In this document: one piece after another, positions 1 through 64,000 of the stretch | Layout of the letters: each line of letters starts with the position of its first letter | Position numbering within the stretch: position 1 is the first letter of the stretch | Source of the DNA: Lepraria neglecta | Taxonomy: Eukaryota > Ascomycota > Lecanoromycetes > Lecanorales > Stereocaulaceae | NCBI GenBank assembly: GCA_033220425.1 | Contig: CM065653.1 | Location: 1 to 64,000, forward strand | Length of the DNA stretch: 64,000 bases | Direction: 5' to 3' | Notes under the pieces: generated by a model | What the model saw: the letters and a program-made list of their open reading frames with translations, nothing else | What the model was told of the DNA's origin: nothing | Database searches by the model: none | Made by a program: the position numbers and the translations under genes

Positions 1-689
1 GATCTCAAGCTTTATTATATCTTCTAGACGCGGATGCTCTAAGGCCTAGTAGCCCTATATCTACCGATAATTAGTCTAGCTATATCTACTAGTATTATAA
101 TATAGAAAACAAGTTTACTAGGATAAAGAAGGAGGCTTTTAAGTATACTAGATATATTTTAGAAGAAGGGATAGTAATAATTCAGTCTATCCAGCTGGAA
201 AGGAAGGAACTAGGGTATATATAGTAGTAGGAGACTATAACTATTAAGCCTAGTATAGGATACTATTTGGCTTGAAACGCCAGTAAATATAAGGCCTTTA
301 AAGAGCGATAGTATACTATTCGTTAGTATAAGTCATCTTCTTATCCTTCTATCGATTATTCTTTATTATATATAAGATTTTAGTAATAGTATAAGTAAGT
401 GCCCGTAATCTTCACAGAAGATTACCGTAAAAATGGCTATATCTCGCTTATTTTATACTCGATTTAGGAAATTTAAGCGGATGTAGAAAGCTATCTATTT
501 ATAGTATATTTTATATATATAAAGCTAAGCTCTAATTCTAATAGGACAAAAGCTATTAAGGATTTAGTATATTAGTGCTTCGGGGGCGGCTGCGGGGGTA
601 GCTTTAGGGAACTCCGCAGGCAAAAATATATTTTTTAAGCTTTCCTTAGCTAAATCTTTAGTTAGAAAGTATATACTTGGTTCCAAAAC

Positions 690-1480
690 TTATAAAATTA
701 TCTTGATATTATATAACATATATAGCGCGGGGTATCGCTACGAAGAAGTTACGGTACGTATTCAACTTTTGATATTCCAGGGTCCGGGGGCGCCTAGCTC
801 AATGCTTAGCATTTGCCACCGAGCTTATACTACCCGTAAAACATGGCGAAAACGCTTCTTTTACTCATAAGTTTTGCGTAAATAGACCGATTTTGAAAAT
901 TCTGACGGTATTAGAAAGCGTATACTTGGCTCTAGAACCCATGAGATTATCTCGATATTATATGACGTATATAGCGCAGGGTATTGCTGCGAAGAAGTTG
1001 CGGTGCGTATTCAACTTTTGATATTCCAGGGTCCGGGGGCGCCAAGCTCAATGCTTGGTATTTGCCACTAAGCTCGCACTACCAGCAAAATATAGCAAAA
1101 ACGCATCTTTTAGTGATAACTATTGCGCAAATGGGCTGATTCTAAAAATTCTTGATGTGTAAGCAAGCTAATGATTAAGTCCAAAGCTTATGAAATCCTC
1201 TCGATATTATATAGCGTATATAGCGCGGGGCATTACTGCGAAGAAGTTGCGGTATGTATTTAACTAAGCTTGCGCTGCCTGTAAAACATGGCGAAAACGC
1301 TTCTTTTACTTATAACTATTACGTAAATAGGCTGATTCTAAAAATTCTTGATACGCAAGCAAGCTAATGATTAAGTCCAAAACTTATGAAATTATCTCGA
1401 TATTATATAATATATATAGCGTAGGGAAGTACTGCGAAGAAGTTACGGTACGAATTCAAGTTTTAGTAGTTAAAGGCGCT
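690..1480. repeat. Tandem satellite of ~200-250-bp units, left copy
   Basis: About four imperfect head-to-tail units. Each carries a CTCGATATTATAT-like segment (near 699, 951, 1,200 and 1,396), then TATAGCGC, then GCGAAGAAGTT. The first two spacings are about 250 bp and the last about 195 bp. The first two units also share a GGTCCGGGGGCGCC core. The array keeps noticeably more G, C, CpA and TpG than the flanking RIP-saturated DNA. No coding potential is seen. Confidence 0.85.
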
Positions 1481-2066
1481 AGGCCGAAAAGCGTACTATT
1501 AGGGGGGAGAAGTATAGGGCCATTCTAATTGGCTATAAGTATAGAATTACTCCGAATATCGCGATAATCTATTATTAGAAGAAAGATTAAGTAAGTCTAC
1601 GCGTTATACGGTATTCTCCGATACTAAATATTATAGATATTAGTTTCTACGCTATAGTTTTAAAAATTTTAATTTTAGTAGTATTTAGTTATTAAATACA
1701 CGGATAATCCTATAACTAAGCGATTTATTATATTAGGGTCCGAGTTTTTTAGCTTAGTAGTCGGAGAATGTATAGCTATTTAATTATACTAATACCTCTT
1801 CTTAAGTAACTATACTAAGAGCTATATAAATTAGTATAATATCCTTACCGCCGCTATCTACTTAGATCTAGGTATCTACTTCCTAAGTAACAACTTAGGA
1901 TAAGTTATAATAGTTACTATCTAAGCGCTCTATACTAAATAAAAATAAAAATATAGAGGATAAGGATAACAATAACGATATACTATAGACTTAGTATCCC
2001 CCTAATAAGGATAATATTATAAAGAGTATTAAGAGTTAGTAGTTTAAATGAGAGATAGGGTACTAG

Positions 2067-3187
2067 GAGTTATATCGCCGCTAATAAGATAATTATATAC
2101 TATTTACTAATAAAACTTATTATTTTATAACTCTATTATATATATATTCTACTTATAGTTCTCCCTGCTATTTATATATAATTTACCGCCCTTTATAATA
2201 TATCCCCGCTACTTAAAATAGTACCCTATAGTTAGTAAGGTCGCTCTACGCCCTTACCGTATTATTTAAAAATCTCTCGAAGTCTACTAGCTTAGGACTA
2301 TAAGTATTAATTAGGTAACTATTCCTCTTTAGCTATCCTTTAAGAATTATAAACAATATCTTAATAGGGTTATAGTCTAGTAAGTATAGTAGAAGATAAG
2401 CTAATATGACGTCTATAGCCTCGTATATATCTACTAATTCCTATAAGTAGTAGATAGCTATATTATCTAGGACGAGTACTAAGTAAGGACCTTCTAGTAA
2501 TATAGGAGTATATAATAGAAGGACCTTATTATATATAAAATCGTTGAATAGACTCTCGGTAAGAGAACTATAGATAGTAGTCTAGGTAATATATCTATCT
2601 ATCGTATATATAGGAAGAACTAACTACCTCTTTAATCTTTTAAATAGTATATTTACCTCTACCTCTATACTAAGACGAGACTAGCTAAATTTTCTATCAG
2701 CGGTACGCTTATAGGATACGGTCTTATCTAGAAATACTAGCTAATATACAGTCTAGCTATATAGCTTTACCTTCTACTTATCCCGCTGTTATTAGTCTTA
2801 CTAGGAAGCTCGGTAAGAAGCCTATTTAGGCGTTATTAAGTAAGTTAGACTATTTTCTATATAGATAAGAGGCTTACTTTTTTATATAACTAACCGTACT
2901 ATATAAGTATATAGTAAATAGTCGGCTCGCTAATAGTTAGACTATCGTATATATTAAATAGAAAGTATACTATCTCGAATAAATAAGATAATAGCTTCTT
3001 ATCCAGCTAATTAGTTAGGGGTTTCTCTATAGTATTAGTAAGAAGGCGAGGTCACCCTTACTTTATATATAGGGCGATAATACTCCTCTATTTATCCAGG
3101 TTCCGCTTTATCTTAGAGATCTACTACTAAGTTATACTAGTACAGCTTACTATATCCTTAACTATATTACCGCGGCCGAGATAGTAC
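2067..3187 (-). pseudogene. Transposase relic (DDE_3/IS630-Tc1 type), left copy
   Basis: Mirror copy of the transposase at 26,150-27,270 and close to identical to it. The same DD34E-type motifs are legible on the minus strand: an FLD block, LVLDN, and a DYNPI segment 34 residues after the second Asp. The frame is closed many times by TAG/TAA codons of the kind RIP makes from CAG, CAA and TGG, so this copy cannot encode transposase. The family normally cuts and pastes its element at TA targets in the nucleus. Confidence 0.75.
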
Positions 3188-3364
3188 TCGATATCGAAAC
3201 GTATCTAGGAGCTTAGTAGGGGTAGTATTTTAGCGGCGGTAAGGGTAGGTAATAGTAATAGTAAGGGTAATATCTCAGCTTATAGGGGCAAAAGTAATAC
3301 TATACGAAGAGCTTCAATTCTGCCCGATTAGGATATATTCTAACTACTACCGGTTAAGATCTAT

Positions 3365-3451
3365 AAAAAGCCGATATTATCGGATTTTTAGTATGTGCGC
3401 GCGCTATTTACCGATGTAATCGGCGCTATAATAGGTTTTTGGAAGTTACGA
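3365..3451. repeat. 87-bp terminal inverted repeat of left transposon copy
   Basis: It matches 25,886-25,972 in inverted orientation and 30,964-31,050 in direct orientation. The outer end is GAAGTTACGA followed by TA. Confidence 0.85.
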
Positions 3452-3612
3452 TAGATATTAGGGCTACGATATAGCGCTGCTAGAGGGTAAGGCTCCTAAG
3501 CGCTACCGCCGGTTATAGAATATCACGGCTTTCAGGGTTAAGCTTCTAGGCGCTTGGCGCTAAAGCTTGGCTACTTAGACTACCTTAGAGCTACCTCTAC
3601 TGCCTTAGAGTA
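3452..3612. other. Spacer between transposon and Gypsy LTR; nothing recognised
   Basis: A 160-bp stretch somewhat richer in G and C than its surroundings, mirrored at 25,725-25,885. No coding or repeat family is recognised. Confidence 0.5.
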
Positions 3613-3982
3613 TATTATAAGCTATAACTATACTATATTAAATATATAGTTATCGAACGTTATTAAACGGGCTTAGTATACTAAGCGATAAGTACTATAA
3701 GTATAGTATAACTAGTACGCTTAAGAAGGCTTGGCGGGGATTTTATATATCTATATATACGGAGTACTACTTATAACTTAGAGTACCGTACTTAACTCTA
3801 TTATTATTTATACTTAGCTTTATATAATAGATCTCCTAGGTACTAAATATATTATATTATATTCTATACTAGACTAGCCTAGTAAACTATACAAAGCCTG
3901 CTTTACTCTCTTATATATAGCTAGTACCTCTATCCCTATTAAGATTATATCTATATAATACTAGTATATATAGTTTATAATA
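3613..3982 (+). repeat. Gypsy LTR (370 bp)
   Basis: It starts TATTATAAGC and ends GTTTATAATA, as expected of a TG...CA LTR after RIP. The same length and sequence type occur at 20,156-20,525 and 25,355-25,724. Confidence 0.75.
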
Positions 3983-5441
3983 CTTTAAGTACCCTTAAGG
4001 ATAAATACTATACTAAGAGACCCTAGAGTACCTACCCTAAGCTCCTTAGGAGGAGGAAGTAGATAGAGATATCTAACGATTAATAAAGGACTTAGTAGAT
4101 ATATTAAGATAGCCTAGCCTGACTTATACTATAGAAGAGAGATAAGCTTAAGAGATAGCTATCCTAGGTATTACTTTATCTAAAGTTTCAAGGAGACCTT
4201 ATACCTATCTAATAATATCTAACCTTTACTATTACTTACTTATATAGAAGAGCCTAAAAGTAGATTAATCTATTCCTAAAGAAGTATATAGAAGATAATA
4301 ATAAGGATAGTAAGATTAAATAATAGATAGAAAGTATAGCTATATTTAGACTTAAAATCTGCTATATATTTAGACTATCTAATAAAGTTAATATAATAAT
4401 ATAAACTATCTAGTACTTAACTTAGAAGAAGTCTATATTAGAATACTCTACTTAGTTTTAGTAATATATAGTAAAGACTAACTAGGATAATAATATATTA
4501 ATAACTATATACTAAAGAGGTTTAAAAGATAATATTAAATATAAACTTATAAGAGCGAGGATTATCCTTAATACTCTTAATAAGCTTATTAAAGAAGTAA
4601 TTAAAATTAATAATAAGTTATTTAAAAGAACTATAGAGAAAAGGTATAACGGAGGAGTTAGTAGGATAGGATACTTAAGCTTTTTTACTAAATCGAAGAG
4701 CTATCGCCTAGGATATAAAGAATATAACCCCTACGGACCTAGGCTAATAGAACTAGACTTTATAGAAAAGAAGGGTAAATAGGCCTTTAGAGGGCCTATC
4801 TAGAGTAAGAAGTAGTATAGGGGCAAGAAAATACTAACGTATTATAGCTATAGTAAACCGGGCTACTTTACTAGAGACTACAAGTCGAAAAATATAGTAT
4901 ATTAATAGTAGCTAAATATACTAGAGAAAGTATAGGACTAGAACGGTAATTCTAGTATATACTTACTAATATAGAACGAAGTCTATAGTCTAATACCTAA
5001 TAAAGGATTAGACTTAGGGGACGAGGAGTTCTCTAACGACAGCTTTATAAATAAAGCTAATACTCGGATAGGATTACTATATATTAGGGGTAGTAGTAAT
5101 ATTTAGGGAAAATAGACTAAATAGGATTAGAATAAGGAAGAATTAGAATAGGAAGACCTTATAATAATAAAAGGACTATTAATAATACCTAAACCTAGAT
5201 CTACTATATCTAAGGAGGATAAGGAAAACTTAAAGAAACTAAAGCTAGAAAAGTTATAGAATAAAATTAAAGTTAATAAAGGATATTAGAATAATAGCTT
5301 CTATATAAACTATAGGCAAGTATATCGAAGTTAGTATATAGATAAGTACTATCTAATATATAAACCTACCCGAAAGGCTTACTAAGAAAACCTATCGCTA
5401 GGATATAGAACTAGCCGCTAGGTATATTATATCTATAATAC
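3613..5441 (+). mobile_element. Partial Ty3/Gypsy unit: LTR plus gag
   Basis: A 370-bp LTR (3,613-3,982) is followed by gag-like sequence closely similar to that at about 5,930-7,300, including a zinc-knuckle segment near 4,840-4,890. The next LTR (5,442) follows directly, giving an LTR-gag-LTR-gag-pol-LTR array. It is a broken fossil, RIP-saturated and old. Recombination between tandem copies is the likeliest origin (inference). Confidence 0.75.
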
Positions 5442-5914
5442 TATTATAAGCTATAACCGTACTATCTTGAATATATAGTTACCGAATATTATCGAATAGG
5501 CTTGGTACTAAGTTGGATAAATTAGTATATAACTCGGATAAGACCCTAAGGCTTAGTATACTAAGCGATAAGTATTATAAGCGTAGTACGCTTAATACGC
5601 TTAAGGATTATAGGTATAATAAGCGCTATATAATTAGTACGCTTAAGGAGGGCTTAGCGAACTTTCGTATATCTATATATACGGAGTACTACTTACTATT
5701 TAGAGTATTATACTTAACTTACTTCTATTTTTATCTAGTATCTACTATATATAATAGATCTCTTAGGCTAGGCACTAAATATATATTATCTAATTATATA
5801 CTAGACCCGCTTAGTATTACCTAAAGCCTACTTTATACTCTTACTCTATTATACTCCTATCCTAGTAAGAATTAATATATACTATAACTACTATACGTAA
5901 CGTAGTTTATAATA
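5442..5914 (+). repeat. Gypsy LTR (473 bp), 5' side of the full-length element
   Basis: It has the same ends as the 370-bp LTRs plus about 100 bp of extra internal sequence. It contains the chance open frame 5,513-5,824 (103 codons, A+T-driven composition), which is not a gene. Confidence 0.75.
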
Positions 5915-8900
5915 CTTTAAGTACCCTTAAGGATAAGTACTATACTAAGAGACCCTAGGGTACCTACCCTAAGCTCCTTAGGAGGAGGAAGCGGATAATA
6001 ACGCCTAACTATTAATAAAGGACTTAGTAGATATATTAAGATAGCCTAGCCCGACTTATACTATAGAGAGAGAGATAAGCTCGAGGGATAGCTATCCTAG
6101 ATATTACTTTACTTAAAGTTCTAAGGAGACCTTATACCTATATAATAATATCCTACCTTTACTATTACTTACTTATATAGAAGAGCCTAAAAATAGGTTA
6201 ATCTATTCCTAAAGAAGTATATAGAAGATAACGATAAGGACGGCGAAATTAAATAGTAGATAGAGAGTATAGCTATATTTAGACTCGAAATCTACTATAT
6301 ATTCGGTCTATTAAACGAAGTTAATATAGTAATATAAACTATCTAGTATATAACCTAGAAGAAATCTATATTAGAGTACTCGACTTAATTTCAGTAATAT
6401 ATAGTAAAGACTAACTAGGATAATAATATATTAATAACTATATACCGGAGAGGTCTTAAGGATAATATTAAAAATAAGCTTATAAGATTAGGGATTATTA
6501 TTAATACCCTTAATAAACTAATTAAAGAAGTAATTAAAATTAATAATAAGCTATTTAAAAGGACTATAGAGAAAAGGTATAATAGAGGAGTCGGTAGAAT
6601 AGGATACTTAAGCTTTTTTACTAAATCGAAGAGTTATTACCTAGGATATAAGGAATATAACCCTTATAGATATATAATAATAGAATTAGACTTTACAGAG
6701 AGGAAAGGTAAATAGGCTATTAGAGGGCTAGCTAGGGGTAAGAAGTAGTAAGGGGGTAATAAGAAAATACTAAAGTATTATAGCTATAGTAAATCGGGCT
6801 ACTTTACTAGAGACTATAAGTTGAAAAATATAGTATATTAACTATAGCTAAATATACTAGAGAAAGTATATACCTAGGATAATATAGACGGTATACCTAA
6901 GGATATTCTACTAGTATAGGATAAAGTTGAAGAAGATATTAGTTCCTAGTATAATAGGATAATATAAGAGGAACTTAATAAAGAATCTAAAAATAGCGAT
7001 AATAACTTTATAAGGAAGTTTAATATATATATTAGGGAATAATATAGGAACGACCTAAATACTAAAGATAGTAGTAAGGCTTAAGAAGAAAAGTCTAAGT
7101 AGGATTAGGGAGAAAGTAATACGGACCTAGAGTAGGAAGAAGCCCTTAGTATATTAGAAGCTAAGTAGGAAGAAGTATAGCTACTAGGGAAAGTAATACC
7201 TAAAACTACTACGTCTAAGGAAAAGGAGAGAGAAAACTCTAAGGAACTAAAAGAAAAAGAAACCTTAAAGGACTATTAGATAGATCGGAACTACTATAGT
7301 TATAAAAGTATACTATAGAAAGAATATATATCACTTTATTAGGTATAGTATAGTATACTAAGGAATATAGCTAGGGGACTAATAAGGGTACCGCCCTACG
7401 GGTATAACTTTTATAACTACTACTAAGAAGATAAATACCTATAGTACCTTATAACGAAAAGGATTTACTAGTTCTTCTTAGGACGTAGTAAGAAATAGTT
7501 AGAAAAGCTTAGAAAAGATTTAAACTACGACCTATACTCTAAGAACTATAACTAGCTAGGATAGTATACTTACTTATATAATAACTATAAGAAATATATA
7601 TAATTAAAGTTAGAAGCTAAGTTCCTACTCCTATAAGCGGGAAAAGAGTAATCCCTTATAGTAGGGGTAGCTATAAGGAGATCAATATATTAACCCCTAA
7701 ATAATATCTATGTTCCGTATAATACGATATATATATAAAAATATCGGTAATTATTAACAGACAGCGGACTATTGCGATAATAGATTCTAGAGCTACTAGA
7801 AACTTTATTTCGCGAGACTTAGTATAATTAACTAGATTACTAACCCGAAAGAAATTATAATAGTATAATCTTTAGATAGCTAACGGGTTAATACTATTAA
7901 TAGGAAAGGTAGACGAAGAGATACTTTCATTACCTATTATAATTCAGCGCTACTATAAGGAGATTACCTTTAATATTATTAGGATAGCTACTTTTTATAT
8001 AATTTTAGGAATACCTTAGTTAAAGAAGTATAATCTAATAATCGATTAGCTCGAGGAGTACTCAAGATAGATTAATCCGGCAATATTACCAGAATTATAC
8101 CTATATATTAGTAGCGTTTAATAGTAGATAAGAAGTCGAACTAAAGACTAGTCGAGGTATATATTACCTTAGCTTCATATAAGGACGGTATTAAGAGGTA
8201 GTCTAACTCTATAGTTACTAGTAAAGGTTAGCGGGATAATAAAGTAAGAGTTAAGAGAGGAACTAATATACCCTCTATCCTTTAGGAGTATAGTAAGTAG
8301 ATATATTTCTTCGAGGAAGAGACGAATATAGAAGTATTATCTAGGTACTAGCTATAGGATTATAAAATCGAACTTGAACCTAGTAAATAGCCGATATTTA
8401 GACCTATTTATATATTGTTAGAAAAGGAACTTAAAGTACTTCGTAGGTATATTAATAAGAACCTTAAAAAGGGATTTATTCGGGAATCTAAATTACTAGT
8501 AGATTATCCTATCCTCTTTATACTAAAGAAGGATAGAAGCTTAAGACTATATATCGACTATTGAAAGTTAAACGATATTACTATTAAAAATAGATATCTA
8601 TTACTAAATATAGAGGAGCTATAGGATCGGCTTAGTAAAGTAAGGATATTTACTAAACTAGATCTTAGAGGTATATATAACCTAATTCGGATAAAAGAAG
8701 GCGAAGAATAGAAAACTACCTTCCGAACAAGATATAGCTACTATAAGTATCTAGTAATACTATTTAGACTTACTAATATACTAGTAACCTACTAAGTACT
8801 TATTAATAATATTATACAAGTATACTTAGATTAAACAGCGATAGTATACCTTAATAATATACTAATTTATTCTAAGAATAAGAAAGAATATATAGAGTAT

Positions 8901-11655
8901 ATATAGGATATCCTTAGATATCTATTATAAGTAAAACTTCTTCTTAAACTAGAAAAGTACGAATTTTATTAAGAATTAGTAGAATTTCTAGGATTTATAG
9001 TTAGTATAAAAGGTATTAGTATAAGCCCGGAAAAGATTAAGACTATCGCTGAATAGCCTATACTATAGAATATTAAAGTAGTATAAAGCTTCTTAGGATT
9101 TACTAACTTTAATAGGAAGTTTATCGAGGGCTACTTAAAGAAAGTACTACCTCTAATAGATATTACGAAGAAAGATATTAGATTTATATATAGAAAAGAC
9201 TAATAGAAATTATTTAATATATTAAAGAAAGTATATATAGATCTACTAGTACTCTATACCTTTTAGGCTAACGAACCGGCCTATATCGAAATAGATACCT
9301 CGGATCTTATAATTAGAGTATACCTATATTAAATAAAAGACTAAAAGTAGTATCTAGTTACCTACTATTTAAGGAAGATATTAGTAGTAGAATAGAACTA
9401 TAATATATATAATAAGGAACTACTTGCCGTAGTTTATATACTTTAGAACTAGTAAATATATATAGAGAGCTACTCGGATCTAACTATCTTTATAGATTAT
9501 AAGAATCTTCTTAATTTTATAATAATAAAGGAGTTAAATAGAAGATAAGTTCGATAGTTAGAACTATTAGGTTAATATAAGTTTAAGATAATCTATACTC
9601 TAGGAAAAGATAATAGTCGAGTAGATACCCTTAGTAGACGATTAGACTATATAGAGGAAAAGAATATTATAGAGTAACTAATTCTAAAGAAAGAAGCGGA
9701 CGGATCGCTAGGACTATACTAGGTATTAGCCGCGACCTTTCGTATATTAGGACCTAATATAACTAATAGGATTATAAAGGCCTATAATAACGATATATTT
9801 ATAATAAATCTATAGAAGGATTAATAGGATTCGGTATTACTTAAATACCAGGATAAGACCTACTTATCTAATATATACGTTGAAGAAGTAATTAGGGATT
9901 ACTATAATAACCCTTTATAAGGTTACCTAGGAGTATCTAAGACTATAGAACTCCTAGGATAAGGATACGCGGTACTAAAGCTTCGAGCGCGTATTAAATA
10001 ATATATTAAAGAATATATCGAGTATTAGTAGAATAAGGCGGTATAATACGCTAAGTACGGATAAATATAGTTTACTCCTATACTAGAGTTACTATAGGAT
10101 AATATTATAATAGACTTTATAGTCAAGCTACTACCTTTAAAAGATCTAGCTATATAGGATACCTTTAATTTAATTATAGTTATTATAGATAAACTTATAA
10201 AGTATACTATTATAGTACTCTTTAAGGAAATATATAAAGTAGATTAGTTAGCCTTTATACTACTTAATAGGCTAATAAGGGACTATAGTATACCTAAGTT
10301 AATAATATCCGATAGGGATAAATTATTTACTTCTAACTACTAGAGAACGCTTATAGTAGTAATTAGAACTAAACTCCGGATATTAATAGTATATTATCTA
10401 TAGATAGATAGATAGATAGAATATATAAATTAAATAATAGAAGTATATTTAAGATATTACGTGAACTAAAAGTAAGATAACTAGATTTTACTACTTCTAA
10501 TAGTATAACTAGCGTATAATAATAAGAGGTTAGATATAATAGGACTAACCCTATTCTTTACTAACTATAGGAAGAATATAAATATATTTCTAGATCTAAG
10601 GAACGGACCTAATATAGAAAAGGCCTTAGTTAAGGTAGAAGAGCTTAGGAATTTATATAAAGATATATAAAGGTCTATTAAAAGCTTGTATAGTAGGTTA
10701 AAGGAATAAGTTAATAGAATAAGAAAGAATATTCCTTAGCTTAAAGAGGGGGATAAAGTATACCTTCTAATAAAAAATATAAGAATAATAAGACTAAGTA
10801 AGAAACTAGATTATATTAAGGTCGGACTATTTTTAATTAAATAGGTAAAGGGACCTATTAACTATAAACTCTAACTACTATCTAACGCTAAGGTATATTC
10901 GGTATTCTATATCTCGCTCCTAGAGCTAGCGGACTCTAGTATACCTCTTTAAGAAATATTCTACTATAATATTAAGGAAGAAATAGAGTATAAGGTTAAG
11001 AGGATCCTAGATAGGAGAAATTAGTTCTACCTAGTTAAATAGAAAGGGTATAACGAAACGGAAAATACCTAGGAACCTCTTAGGAACCTTGCGGGGAACT
11101 ATAGAGAATATCTATAAGAGTTCTATTAGAAACGAGAGAAGACTAGTCGAAGTTCTCAGGGGCTTCTAGCCTACTAGGGAGATCGAATCGCTTAGATAAG
11201 ACGTTAAATATTAGACCCCTAGGGGTAGTATAGAAAGACCTTTACTCTTCCTCTAAGTTAGTAATATTCTATACTTCTTAGTTAACTATCTTCTTCTTCT
11301 CTTTCTTAAGTAACTCGAATTATTTTTATAAATAACCTACTTTAGCTAGAGTATCGGATAGCTTTTACTATACTTTATTACGCTGCTTTTCGATATAGTA
11401 TATCTTAAGGACCGATACTATAAGGTTATATTTCCTACTACTATCTACGCAGTTAGAATATTAATCGGATTTAGTACCTACCCGGTACTATTTACCGCTG
11501 CTAACGTATCGGGAATACGGCCGTATTATAAACTCGGATAACTTACTAGCTAGTTCCTTTCGGCGGATAGCTTACTCTTTTAAATATTTAGTATAACGGG
11601 ATAATATAAAGGATAGATAGTTTCTCGGGACGAGAAATCTGGGAGGGGGAGCTAA

Positions 11656-12110
11656 TATTACGATTAGGAAATATAATCAGGGATATACCCAAGAGGCGTA
11701 GCGCCCGTTATAGTTCGAGTCGACGAATTAGTATCCGACTCGGATAGACCCTGAGGCTTAGTATACTAAGCGATAAATACTATAAGCGTAGTATACTTAA
11801 TACGCTTAGGAATAATAAGCGTAATAAGCGTAGTACGATTAGTACGCTTAAGAGAGGCTTGGCGGACTTTCGTATATCTATATATACGGAGTACTACTTA
11901 TTACTTAGAGTATTATACTTAACCTTACTATTTAATTATTTACTATATATAATAGATCTCTTAGGCTAGGTACTAAATATATATTATCTAATTATATACT
12001 AGACCCGCTTAGTATTATATTGAAGCCTACTTTACCTCTTATTAGTTATACCTCTATCCCTATTAAGAATTAATCTATAAATACGATACCGGGACGTACG
12101 GTTCGTAATA
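11656..12110 (+). repeat. Gypsy LTR (455 bp), 3' side
   Basis: Follows the polypurine tract at 11,641-11,652. It shares the repeated TACGCTTA / GATAAGTA-type core with the other Gypsy LTRs in the window. Confidence 0.7.
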
Positions 12111-12251
12111 CTACCCTATTAGGGCCTATTATAAGTTAATAGTTAGTATAAATAGTTAAAGACTTACCCTAATCGAATCTTCGCTAAGACCCTAGCGGCT
12201 ATTCTTTAGAAGGGGGTAAAAATTAGATATAGAGGTACTAACCTCTAATAC
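12111..12251 (+). mobile_element. DIRS/Ngaro-like retroelement relic, left flank of a nested insertion
   Basis: A short piece left of the minus-strand chromovirus. It ends in AATAC, which recurs right after that element at 19,189-19,193, so this piece and 19,189-20,155 were adjacent before the insertion. The piece itself shows no recognisable domain; the family comes from the right-hand part. Confidence 0.45.
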
Positions 12252-12378
12252 TATTAGGGATAAGGAGCTTTCTATATAATTAAAGGATTAATTAGTTAGT
12301 TCTTCTAGAAGCGTAAAGCTTACTTAGCTATCTACTACTTTACTAAGCGAATACGCTTAGCGCGCTAGTATTATAATA
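12252..12378 (-). repeat. LTR (127 bp) of the minus-strand chromovirus, 3' copy
   Basis: Aligns without gaps to 19,062-19,188. It is preceded by AATAC. Confidence 0.85.
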
Positions 12379-15300
12379 GAATACCGGTAATAAAGAAGAT
12401 ATTAGTATCCTTACTAATACCTAGAAGTAAGTAAAGAGATACTAGGTAAATTTTACTTAATAACTAACCTCTATTTCGGTATCTCCGATAATAGAATACT
12501 AGTAAATCCTCTACTCCCTAATAGAGGAAAGCTAGTAACTTCTCCCTTTCGATAGCGTCGATTCCGGCTCTATAATAGTACTTTATCGGACTTTCTACGA
12601 TAATAATTTAGCGCTAGTATTAAACTTATATATCTCTTATATTCCTTAATAAGTTCCTAGGCGTTACTAAGATATTTAATATTTAGCTATTTGTTAAATT
12701 AAGCGCTATAGCCTTTCTATTTAACGAGATACTCTATAGTAATACTACGTCCTTTCTTAATTAAGCGCTTATTTAGAAGCTTATTAATCTCGTATAACTT
12801 CTAGTTATTAGTATCTCCCCTAACGAATACCGAAGGTAGTTCCTTAGGGTATAGATACTAGAAAGGATCTTTCTAAGGGTCTAGATATAGCTCGAGCTAT
12901 ACTATTATAAATACTAGGTAGATCTTCTAGCTTTCTAGAACGTCGAGTCGATAAGCTAAATACCTAACCCTTTTAATAACCTTAAACGGTCCTATAAATT
13001 ATTAACTATATTTTTTGCCGGTAACTCTAGTTACCGGAATATTATACCTATAATATAGGCGTAGTAGCGCAAAATCGCCTTTCCTAAAGAATTACAGCTA
13101 ATACTATCTATTATAATAGAATTTAGAGTTTATTTAAGCGAATCCGATAGTATTAGTAGCTTTAAGGCGGGCGATCTCTTTAGGAAAGATCTAGCTATTA
13201 TAGACTCTAAGATCTAGCGGTTAATTAAGTATAAAACTATAAGCGACCTCGTTTAGTAACTTCCCTATTAGTACTAATATAGTATTATTATAGTTTACTT
13301 AAATCGCTAGTATTATTAGAGGCTAAGAATCGATAGAGTTAAGAGTTAATATCTAGAATCTAATAGTAATCTTAATAGTCTGGTTAGTATACTTACTTAA
13401 ACCGTCTATCTAAGGGTAATAAGCTATTAAGTAAAGTAATTTAATACTAAGCTTAATAAATAAAGCTTTCTATAGCTTACTAAGGAATTTATAGTTATAA
13501 TCTAAGATAATAACTTTAGGAAGTCCCTAATTAATCTTATAAAGACGCCGGAGTAAGTATAGTATCTAATCCTCTATAGAGAAATTCGTCTTACTAGGAA
13601 TTAATATAATTTTTAAGAGAATTTATCTATAATAGATATGATATTATTATAGCCTTTCTTTAAAAGTAATAGGGTAAGAATAAAGTTAATAGTTAAGGTA
13701 TAGAAGGGTACTAGGGGTAATATAATCGGTTAGAGAGAACCGTAAGGTAAATACCGCCGGGTCTAAAATAATTAATATTAAGAGTAGTACTAAATAAAAC
13801 CTTATAGCTAAGTACTAAGCTTTTAGAATAAGCGATTTTAAGGAAGATCTTAATATACGTATTCGGAATATAGAGTCGGTCTAGTAGAAAAGCGTAGTTA
13901 CTAGTAGCGGCGTTAACCTTCTAGATAAGGCCCTAGGAATCTTAGGAGAAAGGAAGCTAGGCGGTGTCCTTACTAGCGTTATTATTATAATCGAGGGTAT
14001 CGATTATTTTCTTCTAAGACTTATCTATCCTATAGCCTTTAATAATTTATTAGTATAATTCTAGACTAAGCTAGATAAGTATAGAGATAGTATAGACGAA
14101 GGTATCGAGCTATCCTTCTATAGTATCTCGATTAGCGATTATAGTAGTATAAAGACACGATAAGGTATCGGGTATAATATATTATTTTCCTGGCTTATAA
14201 CAGAACTCTAGGCTTCGGAAATACTAGATATATTCTAATACTCGGATAAGGCGAAGATTTAGCTTAGTAGTACTAGAGGTAGATATTATCGTTTATCTAG
14301 TAATCCCTAAAGTAGTACTATAATCCGTATAGATAATTTTCTTCGGTATAGACTCGACTATATATCGAGTCTTACTAAGAACCTAAATAATTCCGGCAAG
14401 TTCGAGTTTAGTAGACTAGTATCTAGTTTCGGCGTCTTTAAGGAGATAACTTAGAAATAGGATAGGCTGAAGCTAGGAGCGCGTCGGATAGACGTTAACT
14501 TTACCAGTAATATAGTAAACTATAGCGCCGAATCTAAATTCTTTACTAGTATCAAGATTAATATATAAGGGTTACTTATCGTTAAAGTAGATAAGAAATA
14601 ATAGTATTAAAAGTACCTTCTAAAGAGATTAGAAAGCTATAATCTTAACTGAAGTCGGCTTACTAATTTGGTTCCTCTTAGCGAAATTCTATCTCTTATC
14701 TCTAGCCTTTAGTAATAATACTAATATAGCGGTTTTTCGATCTTAGAGAGGCTTCGCTATAGTAGTATAATAAGTAATATAGTTCCGGAGCCAGCCGGTT
14801 ATACCTAAGTAGGTCTCTAGCTATAATAACGTCGTTAGAAACGAAAGCTTAGAAATAGCCCGGAGCTTATCTTCAGCGGTCTAGAGATCTAAAGAATTAA
14901 CCTTCTAGCCTAGTAATTAAACTAATAGATAAGTAAGGAATACCTTAGCGGGGTTTACTAAGATTCCTAAGTCTATAAAAAGCTTAAAGACTAAATATAG
15001 ATATTAAATATAATCTACTAATATTCGAGAGAAGATAATAATATTATTAATATATACCTTAATAAAGTTTCGGGAGCTCTATAGTAGCCTATCGATCTAT
15101 CTCTATATATAGGCCGGTAAGTTCTTATAGCCTATTACTATAATATTGAATATTTCTTGACCTTAGTAGTATATAACTAAGCCGGTAACGGTTATTAGGA
15201 TATACTCGCTATTAATAAAAGAAACTAGCATAGTCGATAATACTAATATAGTAGTAGTTCTTAATAGAAGAGATTATATTAGACTATAAAGGTAAAGGGT

Positions 15301-18300
15301 AGATATTAGTCTAGGTAACCGTATTAAGGCCTCGAATATTAATAATAGCTCTCCTCTTCCTAGTATTATCCGGTAATATTTTCTAGATAACGAATACTAG
15401 GAAGCTAAACGGCGTCGACTTAGAAGTCTAGCTAAGGTATCCCTACTCTTAAAGCTTGTCGAAGGTCTTATTAACTACTTTCTTAGACTTATTACTTAAG
15501 GGGTAGATATATATAGTCTTAGGTACGCGTTCTTCCTAGTTAGACTTTAACAAAATCTATATCTATTAATTCTAGAGAATATCTATAAAGCTACCTTCCT
15601 GCTATAGTAGTAGAAATTTATTAATAACGGCCTTAATAGCCGGATTATCCTCGTAGACGGTAATACTATTCGCTAGTATATAATCGTAGAGTATTAGCGT
15701 AATAGAGATTTCGGTAGGAATCGACGCTATTAGTATTAGTATAATAGCTAGAGCTACTAGTATAGTAATAGCGGACGCTGTAGTAACCTTATTAAACACT
15801 CGCTTTATCTAGCTTATCTAGTATTCCTTCTTCGGGTAGCGCGTAGCTAACTTAGCGATATTATACTATCCTAAGGTAATATAATAGTAGTTATTAAAGT
15901 TCGCTTCTTAGACGGTCCTAAGGCGGAGATTTCTCGAGATCTTAACGGAATAATCTAAATTATTTTTCGATACTACGGTAGTAAGAGATAAGTCGACGAG
16001 GTATATATATAGAGATAGCTTATATTCCTCCGGCTTAAAGAGGAAATCGTAATCTAGTAATAAGGTATAATATACGGGAATTTAGACTTGGGAGCGTAGT
16101 AGAATAATAACTATATTCTTTATATATATCGGATAGGTTACCGGACGTCCTTATATCCTAATCTTAATTAGGATTTTAATACTATAGCTACTAATAGAGG
16201 CTATCGATTTAGATACGAGAATATTAATCTTTTCTAGGACTATAATATCTATACTAATAAGTATCTTGGCCTTAAGATTATTAATAATATATACCTCTCT
16301 AGGAGCTATAATAGCGATAACTTCCTTATAGTCTCGCTTATCGAGGAAGTAAATAGGTATAATACCGTACTTATCCGTTTTATAGATATTAGAGCCTACT
16401 CCGCGAACTTTAATCGGGCTTACTATTCTTCGAGTCTAAAAACCGGGTATAGTACGCGAGTACTCCCGATTAAATAAGGTAATACTATAGCTAGTATCTA
16501 GATAGAGCTTAAAAATCTCTCTATTAGGGGATAGCTTAGTATCGGCTATAGCGTAGTAATAGTTATAGAAAGTATAGCCAGTACCGACTTCCTTAATAGA
16601 GCTTATAGTAGACTAGATAAATTCTTTATAAGTAGAGGCGTTAGCGCTAGTAGATTCGGAGGCCTCGGTAACCGTGCTTAGATAGACTTCGGACTCCTTA
16701 ATAGTAGAATCCCTAGGCGTATCGGATTTCGCTTCGACCGAATTCGTTAAGGCGTTAATACTAGTACTTATTAGAAAACCTAGATAAGATATTAAGATAG
16801 TGCGCTAACCCTTCCTAGAACTGCTAAGGTATTTATAGAGCGAGTTCTTAGACGGAAAAGCCTAGAGATAGCGTCAGTATTAATAAGCCTTAGAACTCTT
16901 TAGTATAGTAGAATCTAGAAAGGTAGGACTTCCGAAATAGCCTCCGGCGTCTTCGTCCTACTGAGTTTTATAGTAATTAAGATCTTCGTTACTATAGTAG
17001 TCGCCGCTATAGCTATATTCGGGGTCGAAGTTAGAGTCTTACTATTCCTAGAACGGCTGAGACTTAGTAGCGTTATTAGTAGATTTCTCTATAACTTCGT
17101 TCGCTTAGTAAGCTATATCCTAGCGAGGAAATCGATAGTCTCGATTTTAGAAGCCCCCGCTTAGTCTAGTAGGTCTTCTAAATCCGGCGCTATTGCTAGC
17201 TTAGGGATTCTATTAGCTTAAAGACTAATTTATAAAACCTAACGACCTTTAATTTTCTATAGTAATCTATAGAGGTTATCGAGTAGATAGTAAGGTAGGA
17301 TTTAGCTGCTAGGCTATTAGCGTAGTATTTAACTAATAAGGAGATCTATTAGTAAAGCTATTACTATAAGGATTATTATATAATAGCTATAGAAATCCTT
17401 AGTAGAATTACCGCTGCTTGTACTAATAAGGAAATAGTAACCTAGAAAATCTACCTTACTAACGATTACTAGACTAATACTAACTAGATCTTATCGACTA
17501 CCTATCGACTTACTAATTCTAAGAATATTATTCTTACTAATTTAGCCGAGTAAGCTCGAACTATAAATTAGCCTTAGAGTCGATCTAACTAAGGAACTAC
17601 TTAAGCGTTATTAATAGTATTAGTTTAGGGATATAAAGGCGAAATTTAAGCTATATATTATTCTAAGTAACTATAAGCTAGTTATATTTAGTAAGGAGCT
17701 TAGCCGCTCTAGTATATTGCCGAATACTCTATACATAAGTATAAGGATATTTACTATTCCTAGTATTAGCTATAGTATAATACTTAGTCTATAAAGCCTA
17801 TACTACTACTATAGGTTACTCCTTGAGATACTTAATAAGTATCTCGACCTATAATAAAAGATTAGCTCTCCTAAGTAGACTCTTATTAAGCTCTAAAAGC
17901 TTATCTATATACTAGATAAGAGTATCTCCTCTTAAGCAAAGTAGTAATACTTTAATAACCTTTTAGTTACCTTTAATAGTAGTAATATCCTTAAGCCTAT
18001 CTATAAATATATAGATATTATAGAAGATAGTTCGGCTACTCTTAGTACCGAGTAGGCTATTATAGATAAAAATATTATTAAAGTATCTAATTTCTTCTAG
18101 CTTTAAAGGATAGTTACCGCCGCCGTCGGTATTCGCTCTATTAGTACCTAGATCTCCCGGAGTACTAGATAGACCACGCTCGCCAGGCTAAGGTAGATTA
18201 TTATAGATATACTAAGTAATAGTAGTAGTAATAATAGCTTATATTTCAGGCGTAATATTAGTATCTATATTAGTATTAGAAGGATCTATAGGCCGGTTAT

Positions 18301-19061
18301 AGATAGTCTCTTCGGTAGAAGTTTCTCTTATAGTAGTAGTACTACTATCTGTAAAATTCGAGGCTATTAATACCGGCGTCCTAGGAGGTATACTCCCTAT
18401 AGATAGAGGTTCCTAGAGAAGTTATCTAGAACGCTCGGTATCTTTCTCGAATTTAGTTAGAGCGGCTCTAAAAATAGAATAATCTAGAGCCTAGTCGGAT
18501 AGCTAAGATAGTACTTTAGTAGACCGTAATCTAGTTCGGTAGTCTCAGGTACTTAGAATATAGCCTTACTAGGTAGGTCTAAAATTATTCTTAATAAGAT
18601 AAGAAATAATATAGCGAGTAAGATTACTAACGGCCTTAGTATAGAAGTATTCTAACTTAATGAATTTATTAAGCTAGAAAGCGATAACGATAGTATTATA
18701 GCTAACTAGGTTATAGCTTAAGGAAGCTACGGTAAAGACTTCTTATAATAGCGGGTATAGAGGATATAGAAGACCTTTTAAGGAGGAATATATAGTATAG
18801 ATTCTTTTCCCGGTAAGTGCCTATAATACTCGACGAGCTTAAGATATTAGTATAGGGTCTACTTAATAAAGCTTTAGAGGAACTACTAGCGTAGTAGAAG
18901 GATAGGGAGGACTAGGAGGACTAGTAGCTACTAGGCAGCTAGCTGCTAGGTAGCTAGTACTCCGACGTTCCTAGGAACGGCGGCGAGCTAGTTAGATATT
19001 TAGATATCTATTAAGTAATTAGAATAGTACTCGGCAAGATATAAGACCTATTACTACTATT

Positions 19062-19188
19062 TATTAGGGACAAGGAGCTTTCTATATAATTAAATAATTA
19101 ATTAGTTAGTTCTTCTAGAAGCGTGAAGCTTGCTTAGCTATCTACTACTTTACTAAGCGAATATACTTAGCGCGCTAGTATCGTAATA
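19062..19188 (-). repeat. LTR (127 bp) of the minus-strand chromovirus, 5' copy
   Basis: Aligns without gaps to 12,252-12,378, with a handful of transitions. It is followed by AATAC (19,189-19,193). Confidence 0.85.
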
Positions 19189-20155
19189 AATACCTTAATT
19201 AAAACTACTAATTAGTATATATAGTACTAGATATATTAACTATAGACCTTTAAAAATAGCTTTAGTATAACTAGTTAACTTAAGTAGACTATTAAACGGA
19301 GCCCTAGTATATCTATTTACTACTAGATTTAGTCTCGAAGTATAATAGAGGATAGAGATATATTTATAACCTCTTATTTCTATATAGTAACTTAGTTAAT
19401 AATAGTATACCTTATAATTAGGATACTTTAGAGTATATAATACATAATAATACTATAGATACGCTACTATAATAAGGTCTAGAGGCTTAATCTATTAAAT
19501 AAGACCTGAAAGACGCCTTTCGTCATATTTCTATAGCTACTTTAGACTAGTAGCTACTAGGTTTCTACTATAATAGTTTCTACTAGAAAGAATACTATCT
19601 ACCCTTTAGTTTATATATAGTACTATTCCTCTTTAACCTATTTATAAAGGTAGTTAACTAGATTATAACCGTAGTATTACTATAGGCTATAGTATTATAC
19701 TACTTAGACGATTTCTTCGCTATTCTAGTACTATAAGCCGATACTATCGTATATAGCTATTAATTCGATTAAGTATATAACGAATTAGACCTATTAGTTA
19801 ACTATTTAAAGGATATAATAGGTATAAAAGCTGACTTTATAGGAATTAAATTCGATAGTATCCTTATATAGGTATAACTCCCTCTAGATAATCTAGATAG
19901 AGCGAGAAATATAGTATAAGACTTCCTTAAAAAGCCTATAATCCTATATTTAGAACTCGAGTTAGTAGTCGGTTTTCTATTATTTACTACTAAAATTATA
20001 GTTCTAGAAAGGGCCTTCTTAAGGCGACTTTTTAATATTATTTAGAGGCTAGTATATCTATAAATTATTTCTGCCTTAGTAAAGATTAGCTTCTATAGAT
20101 AGCGCCCGGAGCTCCTAGGGGTACCCTCGCTACCTTAACGTAACGTATAATACTC
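19189..20155 (+). mobile_element. Reverse transcriptase relic of DIRS/Ngaro type
   Basis: On the plus strand a DLKDAFRHI block (~19,505), an LPF...LFNLF block (~19,600) and a YLDDFFAI box (~19,695) are legible, followed by an LPLD...AR segment (~19,880). This pattern differs from the Gypsy and Copia reverse transcriptases and resembles that of DIRS/Ngaro-like elements known in fungal genomes (from memory of the family). It is broken and RIP-saturated, and a Gypsy LTR abuts it at 20,156. Gene order beyond RT is not visible here. Confidence 0.6.
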
Positions 20156-20525
20156 TATTATAAACCGTATATATCGGTATTATATAGATATAATCTTAAT
20201 AGAGATAGAGGTACTAGCTATATATAAGAGAGTAAAGTAGGCTTCGTATAGTTTACTAGGCTAGTCTAGTATAGGATATAATATAATATATTTAGTACCT
20301 AGGAGATCTATTATATATAGCTAAGTATAAATAATAATAGAGTTAAGTACGATACTCTAAGTTATAAGTAGTACTCTATATATATAGATATATGAAATCC
20401 CCGCTAAGCCTTCTTGAGCGTACTGGTTATACTACGCTTATAGTATTTATCGCTTAGTATACTAAGCCTATTTAATAACGTTCGATAACTATATATTTAA
20501 TATAGTATAGTTACGGCTTATAATA
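20156..20525 (-). repeat. Gypsy LTR (370 bp)
   Basis: Inverted orientation relative to 3,613-3,982, and very similar to it and to 25,355-25,724. Confidence 0.75.
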
Positions 20526-23422
20526 TTAGCTCCCCCTCCTAGATTTCTCGTCCTGAGAAACTATCTATTCTTTATATTACCCTATTATACTAAATATTTA
20601 AAAGAGTAAGCTATCCGCCGAAAGGAACTGGCTAGTAAGCTATCCGAGTTTATAATATAGCTATACTCCCGATATATCGCTAGCGGTAAGTAGTACTAGG
20701 TAGGTACTAAATCCGATTAATATTCTAACTATATAGACGATAGTAGGAATTATAACCTTATAGTATCGGTCCTTGAGATATATTATATTAAAAAGCGGCG
20801 CAACGAAGTATAGTAAGAGCTATCTAATACTCTAGCTAAAGTAAGTCGTTTATAAAAATAGTTTAAATTAATTAAGAAGGAGAAGAAGAAGATAGTAGAC
20901 CGAGAGCTATAGAATATTAGGGAGCTAGAGGAAGACTAGAAGTCCGCCCTAGCCGTCCCCGATAATCTAATATTCAATATCTCGTCCGAATAATTCGACT
21001 ACCCGGATAGGTTCAATTGGTCCTCCTTCTAGGCCGTTCCCGAAACTCTTCTAGAAGTTCCTAGCAGTTCCGAAGGTTCTTAAGGGGTTCCTAGGTATTT
21101 TCGGTATCGTCGTACCCTTTCTATTTAACTAGATATTTCTAATCTACCTTATATAGAATCCTTTTAACCTCGAACTCCGTTTCTTCTTTAATATTATAAT
21201 AAAATATTTTCTATAAGGGTATACTAGAGTCTACTAGCTCAATCCTAGTAATATTGCCGGATTAATCTATCTTGAGTACTCCTCGAGCTAATCGATTATT
21301 AGATTATACTTCTTTAACTAAGGTATTCCTAAAATTATATAAAAAGTAGCTATCCTAATAATATTAAAGGTAATCTCCTTATAGTAGCGCTGAATTATAA
21401 TAGGTAACGAAAGTATCTCTTCGTCTACCTTTCCTATTAATAGTATTAACCCGTTAGCTATCTAAAGATTATACTATTATAATTTCTTTCGGGTTAGTAA
21501 TCTAGTTAATTATACTAAGTCTCGCGAAATAAAGTTTCTAGTAGCTCTAGAATCTATTATCGCAATAGTCCGCTGTCTGTTAATAATTACCGATATTTTT
21601 ATATATATATCGTATTATACGGAACATAGATATTATTTAGGGGTTAATATATTAATCTCCTTATAGCTACCCCTACTATAAGGGATTACTCTTTTCCCGC
21701 TTATAGGAGTAGGAACTTAGCTTCTAACTTTAATTATATATATTTCTTATAGTTATTATATAAGTAAGTATACTATCCTAGCTAGTTATAGTTCTTAGAG
21801 TATAGGTCGTAGTTTAAATCTTTTCTAAGCTTTTCTAACTATTTCTTACTACGTCCTAAGAAGAACTAGTAAATCCTTTTCGTTATAAGGTACTATAGGT
21901 ATTTATCTTCTTAGTAGTAGTTATAAAAGTTATACCCGTAGGGCGGTACCCTTATTAGTCCCCTAGCTATATTCCTTAGTATACTATACTATACCTAATA
22001 AAGTGATATATATTCTTTCTATAGTATACTTTTATAACTATAGTAGTTCCGATCTATCTAATAGTCCTTTAAGGTTTCTTTTTCTTTTAGTTCCTTAGAG
22101 TTTTCTCTCTCCTTTTCCTTAGACGTAGTAGTTTTAGGTATTACTTTCCCTAGTAGCTATACTTCTTCCTACTTAGCTTCTAATATACTAAGGGCTTCTT
22201 CCTACTCTAGGTCCGTATTACTTTCTCCCTAATCCTACTTAGACTTTTCTTCTTAAGCCTTACTACTATCTTTAGTATTTAGGTCGTTCCTATATTATTC
22301 CCTAATATATATATTAAACTTCCTTATAAAGTTATTATCGCTATTTTTAGATTCTTTATTAAGTTCCTCTTATATTATCCTATTATACTAGGAACTAATA
22401 TCTTCTTCAACTTTATCCTATACTAGTAGAATATCCTTAGGTATACCGTCTATATTATCCTAGGTATATACTTTCTCTAGTATATTTAGCTATAGTTAAT
22501 ATACTATATTTTTCAACTTATAGTCTCTAGTAAAGTAGCCCGATTTACTATAGCTATAATACTTTAGTATTTTCTTATTACCCCCTTACTACTTCTTACC
22601 CCTAGCTAGCCCTCTAATAGCCTATTTACCTTTCCTCTCTGTAAAGTCTAATTCTATTATTATATATCTATAAGGGTTATATTCCTTATATCCTAGGTAA
22701 TAACTCTTCGATTTAGTAAAAAAGCTTAAGTATCCTATTCTACCGACTCCTCTATTATACCTTTTCTCTATAGTCCTTTTAAATAGCTTATTATTAATTT
22801 TAATTACTTCTTTAATTAGTTTATTAAGGGTATTAATAATAATCCCTAATCTTATAAGCTTATTTTTAATATTATCCTTAAGACCTCTCCGGTATATAGT
22901 TATTAATATATTATTATCCTAGTTAGTCTTTACTATATATTACTGAAATTAAGTCGAGTACTCTAATATAGATTTCTTCTAGGTTATATACTAGATAGTT
23001 TATATTACTATATTAACTTCGTTTAATAGACCGAATATATAGTAGATTTCGAGTCTAAATATAGCTATACTCTCTATCTACTATTTAATTTCGCCGTCCT
23101 TATCGTTATCTTCTATATACTTCTTTAGGAATAGATTAACCTATTTTTAGGCTCTTCTATATAAGTAAGTAATAGTAAAGGTAGGATATTATTATATAGG
23201 TATAAGGTCTCCTTAGAACTTTAAGTAAAGTAATATCTAGGATAGCTATCCCTCGAGCTTATCTCTCTCTCTATAGTATAAGTCGGGCTAGGCTATCTTA
23301 ATATATCTACTAAGTCCTTTATTAATAGTTAGGCGTTATTATCCGCTTCCTCCTCCTAAGGAGCTTAGGGTAGGTACCCTAGGGTCTCTTAGTATAGTAC
23401 TTATCCTTAAGGGTACTTAAAG

Positions 23423-23895
23423 TATTATAAACTACGTTACGTATAGTAGTTATAGTATATATTAATTCTTACTAGGATAGGAGTATAATAGAGTAAGAGT
23501 ATAAAGTAGGCTTTAGGTAATACTAAGCGGGTCTAGTATATAATTAGATAATATATATTTAGTGCCTAGCCTAAGAGATCTATTATATATAGTAGATACT
23601 AGATAAAAATAGAAGTAAGTTAAGTATAATACTCTAAATAGTAAGTAGTACTCCGTATATATAGATATACGAAAGTTCGCTAAGCCCTCCTTAAGCGTAC
23701 TAATTATATAGCGCTTATTATACCTATAATCCTTAAGCGTATTAAGCGTACTACGCTTATAATACTTATCGCTTAGTATACTAAGCCTTAGGGTCTTATC
23801 CGAGTTATATACTAATTTATCCAACTTAGTACCAAGCCTATTCGATAATATTCGGTAACTATATATTCAAGATAGTACGGTTATAGCTTATAATA
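23423..23895 (-). repeat. Gypsy LTR (473 bp), mirror of 5,442-5,914
   Basis: Exact-length mirror of the left-arm LTR. It contains the same chance 103-codon frame (23,513-23,824). Confidence 0.78.
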
Positions 23896-25724
23896 GTATT
23901 ATAGATATAATATACCTAGCGGCTAGTTCTATATCCTAGCGATAGGTTTTCTTAGTAAGCCTTTCGGGTAGGTTTATATATTAGATAGTACTTATCTATA
24001 TACTAACTTCGATATACTTGCCTATAGTTTATATAGAAGCTATTATTCTAATATCCTTTATTAACTTTAATTTTATTCTATAACTTTTCTAGCTTTAGTT
24101 TCTTTAAGTTTTCCTTATCCTCCTTAGATATAGTAGATCTAGGTTTAGGTATTATTAATAGTCCTTTTATTATTATAAGGTCTTCCTATTCTAATTCTTC
24201 CTTATTCTAATCCTATTTAGTCTATTTTCCCTAAATATTACTACTACCCCTAATATATAGTAATCCTATCCGAGTATTAGCTTTATTTATAAAGCTGTCG
24301 TTAGAGAACTCCTCGTCCCCTAAGTCTAATCCTTTATTAGGTATTAGACTATAGACTTCGTTCTATATTAGTAAGTATATACTAGAATTACCGTTCTAGT
24401 CCTATACTTTCTCTAGTATATTTAGCTACTATTAATATACTATATTTTTCGACTTGTAGTCTCTAGTAAAGTAGCCCGGTTTACTATAGCTATAATACGT
24501 TAGTATTTTCTTGCCCCTATACTACTTCTTACTCTAGATAGGCCCTCTAAAGGCCTATTTACCCTTCTTTTCTATAAAGTCTAGTTCTATTAGCCTAGGT
24601 CCGTAGGGGTTATATTCTTTATATCCTAGGCGATAGCTCTTCGATTTAGTAAAAAAGCTTAAGTATCCTATCCTACTAACTCCTCCGTTATACCTTTTCT
24701 CTATAGTTCTTTTAAATAACTTATTATTAATTTTAATTACTTCTTTAATAAGCTTATTAAGAGTATTAAGGATAATCCTCGCTCTTATAAGTTTATATTT
24801 AATATTATCTTTTAAACCTCTTTAGTATATAGTTATTAATATATTATTATCCTAGTTAGTCTTTACTATATATTACTAAAACTAAGTAGAGTATTCTAAT
24901 ATAGACTTCTTCTAAGTTAAGTACTAGATAGTTTATATTATTATATTAACTTTATTAGATAGTCTAAATATATAGCAGATTTTAAGTCTAAATATAGCTA
25001 TACTTTCTATCTATTATTTAATCTTACTATCCTTATTATTATCTTCTATATACTTCTTTAGGAATAGATTAATCTACTTTTAGGCTCTTCTATATAAGTA
25101 AGTAATAGTAAAGGTTAGATATTATTAGATAGGTATAAGGTCTCCTTGAAACTTTAGATAAAGTAATACCTAGGATAGCTATCTCTTAAGCTTATCTCTC
25201 TTCTATAGTATAAGTCAGGCTAGGCTATCTTAATATATCTACTAAGTCCTTTATTAATCGTTAGATATCTCTATCTACTTCCTCCTCCTAAGGAGCTTAG
25301 GGTAGGTACTCTAGGGTCTCTTAGTATAGTATTTATCCTTAAGGGTACTTAAAGTATTATAAACTATATATACTAGTATTATATAGATATAATCTTAATA
25401 GGGATAGAGGTACTAGCTATATATAAGAGAGTAAAGCAGGCTTTGTATAGTTTACTAGGCTAGTCTAGTATAGAATATAATATAATATATTTAGTACCTA
25501 GGAGATCTATTATATAAAGCTAAGTATAAATAATAATAGAGTTAAGTACGGTACTCTAAGTTATAAGTAGTACTCCGTATATATAGATATATAAAATCCC
25601 CGCCAAGCCTTCTTAAGCGTACTAGTTATACTATACTTATAGTACTTATCGCTTAGTATACTAAGCCCGTTTAATAACGTTCGATAACTATATATTTAAT
25701 ATAGTATAGTTATAGCTTATAATA
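23896..25724 (-). mobile_element. Partial Ty3/Gypsy unit, mirror of 3,613-5,441
   Basis: Gag-like sequence followed by an LTR (25,355-25,724) on the minus strand, matching the left arm. Dead fossil. Confidence 0.75.
25355..25724 (-). repeat. Gypsy LTR (370 bp), mirror of 3,613-3,982
   Basis: The terminal sequences TATTATAAGC...GTTTATAATA are read on the minus strand (from 25,724 down to about 25,355). Confidence 0.75.
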
Positions 25725-25885
25725 TACTCTAAGGCAGTAGAGGTAGCTCTAAGGTAGTCTAAGTAGCCAAGCTTTAGCGCCAAGCGCCTAGAAGCTTAAC
25801 CCTGAAAGCTGTGATATTCTATAACCGGCGGTAGCGCTTAGGAGCCTTACCCTCTAGCAGCGCTATATCGTAGCCCTAATATCTA

Positions 25886-25972
25886 TCGTAACTTCCAAAA
25901 ACCTATTATAGCGCCGATTACATCGGTAAATAGCGCGCGTACATACTAAAAATCCGATAATATCGGCTTTTT
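25886..25972. repeat. Left 87-bp TIR
   Basis: It begins TCGTAACTTCCAAAAACC and ends in CGGCTTTTT. It is inverted relative to 30,964-31,050. Confidence 0.88.
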
Positions 25973-26149
25973 ATAGATCTTAACCGGTAGTAGTTAGAAT
26001 ATATCCTAATCGGGCAGAATTGAAGCTCTTCGTATAGTATTACTTTTGCCCCTATAAGCTGAGATATTACCCTTACTATTACTATTACCTACCCTTACCG
26101 CCGCTAAAATACTACCCCTACTAAGCTCCTAGATACGTTTCGATATCGA

Positions 26150-27270
26150 GTACTATCTCGGCCGCGGTAATATAGTCAAGGATATAGTAAGCTGTACTAG
26201 TATAACTTAGTAGTAGATCTCTAAGATAAAGCGGAACCTGGATAAGTAGAGGAGTATTATCGCCCTATATATAAAGTAAGGGTGACCTCGCCTTCTTACT
26301 AATACTATAGAGAAACCCCTAACTAATTAGCTGGATAAGAAGCTATTATCTTATTTATTCGAGATAGTATACTTTCTATTTAATATATACGATAGTCTAA
26401 CTATTAGCGAGCCGACTATTTACTATATACTTATATAGTACGGTTAGTTATATAAAAAAGTAAGCCTCTTATCTATATAGAAAATAGTCTAACTTACTTA
26501 ATAACGCCTAAATAGGCTTCTTACCGAGCTTCCTAGTAAGACTAATAACAGCGGGATAAGTAGAAGGTAAAGCTATATAGCTAGACTGTATATTAGCTAG
26601 TATTTCTAGATAAGACCGTATCCTATAAGCGTACCGCTGATAGAAAATTTAGCTAGTCTCGTCTTAGTATAGAGGTAGAGGTAAATATACTATTTAAAAG
26701 ATTAAAGAGGTAGTTAGTTCTTCCTATATATACGATAGATAGATATATTACCTAGACTACTATCTATAGTTCTCTTACCGAGAGTCTATTCAACGATTTT
26801 ATATATAATAAGGTCCTTCTATTATATACTCCTATATTACTAGAAGGTCCTTACTTAGTACTCGTCCTAGATAATATAGCTATCTACTACTTATAGGAAT
26901 TAGTAGATATATACGAGGCTATAGACGTTATATTAGCTTATCTTCTACTATACTTACTAGACTATAACCCTATTAAGATATTGTTTATAATTCTTAAAGG
27001 ATAGCTAAAGAGGAATAGTTACCTAATTAATACTTATAGTCCTAAGCTAGTAGACTTCGAGAGATTTTTAAATAATACGGTAAGGGCGTAGAGCAACCTT
27101 ACTAACTATAGGGTACTATTTCAAGTAGCGGGGATATATTATAAAGGGCGGTAAATTATATATAAATAGCAGGGAGAACTATAAGTAGAATATATATATA
27201 ATAGAGTTATAAAATAATAAGTTTTATTAGTAAATAGTATATAATTATCTTATTAGCGGCGATATAACTC
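26150..27270 (+). pseudogene. Transposase relic, DD34E (IS630-Tc1/mariner, DDE_3 type)
   Basis: The catalytic core can be read on the plus strand: an FLD block near 26,600, LVLDN with the second Asp at 26,870-26,872, and DYNPI followed by the third catalytic position at 26,975-26,977. Exactly 34 residues separate the second and third sites, the classic DD34E spacing. The third site now reads AAG (Lys) where the family has GAG (Glu), a G-to-A change of RIP type. Upstream helix-turn-helix-like sequence is too eroded to assign. Frequent TAG/TAA codons close the frame, so the gene is dead. It is a plain DNA transposon gene that would have moved the element around it. Confidence 0.82.
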
Positions 27271-27856
27271 CTAGTACCCTATCTCTCATTTAAACTACTA
27301 ACTCTTAATACTCTTTATAATATTATCCTTATTAGGGGGATACTAAGTCTATAGTATATCGTTATTATTATCCTTATCCTCTATATTTTTATTTTTATTT
27401 AGTATAGAGCGCTTAGATAGTAACTATTATAACTTATCCTAAGTTGTTACTTAGGAAGTAGATACCTAGATCTAAGTAGATAGCGGCGGTAAGGATATTA
27501 TACTAATTTATATAGCTCTTAGTATAGTTACTTAAGAAGAGGTATTAGTATAATTAAATAGCTATACATTCTCCGACTACTAAGCTAAAAAAACTCGGAC
27601 CCTAATATAATAAATCGCTTAGTTATAGGATTATCCGTGTATTTAATAACTAAATACTACTAAAATTAAAATTTTTAAAACTATAGCGCAGAAACTAATA
27701 TCTATAATATTTAGTATCGGAGAATACCGTATAACGCGTAGACTTACTTAATCTTTCTTCTAATAATAGATTATCGCGATATTCGGAGTAATTCTATACT
27801 TATAGCCAATTAGAATGGCCCTATACTTCTCCCCCCTAATAGTACGCTTTTCGGCC

Positions 27857-28650
27857 TAGCGCCTTTAACTACTAAAACTTGAATTCGTACCGTAACTTCT
27901 TCGCAGTACTTCCCTACGCTATATATATTATATAATATCGAGATAATTTTATAAGTTTTGGACTTAATCATTAGCTTGCTTGCGTATCAAGAATTTTTAG
28001 AATCAGCCTATTTACGTAATAGTTATAAGTAAAAGAAGCGTTTTCGCTATGTTTTACAGGCAGCGCAAGCTTAGTTAAATACGTACCGCAACTTCTTCGC
28101 AGCAATGCCCCGCGCTATATACGCTATATAATATCGAGAGGATTTCATAAGCTTTGGACTTAATCATTAGCTTGCTTGCACATCAAGAATTTTTAGAATC
28201 AGCCCATTTGCGCAATAGTTATCACTAAAAGATACGTTTTCGCTATATTTTGCTGGTAGTGCGAGCTTAGTGGCAAATGCCAAGCATTGAGCTTGGCGCC
28301 CCCGGACCCTAGAATATCAAAAGTTGAATACGCACCGCAACTTCTTCGCAGCAATACCCTGCGCTATATACGTCATATGATATCGAGATAATCTCATAGG
28401 TTCTAGAGCCAAGTATACGCTTTCTAATACCGTCAGAATTTTCAAAATCGGTCTATTTACGCAAAACTTATAAGTAAAAGAAGCGTTTTCGCCATATTTT
28501 ACGGGTAGCGTAAGCTCAGTAGCAAATACTAAGCATTAAGCTAGGCGCCCCCGGACCCTGGAATATCAAAAGTTAAATACGTACCGCAACTTCTTCGTAG
28601 CGATACCCCGCGCTATATATATTATATAATATCAAGATAATTTTATAAGT
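27857..28650. repeat. Tandem satellite of ~200-250-bp units, right copy
   Basis: Mirror of 690-1,480. Four units share GAAGAAGTTG-type, TATATAGCG-type and GGTCCGGGGGCGCC-type segments, and the array is richer in G+C than its flanks. No open frame. Confidence 0.85.
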
Positions 28651-29339
28651 TTTGGAACCAAGTATACACTTTCTAACTAAAGATTTAGCTAAGGAAAGCT
28701 TAAAAAATATATTTTTACCTGCGGAGTTCCCTAAAGCTACCCCCGCAGCCGCCCCCGAAGCACTAATATACTAAATCCTTAATAGCTTTTGTCCTATTAG
28801 AATTAGAGCTTAGCTTTATATATATAAAATATACTATAAATAGATAGCTTTCTACATCCGCTTAAATTTCCTAAATCGAGTATAAAATAAGCGAGATATA
28901 GCCATTTTTACGGTAATCTTCTGTGAAGATTACGGGCACTTACTTATACTATTACTAAAATCTTATATATAATAAAGAATAATCGATAGAAGGATAAGAA
29001 GATGACTTATACTAATGAATAGTATACTATCGCTCTTTAAAGGCCTTATATTTACTGGCGTTTCAAGCCAAATAGTATCCTATACTAGGCTTAATAGTTA
29101 TAGTCTCCTACTACTATATATACCCTAGTTCCTTCCTTTCCAGCTGGATAGACTGAATTATTACTATCCCTTCTTCTAAAATATATCTAGTATACTTAAA
29201 AGCCTCCTTCTTTATCCTAGTAAACTTGTTTTCTATATTATAATACTAGTAGATATAGCTAGACTAATTATCGGTAGATATAGGGCTACTAGGCCTTAGA
29301 GCGTCCGCGTCTAGAAGATATAATAAAGCTTGAGATCTA

Positions 29340-30900
29340 GAAGAGGAAGCTCTATAATAAGGTAGAGGTAATAGAGGAGAAGGTATATAAGTAGATACTA
29401 GCGGTAGCGCTGGCGTTAACTAAGGCGTTAATATAGCCGGGATATCGTCGCTAATAAGCTTCCTAATAAGCTTTAGTATTACTAAGCGAACAATCCTATC
29501 TATATATTTATCCTCTATAACATTAGTAGCTATACTAACTAGGGCAGGCGTTATTAGCGGTAGGATATCCTCTTACTTCTACTTACGATCCTTACTATAG
29601 GGAGCTAAATATCTTAGCCTCGCGGTAATATAAAAATTAGGAGGAGGCGAACTTAGTATAGTAGTCCCCCGGTTAATATATTAAACCTAAATACGAATAT
29701 AAGGTATATCGAGAGTATAATAGACGCTATCCTATAGTAAATACTAACCCCTAGTACTATTTAGATAGATATAGGAGGTATATTTATAAGCTCTTATTAA
29801 TTCAAGCTCCTCGTTATTAACTAAAGCTTACTATTAAGAATTAAGCAGGTCTACTTATATTACTTTAGCCTAAGCCTACTATACCTTAATATACGACTAT
29901 ATTAGAGGTATAACCGGTAATATAGATAGTAGAATAAGTCTATTAGTAGTATAAACGAACTAGAAATCGACCGAGATCTTAAAGCTCAGGGATGTCCTCT
30001 TTTGGGGCCGGCTCTTATATCTTAATTATATCTAACTTAAGACCTTTCTCTACTAAATAGAGTCTAGCTCGCCCTCTATTAAGTTAATAGTAATAGTAGC
30101 CTTCCTATCTATATTACTAACTCTTAGTTTAGCCTTTATTATAACCGTATAATAGCTCTTTCCCTTACTATCTATATACTCTAGACCCTTTATATAAAGC
30201 TTAGTATACTAGAGTTCCTAGTCTAGGCGTTCCTCGCCTTCTATAGTATATATAGTAGAGTCTCTAAAGAGCTCGATCTTTTTAAAATAGACTAACTACT
30301 CTACTAAATATCCTACTATTTTGAATTTATCCTATATAGTAGTAGCTCGCGCTACTATATATATCTTTTCCGCTTTAGTAAGTACCTTATTATAGTATCC
30401 TTTCTCCCTAGGCGATATCTATAAGGGGCCCAGTTTACTAGATATATTCTATAAGTCTATATTAATTATATAGCGATACTTCTTATAGAAGCTCTAGTGC
30501 TCTAGGCGGCGGGCTTCCTCCTAGGTAGTAGCTATAATATCTTCTTTATTATCCTTCTAGATCTAAGTATCCTATTAACTCTAATCTATAGTAGTAATAG
30601 TAGTAGCTAATTTAGATAAGGGTACCTTCTTCTGTTTTACTAGTAGGGGCTTCTTTACCTTAGATACTTGGCTTAGATACTTAAGGGAGGGCTTAGGGCG
30701 GGCTACTAGGGGTTTCGAAGTAGCGGAGGGGGCTGTAGACGACGAAGTAGGGAGCCTAGAGAGCCTATAGCGGCAAGTGTTTATAGGCGATGGAAGGTCG
30801 CTATATAGGGGTATAGTAGAGGGCGACAGCGAGGTTTAGGCGACGGGGGACGTAGTAATTAGGGCTAGGGCTCTAAATAGTAGCTATACTAAGCTATAGA
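29340..30900 (-). other. Coding-like but unrecognised stretch inside the TIR transposon
   Basis: On the minus strand, stretches between TAG/TAA codons look protein-like (charged and aliphatic residues, with a proline/serine-rich start near 30.7-30.85 kb), but I recognise no family. It may be a second gene of the transposon, captured host sequence, or an older element. RIP has removed every long open frame. Confidence 0.3.
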
Positions 30901-30963
30901 GTCATGATTTCCTTTTTAGGAAGCTTTATAATACTTAATATAGTAGAATAATAGATACCTTTC

Positions 30964-31050
30964 AAAAAGCCGATATTATTGGATTTTTAGTATATATACA
31001 AGCTATTTACTGATATAATCGGCGCTATAATAGGTTTTTAGAAGTTACGA
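30964..31050. repeat. Right 87-bp TIR
   Basis: It runs AAAAAGCCGATATT...GAAGTTACGA, followed by TA. It has the same length as the left TIR and carries more A and T (RIP). Confidence 0.88.
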
Positions 31051-31052
31051 TA

Positions 31053-31570
31053 CTTAGATTCGGGCGATTCAGCCAAAGTTCTCGCGGGGGGTGCGCGCTT
31101 ATACAGGTTCTATAGTATAAATCTATGCGTATTCGGTAGACTTGCGCATTTACGCTGATTACGCTGATTGCGCTAACGTTTATAGCGCTTATTAGGGGGC
31201 CTGCTAAGGCCTTAGCTTTATTGATATCTAGGCGCTAGACGCGCTACTTCTAGGCGCGTTATTTAGGGCGTTGCTAAGCGCGTTGCTAGACGCGTTCCTA
31301 GTGCCCGTAGCCCTAAAACTTCAATATTTTAACGCTGCGTAGTCGAATAACTCGCGTAATATGGCACCTACGGGGCCTTGATTCAGACTGATTTATCATA
31401 TAACCCTTACGCAGGTAGCCTCCAAATTTGGGGCCCAACGGAATCGATTTAGGGCTGCCTCTTACTGCCTTATAACTGCCTTAGAGTGCCTCGGTAGCCC
31501 CTAGAGGCGCTCCTAAGCTAGCTTTCTAGTATACCCCGCTTATAGCCTCGGAGGCTACTAAGGTACCCTC
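31053..31570. other. GC-rich patch with short repeats in the RIP block
   Basis: About 0.5 kb with far more G+C than its flanks. It contains short direct repeats: ACGCTGATT twice near 31,150 and a 12-bp unit of the type GCGTTGCTARRC three times near 31,270-31,300. Some TpG/CpA survives. It may be the 5' region of the adjoining recombinase element or unrelated single-copy DNA. No gene is seen. Confidence 0.5.
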
Positions 31571-33060
31571 GAGGCAGAAATATAATTCGCAGATATAGCT
31601 ATTCTATATATTACCGCCGCTATAAGGGCTAATCTACTATAGTAATATACCTTCTTAAAAGACTAGAATAGCCTTAAACTATATCGCGCTTTCCTAAAAG
31701 ATTATATTATTAGCGTTACAGCTAGTTTTGCGCTATTAGTAGGCCGTATAGCGATTAGAGTCTATATCCTATATCAATTACAGGCCGAGAAATCAGCAGG
31801 CTATTCTCTACGCGATTTAGCTATACTCCGAGGGTCTAACTTAACGCTCTATTATAATAATAATATCTATATCTATAGACTATATAAATCCTCTATCTAT
31901 AGACTAGCTATAGCTCTACTAAGGGATATAGCTATATTTATAGCTATATATAATATCTACTTGGTACTAAAATAGATCCTAATAAGGGCTAATTAACTAG
32001 CTAATAACCTCTTACGATTCCGGTATAAGAAAGTTACTAATAGATACTTTTAGCTAGGTTATCTAGCTATATCTCCGCCGAGTCAGGGCGGGACCTACTA
32101 TAATCTTAGTATAGTTAGACTATACTAATATAAGAAGCCGTTTAACTTCTATAGTAGGGGTTAGTAATAAAAATATAAAAAACGTATACTATACTAATAT
32201 AGTTATATATTATCTACTATATACTTAGGGGGATTATACCTCCCTTCCTAGCGATAGTAAACTTATTAGCTAGTTAGATAGTAGATCTTAGTATAAAACG
32301 GGTTAAGATAAAGATAGTTAAGGCCTATTTAATAGGCGTTAGATTAGTATATATAGATATAGGCTATAGAGGCCTCGTAGTATTTTATAACTCGTAATTA
32401 GAATATATAATAGCGAGTATATAATATCTATAGGGCGAGGCTAGGATAAAGGAAAGATATCCTATTACTAAGGATCTACTCCTATAAATCCTCTCTTATT
32501 TTAATTAGTATAACGAGACTAGTTTAATATTATATATAGCCTTTTACCTTATATTTACTATATTCCTCTATATAGAAGAGTTTATCTATACTATAAATAA
32601 TTATAATAATTACGAATTTAGCTAGTAGTTCCTGACTCGTCGCTTAGTAAAGCTATATAAGAACTATCTAGAGCTTACCCTTCTAGTATTAAAAGTAGAC
32701 CCTTTTAGGCAGGGTATTACCCTTACTATTATAGCTTCCGGTAATAGAGTATATATAGTTAAGGTATTACGCTATTTATTTAAGTAGAAGACTATACTAA
32801 ATAGTCCTCTCTTCTAGCTAGGAGACTCTATATTTATAAAGGAGATCGCTATAAGTTACCTTTATTAAATACTTATATTACTTAGGGTAGAGGGCTATTA
32901 TTTAGGATACTCCTTCTATAGAGGGGCTACTACCTCTATATAAGAGGTAGGCTTTAGTAATAAAGAAATCTAGCTATTAGGGCGATAGAAGTTAGACTCC
33001 TATTATCTATATATAGTTACTTATCCTAAGTAAATACTTATAGTATTATATTAGTACTAG
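31570..33060 (+). mobile_element. Tyrosine-recombinase element relic (Crypton or DIRS-like)
   Basis: The C-terminal catalytic part of a fungal tyrosine recombinase is legible on the plus strand at about 32,440-33,010: a FLTRR segment, a DPFR-G segment, then SF-RGA-TS, LLGR and LYI segments in family order. Sequence upstream (31,570-32,400) looks coding but is not recognised. The domain occurs in Crypton DNA transposons and in DIRS/Ngaro retroelements; no reverse transcriptase is seen next to it, which slightly favours Crypton. It is broken many times and RIP-saturated. Confidence 0.65.
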
Positions 33061-33146
33061 TAGCGCTAGTACTAGCGATACTCGCTAGGAGCTACCCTAT
33101 AAAGCCTTTCTATAGAATCCTCTACAGGGGTATTATTTAGGTATTT

Positions 33147-33279
33147 TAGGAGTTTTCTAGCGCTAGGGCACCTATTATAGCCTTTCTAGACTTACTAGCC
33201 CTGGTACTAGACCGCCTAAGCATCTATTTATATATCTATTTATACTAGTATATATAGCTTTAGGAGTAAGAATACTAAT
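33147..33279. repeat. 133-bp direct repeat, copy 1
   Basis: It aligns without gaps to 33,532-33,664; the few differences I see are transitions. It lies just downstream of the tyrosine-recombinase relic. Confidence 0.85.
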
Positions 33280-33531
33280 CGCTATAGTAGGACTATAGGT
33301 TAGTATATCTTATAATCAGGCGCTGTTTTAGCTATACGCTATAACTATAGGCTATAGCGAGAGATCTATACTCCTAAGAGTACTATTTATATAAGTATCC
33401 TACTAGTAGTTAGCTCTTTAGTCGAATCTATCTCTTTTAGAGCTATAGTAGTTCTTTCCCGCCTATCTACACCTTTATATATAGCCTATATATATAGCCT
33501 ATCTATACTCCAGGTCTATACCGTATAGGTA

Positions 33532-33664
33532 TAGGAGTTTTCTAGCGCTGGGGCACCTGTTATAGCCTTTCTAGGCTTACTAGCCCTGGTGCTAGACCGC
33601 CCAAGCATCTATTTATATATCTACTTATACTAGTATATATAGCTTTAGGAGTAAGAATACTAAT
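33532..33664. repeat. 133-bp direct repeat, copy 2
   Basis: Partner of 33,147-33,279, 385 bp downstream. Between the copies is AT-rich sequence with TATAGCCTATA-like mini-repeats (~33,480-33,510). Confidence 0.85.
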
Positions 33665-33944
33665 ATAGCTTTTAGAGGTAGGTTATAACCTTATAGAATA
33701 TATAGTATAATAACTTAACTTTTTATAACTAATTAAGCTCTACTAAATATAGTTATAAGCCTAAAACCTATATCTAGGGTCTCTATAATATAAGGTCTAT
33801 TAGACTATTATTTAGCCTTACCAGTAAAGAGCTATATTATAAGATCTAAGCTTTTGCGTTATACCCTAGGCTAACTTTAATAATCCGAGTAGTAAGCGAG
33901 AATAGGTCTAAGGTAGTAATAAGTACAGTATACCAAATTTACAG

Positions 33945-34640
33945 ACCTACCTATCTACCTTTACTATATAGAATTACTCCTGTAATAGGCTCGCCTATTA
34001 AAAGCCTATATCTAGTTATAATAAATAATATACTAAGCTAAATACCGATTTTAGAAAGATCCTTTAATAGACCGATAACTATTACTCCTAGAAGAGATAT
34101 AAAAGATCTACTTATAATACTATAGAGAATATAGAATACGATAGTACCTCTAGTCGCTCGGATACTAATCTAGCTAAGATAGAGAATAGCGGTGCCTATA
34201 CTGAAAAGGAACTATATATTAAGAGGTCCGACTTTATTAGTAATAAAGTTAGGAATTACTCTACCGATAATAGCCGATATATTAATTATCGATAATAGAT
34301 ATAATAAAAGATTAATAGATATATCTATTTACTCTAAAGCGTAAAGTTAGATATAGAAGAACGTTATATAGATACCTATAAATCCGAAGAATATTCTAAG
34401 GCAGAATACAAGATATAGCGTATTCTTAAATACGGCGAATTCGAGAAAATCCCGGCGTATAGTTATAGAAGGCGTTCTTAGTTATATACTAGCTATAGGG
34501 ATTATTATAGTAGCGAGTAAGATAAAGGCTATTATACAAGTAGCCTACCTGAAGCTAATATATAGCTATAGCTAGCGGATAATACGGGCAGGAAGAGTTA
34601 TATCTTCTTAGAGGCTTATATTCTTATCTATTATCTTTTA
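33945..34640 (-). pseudogene. MFS transporter pseudogene, monocarboxylate-transporter type
   Basis: The minus strand reads like the C-terminal half of a fungal MCT/Mch-type major facilitator. Legible segments in order are DFLEFAVFKNTLYL, FFGFIGIYI-FFY, INISAIIGRVIPNF, KVGPLNIQFLFSIGTAI, GVIVIGLLKDLSKIG and IGEPIIGVIL. These cover roughly transmembrane helices 7-12. Such proteins carry monocarboxylates or related solutes across the plasma membrane. The N-terminal half is not recognisable upstream (34,640-35,300). Many TAG/TAA codons interrupt it, all in RIP-type contexts. It is a host gene inside the RIP block, either a duplicate hit by RIP or a single-copy gene hit by leakage. Confidence 0.7.
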
Positions 34641-35940
34641 TATAAGGTATATACCTAAAACCTTCTTACTTAAAATTATCCTTACTAATCTACTAAGCTT
34701 AAAGGACTAAGAGAGTTATTCTATTCTACCTTCCTAAGCCCCTTAAAAAATAGAAAGCCTAAGATATCTTAGCCTATAGGCGCCTTAGATAATTTAGACG
34801 TATATTAGTATTCTAAAGCCTAAGTATACTATTTTATCCTTCTTCTATATTTAAGTATAATAGGATATACTTGAAAGAAGTCGTCTAGCCTCCGTCTAAA
34901 TAGATTCCTAGTATATAGAGCCGGCTTCGGCGCAGCGTTCTACCCTATTATAGAAATATTTATAGTAATTAGTAATCTAGGTACTTTTATATCTACCTCT
35001 TATCGTTATAATTATTTTATTATTAGGTTCAAGTATAAGAATTAATTATAATTAGGCTCTAGGTAATCTAAATAGCTACTATTAGTAAGTATATTCTAAT
35101 AGAATATTTTAGCTGTTGTACCCTACCTTAAGTAGATATAGTAGATAAAGCTTCAGAATAGATTTAAGCCCGCCAGTATTAATATCTACGAGTAACCTTT
35201 ATATAGAAAACCTTCTACTCTTAAATCCTACTACAGCGCTACTTAGGTTTACTATAGCTTCTACTATCGTTTAATAGTAGTACTATACTTCTAATCTTTA
35301 TAGAGATACTATAGTCGGTAATATAATCCTAATAATATCCGTGCGAGGCCTAAGATTTTAGGTAGGTAGGGAGGAAAGTCGACGAGGCTATTAGTAAGTA
35401 GTATTTAGCCCTAGGAGGAATTATAGAAATAGTAATAAAGATAAGGCTAAATTACTAAGAAGGCTCTTACTGTAATTACGATCTATAAAGACTATTTCTA
35501 TAGGTATATAGAGTCGAGGGTTTCCGTCGAAGTCTCTAAGTAGCCTCGATTAGATATAAGTAGGCGTATAGCCTTCGAAAATATATTACTATTATTTCTA
35601 ATAATATAGTAGAGGATAAGCCTAATAAGCGATAAGCGGTATAGACGTTTAATAAGGTATAGATTAAGTAGATTAAACTACTCTCCTGCCGTTATTTAGA
35701 TATAGACCCGGCTAAACCCCGCCTAGTTATTCTAAATATAGAAAGTTATCCGCGCTTTACTAATATTTTGTTATACTTAATTAATATACTATCGCAGTAA
35801 TACTCTACTAGTTATTATATCTAACTATATTTAAAGATATATTAATCCGTACTTCTACCTCTAGAAGGTAATACTTAACTAATATAAACAGCTATAATAA
35901 CCTAGTTCCGACCTGCTGGCTACGACGTTTAAGACCTCTA
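34641..35940. other. RIP-eroded sequence, nothing firmly recognised
   Basis: 1.3 kb of AT-rich, CpA-depleted DNA between the MFS relic and the F-box gene. Short protein-like stretches appear on the minus strand around 35,150-35,650 but match no family I know. It may include the lost N-terminal half of the MFS gene. Confidence 0.4.
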
Positions 35941-36279
35941 ATACCTAAGATTACTACTATAGTCGGCTTTAATAATTTACCGAACGAGCTAATCCTTAAA
36001 ATTACTAATAATATCTAGCTACCTTACCTTATAGATTTCTATAGTATTAGTTATAATATCTTTATCTAGATAGAGATATATTAATAAAAATATTAACGCC
36101 TGAAACGCGAGTTTGCCTATCCTATTAGTACTAGCTATATTAGATCTACCGCGAAACTTCTTAAGGGTATTACTCTCGAGCCTAAGATAGCTCTCTATAT
36201 CCAAGAATAGAAATTAGACTATTATCGTTTTAAATAGGGTATCTAGGATAACTATAAACCCGAATACGTTAAATATTCC

Positions 36280-36458
36280 TATCGCTATAGTATAAGCGTT
36301 ATAATATATTAATAAGATCTATAAATATAAATAGCCTAAGGAGCTAGAATCTATAGAATAAGGCTCCTAATATATATAATAGAGTATTAAATAGTAGAAG
36401 ACGCTAGAATATTAATAAAGAAATAGTAATAAAGGAAAATAGCTAATAGTATATAATA
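36280..36458 (-). repeat. Copia LTR, left copy (179 bp)
   Basis: Same length as 39,549-39,727. It has about twenty more RIP-type transitions than the right copy. Confidence 0.88.
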
Positions 36459-39400
36459 TATACCCCTAGCTTGAGCGCTAATATGATTAGGCTATAAAAA
36501 TCATATAATAAGGGTTAAAATATCGGCTATATTAAGGAGTTTAATAAAGTTTTGGTGTTTTTAAATTGGTAAAGCTTTAGTAAGGCTATCTGCTAGTATA
36601 TCGGCCGTAGGAATCTATAAGGCTATAACCCATATAGATTATTAATGGCTACTATATAAGCTTATTAACGGTTCCTAGTTCTAGAAGAAAGGATATTATC
36701 CTTATTTATATCTACGGATATATCGTTGGAGCGGGGAGCGGGAGCTCCTATTAGTCGATATTCCTAGTTACTATCTCTATTACCTACTAGTAGTATTTCT
36801 AATAAGGATGCCGATAAGGATATAAATTCATTAGGATCGACTATTTCTAATAGCGGCGGTAATATATATAATTGGTATTTATTAGTTATTATCTTGGGAG
36901 GTAGGATTAGAGTAGTATTACTATTACTAGGAATAGGAATCTCTAGCTTCTGCTTATCTTAATTATCGGCTAGTAGAGCTTCAGGGATTTCTTATAAGAT
37001 TTATATAACTTGTAGTAGTTCTTGCTCTTCTTACTAGGAATCCAAATATAATAGATATTCCTGGAGCTATACCCTACTAGATACCTAATATAAGCTCGAG
37101 GCTCTAGCTTCTAGAGCTTTAGAATATTATAAATAAGAGGGTAAGCTCTATAGCTATAAATCTTTATATATAAGAGTATCGGCTTTAAGTAGTAAAGGGC
37201 TTCGAACGGTATTATTCCCGTCCTAGATATTAGGGTATAGTTAAGGATATATATCGCTGCTGATACTATTTCCGGCTATAGATTATATAGTAAGTTAGTA
37301 CTGATCCTTATACATCTGGCTTTCTGAATAATCACCCCCCTAGAGCGCTCGGATTTTCCGTTTTAGGCAGGGGTGTATAGAGTAGTACGCTCTAATTAGA
37401 TACTATACCTAGTAAGTAGGTCTCCGAAGGCTTGTCCTAAGGACTTCTTACTATTAGTACGAAGGAAAGTTATCCGCTATTAGTACTAATTTTCTATAAT
37501 ATTAACCATGCGGGCGACTATATTAGTAGCCTTATACTTATTATAATATGTCTATAACTAATAGAAGTAGGTATTCTAGCAGACAAAATGACTGATCTAA
37601 GTATATCTATTATAGCCTTACTCTATAGAAATAAGATTATACGATAAAGTAGACGTGTTAATAGGACTTTATTATCACTTCTTCTTGAAATAATACAATA
37701 TACTTTTAAGAGGCGACAGGTTTTATAGGGTTTAAACTCGTCTTAAGTATATAGCGAAGTAAGCTTTAGTCCTTTAGCTATAGTTAGTAGCTTAGAAATA
37801 GTATTAGCTCCTATATAGCCTATTATTTGGTATAGATGGTTTAGCGAAGCTTCGAAAGTTTTTTACTAAGATATAGCTTCTAAAGAGTTAGAGTTTGTAG
37901 CGGATAAAGCAAAGATTTATTTCGCCGATAGTAGGTTATTATATTTAATAATCCAATACCTATTATATAGTTTAAGCTGGTAGAAGTGATTCTATCTTCC
38001 TTTTTCGACTATATATAGAGTATCCTTTATAGTATCCCAATAAATGTTTATAGCCTTTGCCTTACTAAATAAGACTAAGTTAGTAAAGAATCCTAGGATC
38101 AGGGCCATTTATTTAAGTAAAATATTTTCTGTCCTATTAGTTGGTAACGCGATAGTAATATCGACCGTCCTATAGGTAGTAATAGGATATATTGTTAATC
38201 CGGAAACAAGATAGTCGTCGGATATAGTTGAGTGAGTTATTTTAAAGCGATAGGGATCGTTATAGATATAGATATTCGATCTAGAATCTAGTATCTAGGA
38301 GTTTATAATATTATAGTCGTTTATATTAAGGACTACTATAGGATCGCTATAATACCATTTTATTACAAAGGTTCTTGGATCCTATAGTTCAGTTAGAGGC
38401 TTAGTAGTTGTTTTCGATATCTACTTATTAGCTCTCTACTTCCTAGCCTTTTCGACGTTAGCTTTGACTTTTGAATCCTCCAGGGCTTCTTCTACTTTCT
38501 GGACAATCTTGGTATTTGGTTTCCAGCCATTGGGACGTAGTAATTCGATAAGGTAATAGCAATTACTATACTAATATACCATCCCACAAGCATATTCCTA
38601 GGGCGGTTCCTTTGATTTTTGAGGGTTTATAGATATAGATATCAGAGGTTGACCTTGCAGCGTTACCGTATATAAGGATACGGAGTTACTAGATAGTAGA
38701 TTATCTATACTAATTTGTCGAAAGAGATTAAGGACTTCCATAAAGGTAGGTATTTTCTTATTTCGGGAACGTCTGAGCTATAGGTTATAAAGTGATATTA
38801 CGGTCTAGGTAGGATTCGTCTACTTAAGGCTGTTAATAAAATAGTTAAGGATTAAACCTGTTTCAACATCCGAATACCTCGTTGCTTTGGCTTCTGCATA
38901 GACCGTTTCCTATCTACTAAGCTACTACTTGATATTCTAACCCTTTAGTAGTCCTATACAAAGTACTTTATACTAACGATCAATCTTAAGAGCTCGGATA
39001 CTTAAATAAGGTTCGATAGCATGTTAGAGGGATCGAAGAGCTTGCTATAGAGTGTCCTTATCAAGAATATACGTGACGTACTCAGGTAAGATTGATTTTT
39101 GTATATATAATAATATACGGATTAGTATATCCTTCTTCTCCCTATAATCCTTTTATCGAATATTAAACTCTAGTAACTAATTAGTATATTAATCGTTGCG
39201 CTCGATTTCTGTAAGGCCTAGTAGTAGCCCTATTTATCTTAGAAGAGTGGGAGTAGTAATTAGGGGCTCTTAATCGAGCGATAGGTCTATAAGATCCTAG
39301 ATATCTGATTATTTTGCACTGGATCTAATAATAGAGATCCAGTTATACTATATTAATATATCTGTAAGGGTGATCGATATAGAAACGGTAGCTTGTAAGC

Positions 39401-39548
39401 TTATATTAATGGCTTCTACCGCGATAAAGGAAATTAGATAAGTTTAAGGCTTATTGAAGATGTTAAAGAATCGGGTACAGCGGTTGGTATACTTGATCGG
39501 GTTTAGCGCCGTTTAAGCTAACTAATTAGGGCAATCCGGGCTTATAAC

Positions 39549-39727
39549 TGTCACTATGGTGTAAGCGTTGCAATATATTAATGAGATCTATGAATGTGAA
39601 CAGCCTAAGGAGCCAGAATCTATAGAATAAGGCTCCTAATATATATGATGGAGTGTTAAATAGTAGAAGACGCTAGAATGTTGACAAAGAAATGGTGATA
39701 AAGGAAAATGGCTAATAGTATACAATA
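39549..39727 (-). repeat. Copia LTR, right copy (179 bp), at the edge of the RIP block
   Basis: It keeps most of its TpG and CpA steps. Read on the minus strand it runs TATTGTATAC...GTGACA, close to the usual TGTTG...ACA ends. ATTCC follows on the plus strand. Confidence 0.88.
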
Positions 39728-40838
39728 ATTCCGAAGCTGATAAGAGGCTTTTCGAGATAGCAATCCGAGAGAGCCCGTATGTAGCCGAATGTGACAAGGA
39801 TGGATAGACGTACGCTGTGCGAGATGGAGACGAAATGCCGTTGATCGCCATTGCCCTGACACAATTGCCCAATCTCACGTCAGTCATACTTCAAGATTTC
39901 AACGGCGAGGAGCGACTCCCTGCTAATGGAGATCTATTTTTCACCATCAATCGGATGATTGCTCTACTCGTCCCGTTCTATAGCACTGGAACACCAGAGG
40001 CACTTCCCTCCTCACGGAATCAGCCAACATCTCCGCTCATGCCCACCCTGACTTATGTGTGGGTCGAGCCTGGCTTTAACCCTGAGAACCCTGAGGCGTT
40101 CATAGATGCAGGAGCCATCCAAGCTTTCGCCGCATTACCGTCAGTCAAAGTCATCAACGGCCACAGAATTGGAGGGGATGAAGAGGACGTGGAACTGGCC
40201 GAACCGCTGGAGAGCTCTCACGCCACTACCCCCAATCTCTCGGCATGCGATATATCACCCTAGCGAATGTTTCCTTTCTTGGAGGGCTTTGCGCATCTGG
40301 AATCGTTCACATACTAGCCTTCTCCACGAACAGAGTTGTCTCAAACTTACGAGCCGCTCTTCTATGTTCGGGCTCTTATGATTGGAGCAAAGAACATTCT
40401 CCGAAGGCTAACACTTCAATCCGCTTCTGACAACGCCAGCTACATCGGTAGCCTCCGACGATTCGAGGCTTTGGAGTATCTAGAATCAGACCTGATTTCG
40501 CTCGTTGGTGATTTATCGCAAACAAACAAAACCCTGGAGGCCAGTCTTCCACCGAATATCCAAGAGGTCATACTCTATGATGATAGCAGTGATTCTCATC
40601 TCTATGAAGATCAGCTGGACCCGTTAGCAGAAGAGAAGGAATCTTCCACCCTCATCTTAGTCGGTTCAAATTTGTAATTCCATTTGGACGCGTTGACGGC
40701 ACTGACATCACAGACTGGACGAACACTTTCAAAGAGGCCGTGATCTCATTGGAGTTCGAGGACTATGATTCGGTCCCCCTTCCAGTCTTCTCGAAGTCTC
40801 ATACAATCTCTCCTTACCACGTGGAACAACATCATTGA

Positions 40839-41335
40839 AGGTCGCATGTAGGTCATGCCTCTGAGGCAGACTGTTAGCCGATTCAGCTTGCACTCTAAGA
40901 AAAATAGGAAATTGAGGCAGAGTTCATGATGTGGGAAGGGGTAAACACCCCAAGCACTCACCATACATCCTTGCAGTTGAGCTAACTTGCTCTATGTAGT
41001 TGGCTAAGCGAAGCGCCACTCGACTTCAAGCATGCGCTGATATCCGTTCATCGGTGGAGTATGACGCTCTCTGGGGTGAGCAATTGGCTTGCCCGCGTTT
41101 TATGCGTTCTTCCAATCATGCATCACCTACTTTCATGCAGAATAAAAAATTACATACATCCATGCGATCTTGATCGTCTGAGCGCGCCCACAGGTGAATC
41201 AATGTCCATGGTTGATACTCGCAAATGATGCTTGTGCAAAAGTCTTATATAGGATCTACCACCTCATGCCCCTGCCCATGTCAACCTTCCACTTTGATCG
41301 TTATCGCCTCTGACTCTCACCTATTTATTCTGCTC
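40839..41335. other. Intergenic, nothing recognised
   Basis: Normal-composition DNA between the F-box relic and the 3' end of the NmrA-like gene. The short open frames here look like chance. Confidence 0.5.
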
Positions 41336-42450
41336 TTACAACTCAAACCAAGGTTCTTTCGCCCTCACAAACTCCTCCCACGTACTCGCCTTCCCCTCAA
41401 TCTGTTCTAATGTCCACTGCACTTCCCTTTCCCCTGTCGGTCCGTAGTACTCATAGTCCTTAATGAGTCCTAAACTGTCCTTCAGAATTCTCATCATCTC
41501 AGGCGGCAGTGAGACTTTGGTAGTTCCTCCTGGAATCTGCACAAATCTCACTTTCTTGCCCGTGACCTTCGTCCAGGTGTCAGCCATTTCTGGCCCAGTG
41601 TAGTAAGCAGTCGCCGCTGTGAAGATTTTGCCACTGTACTTCTTGGGATTGAGTAGGGCAGGCGCAAGATATTTGCCGGTGTCTTTGATATCGATGAGGG
41701 GAATCCGAGTGTCAGCATTCCAGGTTTGGGCAAATTCGAAATCGCCGTTGATGTTCTGAACAACGCCACGAATTAGTCCCTCACCCTATTGGGTGAATAG
41801 GTACTGACAGGCTTTGGCTTGAACAAGGTCAAGAAGTTCTGCATGAAGAAAGCCGGCATAAAGAAAGCACTTGTGATGGGCAAGCCACGGATATATGTTT
41901 CCACATCTGCCTTACTATCCCACTGTACAACGCCGGTCAAGGTACCATCCGTCATCTTGGTCACATTAGGAAGTGTGGACCAGATTAGCAAGGAAGCACC
42001 GGCAGCGACTGCAGCATCTGCCATGGCTTTGCCTTGAGCGATCTCTATGGCTGCGGAAGCTTTCTCCCAGACTATTGCGGTGAGCATCAGCACTTTTGCA
42101 GGGCAAAATGCCTAATCTCCGAACTCTTGGAGCTGAGACGTACAATTGGTAACGGCAAAGACGGCAAAAGAGCCTGCAACAGCAAGTTTGAGAGACGCTT
42201 CATCATCCATATCAGCCTAAGAAAGATCAATTACATGCAACTGCGGAGATGATTTTCATCAATGAATGAGATTTACCTTGACCATCTCCACGCCCCTTTC
42301 CTGGAACTCCACAGCAGCAGGCTTGGATGGATCCCGGGTAATACCACGGATCTTGTAAGCCCGTGAGAGCTCGGGATTGCTCAAAGTATAGTCAATCAGA
42401 TTACCGCCTTGCTGACCAGTGGCGCCGAAGACGGTCAAAAGTTTACGCAT
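41336..42450 (-). CDS. NmrA-like NAD(P)-binding protein (atypical SDR), one frame break
   Basis: It starts at 42,450 with an N-terminal Rossmann motif: LTVFGATGQQGG (GATGxxGG). Three exons: 42,450-42,277, 42,216-42,144 and 42,071-41,336, with introns of 60 bp (GTAAAT...TTAG) and 72 bp (GTACGT...ATAG). Exon 1 gives the nucleotide-binding fold, and the middle and end give the NmrA-type body (ASLLIWSTLPNV, FMPAFFMQNFL, PLIDIKDTGKY). The total is 983 nt, one short of a multiple of three. The frame breaks in a run of three C at about 41,785; either side reads well, so the intact protein would be about 327 aa. NmrA relatives sense redox state through NAD(P), and some act as oxidoreductases or transcriptional regulators. 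A recent pseudogene or a sequence error are both possible. Confidence 0.85.
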
Positions 42451-43395
42451 CGTTGCAGTTGTTCGGCCGACGTTAGTGGTTTTGGGTGAAACTGTTCCTA
42501 GATTGCAACAATTACACAAGACCGGGGTATTTGTCCAATTCAGAGGACGGGAATTCGTTGCTTATATATCAATGGATGAAATGTGATGGATTAATAATCA
42601 ATGCATGGAATGTGATGTGATGGATTAATAATGTCAAGAAGTCCGAACCCTGCAGATTCCGTCCTTTCGATATGAGCCATCTGGATCGGGAGTTCCTCTC
42701 AGTGCCGGAATAGTAGAGCCGTTATCACCATAGGACTATGGAAAGCTTTGATATCTGCTCAAGACCACGAAGTTGACAGAGTGCAATACCTTTAACTCAG
42801 CGAACGGTGCTACGCATTGGACTTCCGGATAAGGTAATCCTCGGATCAATATTGATCCGGAGCCGGGAGAAATTTCTGCAAAATGTCCATCCCACTTCCA
42901 CTCCCATTCCAAACCGTGAACATCGTGTGCGATCAATTCTGAGACTGTACACCCGATGGGATCGAGGTCAATTTGGGCTACATAGAGGTCCAGCAGTTCC
43001 TTTCGGAATGGTCTCAACACGCCACAACTCAGCGCTCTGGTCTCTGTTTGCAGCTGAGGCTGACTGTGCCTTCGCTTCGCAACTTGGTCTTATACTTGCA
43101 GTTCCTGTCAGATCTTATAGGCATGCTTCACAGCTCTGTTTCATCCCAACAGCCACTGACCACTAATCAATCCATCGCATTTGGGCAATGCTTACATGAA
43201 ATCTTTGGCGGGCGCCCCTAGCGCTGACTGGATATGCTTACCTGCTTACTGTAATTATGTATAAAGTCAATAATGTATAAACCAGCTTTCTATCCTCCAA
43301 GGCTTGACACATTCTTTCGTTAATCATAGCTCTTCATCGGCTCGCAGAGACCACTGCGAAATCCAACCTTTTTCTAATCAAAACACGTTAACCAA
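42451..43395. other. Intergenic; possible gene fragment on the minus strand
   Basis: Between the divergent NmrA-like and Ala/Gly-rich genes, so both promoters should lie here. Near 42,560-42,630 there is a short repeat of GGAATGTGATG/GATTAATAAT. A minus-strand frame at 42,736-43,020 (94 codons, acidic and Trp-containing) looks mildly protein-like but has no recognised family and no clear gene structure. Confidence 0.45.
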
Positions 43396-44507
43396 ATGGC
43401 CGCCATCGTGATGAAGGGTCCGTACCATACCTCTAGTTCCATCCGTTGCATGGTTCTGACTTGCTACAGTTGCGCAAGCTGCGGGAGGGAGTGGGGGTGC
43501 TGCGCAGCAGGTCACCAGCATCGCAGATGCGGCCGTTCACATTATGGACGTCGCTCGCGACGAGGCCGCCAAGTGCAAGGAAGCCGCGAGGACCGACAAC
43601 AACGAATTCAACATCCGCAAGAACTTCCTGGTCAATGCCGTAAATTCCATCATGGAAGCAACGTGTTCACAGTATAACATCGTCATCTGCACAAACCAGG
43701 ACCATGATGATTTCCAGAATCTGAAAGGACAAATCTTACCCATGGATCTCCTCAATGTCGAAGTCGCCACAGGCAAAGTCGTCAACTTTGAGGTCTACGT
43801 GTTCGACACAGGCAATTATCTGAGACATGGAAAATGGGAGCAAGACAGCTGGTGGTACTGGGGCCAGTCTAAAGTTTGGCATGACCCTGCGGCTATGCAT
43901 GTGGATTTCAACAATGCCCAAAAGAAGCTTGACGCCACCGCAATCAAGAAGCAGCAAGATGACGACGCAGCCAAAACGAAGGCTGCAGCAGCTGTGACTG
44001 CCGCTTCAAAGTCCACTCAAGCCGCAACAGCAAAGATGCAAGCTCCAGCAAATGCTGCAGATGCACCTAGTCAAGCTGCTGATGCTGCCCAGGCACAGGC
44101 AGATCAAGCACCGGGTGGAGCCCAGGCTGGAGGTGCAGCATACCCGGTAGCATCTCTGCCCGGTGGAGGCTATCCTGCGGCGCCGGCATCTGGAGGCTAT
44201 GGCGCGCCTCCTGCAGACCCGTCTCTTGGAGGTAGCCCATATGGTGCGGCAAGAGGCTACGATGCACCCGAGCCATCTGGTGGAGCAGGAGGTTACGGTG
44301 CCCCAACAAGTGCTGCCCCAGCTCCTGGGCTTATGGACCGTAAGTTTTGGTCTACTTTCTTACTGCAGGCCTGCAGATTGGCTGATGTTGAGGATGAACT
44401 TTTGAACAGATCTTGCGAATGCTGCTTCTGCCCCAATGATGCAGATGTTCATGGGAGGAATGGGTAGCGGGATGGGAGGCGCACCGGCAGGACAATCGGC
44501 GTACTAA
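43396..44507 (+). CDS. Uncharacterised protein: globular head, Ala-rich middle, Gly/Pro/Tyr-rich tail
   Basis: Three exons: 43,396-43,417, 43,470-44,339 and 44,410-44,507 (22+870+98 = 990 nt, 329 aa), with introns of 52 bp (GTCCGT...ACAG) and 70 bp (GTAAGT...ACAG). The sum is divisible by three and both joins keep frame, which supports the model. Residues ~20-170 form a conserved-looking head with Trp/Tyr-rich QDSWWYWGQSKVWHD. Residues ~170-240 are Ala/Gln/Lys-rich and probably helical or coiled. Residues ~240-300 are GGYGAP-type repeats, and the end is Met/Gly-rich (MMQMFMGGMGSG). No signal peptide or membrane span. The tail resembles disordered, condensate-prone or wall-associated stress proteins, but I do not recognise the family. 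Confidence 0.85.
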
Positions 44508-44822
44508 TTACTCAGTGATAGTTGCAACATGACGCCTTAGAAGTTGGTGGCATCATGTTGAGGATCTGGGTCGGGTTCGTGCTGCGAGTTCAAATTGGCT
44601 CGGCTTTGCGTAAGAGAGTCTGGTAATGAATATTCGAAGTGTCTTGCATAAAAAGCAAATTTCAGGAATACTGTTTGCTCAGCCAAAAGAGCTTCTATTG
44701 AGGCCTTATCCATAGTTCATGTCCTCTGGTGGACGCCATGTTTCGAATCTATTTCTCAACAGATATGAAGCCGTCGTAGGATCCAGCTAGTCGCCTTTCC
44801 CTATGTTCCCCTGCGCCTATAG
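44508..44822. other. Intergenic, nothing recognised
   Basis: The 3' flank of the Ala/Gly-rich gene. No open frame or repeat seen. Confidence 0.5.
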
Positions 44823-44965
44823 TGTTGCAATCCGTTGCTTGATTGCTTTCTATGCGATTCCAGAAGCCTGTTGCTAGCCGTTCTTTGTCTGGTTTGGCCA
44901 TATATAGGGCTCTGGGAGCCCCCATTAGCTAGATATCCTTCCCAGCCTATTGCCACATTGCAACA
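44823..44965. repeat. MITE-like repeat, copy 1 (143 bp)
   Basis: It is bounded by short inverted ends TGTTGCAA...TTGCAACA. The inner ~100 bp (AGCCTGTTGCTAGCC to the end) matches 45,496-45,602. It holds a quasi-palindromic GGGCTCTGGGAGCCCCC core. Confidence 0.65.
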
Positions 44966-45495
44966 GGTTATAAGCCCGGACAGCGCCTATTCCGCTGCGC
45001 CTTTATGGGGAAGATTCCCTTATAGCACGATGTCTGCGTTGTATACATTCAGCCCTCCTATATCGACTCACGTACTACCTAAGGATTCGCTATTTAGGGG
45101 AGGCGGTATAGAGGAGTTCAGCCCTCGGATTTGCTTGCTAATCGACTTATAGATATAGAGTCAGATATCAATAGAGGCATTATAGAGGAATTCGGTTCCC
45201 AGTCAGTTATTTCTGGGAGTATTTCGGTCCGGATACAGGGGAGATATATGGATTCTCAGGCCTACGACAACCACTCGAGCCCTACACGGTTTTGTAGGCA
45301 CGGCTCCTCAGTTAGTTGCTACTAAGAGCATTTACTCAAGCCCTACATCGCTATAGGTACGGTCCCGGGTCAGTTGCTCCTAGGCACATTCGACTCCAAT
45401 CAGTCAATACGGGGACTATCAACGACCTCTCGGACGCCGAAAAATATTTTGGGTCCAGGATTGAGGGGAGCGCTAGCAGGGATGTGTTTCTGGAG
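44966..45495. other. DNA between the MITE-like copies, with a degenerate ~60-bp tandem pair
   Basis: Two imperfect head-to-tail segments (about 45,271-45,331 and 45,333-45,395) share CTCRAGCCCTACA, TAGGYACGG and TCAGTTGCT-type pieces. The whole 44,823-45,602 stretch could be one small composite element. Frames here are short and look like chance. Confidence 0.5.
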
Positions 45496-45602
45496 TGTTG
45501 CAAGCCTGTTGCTAGCCGTTCTTTATCTGTTTTGGCCATATATGGGGCCCTGGGGCCCCCATTAGCTAGACATCCTTCCCAGCCTATTGCCACATTGCAA
45601 CA
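45496..45602. repeat. MITE-like repeat, copy 2 (107 bp)
   Basis: It has the same TGTTGCAA...TTGCAACA ends as copy 1 and a GGGGCCCTGGGGCCCC core able to fold. No coding capacity. Confidence 0.65.
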
Positions 45603-46471
45603 TATAGCTCAATTGCTAAGTAGTGCATTTCGCAGAAATGATTTTCAGGTGATCAATGACAGGAATTGAGTCCTGGTTGGCACGCACTTGCCACGTCAAT
45701 TGGTGGGAAACAAGCGGCGGGGCTTACGGCATCGTACAGCATCGTGCGGCATCGTGCAGCTCAGGGTCGTCACTCCGCAGCAACTTTAACCTCTCGGCAA
45801 CATCACGAGATAGCTAGTGGACAGGATGAATTTGTCCAGACAAATAACTTTTATCTCCATGCTTTCCTTGAACAGGCATCAATTGTTCTCCTCATCACTG
45901 AGGTAGCGAGAGGCTTGCATTAATTACTAGCTATACTAGCCATAGCAAGAACGCCAAGGATTCCAGAACCCGAGCTTTAGCTAAACATCTCCGGCTGACA
46001 CTCAGTAATGCCAGGATCTACCACGATGCTGACAAGGGTGGCAGACTGCACAGAGTAGTAATCAGGCTAAAGTTTCCTAAAGTTTCCCAAAGCGTTGACC
46101 AAGGCCAACTTCGGAGCATAATAAGAGCAAGCCAAGAATACCAAGAAAGCCTTTGCAACCCGGACCGTTGACAGTAACGTCGGAGAAAGGTCGTTGATAC
46201 TGGGTTTTTTTCCAAATTGAATACATTCGACCGCCATACTAATGCAGATAAGATTCTTACAGATCCCTGGGTCGCAGCAGGGTTGCATGCGACTGTCATG
46301 CAGGACAAGCGAGGTGCATGAGCCACCAGTGAGGTCTAGACCACTCATGTTCCTCCTACACCAAAAAAGCACTTGACGATTACCTAGCTTATGGATGGAA
46401 AAGATCTATAAAAGCAGCCTTCCTGGATGTTTTTCATCTTACCCAACTCCCGTCTCTCCGCTTGATTCAAG
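45603..46471. other. Intergenic, promoter side of the FAD oxidase
   Basis: There is a small GCATCGTGCRG-type tandem repeat at about 45,728-45,760. A TATA-like CTATAAAAGCAG at ~46,410 lies about 60 bp upstream of the next start codon and could be its core promoter. No gene recognised. Confidence 0.45.
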
Positions 46472-48158
46472 ATGTCCACAATGTTCAGCAAGTTGCTCGT
46501 GGCCCTAGCGATTTTCCTTCCCTTGACCTTTGCCACTGCCATTCCACCTACATTGAAACGAACACCTAGTGACTACACACCGCTATCCCCAAGTCTGTCC
46601 ATAGTCCAGCAAGAACTTGGGCTTTGCTTGTCAAAGAAAGCATCTCTTTACTTCCCCAGTTCTCCCAAGTTCCAAAACTACACTCAGAGATGGAGTGCAG
46701 CCGTTGACCCCGACTTTGCGGTTGTTATCGTCCCTGCAGCGGATGGAGACATTTCTTGCACAGCAAGCTACGTCCTGTACTTTAAGCAACTGAGCTGACT
46801 CTGATCTCCAGGTGAAATTTGCCAATAAACACAATGTACCCTTTCTCACCGTCAACCAAGCACATGGTACAGCGTCTGCTCTTTCGAATGTCTACAACGG
46901 CATCGAGATATACATCAGCGCTCTCAACAGTATCGAGATCGCCCTTGACGGTAATTCCGCCTTGATGGGCGGTGGTACGTACCAAGATCAAGTGATTACC
47001 TACTTAGCCGCGCACGGAAAGACGACCTGTGAGATCCTTTTTTGATTACCCTCACAATCTAGACTCGCGACGCTGACCAAATCCAGCCACCGGATCCTGC
47101 GGCTGCGTGGGCATGATGGGTCCTGGTCTCGGCGGAGGATTTGGCCGATATCAGGGATACTTCGGCCTTGTCCTCGACAATATCATCAGTGTGAATGTCG
47201 TTCTTGCAACGGCTCGATGGTTACTGTGTCAGCTTCCAGCAATCCGGATCTTTATTGGGGCATGCGAGGTGCAGGACACAATTTTGGCATTGTCACTTCA
47301 TTCAACTATAAGATCCATGATCAGCCGGTCGTAGATTGGTTTGTTGAGACCCTGATTTTCACTGCTGATAAGCTTGAAGCCTTCTTTGAAAAGCTGAACA
47401 AGAATGCCCATTTGCTCTCCTCGGTCATGTGCTAAAGGACTCCCAGCCAGTGATTGTCTCCATTTTCGAGTATGCTGGCACAAAAGCCCAAGCCGAACCG
47501 CTCTACGCACCTTTCCTTACTCTGAATCCTGTGGTCGCGACCAATGTTACCGTTCCCTACACCGGTGTCGCTCATGCGTCTGGGGCTGGTGTCGAAGATC
47601 CTGTTTGCGCAAAGGGACTCAGCTGGAAGTTGTTCCCGGTTGGCCTGCAGGTCTATAACATTGCCACCAACCGGGCCATCTATAACATCTATTCCAAGAT
47701 GATCAGTGAGAATCCCGAGTTCAACAACTCTGTCGTGCAGTTCGAGGGGTACTCGATGCAAGCTGTCAAGGCCGTCGATCCTGCGAGCACTGCTTATGCA
47801 CATCGTGCAGATAATCTGCTTGTGTATGTTTCTTCACCATCTGCCATCCCAGTCCTTTCTCCTCCTCTCATACTGTCGTGTGTTTCTGACCTTGAATAGC
47901 TCCTTCGCGCCAGTTTACCCTGCCAACCACACTCTCGACGCAATAGCCGACACCTATGGAAAAAAGGCGCGCGGAGTATTCCATGCAGGAGATGCGCCTG
48001 GGGGTCCACTTAACACGTATGTCAACTACGCGTCCACTGATGAGACACCGGAGCAGATGTATGGCTATGAGCCATGGAGGCTGGCGAAGTTGAGGGCATT
48101 GAAGGAGAAGTACGATCCAAAGGGGAGATTCAACTTCTATGCTCCCGTCAATCCATGA
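46472..48158 (+). CDS. Secreted FAD-linked oxidase (berberine-bridge/glucooligosaccharide-oxidase type), two frame breaks
   Basis: Four exons: 46,472-46,762, 46,812-47,028, 47,087-47,823 and 47,900-48,158. The first intron is of the GC-AG class (GCAAGC...CCAG, 49 bp); the others are GT-AG (58 and 76 bp). A signal peptide (residues 1-22, [16 protein letters not shown]) precedes the FAD-binding PCMH fold, with [21 protein letters not shown] after the second intron and the FAD-domain segment [15 protein letters not shown]. The C-terminal BBE domain has [14 protein letters not shown]. The usual GGHG flavin-attachment His motif reads NQAHG. The frame slips near 47,208 and near 47,415; total 1,504 nt, consistent with two lost bases in a 501-aa gene. 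The family oxidises sugars or alcohols with release of H2O2. Confidence 0.85.
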
Positions 48159-48780
48159 AAGATTGAAGTACTGGGTATTTAGACCTATCCCGTCAAAGTA
48201 CGCACAAAAAGCATTAAATCTGTAATTTAGCCGAACGTGATAGCGGAAGCTTGGCATTTGAGCTCCCCATACAACGCCGAAATAGGTTTGGGTATGGGCT
48301 AGGGGAGTGTGGCTAACGTCGTTCATATCCCTATGTCGAAGCCGTCAATCGGTACGCGTTTATTCGGGTCTAATTGCCTGCCAATCAATTCCAAGTCCAA
48401 ATACCGCGGTAGGCATATTAAGTTGCACTATCTGAATGGCCTGCTCGAATTTCAATATTGCCCAAGTCGTCCACTCGGCCCCGATGCCCGGATCTAAATC
48501 ATACTCGTGGGCGAGGTCCACTAGTGCATCCGAGATTCGTTGAATGATTATTTCGTAGTTTGGTGGGACGATGTTCATGTAGGCTAGGAGGGCGTGGTAG
48601 GCGCTGGTGGATAGTATGTGTATATTGCTGGGCCGTTCTCTATTTTTAGTGGGTTTGTTAGACTTGAGGTGTTTGGTGGTTGGGGGGGAAAGAGCATAAA
48701 GAGGAAGGGAGGGCAGGATCATTGATCGTAGGTAGGGCTAGGGCCAGAAGAGGAGTACGTACTCTGTAAAATGAGCATCT
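48159..48780 (-). other. Intergenic; a possible short gene at 48,360-48,722
   Basis: A 120-codon minus-strand frame (48,722 to 48,360) has a plausible second half (LLAYMNIVPPNYEIIIQRIS, AILKFEQAIQIVQLN) with helical, charged composition. The first third is low-complexity. No family is recognised and there is no supporting intron structure. It may be real, or a 3' relic of the neighbouring unknown gene. Confidence 0.35.
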
Positions 48781-49555
48781 TCATTCCGTTGAGGACAGTT
48801 CAACGCCTATTAAATTCGCTTGTGAGTTGAGGATGCCGATGAATCTTTCGAGAATCTCTAGGTGCTGCAATCCAACAAACGTTCGTCAGCTTGGTCTTCT
48901 TTCCCACCCACAGGCAATCGAGGATGACAGTCAGTACTGGATATTGCGAAGTACTATGGACATGTAGTATGCCTTAGAGGACCATCTGCCTACATGATTG
49001 ATAATCGCTTCCGCCAATATGGGATTGTTGTACATCTTCAACTACATGGTGACCATATTAATCTCGAGAAAATGATCGCCTACCCGACGGGCGCCGGGAT
49101 AATTGCCGGTGGTCGTTGCGAAATTGGCGACAAGGCCTGCACGCCATGTCAGCGAAACGATTTGAAATGAGATGAGAACGGAGACCTCTCACCGGCAGCG
49201 CTGTAAATCATGACCGTCCCCTGTTGCATTGCTGTATCCCTATAGTCTATTCGCACTCATGTCAATCCAATAGTCCCACTGCAACATGAACAGGTGGATA
49301 GTACGAACTCTTGGCCTAGAACAACCTCTCGTTGGCTCTAGGAACTAATTCACTCTTGCCAATGAACTTATCAACAACAGTTGTGTCATCGTCATCCTCC
49401 AAATCATTTAGTGATCGTCCTTCAACCCATACGGCCGAGCCTGCTGGTACGGGCTCAAGTCCCGGGAATGGGTCCTTCCAGGTAAAATCGATGGGGGCAC
49501 ACCAGGTCAAGCTACGTGGGCCGAGAGACTCTGGAACGGACGTGGCGGCGCACAT
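48781..49555 (-). CDS. Small multi-exon hypothetical protein
   Basis: It is read on the minus strand from ATG at 49,555. Exon A ends near 49,325 (VDKFIGKSELVPRANE). Further exons give MQQGTVMIYSAAG (~49,235-49,195), LVANFATTTGNYPGARR (~49,135-49,090), LKMYNNPILAEAIINH (~49,035-48,990) and HLEILERFIGILNSQ to a TGA at 48,783-48,781. Introns of GTGAGA...GCAG, GTAGGC...GTAG and GTAGGC...GCAG types join the last four blocks in frame, which is hard to get by chance. The join between exon A and the next exon is unsure. The protein is about 170 aa, acidic near DLEDDDD, and without a signal peptide. I do not recognise it. Confidence 0.55.
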
Positions 49556-49938
49556 AGCAGGACTGAGACTGCCAATTCTTGGAGGTTAGATATCTTGAAG
49601 AGAAATTGGCTCGGATGCAATATTGGTCTACACGTGCGATATTTTTGACAACAATGAGAATCTTGTGAGAAATAGAGAAGATCTACCGTTATATATAATG
49701 AATCATAGAAACATCGACGCCAAGGCGTTTCATCGTCGTGATTGATTTAGTGTAGATGCTGTGAAAATCCCCTAGTCTGTTCGAATCTTTGGGCTTCCGC
49801 AAGACTTTCGTCTAATCATCATGATGAGACTCGATAATGACGCGTCTAATTCTATAACGAGTCCGCGAGTCTAGATGATGAGCACTCTACGCTAAAATGG
49901 TATGACACAAACTCCTGTGGTTCGTTCTGAAGCCTAGA
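49556..49938. other. Intergenic, nothing recognised
   Basis: An AT-richer stretch between the hypothetical gene and the 3' end of the SDR pseudogene. No open frame or repeat seen. Confidence 0.5.
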
Positions 49939-50826
49939 TCACCAGCATGTGTAACCTCCATCGACAATGAAGTCCAAGCCAGTGGTAAATGTTGATGTGT
50001 TTGAGTTCTCTCGGATCTCCTTCGCGTCCCATAGGCGTTAACGAATGTCATATTGCCTTTGTCTTTTTATCAACGAAGGCAGCGATCTTGTTATCGATAT
50101 CTTTCAGACCGTCAAAATTAGCCATCAAGTCTTCAATCAGCGGTGAACGGAGACGGAGGACCCACATCCAGGCGAAACGCAGTTGACCCTTGCAAAGTCT
50201 TTTTACTTAATGGCCAGCGATTTCCCAAGATGCACCAATCCTGCTTTGGCGGCGTTGTATGAAACCTGCTGGCGGGGTGTGTTGACAATATGGGCACTCA
50301 TGCTGGTCGTGAAGATAAGGGAGCCGTTACCCTGCTTTTGAAAGACAAAGCCAGTCGCTCTTGCAACATACAGAGCGCCATTCAGGTCCACGTCCATGAC
50401 ATGGTGCCAATCCTCAATGCTAGCTTCCAACACACCCGCCCTAACTGGTATACCCTGGTTGACGATCTGTGCATCGATGCAACCGAAATCCGCCACAATC
50501 TGGTCAACCGTTGCTGAAACAGCGGCAGCGTCTGTCATCTCGCACTTGTACACCTTGCGCTTGACACCGTACTTGGCTTCAATCTCTTTCGCTTGGGTGA
50601 TTGCTTTGGGTTTTGAATTGCACTAGATTGCCACATCTGCTCCTGCTTCCGCGAGACCTTTGGCAATCTCGAGACCGATTCCGGCGCCGGTGCCAGTGAC
50701 GGAGGCGACTTTGCCTTTCATGCTGAACATTTCGAAGATGGAGTCGCTAATGCAGGAGGGGCTTGGGTAGGCATCTTGCTTGATGTGGGCGGTCGTTCGG
50801 TGGTCATCTGTGGAAGGATGGTACAT
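49939..50826 (-). pseudogene. Short-chain dehydrogenase/reductase pseudogene (sorbose/xylulose-reductase-like)
   Basis: From ATG at 50,826 the minus strand reads PSPSCISDSIFEMFSMKGK, then the NAD(P)-binding motif TGTGAGIG (TGxxxGIG), the catalytic Ser block (TTSMSAH) and the YNAAK catalytic YxxxK. At the end is FIVDGGYTCW, a C-terminus typical of fungal mannitol/sorbose-type reductases, with the TGA stop at 49,941-49,939. Stops lie where Trp is expected after VAI (~50,622) and at AIK-stop (~50,207, where relatives have Glu-Trp). Both fit G-to-A changes. The frame is lost after VNCVSPG and about ten residues before the C-terminus are missing. The family reduces ketoses or polyols with NADPH. 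This copy is dead. Confidence 0.85.
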
Positions 50827-51480
50827 GGGTTGAGAAGGAATTTCAGGGTGAATAAAGGGAGTTTGGGGACTGATAAGCTATGTGAGCTCTCCTGCACAGC
50901 GCGAGAATCTTCCTCATGTGCAAAAAGTGGATCCAACGATCATTAAAGCTGAAAAGACCAACGCGTAAACAACCTTGAGGGTGGGGCTCTTCTAGCCGGC
51001 GGCTGAATCAGGATGGTGTTGCCTAGCCTTCACAGCTTTGGGCTTTATTTCTACTTTGGGAAACACATCAACCCTTGCCTAGAGCGGTGGTCTAGAACTC
51101 CCATACAAAGTAACACCGACGAAGATTGCTTGTCAGAAAGCCGAGACTCTGCCGAGGTATTGCTTTCCACAGATATTTAGCTTTAGAGATAGCCAGCTGT
51201 AGCTTATTTCCAGAACGCTGGAGCAGAAATAGAGTCCGTGCTAGTGATAGGGACATACGTCTTTCCCTGACTAACGTCGGGTGTGCAGTATGGGGTACGA
51301 GCCAAATAGGAAATTCTCCGCGAAAGGAGAATTAGAAATTCGTCGTCGACAAGATCAAATGGGCAATGGGTTATAAGAATGCTATGCACTAGTTCCAATG
51401 ACTCCGTAACCCATACTGAGCTTCAACCCAGACCCTATTCAACCATCAATTTCCCCAAAATCCATCCCCCCATTAAAACG
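50827..51480. other. Intergenic between divergent SDR and AKR pseudogenes
   Basis: 650 bp that would have held both promoters. No open frame of note. Confidence 0.5.
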
Positions 51481-52541
51481 CAACCCCCGCAAAAATGGCA
51501 CCAAACCCCAAGCAGCCATCGTCCTACACCCCACAGGCCAAAAGATACCCCTCGTAGGCTTTGGTCTATGGAAAGTCACCAAAAGCGAGACAAGGCTGGT
51601 GAGAATATCCGTAAAGCGATTAAGGATGGTCTTATTATGCGTGAGAATGTGTTTTATGACGACGAAGCTGTGGGAATATTTTCCATAAGAGGGAGCATGT
51701 GAGGCCGGCGGCTGAGAGGCAGAATGAGGAGTATGGGTTGGGGTGAGTTCATGGCTTTCTTTAGTCTTCGCCTTCAGATCGCTCGGTGTGGTAGGCAAGA
51801 CGATCTTGACGTTTTTCGGCGCAGATACATCGATCTCTACCTAGTCCACATACCCATCGCGGCCAAATATGTTGATCCTACTAAACGCTACCCACCAGGC
51901 TGGTCAATCGATGGCGAGAGCGCAAAAGTCATTACTGAGCCTGTTTCCATCCAAGAAACGTGCCAGGCGATGGGGGAGCTTGTTGATGCTGGTATTGTGA
52001 AGAATATCGGTGTCAGCAATTTCCAAGGTAAGAGGGCACTTGACATCATGTTTTCTTAGCCAAAAGACTGACCGAAGGCGTCTGTAGGATCGCTGATCAT
52101 CGACCTTCTCCGCTACGCCCGCATCCGTCCCTCAGCCCTCGAAATCGGACACCATCCCTCCTCCAACAATCACTCTTTGACCTCTGTAACGAGGAGAAAA
52201 TAGCAGTAACGGCCTACTCATCCCTCGGACCCTCCTCATTCGTCGAGCTAGGCATGGATAAATCAATCCCACCTCTCATCGAGGACCCCAAGATCGTTAC
52301 CATTGCCAATAAGGCGCCGGCGCAGATATTGCTGAGATGGGCAACGCAGAGGGGCGTTGCTGTTATCCAGAAGAGCAATAATCATGATTGGATTGTGCAG
52401 AATTTGGATTGCTGTTCTTTTGATTTGAGTGAGGAGGAAGTTAAGACTATAAGTGCTTATGATCGGGGATTGAGATTCGTAAATCCTGCTGAGGTAGGTT
52501 CCATGCATCTATTCTTTTTCCAGGTCTTAAAGTGCAGATGA
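51481..52541 (+). pseudogene. Aldo-keto reductase pseudogene (xylose-reductase-like)
   Basis: The plus strand begins with an AKR start (KIPLVGFGLWKV near 51,540), then AIKDGLIMRENVF. The middle reads RRRYIDLYLVHIPIAAKY and GELVDAGIVKNIGVSNFQ, the hallmark AKR segment. An intron (GTAAGA...TGTAG, ~52,027-52,088) follows, then LLRYARIRPSALEIGHHPS, AVTAYSSLGPSSF, LLRWATQRGVAVIQKS and the C-terminal FDLSEEE. The order and spacing match D-xylose-reductase-type AKRs (about 320 aa). The frame changes at least twice (within the first 60 codons and near 52,163). The region that should carry the catalytic Tyr and Lys (about 51,600-51,780) is scrambled or missing, so it cannot work as an AKR. Confidence 0.8.
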
Positions 52542-53763
52542 TGTCTCTCTAGATCTGCGACCCTCCAGTCTACATTTTTGAATAAGCCGGTTCATTTAGT
52601 CGTTCATCTGGCGTCTCGAGATCTCAGGCAGTGCTGGACATAACACGCGATTAGTCGTTAATGCTTCATCCTGCTAGCATCGACGAGCGTAAAAGGACGG
52701 TTAGCATTCATCAGCGTCTAGGAGACATCTTCCTTGACTTCTTTGTAGTGTGCGGGATTTATTTCGACCCTTAAAAATCCTAGAGTGCCGTGACGAGGTC
52801 TAGCTATGTATGTGTAATTGAATCAGTGACAGCTTTGCGCTAGTATTAGCGCCAAAATATCTTGGCATAGATCTCCAGCGAGATCTCACCATCAGACCCC
52901 ATCTGCGACCATGAGACAAATTCCAACCCTGCCAGCAGTTACCGAAGAACACTGCAGTGCAGGGTTCTATGCCCATACTATCGAATGAGTTTCAGACCCT
53001 TGGTTTCGCCCTCGAGAGTTCTTGCCCTCCGTACTCCCTGCGACGCGATCCCACCGCCTCTACTATGTCCCAATACCTACAGAATTGCCCTCACAATGGC
53101 ACATCAATCACTCAATCCGCGTGAAGACATCTGCAGGAGCGAGTAAAAATGAACGGCGCATATTTACAAGAGCTGGGCCACATAGTGCGGGAGGGGCTTA
53201 GGCAGAACCTCGGAGATGGTCAAAACAATAGCGCGAGCATATGGACGCGTGGTGATACGTTCATAGCCGTTACGAGACTCGGTAGACGGTCCGACTCGAA
53301 CTACAATGGTCGTTGAGGCTGGAACTAGTGATGCTGAAACTGGAGATGGGCATCTGCGACACTGTGCCGGCTGTGCCGCAGAGCCTCTGGACACACGTTG
53401 CTTGATGCAGCTGTGGTTGCGAGGCTTGCCTCCTTGATCCATCGCACGACTTGGAGCTTAGCATGGCAATCACACTGTCATGAAGGTGTGAAGCTCTCCT
53501 TGATGGCGCCGTAGCCCACGGTAGGAAAGTCTTCATCCACTTAGCCGGTAATCCCAAACAGTACTGCTGTGCCTGTTTGACATGGCCAATGTTCCGATTA
53601 ACTTTCACCTGACATAAATGTCTAATACCAATGGTCTAGACATGCGTGCGCTGGGCCATGTACAAATAAGCTCCCCTTCCTGTCTCGACATTGATTTCTT
53701 GTTCGCTACTGCTAGCAGTCGCTTCTATTTCTGCAGGCCAGACGTCCATTCTTTTTTGCCGCG
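52542..53763. other. Intergenic, nothing recognised
   Basis: 1.2 kb. Minus-strand frames at 53,164-53,608 are Ser/Arg/Cys-rich, without family resemblance, and look like chance. The promoter of the GH17 gene should lie in the last few hundred bases. Confidence 0.5.
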
Positions 53764-55091
53764 ATGCGTACCGCAAATTTGATTCCACTCTTTAGCACTC
53801 TTCTGTTCATTTTCTCAACCGTAACGGCGAGACCGAAACAACATCCTCAATACAACCCGGGGTACCAGCCTCAGTATGGAAGGCCTCAGAGCTCAACCAC
53901 CAATCTTGTTACCACAACATCGTCCACTAGCACTTTCGTACCCGGAAGAATAGGAGTTCCTCCATCATCTTTTGTGCATGGCAATTCCAATCCTCCCTTC
54001 GGCTCTCCCACCTCGACTACTGTGTATGGTAGCCCCAGTCCCAACCCCAATCCCAACCCCAATCCCAACCCCAATCTAAATCCCAATCCAAATCCCAATC
54101 CCAACACCAACACCATTACCAACTCCAATCCTACCTTCGGCGCTCCCACCGCGATTACTACTAGAATTGGTAACACCAATTCTCCCATCGGCTCTCCCAC
54201 CGCAGCCACAGCTCCTAACAGCTCTCCTACATCCGTGGGAGGGCCACCACCCTCGAATGGAGGCATCCATCTAGGCTTCAACTATGACGCATCAGTTGAC
54301 TTCCAAACCCAATTCACTACAGCCAGAAACCTTGTTGGCACCTCAGGCTTCACAAGCGCTCGCATATACACCATGATCCAGCCTGGTACACAAAACACCC
54401 CCATATCAGCAATTCAAGCTGCAATCAATACAGGCACAACTCTACTCCTTGGGATGTACCTTGACCATGGTGATGGGCCCTTCCAGAATGAACTCAGGCA
54501 CTGGAAAATGCGTACACCCAATTCGGGTCCGCGTTCACGGATCTCATTGTCGGCCTTTCCGTCGGCAGCGAAGACCTCTACCGCGCCTCTTCTGGCCAAC
54601 AAGGCGATACCGTTGGCAATATCCAAAGCTACCTCCAGCAAGCCAAGAGTAAGCTGAAATCCCTCAATCTCGGCAGTGTCCCACTTGGTCACGTGGATAC
54701 CTGGGGCGCATGGACCGAACAGGGTAGCGCACTATTGCAGTACGTCGACTTTGTGGGTATCGATGCTTATCCATACTTTCAAGGCTCGAGTCCGGACGCT
54801 GCACTCAGTGCGCTCCAGTCGGCCGTGGCGACGACCCAATCCTTTGCAGGCGGCAAACAAGTTTGGATTACAGAGACAGGCTGGCCTGTTTCCGGCGCTA
54901 CCGATGGCTCAGCGGTTCCGAGTGTCGGGAATGCACAGGCTTATTGGAAGAACGTGGGATGCACGCTTTTTGGAAAGCAGAATACGTGGTGGTTCACTCT
55001 CAATGATGCTGGCTTGACCGGTAGTAATCCTAGCTTCGGGATCACAAGTTCACCTTCGGACACGACTCCATTATTTGACCTGAGCTGTTAG
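53764..55091 (+). CDS. GH17 cell-wall beta-glucanase/glucosidase with Asn-Pro repeat, one frame break
   Basis: A single exon starting at 53,764. Signal peptide residues 1-22 ([17 protein letters not shown]) are followed by a Ser/Thr/Pro-rich linker with an NPNPNPNP tract (residues ~95-120). The GH17 barrel starts at [12 protein letters not shown] (~residue 167). The proton-donor region VGSEDLYR (~54,560), the segment [12 protein letters not shown] (~54,690) and the nucleophile segment [10 protein letters not shown] (~54,880) are all present. The length 1,328 nt is one short of a multiple of three, and the frame slips near 54,497; either side is uninterrupted, so the intact protein would be 442 aa. 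The family cuts or remodels beta-1,3-glucan in the fungal wall. No GPI signal is seen; the C-terminus is PLFDLSC. Confidence 0.87.
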
Positions 55092-56232
55092 GTTCCCGTC
55101 TTGCTGGCACTACTTTCGAGCGTTATTTGCGCTTCTAGGGTTTGGAGTTGCTTAGGAGTATAGCATTATTATCCTTTGAGGAGACTTGACTTTTGTACAT
55201 AACGAGCCTGGTGCGCAATGGGCACAATTATAAAATATATTTTGAACACGTTCATGCAGGGGGACTGCAAGGCAGTGGAGACATGCCAATCACTGCCTTA
55301 TGCAGGACGCAGGTTCGGAACCCGTTGGGGACATTCGGACATGTTCGGACAAAGCTCAACAATGTTTATTAACAATACCTATGATTGACATCATGGGCCA
55401 CCGAGAACTACAATCTTCTATGCCAGGATATCCTCTGCGATTAAAATCACGCTACCAAGGTTGAGACTCAAGCCACTACCTTGCTGGTGTGGGGGAGAAC
55501 GAGTGGCAAGGCCCCAGACCCACCTTCCTTGAAAGACCAGATGTTGACTGACACCCAGGGAATCCCTTTCGGACGAGACCACGTCGACGAGCTCCTCAAA
55601 TGCCTCCCATTGAGATAATCATTGCAGGAGCATACACTTTGGTGGTATTGATAGTATATCTGTGCAGACATTGGTATTCTGAGATGGAGGTCTGAAGGAT
55701 TCTGACACGTGGGGTGAGCTGAGCGTGCAAATGATTTGTCATGCCCCCCGAGGCGGTATGCAAGCCTCTATTGCAAGAGCACTGCGTAAAACTCAATCTG
55801 AACGGGGCCGGACACCTCTTTTGCCTCACAGCCTTCTCGACAGGCCACTGCTCGAACCCAACGCTATTTCTGAACATAGCCAGGGCCGGCTCATCACAAT
55901 CCCGCCCTTTCTTGCTTCCCCATCGAACCTCTCGCTCGTTTCACATGGCACCACCAATCGTCTCCGCAAATTTGACTGTCGTCCACATGGTATTGCTCGC
56001 TGGCACCGCTGGGCAGATGCTCGCATCTGCAACTCTGATTCCTCTCACACCACACACCGCGCCTACTCTGATCCACCACACACCTATTCTCAGGACTAGC
56101 TATTCGGCAAGGTCCAAAAAATGGTATATTGAAGTGAGATGCCTTAGGATATGCTCATCGAGCTTCTGATCATTATCCACCTCCGCGCGAGTCAACTCGA
56201 CAAGCTCTTCTAAGACTTGCTCCATAGTTGGA
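55092..56232. other. Intergenic; short frames only
   Basis: 1.1 kb. A plus-strand frame from 55,945 (MAPPIVSANLTVVHMVLL...) has a hydrophobic start, but it overlaps competing frames and has no family match, so I do not call it. Confidence 0.45.
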
Positions 56233-56760
56233 CTAGCTACGACGCTCCGCCCCACTCTCACAAGCTCTATAGCACTCGCCCCCTTGGTCTAACTGGAAAT
56301 AGTCTGAAATTACAGATGGCAGATCTTTAGCGCCTCGACTCACGAATTCGAACCTCCCAGAACTTGCTAGCTTATTCAAGCTACAGCTTAGTCCGGCTAC
56401 ATGCCAATTTGCCTTGACCGCCAAAATCACACTACTGAACACGAGGATCTGGAGCCAGCGCGCATAATCAGCTGTAACAGACAACTTAGAGGTCTATCGT
56501 TTGTGGACTGAAGGGTAAAGAGGTGAGGAACCAATCCTACGCCACATATCGTCATCGTCAACTTTTCGATATGGGGCAGCGGCTGCGACCCATGCTTTGC
56601 TGGTCTCACGACTGGCAGCTGTGTGGTATGCGTGTTGGATGTTGGGGATGGGGCTGTAGATGCCTGTTCGGGCGGCTGGATCGCTTTTGAAAGAATCGGT
56701 TGGAGCTGTTGCTGCGTTGATGGTGGGATCGAAGAGGCGGTTGGGGTTTTGAGGGTTCAT
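56233..56760 (-). CDS. Small hypothetical protein, two exons
   Basis: ATG at 56,760. Exon 1 (MNPQNPNRLFDPTINAAT... to DDDDMW) is polar, Asn/Pro/Ala-rich and ends in an Asp run. An intron of about 70 bp (GTAGGA...TTACAG, ~56,475-56,545) joins in frame to exon 2: DYARWLQILVFSSVILAVKANW with a likely membrane or signal-anchor helix, then a Cys-containing tail ending at 56,233. The protein is about 150 aa. I recognise no family. The intron join gives moderate support; the start could lie elsewhere. Confidence 0.45.
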
Positions 56761-57460
56761 AGCTTGTGAGTATGAGGGAGAATGTGGGCGTTTGGCTTCT
56801 GAGTGTCATTGGAGAGGTAAGGAGGACGATAGAAAGCCAAGTGACCAGAAGGAGGATTTGTGTCACCCGAAATTACTTAAAAGGGTGCGGGGCGAGTCGT
56901 GAAAGTGAAGGAGTTGTGCGGTGGGGCGTTAACTTGCCTCCCACAATGATACAAACACAGATAGGAAAGCGATGCTAGCCATCATTATGGTACAAGGAGA
57001 CTGTGGCTTGTTGCTGCCCATTGGTTTTGTCTACCATTACTAACAAGCACTGACTGACCGTTCCTGCGTATAGAGTTGGGAAAGCATGCAGCACCAATGC
57101 CAAGGAATTCCACATAATATTCACTTCAGTGAGTCCGAACGTAAGCGCGTCGCCACTTGGCAGCAGATGGATATGTAACCGTTTAAGATATATTCTCTCG
57201 CAGTACTTCGACAGAGTGCTGCTTTCTCTGCCGTCTCTAATGTATACCGCCACTGAAATGTTTCTAAAGACGCAACATTGTCCATCGCTTTCTACACCAC
57301 GTGTCTGTAAATGCCGAATTAGCCCATAGAAGACACAGTCGATATGCCCGGTGCTGACCCTGAAAGCCAGAGATGACCTAGAAGAGCCAGCCCGTGCAGC
57401 GAGGGAAAAACATTCCTTCCCATAGATCATGGAGATCCCAGCCAAGTTAACGAGGTCAAC
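56761..57460. other. Intergenic, nothing recognised
   Basis: The stretch between the small hypothetical gene and the 3' end of the decayed GT17 gene. Minus-strand frames at 56,975-57,445 look like chance. Confidence 0.45.
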
Positions 57461-58665
57461 TTAGTCTAGGTCCTGAAAGTTCGCATTTGGCGGATCCCTA
57501 TCCGACATGTACTTGAACCTCTCCTGATTCTCCTGCTTCAGCAAATAGCCAGGAATATCCAGATTCTCATCCATGCGATCAAAAATGTCCTCCCCCTTCC
57601 TAAATTCCATCCTCTCAAATATGTCCTCCCCATTCCTGATCCTCTTTAAGCAACTTTCCTTATCCAGGATATATGGATGATTGTAAGCCTTGCGGCTAAA
57701 ACTGTTAATCTTACCAAACAGCTCCCGCATCGTCGACATGCATGAACTGCAATGCCATGCTGCTTTATGAATAGACGCATGTACGTTCCCCGAGCGCAGG
57801 TCCTCTGGCTTGATGGTGTCGCTAGGACCATTGTAGAAGGTTGCTTGAGGATGAGGCCATGGTGGTTGCCTGTGCAGCCATTGGAAGGAATAATAGTAGA
57901 AGTCGCTGTTGAGGGTGATGCGCGGTGGGGATGCGCAATTGCGCAATACTTTTAGGGTAGCCGGTCTAGGGACCTCGTCGACGTCACCAATGACTAGAAC
58001 ATCGCCTTGGCTTGGGGCTTGATCGCCTGTGAGAGAAGCAAGAGCTTGGTCCAAGAGTGCATTACGAGAAAATTGTTCGTGCGCCCAGGTATCTCCAGTG
58101 GGAATGTTGGCGCTAGTAAAATTGACGACTGCATGGATGATTTTCGAATGGAAAGTCTAAAAAGCGGCCCATTGGTCTTTGAAATGTAGAGGCTTAGGGG
58201 CTTCTTGAAATGTTTGGGGAGACTCAAGAACCACAAAATAATCAACCTCGTCATTAAGCCCATTGAAGCGGATGCCAGTCGAGTTCGGTGTTGATGAGGA
58301 AAAGATCATAGACCGGCGCCGGTCACGTGTTGAATATACCTCCCAACGGCGTCGGTGGCAAAACTCCTTGGCGGGTTGCAGTGGCAAAAAGCCATGATCT
58401 CCCTCCTCCTTCAAAGCGAGCTGAGGTCCTATATACGGGATTCCGTCTTCGTCATTATCCGATACGAGTCGCGTGAGAAGAACGACAGCGTGCAAAGAAG
58501 CGCGGCCGTTGCTATAGAGGCAAGAATGAGTGGTCTTATGATGAGGAACCGCATTGAACATATACGTACTGGCTTCTCGCCAAGCCATTCGCATCCTTGG
58601 CGATCTGGGCAAGGAATTTGACAAGGAATTTGACGATGTTCTTGTTCTTGGTTCTGGTTTTTCAT
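57461..58665 (-). pseudogene. GT17 glycosyltransferase paralog, intronless and decayed
   Basis: It is homologous along its length to the five-exon gene at 59,251-61,772, but without any of its four introns. From 58,665: a polar tail, then a signal-anchor helix (FLIIRPLILASIATAALL), the stem, the conserved GDHGFLPL block, CHRRRWE-YSTRD, NDEVDYFVVLESPQTF, then the GDVDEVPR metal-binding DxD box (~57,985), FYYYSFQWLHR, WHCSSC and YMSDRDPPNANFQDLD. The frame changes near 58,440 and again around 58,300. An in-frame TAG lies near 58,157 where the paralog has Lys. A segment near the end (GEDIFERM/GEDIFDRM) is duplicated. GT17 enzymes (GnT-III-like, Pfam Glyco_transf_17) add GlcNAc to glycans in the Golgi lumen; the fungal role is not established. 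Confidence 0.83.
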
Positions 58666-59250
58666 CTGGTGTTTTCAGGGGTCATTCTATTCTTGGAACG
58701 CGTTTCACCTGTCTCGTCATCGCCAAAATAAAATTCAACGAGGACCAGCGCGCACTTTTATAACTCCATAACGAATGGCTTGATCGTAAAATTTCTGGTG
58801 AGGAAATTATGCAATCTGACTAAGGGAATAGCTTGCAGCCAAAAACTTGAGCTCAGCTTGAATCGTTGTGAAGTTACCAATTTTCGAAGTTCGCCCTCAT
58901 TGCATTTTATTTGGGCCTGTCAGATTGTCTTGGCAAAACGCGTGTTCCACCAACAAAGACGCGGGCTATTCTAACATGTTCAAGTTTTGTTCACGATCGT
59001 TAACAGTGAAGACTGATGGCTTGGGGCATGGTGATTCAACCTGCAGCATTCCCCAATCCGACACTAGCCCTCAGTGACCGTGACGCGAGTCGTTGGGAGG
59101 CGCCTCTGGATTTAGGAACGAGTCCCATTGCCAGACTTAGAGCATACTAGGCTCTTTGTAATCTTGGATGTATGTTCTAGAGACGTGTACAGTTTTCCCC
59201 GATGCAAAGCCAACACCATACATCTCGGACCATATCCCTCGCGACCCGCG
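58666..59250. other. Intergenic between the two GT17 copies
   Basis: About 0.6 kb, holding the 5' flank of the decayed copy and the 3' flank of the intact one. No repeat or gene recognised. Confidence 0.5.
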
Positions 59251-61772
59251 CTATCGGAGATCCCGAAAGTTTGCATTCTGCGGGTCACGATCCAGCATGT
59301 ATGAAAACTTCTGCCGGTTGTCCTCCCTTTGAAGATAAGCAGGTACGTCCGAGTTGTTGTCGATTCGATCATAAAGCTCCTTTGGTCTTTCGAACAAGTC
59401 TTCGCCTCTGCGGATCCTGTGTAGTAGTCTTGCGGTGTCAAGGAAGTATGGTTGGTTGTAACCTTTGTGGGAGAAGGATGTGATCTTGTTCTTGAGATCT
59501 CCCATGGTTCTGGAGGTTTAAAGTGTTAGTACCTTTTCTCAAGGTAGAAAAGCAACACCTGAGCTTGATGTAGAAACGCAAAGGCCGCAATTCACGCTTT
59601 CAAAGGAAAAACGTCTTCGTCATATTCAGCGCCATTCTCCGAAGTAGAAAATGTTGCATCTAGATCCCGAACATGCATCTTCAAACTGACCCCATGGGTC
59701 GGCGAGGGTGCAAAACTCAAGGGTCAGCTGAGCTCGCGGGTGACAAAAGAGTTCGGAATGGCACCGCCGCTCGGCACGCTCGAGACTCTTCTTTCCACTC
59801 AAATTCCATGTTTCCAGCTCTGTTTTAATCCAAGAAAGAGTATGTCCAACTCAGATTTGGATTCTCATTCCGGCTTCTCTGTCACCCGCGAGCCAAGGTA
59901 CCGCGCAAGAGGGTCACCGGTTCATGGGATGAACTCGTCTTAGATGCAGAACGGAGCCTCTCTACGCTTTCAGGATCTGTCTTCGGACTCACAAACCGGT
60001 TCTTGAAAGCGAAAAATGACCCTTCTTTGAGCCCACAGCCGTATTTTGACTCAAGTTGGGCCGCAGAAGTAGAAAAGAGAACCTGAAAGGTGTACATACC
60101 CGAAACAAGAACTGCAATGCCAACCAGTCATATATAGCTCGGCGTCAGCCTTATCCGTTCGTAGGCTCTCAGGTCTGACAGTGTTCTTTCCATTGAAATA
60201 TGTCGCTTGCGGGTGATGCCCTACGCACATTTCGGAGTCAGCATTCCTTCTTATGGGCAAAAGAAAGAGTGAAAGGACATGTTGAGGGAGCATAGCCAGA
60301 GTCACTGTTCCCACAATAGGACTCAGGACTCGGACAATAACATCGATTGGGAAGACAATGCTCCGAGAAGTACGTACATAGATCGCCTCGGTGAAGCCAC
60401 TGATAGCTATAATAATACATCTGGGTTCGAAGTGTCACACGTGGTGGAAAAGCACAATTACGAAGAGCGGTAAGGGTGCCTGTAAGCGTTCCAGAGTCAG
60501 CCCTTCCCCATCAGGTCTACGGCTGGGAAATAAGACAAGTCTTGGGAGCATCTGGAGGCAAAATGCCCACCAGTAGCTCACGAAACATGGTCTCACCACT
60601 CAGATTGCGATGCGAACCAGGGGTTGGATTTGCTCTGAGAGTATGCATACCGATACGGGGTATTTCGTCGATATCTCCAACAAGAAGCACATCACCCTGG
60701 TTGGGGGCTTGAGCTCCTGTCAAAGAGAGCATGACTTGATCAAAAAGGGCGTTTCTATGGGAGATTTTGGAATCAGCATTGGTCTGTGGAAACAAGAGTT
60801 GAGTGAAAATATAGTCATGGAGCGTTAACCAGGCTTGAGGAGTTGGTAGCAGCCTGTAGATGCCCATGTTCGCTACAAGACATGATGTATCTTAAGCGAG
60901 TTGAGTCAATACAGTCATCCTTGGCCGTCCCTTCTCGACGAAAATTGGCTGTTCAAAGCTCTTGACACAGCTTTTCGGGGACCATTCTGCTCGCGGATCA
61001 AACTTATGACTGCATATGAGCATAGTTTCAAGCGCCGAAGCTACCCTTCCATGCTATTGTGGAACACAGATATGGCCAAAACTTTGGTCTAAAACCTTTC
61101 ATGATATGAAAAGAAGGGCAGCAGGAGTAGGCAGTCGATAACACGAAGGCGTGATTCAAGACGTACGTACCGAGTAAAGCGTTCATGTTCCCAGGTATCG
61201 TCTTTTGGGATTCTCTTGGCGCCTGAATCGTCCAGAACGTGGTGGATAATCTTATGTTGAAAGTCTTTGAATTGAGACAAGTTATCCTTGAGGTGAAGGG
61301 GTTTTGGATTCATTTGAAAGGTAGTAGGGGATTCCAGAATGACGAAATAGTCGACTTCTTTGTCGAGCTCATTGAGACGAATTTCAAGGAAATCGAGCTC
61401 AGTGTTCATAAGAAATAGGTCATAGACCTTCCGACGCTGATCCCGAGTGGCGTAGGGCTCCCAGCGACGTCTTTGACAGTAATCCCGAGCCTCACGTAAT
61501 GGTAGGAAACCATGTGCTCCGTCTTCAATAAGGGCCTGATTCGGGCCAGCATAAGGTGGGCTTGGGTGCCATTCTTCGGATCGGAAAATTCGGGCGATTA
61601 GTAGCCATACAAGTAAACCGAATACTGTAAACGACGCAAGCCATTTTAGGCGTAGATAGGTCAAGGACATAGTCCTTGGGGCGTGGGAATCCTGGTGTTT
61701 GGGTAGGTCAAAAGGCTCCAACATGTGGGGATCAACGCTCGAAACGCGCTGTCGTGCGACCCTCGAGAACAT
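59251..61772 (-). CDS. GT17-family glycosyltransferase (GnT-III-like), five exons, intact
   Basis: Exons 61,772-61,171, 60,754-60,651, 60,479-60,378, 60,220-60,100 and 59,509-59,251. The sum is 1,188 nt (395 aa plus stop), and all four joins restore the frame and the homology to the neighbouring paralog. Introns are GT-AG, of 416, 171, 157 and 590 bp. Architecture is type II Golgi: cytosolic tail of ~43 residues, signal-anchor helix ~44-63, short stem, then the catalytic domain. That domain has GAHGFLPL, CQRRRWEPYATRD, LNELDKEVDYFVILES, the DxD box GDIDEIPR (Asp ~228 and ~230), YYYSYQWLHRG, GWHCSSC and SYMLDRDPQNANF. Pfam Glyco_transf_17 proteins transfer GlcNAc from UDP-GlcNAc to N-glycan mannose; the fungal acceptor is unknown. 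The first and last introns are long for a fungus. Confidence 0.9.
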
Positions 61773-62969
61773 CCGATAGGTGTTGATAGATTTTGAGGCT
61801 CTAAGACTTAGGAATAGACGGCAATAACGACTGACATCATACTGCTATTGATGGAGATAACAGAGGAAAGATGGGACGAAAGCGACTTCCCAACGCCGAA
61901 AGTGCCTAAAAACAGCCGCAAAATTGTACCCCAAAGACAGGACGGAAAGAGTGAGCCAATGAAAGGAAGCTGAGGGGTGCTCAAGCCAAAGGAGTACTAA
62001 ACCGCATGCAAATCGACAGGGTAGTGAAGTCTTCCGAAAATCCCGGTTCCACATGAACCAATAATGATCACTTCTGATGCCTGCATGATGCCCTCCACTG
62101 TCACATCTTTAGGTGCTCGCATTCGCTTAGATTGCTAGTACATTGAAACCATTGTTGCCAATCAAGCGATGCTTACGATCATCAGCACTGAACTCATGTG
62201 TCCACACAGGCCACCATGCTGCCAACAGTCAAGAATAGGACAAGCGACAAATCGCTCCTTGTTTCTCGATTCGGCAACATTCACCCGATGCAATGCAAAG
62301 AGATTGCACGATGCAAGGATCTAAAGTGATTTGGGTCTTTCGAGGCGAGACACACTAGCAGGGCCACATTGGACAGCCGGAACCTTCGGGTTCACAAAGG
62401 TCTAAGCCGTATCGAGTAGCGCGTAAGGTCTAGGCACAGTGCCGCTCGCCCGGCAACCTTTGGTCTTCTCGCGCTAAAATTCTAAGTACTACGTAGTATA
62501 TTGTTATTGGAACAAATACAATGGTAGAATCAAGAATGATCGAGGGAATAAAGGATCATACATCTCTCAATAACTTGCGTGCTGTTACCTAACTGCGCGA
62601 GAAAGGCTTTAAAAGCGATTTAGATCAGGAAAATGGCGTGATTTTTTGGATGTAAGACTGCGTTTCTTGTGAATCGGATACAACCGCTCGAGCCCTCTGC
62701 GGAAGATTGAACTAATTCACTCGGTGGTGTCCGCAAGCGCCTACGCTGTTCGTCAAATCGAGTCTAGACGACCAATGGTGTCGAGACAGGAGCTGGGGGT
62801 ATCTGGGACGTTTTGTATGTGGCGTACTCCCCTCGGCCTGTCTTGTGTTTTTGCTGGACGGAAACTTCCTTGTTCATTCTTACATCCTCTGCATGGAAAC
62901 TCGAAGCTTGACAAGAGAATTCACATATGGCAGGGAACCTCAAGGGATCAGAGGACGAGCAGGGGTTTT
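61773..62969. other. Intergenic, nothing recognised
   Basis: 1.2 kb between two divergently placed genes. Short frames at 61,845-62,054 and 62,724-62,960 show no family resemblance. The first exon and promoter of the next gene may lie in its right part. Confidence 0.45.
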
Positions 62970-64000
62970 GGTAGGGTCTACCCTTCGCCTTCGCCTTCGA
63001 TCCATGCTTCTGTCTACGCCTTACCAACGACGTGAGCTCTAATATATCTGACACGTCATACAGGTCTCCAAAGCGACCGGAACCCTCAAGGGCCAGGAGC
63101 TCGTATTATTCCGACGTCCACTTGCTCGACCCTCATGCTCGCCGGGATTCTGAAGATGGCCTACGGTCCCAGCTTGGGGGCTTTTGTCACACCCTCAAGC
63201 TCAACATTGTCTACGGCCTCACTTCCAAGGTCTCTGTTAGAAGAAAAGAAAAGAGAAAAAGTGCCACGTACAAGCACCGAGGCCATACAATACTGCGCTA
63301 TGTAATCCACATACTTCCTGTCGCAGCAGCGTTAGTGTTGGTCGTCTTGAATTGCACGCAATACTACATTGGTGGCGAACTTGCTGGGCCGGACAACGAG
63401 GACACCGAAAGATTTGGAGGCTTACTATTTGCAGCCAAGCTGCACGAATTCCTCATGCTGGCGTCACTGGGAACGATCATCTTTACTTACTTTCGCCGAG
63501 AGCTCGCGTCCGGGACTGGTATACCCTTGCGCGCATTGTTTGTTGGAGTTCAGATCAACAGCATCAGTTGGCTTTGGTCGCCAGAGTTCCTCGGGATAAT
63601 GTGTCACAAGTGGAAAGCGAATCGAAAGCGGAAAGCTGTACTCATTGCAATTATCCTTGTCTGTACTCTGCTTGGAGTCTCCGTGGGGATATCGTCTGCA
63701 GCCTTGATAAGGCCACGCCTCGATAGTTGGCCGGCTGGAGGAACATCGTTTTGGATTAACGCGAACAGCTATGTTCTGTCCCCGCAGACTATAGAAGACT
63801 CGTCTTCCCTGGAGCACTGTGCCTTCGACACTGGTGATGCTGCTTGCCCGTACGGTGACTGGCAACTGATCCAGCAAGAATACCATGCTTTCTGGCCACG
63901 TCTTTTCCCCATGGGGTCTATGCCATTACACATAGATATCCCCAGCCCATTTTCGCTGAGGACAATGAGAATCTTTCAACGGAGCTCTAGCGATGACTGG
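62970..64000 (+). CDS. Multi-pass membrane protein, 3' end beyond the window
   Basis: One frame is open from about 62,976 to the window edge (about 340 codons) without an in-frame ATG, so the start must be in an upstream exon; TTTGGTAG at 62,968-62,975 is a possible acceptor. It reads a polar Ser/Arg-rich N-terminus (SPKRPEPSRARSS, SDVHLLDPHARRDSEDG). Hydrophobic spans follow near 63,300-63,350 (ILPVAAALVLVVLNCT), 63,450-63,490 (EFLMLASLGTIIFTYF), 63,525-63,570 and 63,635-63,690 (KAVLIAIILVCTLLGVSVG). Then comes an extracytoplasmic-looking Cys-containing region (CAFDTGDAACPYGDW). This layout is common among uncharacterised fungal membrane proteins; I do not know its function. Confidence 0.75.

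What the first reader, a model, noticed from the sequence alone, without database searches (positions are those of the whole stretch)
35941..40838. F-box gene split by a Copia element exactly in frame, with an ATTCC target duplication
The reading frame of the F-box protein runs from 35,941 through 113 whole codons to 36,279, then resumes at 39,733 in the same frame once one copy of ATTCC is counted. The left part is buried in the RIP block and would be missed by any gene finder; LPNELILKI marks its F-box. The RIP block therefore contains a former single-copy gene, not only repeats.
Basis: partly seen in the sequence, partly recalled or inferred. Interest (0 to 1): 0.75.

Follow-up and report, generated by a model that had tools for sequence, protein, structure and literature searches.

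The report
F-box gene killed by Copia insertion
A jumping element landed inside what looks like an ordinary fungal gene, and a genome-defence process that mutates repeats then wrecked the half of the gene on one side only; this is a well-preserved example of a known kind of gene decay.

Summary
A 3,448-nt LTR element (36280-39727; two 179-nt LTRs) is flanked flush by ATTCC (36275-36279 and 39728-39732). Element plus one ATTCC is 3,453 nt, so the phase at 35941-36279 equals that at 39733 onward. The left half has 8 stops in 113 codons and matches no F-box in Pfam, NCBIfam or PDB. A codon model trained on nearby genes and mutated forward by RIP favours this codon phase, though not the strand. 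A forward-RIP F-box profile ranks 35977 first of 78,816 positions; 2 of 500 shuffled profiles do as well in phase near the junction, but 62 of 300 do as well somewhere in the block. The LTRs differ at 22 sites, 21 of them RIP-type on the left copy. So insertion most likely preceded RIP, which came from the left and spared the right LTR. The element is Copia-like, on the minus strand, apparently without reverse transcriptase. The right half is dead too: three TAG stops and a frameshift near 40.6 kb. No fungal genome was searchable: orthologues, copy number and synteny remain untested. An ordinary TE-disrupted, RIP-decayed pseudogene.

The parts
35941..36279 (+). RIP-ruined 5' part of the F-box-like gene; 113 codons, 8 stops, ATA at the expected start
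   Evidence: codon phase score +5.4 against -29.9 and -36.9 bits for the other two + frames (r=0.9); 3 CpA+TpG left in 339 nt
35977..36069 (+). F-box core (LPNELILKI...)
   Evidence: forward-RIP F-box profile, rank 1 of 78,816 positions at r=0.9
36275..36279 (+). left ATTCC target-site duplication
36280..36458 (-). left LTR (3' LTR of the minus-strand element), RIP-saturated: 0 CpA, 0 TpG
36459..39548 (-). element interior, 3,090 nt, 68 to 132 stops in each of six frames
36576..36593 (-). ADSLTK, fits the ADxxTK end of RNase H given for Copia GalEa elements in PMC5445492
   Evidence: position; motif
37027..37185 (-). retroviral polymerase SH3-like domain, PF25597
   Evidence: 27.3 bits, cut-off 27, E 3.5e-6; position
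39536..39548 (-). putative primer-binding site just inside the 5' LTR (GTTATAAGCCCGG), resembling a complement of the initiator-Met tRNA anticodon arm
   Evidence: sequence; the tRNA resemblance is recalled, not tested
39549..39727 (-). right LTR (5' LTR of the minus-strand element), little or no RIP: 6 CpA, 16 TpG
39728..39732 (+). right ATTCC target-site duplication
39733..40838 (+). unRIPed 3' part of the gene; TAG at 39805, 40261, 40315; frame shift between 40,605 and 40,675; stop TGA 40836-40838 in frame +2

Best explanation
A fungal F-box protein gene of about 480 codons (35941-36279 plus 39733-40838) was broken by a Copia-type LTR retrotransposon that integrated antisense after about codon 113 and duplicated ATTCC. 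RIP, the fungal process that turns CpA into TpA in repeats, then worked from the repeat block on the left. It saturated the left gene half and the left LTR but spared the right LTR, so the right gene half kept normal base composition and decayed separately (three TAG stops, one frameshift). Shown: LTR pair, duplication, phase, one-sided RIP, stops and frame shift. Inferred: F-box identity, order of events (insertion first), RIP by leakage or spread from the left rather than because this gene was repeated, loss of reverse transcriptase from the element.
For: LTRs of 179 nt with 22 mismatches, 21 of which read CpA/TpG on the right and TpA on the left. Flush identical ATTCC on both sides. CpA+TpG: 3 in the left 339 nt, 0 in the left LTR, 22 in the right LTR, 47 in the first 339 nt of the right half. 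Codon-phase test +5.4 against -29.9/-36.9 at r=0.9, rising at about 35,821-35,941; the right part, damaged forward in the same way, is placed in its own frame (+3.6, next best -2.1). F-box profile rank 1 of 78,816 with a generic core (r 0.9, 0.98) and with the SKP2 sequence (r 0.8, 0.9, 0.98). In-phase local control: 2 of 500 shuffled profiles reach the true score. SH3_retrovirus domain on the minus strand. The block holds a long duplication ending 6.6 kb from the left half. RIP leakage into single-copy DNA next to repeats, with a graded decline, is described in PMC2973834 (passages).
Against: No F-box hit in Pfam at E up to 10, in NCBIfam or in PDB for the left half. Plain alignment of an F-box consensus is not special: score 39, tied with three other places and below 42 and 40 elsewhere. 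The profile rank depends on modelling strong RIP: 2nd at r 0.8, 66th at 0.5 and 1,880th without RIP for the generic core. Searching the whole block, 62 of 300 shuffled profiles find some site as good. The codon test fixes the phase but not the strand (codon-aligned antisense frame +8.3), and 3.1% of 71,124 windows of the block score as high. RIP index inside the element does not rise significantly from left to right (rho 0.23, p 0.42, 15 bins). No orthologue was available.
Confidence: 0.85

Rival explanations
1. The two flanks come from different loci, joined by recombination between two copies of the element; the left piece is another gene or no gene.
For: No orthologue could be checked; the left half has no database hit.
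Against: Identical flush 5-nt duplications on both sides (about 1 in 1,024 by chance) are what a single insertion leaves; codon phase and F-box profile agree with one gene.
Confidence: 0.07
2. The RIP contrast between the two ends is a recombination join: a crossover inside the element between a RIPed and an unRIPed chromosome, not fading of RIP along the DNA.
For: Left LTR is saturated and right LTR nearly untouched; no significant smooth gradient inside the element.
Against: No sharp break point is obvious in the 15 interior bins either (by eye); the ancestral element sequence is unknown, so neither is excluded.
Confidence: 0.2
3. RIP of the left half came before the insertion, the gene being already half dead.
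For: RIP can act on host DNA without the element.
Against: Before insertion the two halves touched, yet CpA+TpG is 3 against 47 in 339 nt on either side; the left LTR, which arrived with the insertion, is RIPed to saturation too.
Confidence: 0.08

Closest known systems
RIP leakage from repeats into neighbouring single-copy DNA (Leptosphaeria maculans AvrLm6/NC3 region, PMC2973834, passages seen; Neurospora report of at least 930 bp quoted there)
   Same: CpA-to-TpA damage in a former gene next to RIPed repeats
   Different: Here damage is near saturation over the left gene half and left LTR, and both halves of one gene plus an LTR pair serve as internal controls
Copia LTR retrotransposons of filamentous ascomycetes (PMC5445492, section 10 and passages seen)
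   Same: Short LTRs (179 nt; GalEa 138-311 apart from one outlier), 5-nt target duplication, ADxxTK-like end of RNase H
   Different: 3,448 nt against 5,428-7,018 nt for the GalEa elements described; LTR ends TA...CA on the sense strand rather than TGT...CA; little room for reverse transcriptase; neither the usual GalEa hairpin box nor the FunCo1 primer site stands directly after the LTR
F-box proteins (SCF ubiquitin ligase adaptors)
   Same: LPxEL-type motif near the N-terminus, long C-terminal part
   Different: Dead gene; no profile hit by ordinary search

Membership tests
Copia LTR retrotransposon | two direct LTRs with flush 5-nt target duplication | tested here: met
Copia LTR retrotransposon | integrase placed before reverse transcriptase; Copia-type integrase/SH3 region | tested here: inconclusive
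   PF25597 at 27.3 bits (cut-off 27), 5' of an ADxxTK motif on the minus strand; no integrase-core hit in any of the 9 minus-frame chunks. That the SH3 domain is Copia-typical is recalled
Copia LTR retrotransposon | reverse transcriptase (RVT_2) | tested here: not met
   no hit in the 9 minus-frame chunks with X at stops (plus frames not searched); only about 434 nt lie between the SH3 domain and ADxxTK. Read as a deleted, non-autonomous copy; RIP damage could also hide part of it
F-box protein | F-box domain above a curated cut-off | tested here: not met
   no Pfam hit in the X-masked left half
F-box protein | F-box pattern once RIP damage is modelled | tested here: met
   with the controls given there
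F-box protein | Skp1 binding | not testable with these tools
   none
RIP | loss of CpA/TpG with gain of TpA, one direction only | tested here: met
   21 of 22 LTR mismatches; 0 CpA+TpG in left LTR
RIP | duplicated sequence as trigger | tested here: inconclusive
   8.1-kb inverted repeat and further repeats in the block; no long second copy of the left gene half or of the element in the window; copies elsewhere in the genome could not be tested

The most novel reading that the evidence does not exclude
A 3.4-kb insertion marks a sharp edge of RIP, or of the heterochromatin behind it: the two halves of one former reading frame, now 3.4 kb apart, show saturated against no evident RIP, and the two LTRs record the contrast directly. 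The insertion may have shielded the right half and its neighbours from spreading RIP.
Probability: 0.25. Interest if true: 0.45.

Novelty: new member of a known kind. Interest (0 to 1): 0.25.

Why it matters
It is a clean internal control for how far RIP reaches from a repeat block: sequences identical at insertion (the LTRs) and one former gene, sampled on both sides of one event. It also suggests that RIP blocks can hide gene pieces that standard profile searches miss, and that a forward-damage model can find them without repairing anything.

Tried and rejected
Looked for the genome (none held). Sought relatives of the open right piece 39808-40260 in viral contigs and genome contigs (15 and 189 pattern matches, none confirmed by tblastn), in PDB (one hit, E 1.5, not meaningful) and NCBIfam (none). 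PDB hits of the left half to HemK (3 sequences, E about 0.09-0.1) were judged chance. DUF7161 in the right half (E 0.073, 13.5 bits against cut-off 27) was not accepted. Stop counts by frame gave no support to the F-box frame. Plain F-box alignment gave no support. A smooth RIP gradient inside the element was expected and not shown (rho 0.23, p 0.42). Rfam found nothing in the window at gathering scores. Papers: nine searches were seen as listings; only PMC2973834 (passages) and PMC5445492 (passages; section 10) were opened. The search for RIP, F-box, Copia and pseudogene gave 4 papers and that for a transposon insertion in an F-box gene gave 30, of which 10 were listed; no title or abstract opening shown there reports this case, but none of those papers was opened. 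The search for LTR_retriever and non-canonical ends gave 0 papers.

Full report
What was checked. The window is AT-rich and CpA-poor over most of its first 39.5 kb (base composition; dinucleotides from 30 kb on) and of normal composition beyond. At the edge lie two direct repeats, 36280-36458 and 39549-39727, 179 nt each. Immediately outside both stands ATTCC. The segment from the left LTR through the right ATTCC is 3,453 nt, divisible by 3, so the phase that starts at 35941 continues at 39733. The finding is correct on these points. That the frame is kept is no surprise in itself: it follows from any insertion with a target duplication.

Is the left part really the start of a gene? It has 8 stops in 113 codons; the other frames have 7, 18, 4, 14 and 21, so openness is no argument. 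Pfam, NCBIfam and PDB show no F-box in the X-masked translation. Plain scoring of an F-box consensus over all six frames of the window gives 39 at this site, below 42 and 40 elsewhere and tied with three other places. Because RIP changes residues as well as making stops, I modelled damage forward: eight open stop-to-stop pieces in the unRIPed half (1,299 codons; 7 of the 8 above a Pfam cut-off and one, the GH17 piece, under it; unrecognised introns may be included) were mutated in silico by RIP and used as a coding model. At r=0.9 the left part scores +5.4 in the proposed phase and -29.9 and -36.9 in the other plus frames; its codon-aligned antisense frame scores +8.3, so the test fixes phase, not strand. 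Of 71,124 windows of equal length in all frames of 1-35,900, 3.1% score as high (6.4% at r=0.8, 2.4% at 0.95). As a positive control the right part, damaged forward, scores highest in its own frame (+3.6; next -2.1). In 60-codon windows the phase scores -12.9 at 35,761, -1.5 at 35,821, +4.5 at 35,881, +1.5 at 35,941, then -1.1 and -0.6, while the other two frames stay at -14 to -20 from 35,941 on; the gene should begin at 35,941.

The same damage model applied to an F-box profile ranks the 31-residue core at 35977 first of 78,908 positions in the block. In a repeat with other settings it is 1st of 78,816 at r=0.9 and 0.98, 2nd at 0.8, 66th at 0.5 and 1,880th without RIP; with the SKP2 sequence 1st at 0.8, 0.9 and 0.98, 21st at 0.5 and 827th without RIP. 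The longer 48-residue profile ranks the site second of 78,857. Control: 62 of 300 shuffled profiles find some site in the block with an equally extreme score, though none of the 300 has its best site here; confined to in-phase plus-strand starts from 35,641 to 36,186, 2 of 500 shuffled profiles reach it. So the motif alone is weak, and the motif where a split gene predicts it is good evidence (about 0.004).

The right half. From 39733 the frame reads on with host-like composition, interrupted by TAG at 39805, 40261 and 40315; codon preference moves to frame +2 between 40,605 and 40,675 and the terminal TGA is 40836-40838. No family matches above a cut-off and no PDB chain is convincing. The gene is dead on both sides.

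The element. X-masked translations of the minus strand give one Pfam domain, SH3_retrovirus (27.3 bits, cut-off 27, E 3.5e-6), and an ADSLTK stretch fitting the ADxxTK end of RNase H described for Copia GalEa elements (PMC5445492, section 10; passages). About 434 nt separate them, too little for a reverse transcriptase by recalled domain sizes, and none was found in the 9 of 9 minus-frame chunks (plus frames not searched; RIP lowers sensitivity). Its 3,448 nt compares with 5,428-7,018 nt for fungal GalEa elements in that paper. LTR ends are TA...CA in the sense direction, against TGT...CA there. The 13 nt inside the 5' LTR (GTTATAAGCCCGG) look to me like a complement of the initiator-Met tRNA anticodon arm, as in half-tRNA priming; this is recalled and untested. 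A CTAATTAGT, one of the two usual sequences of the GalEa hairpin box, starts at nucleotide 20 inside the LTR end (39529-39521) rather than at it.

RIP and the order of events. LTRs are identical when an element inserts (established knowledge). Here 22 of 179 sites differ, and 21 of these are CpA or TpG on the right and TpA on the left; the last is A on the right and G on the left. The left LTR has no CpA or TpG left; the right has 22. The gene halves show the same contrast: 3 CpA+TpG in the left 339 nt, 47 in the first 339 nt of the right half. Before the insertion those halves touched, so most RIP must have come after it, from the left. If the element had been RIPed as a dispersed repeat in its own right, the right LTR should have suffered too. 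Whether RIP faded along the DNA or a crossover joined a RIPed and an unRIPed chromosome inside the element is open: the interior index rises only weakly (rho 0.23, p 0.42). A trigger is near: an 8.1-kb inverted repeat (1-8096 with 21241-29337, 99.5% identical) and other repeats; no long second copy of the left half or of the element lies in the window. Leakage into neighbouring single-copy DNA is described in PMC2973834 (passages).

Verdict. A correct and careful observation of an ordinary process: a gene broken by a retrotransposon and half erased by RIP. The claims of an uninterrupted orthologue and of a single-copy gene could not be tested. What raises it above routine is the double internal control on the reach of RIP.

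Noticed in passing
1-8096 and 21241-29337: 8.1-kb inverted repeat, 99.5% identical although both arms are AT-rich, running to the start of the window; either copied after RIP, homogenised, or an assembly artefact.
   Followed up: partly
30751-31500: Island inside the RIP block with G+C 0.39-0.50 and more CpA/TpG (index 0.47-0.79); 30597 and 31034 (+) give the two highest forward-RIP coding scores at r=0.9; one X-masked piece gave no Pfam hit.
   Followed up: partly
57461-58681 and 60051-61844: Two neighbouring minus-strand stretches of glycosyltransferase family 17 (Pfam hits at 57464-58156 and 61092-61844; outer limits from ORFs, not tested).
   Followed up: no
41336-42561: NmrA-like gene on the minus strand, spread over three ORFs (introns or frameshifts), the nearest Pfam-matching gene to the block among the pieces searched.
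   Followed up: no
39521-39529: CTAATTAGT on the minus strand, starting 20 nt inside the 5' LTR end, the same letters as the hairpin box of fungal GalEa elements, but not at the LTR end.
   Followed up: partly
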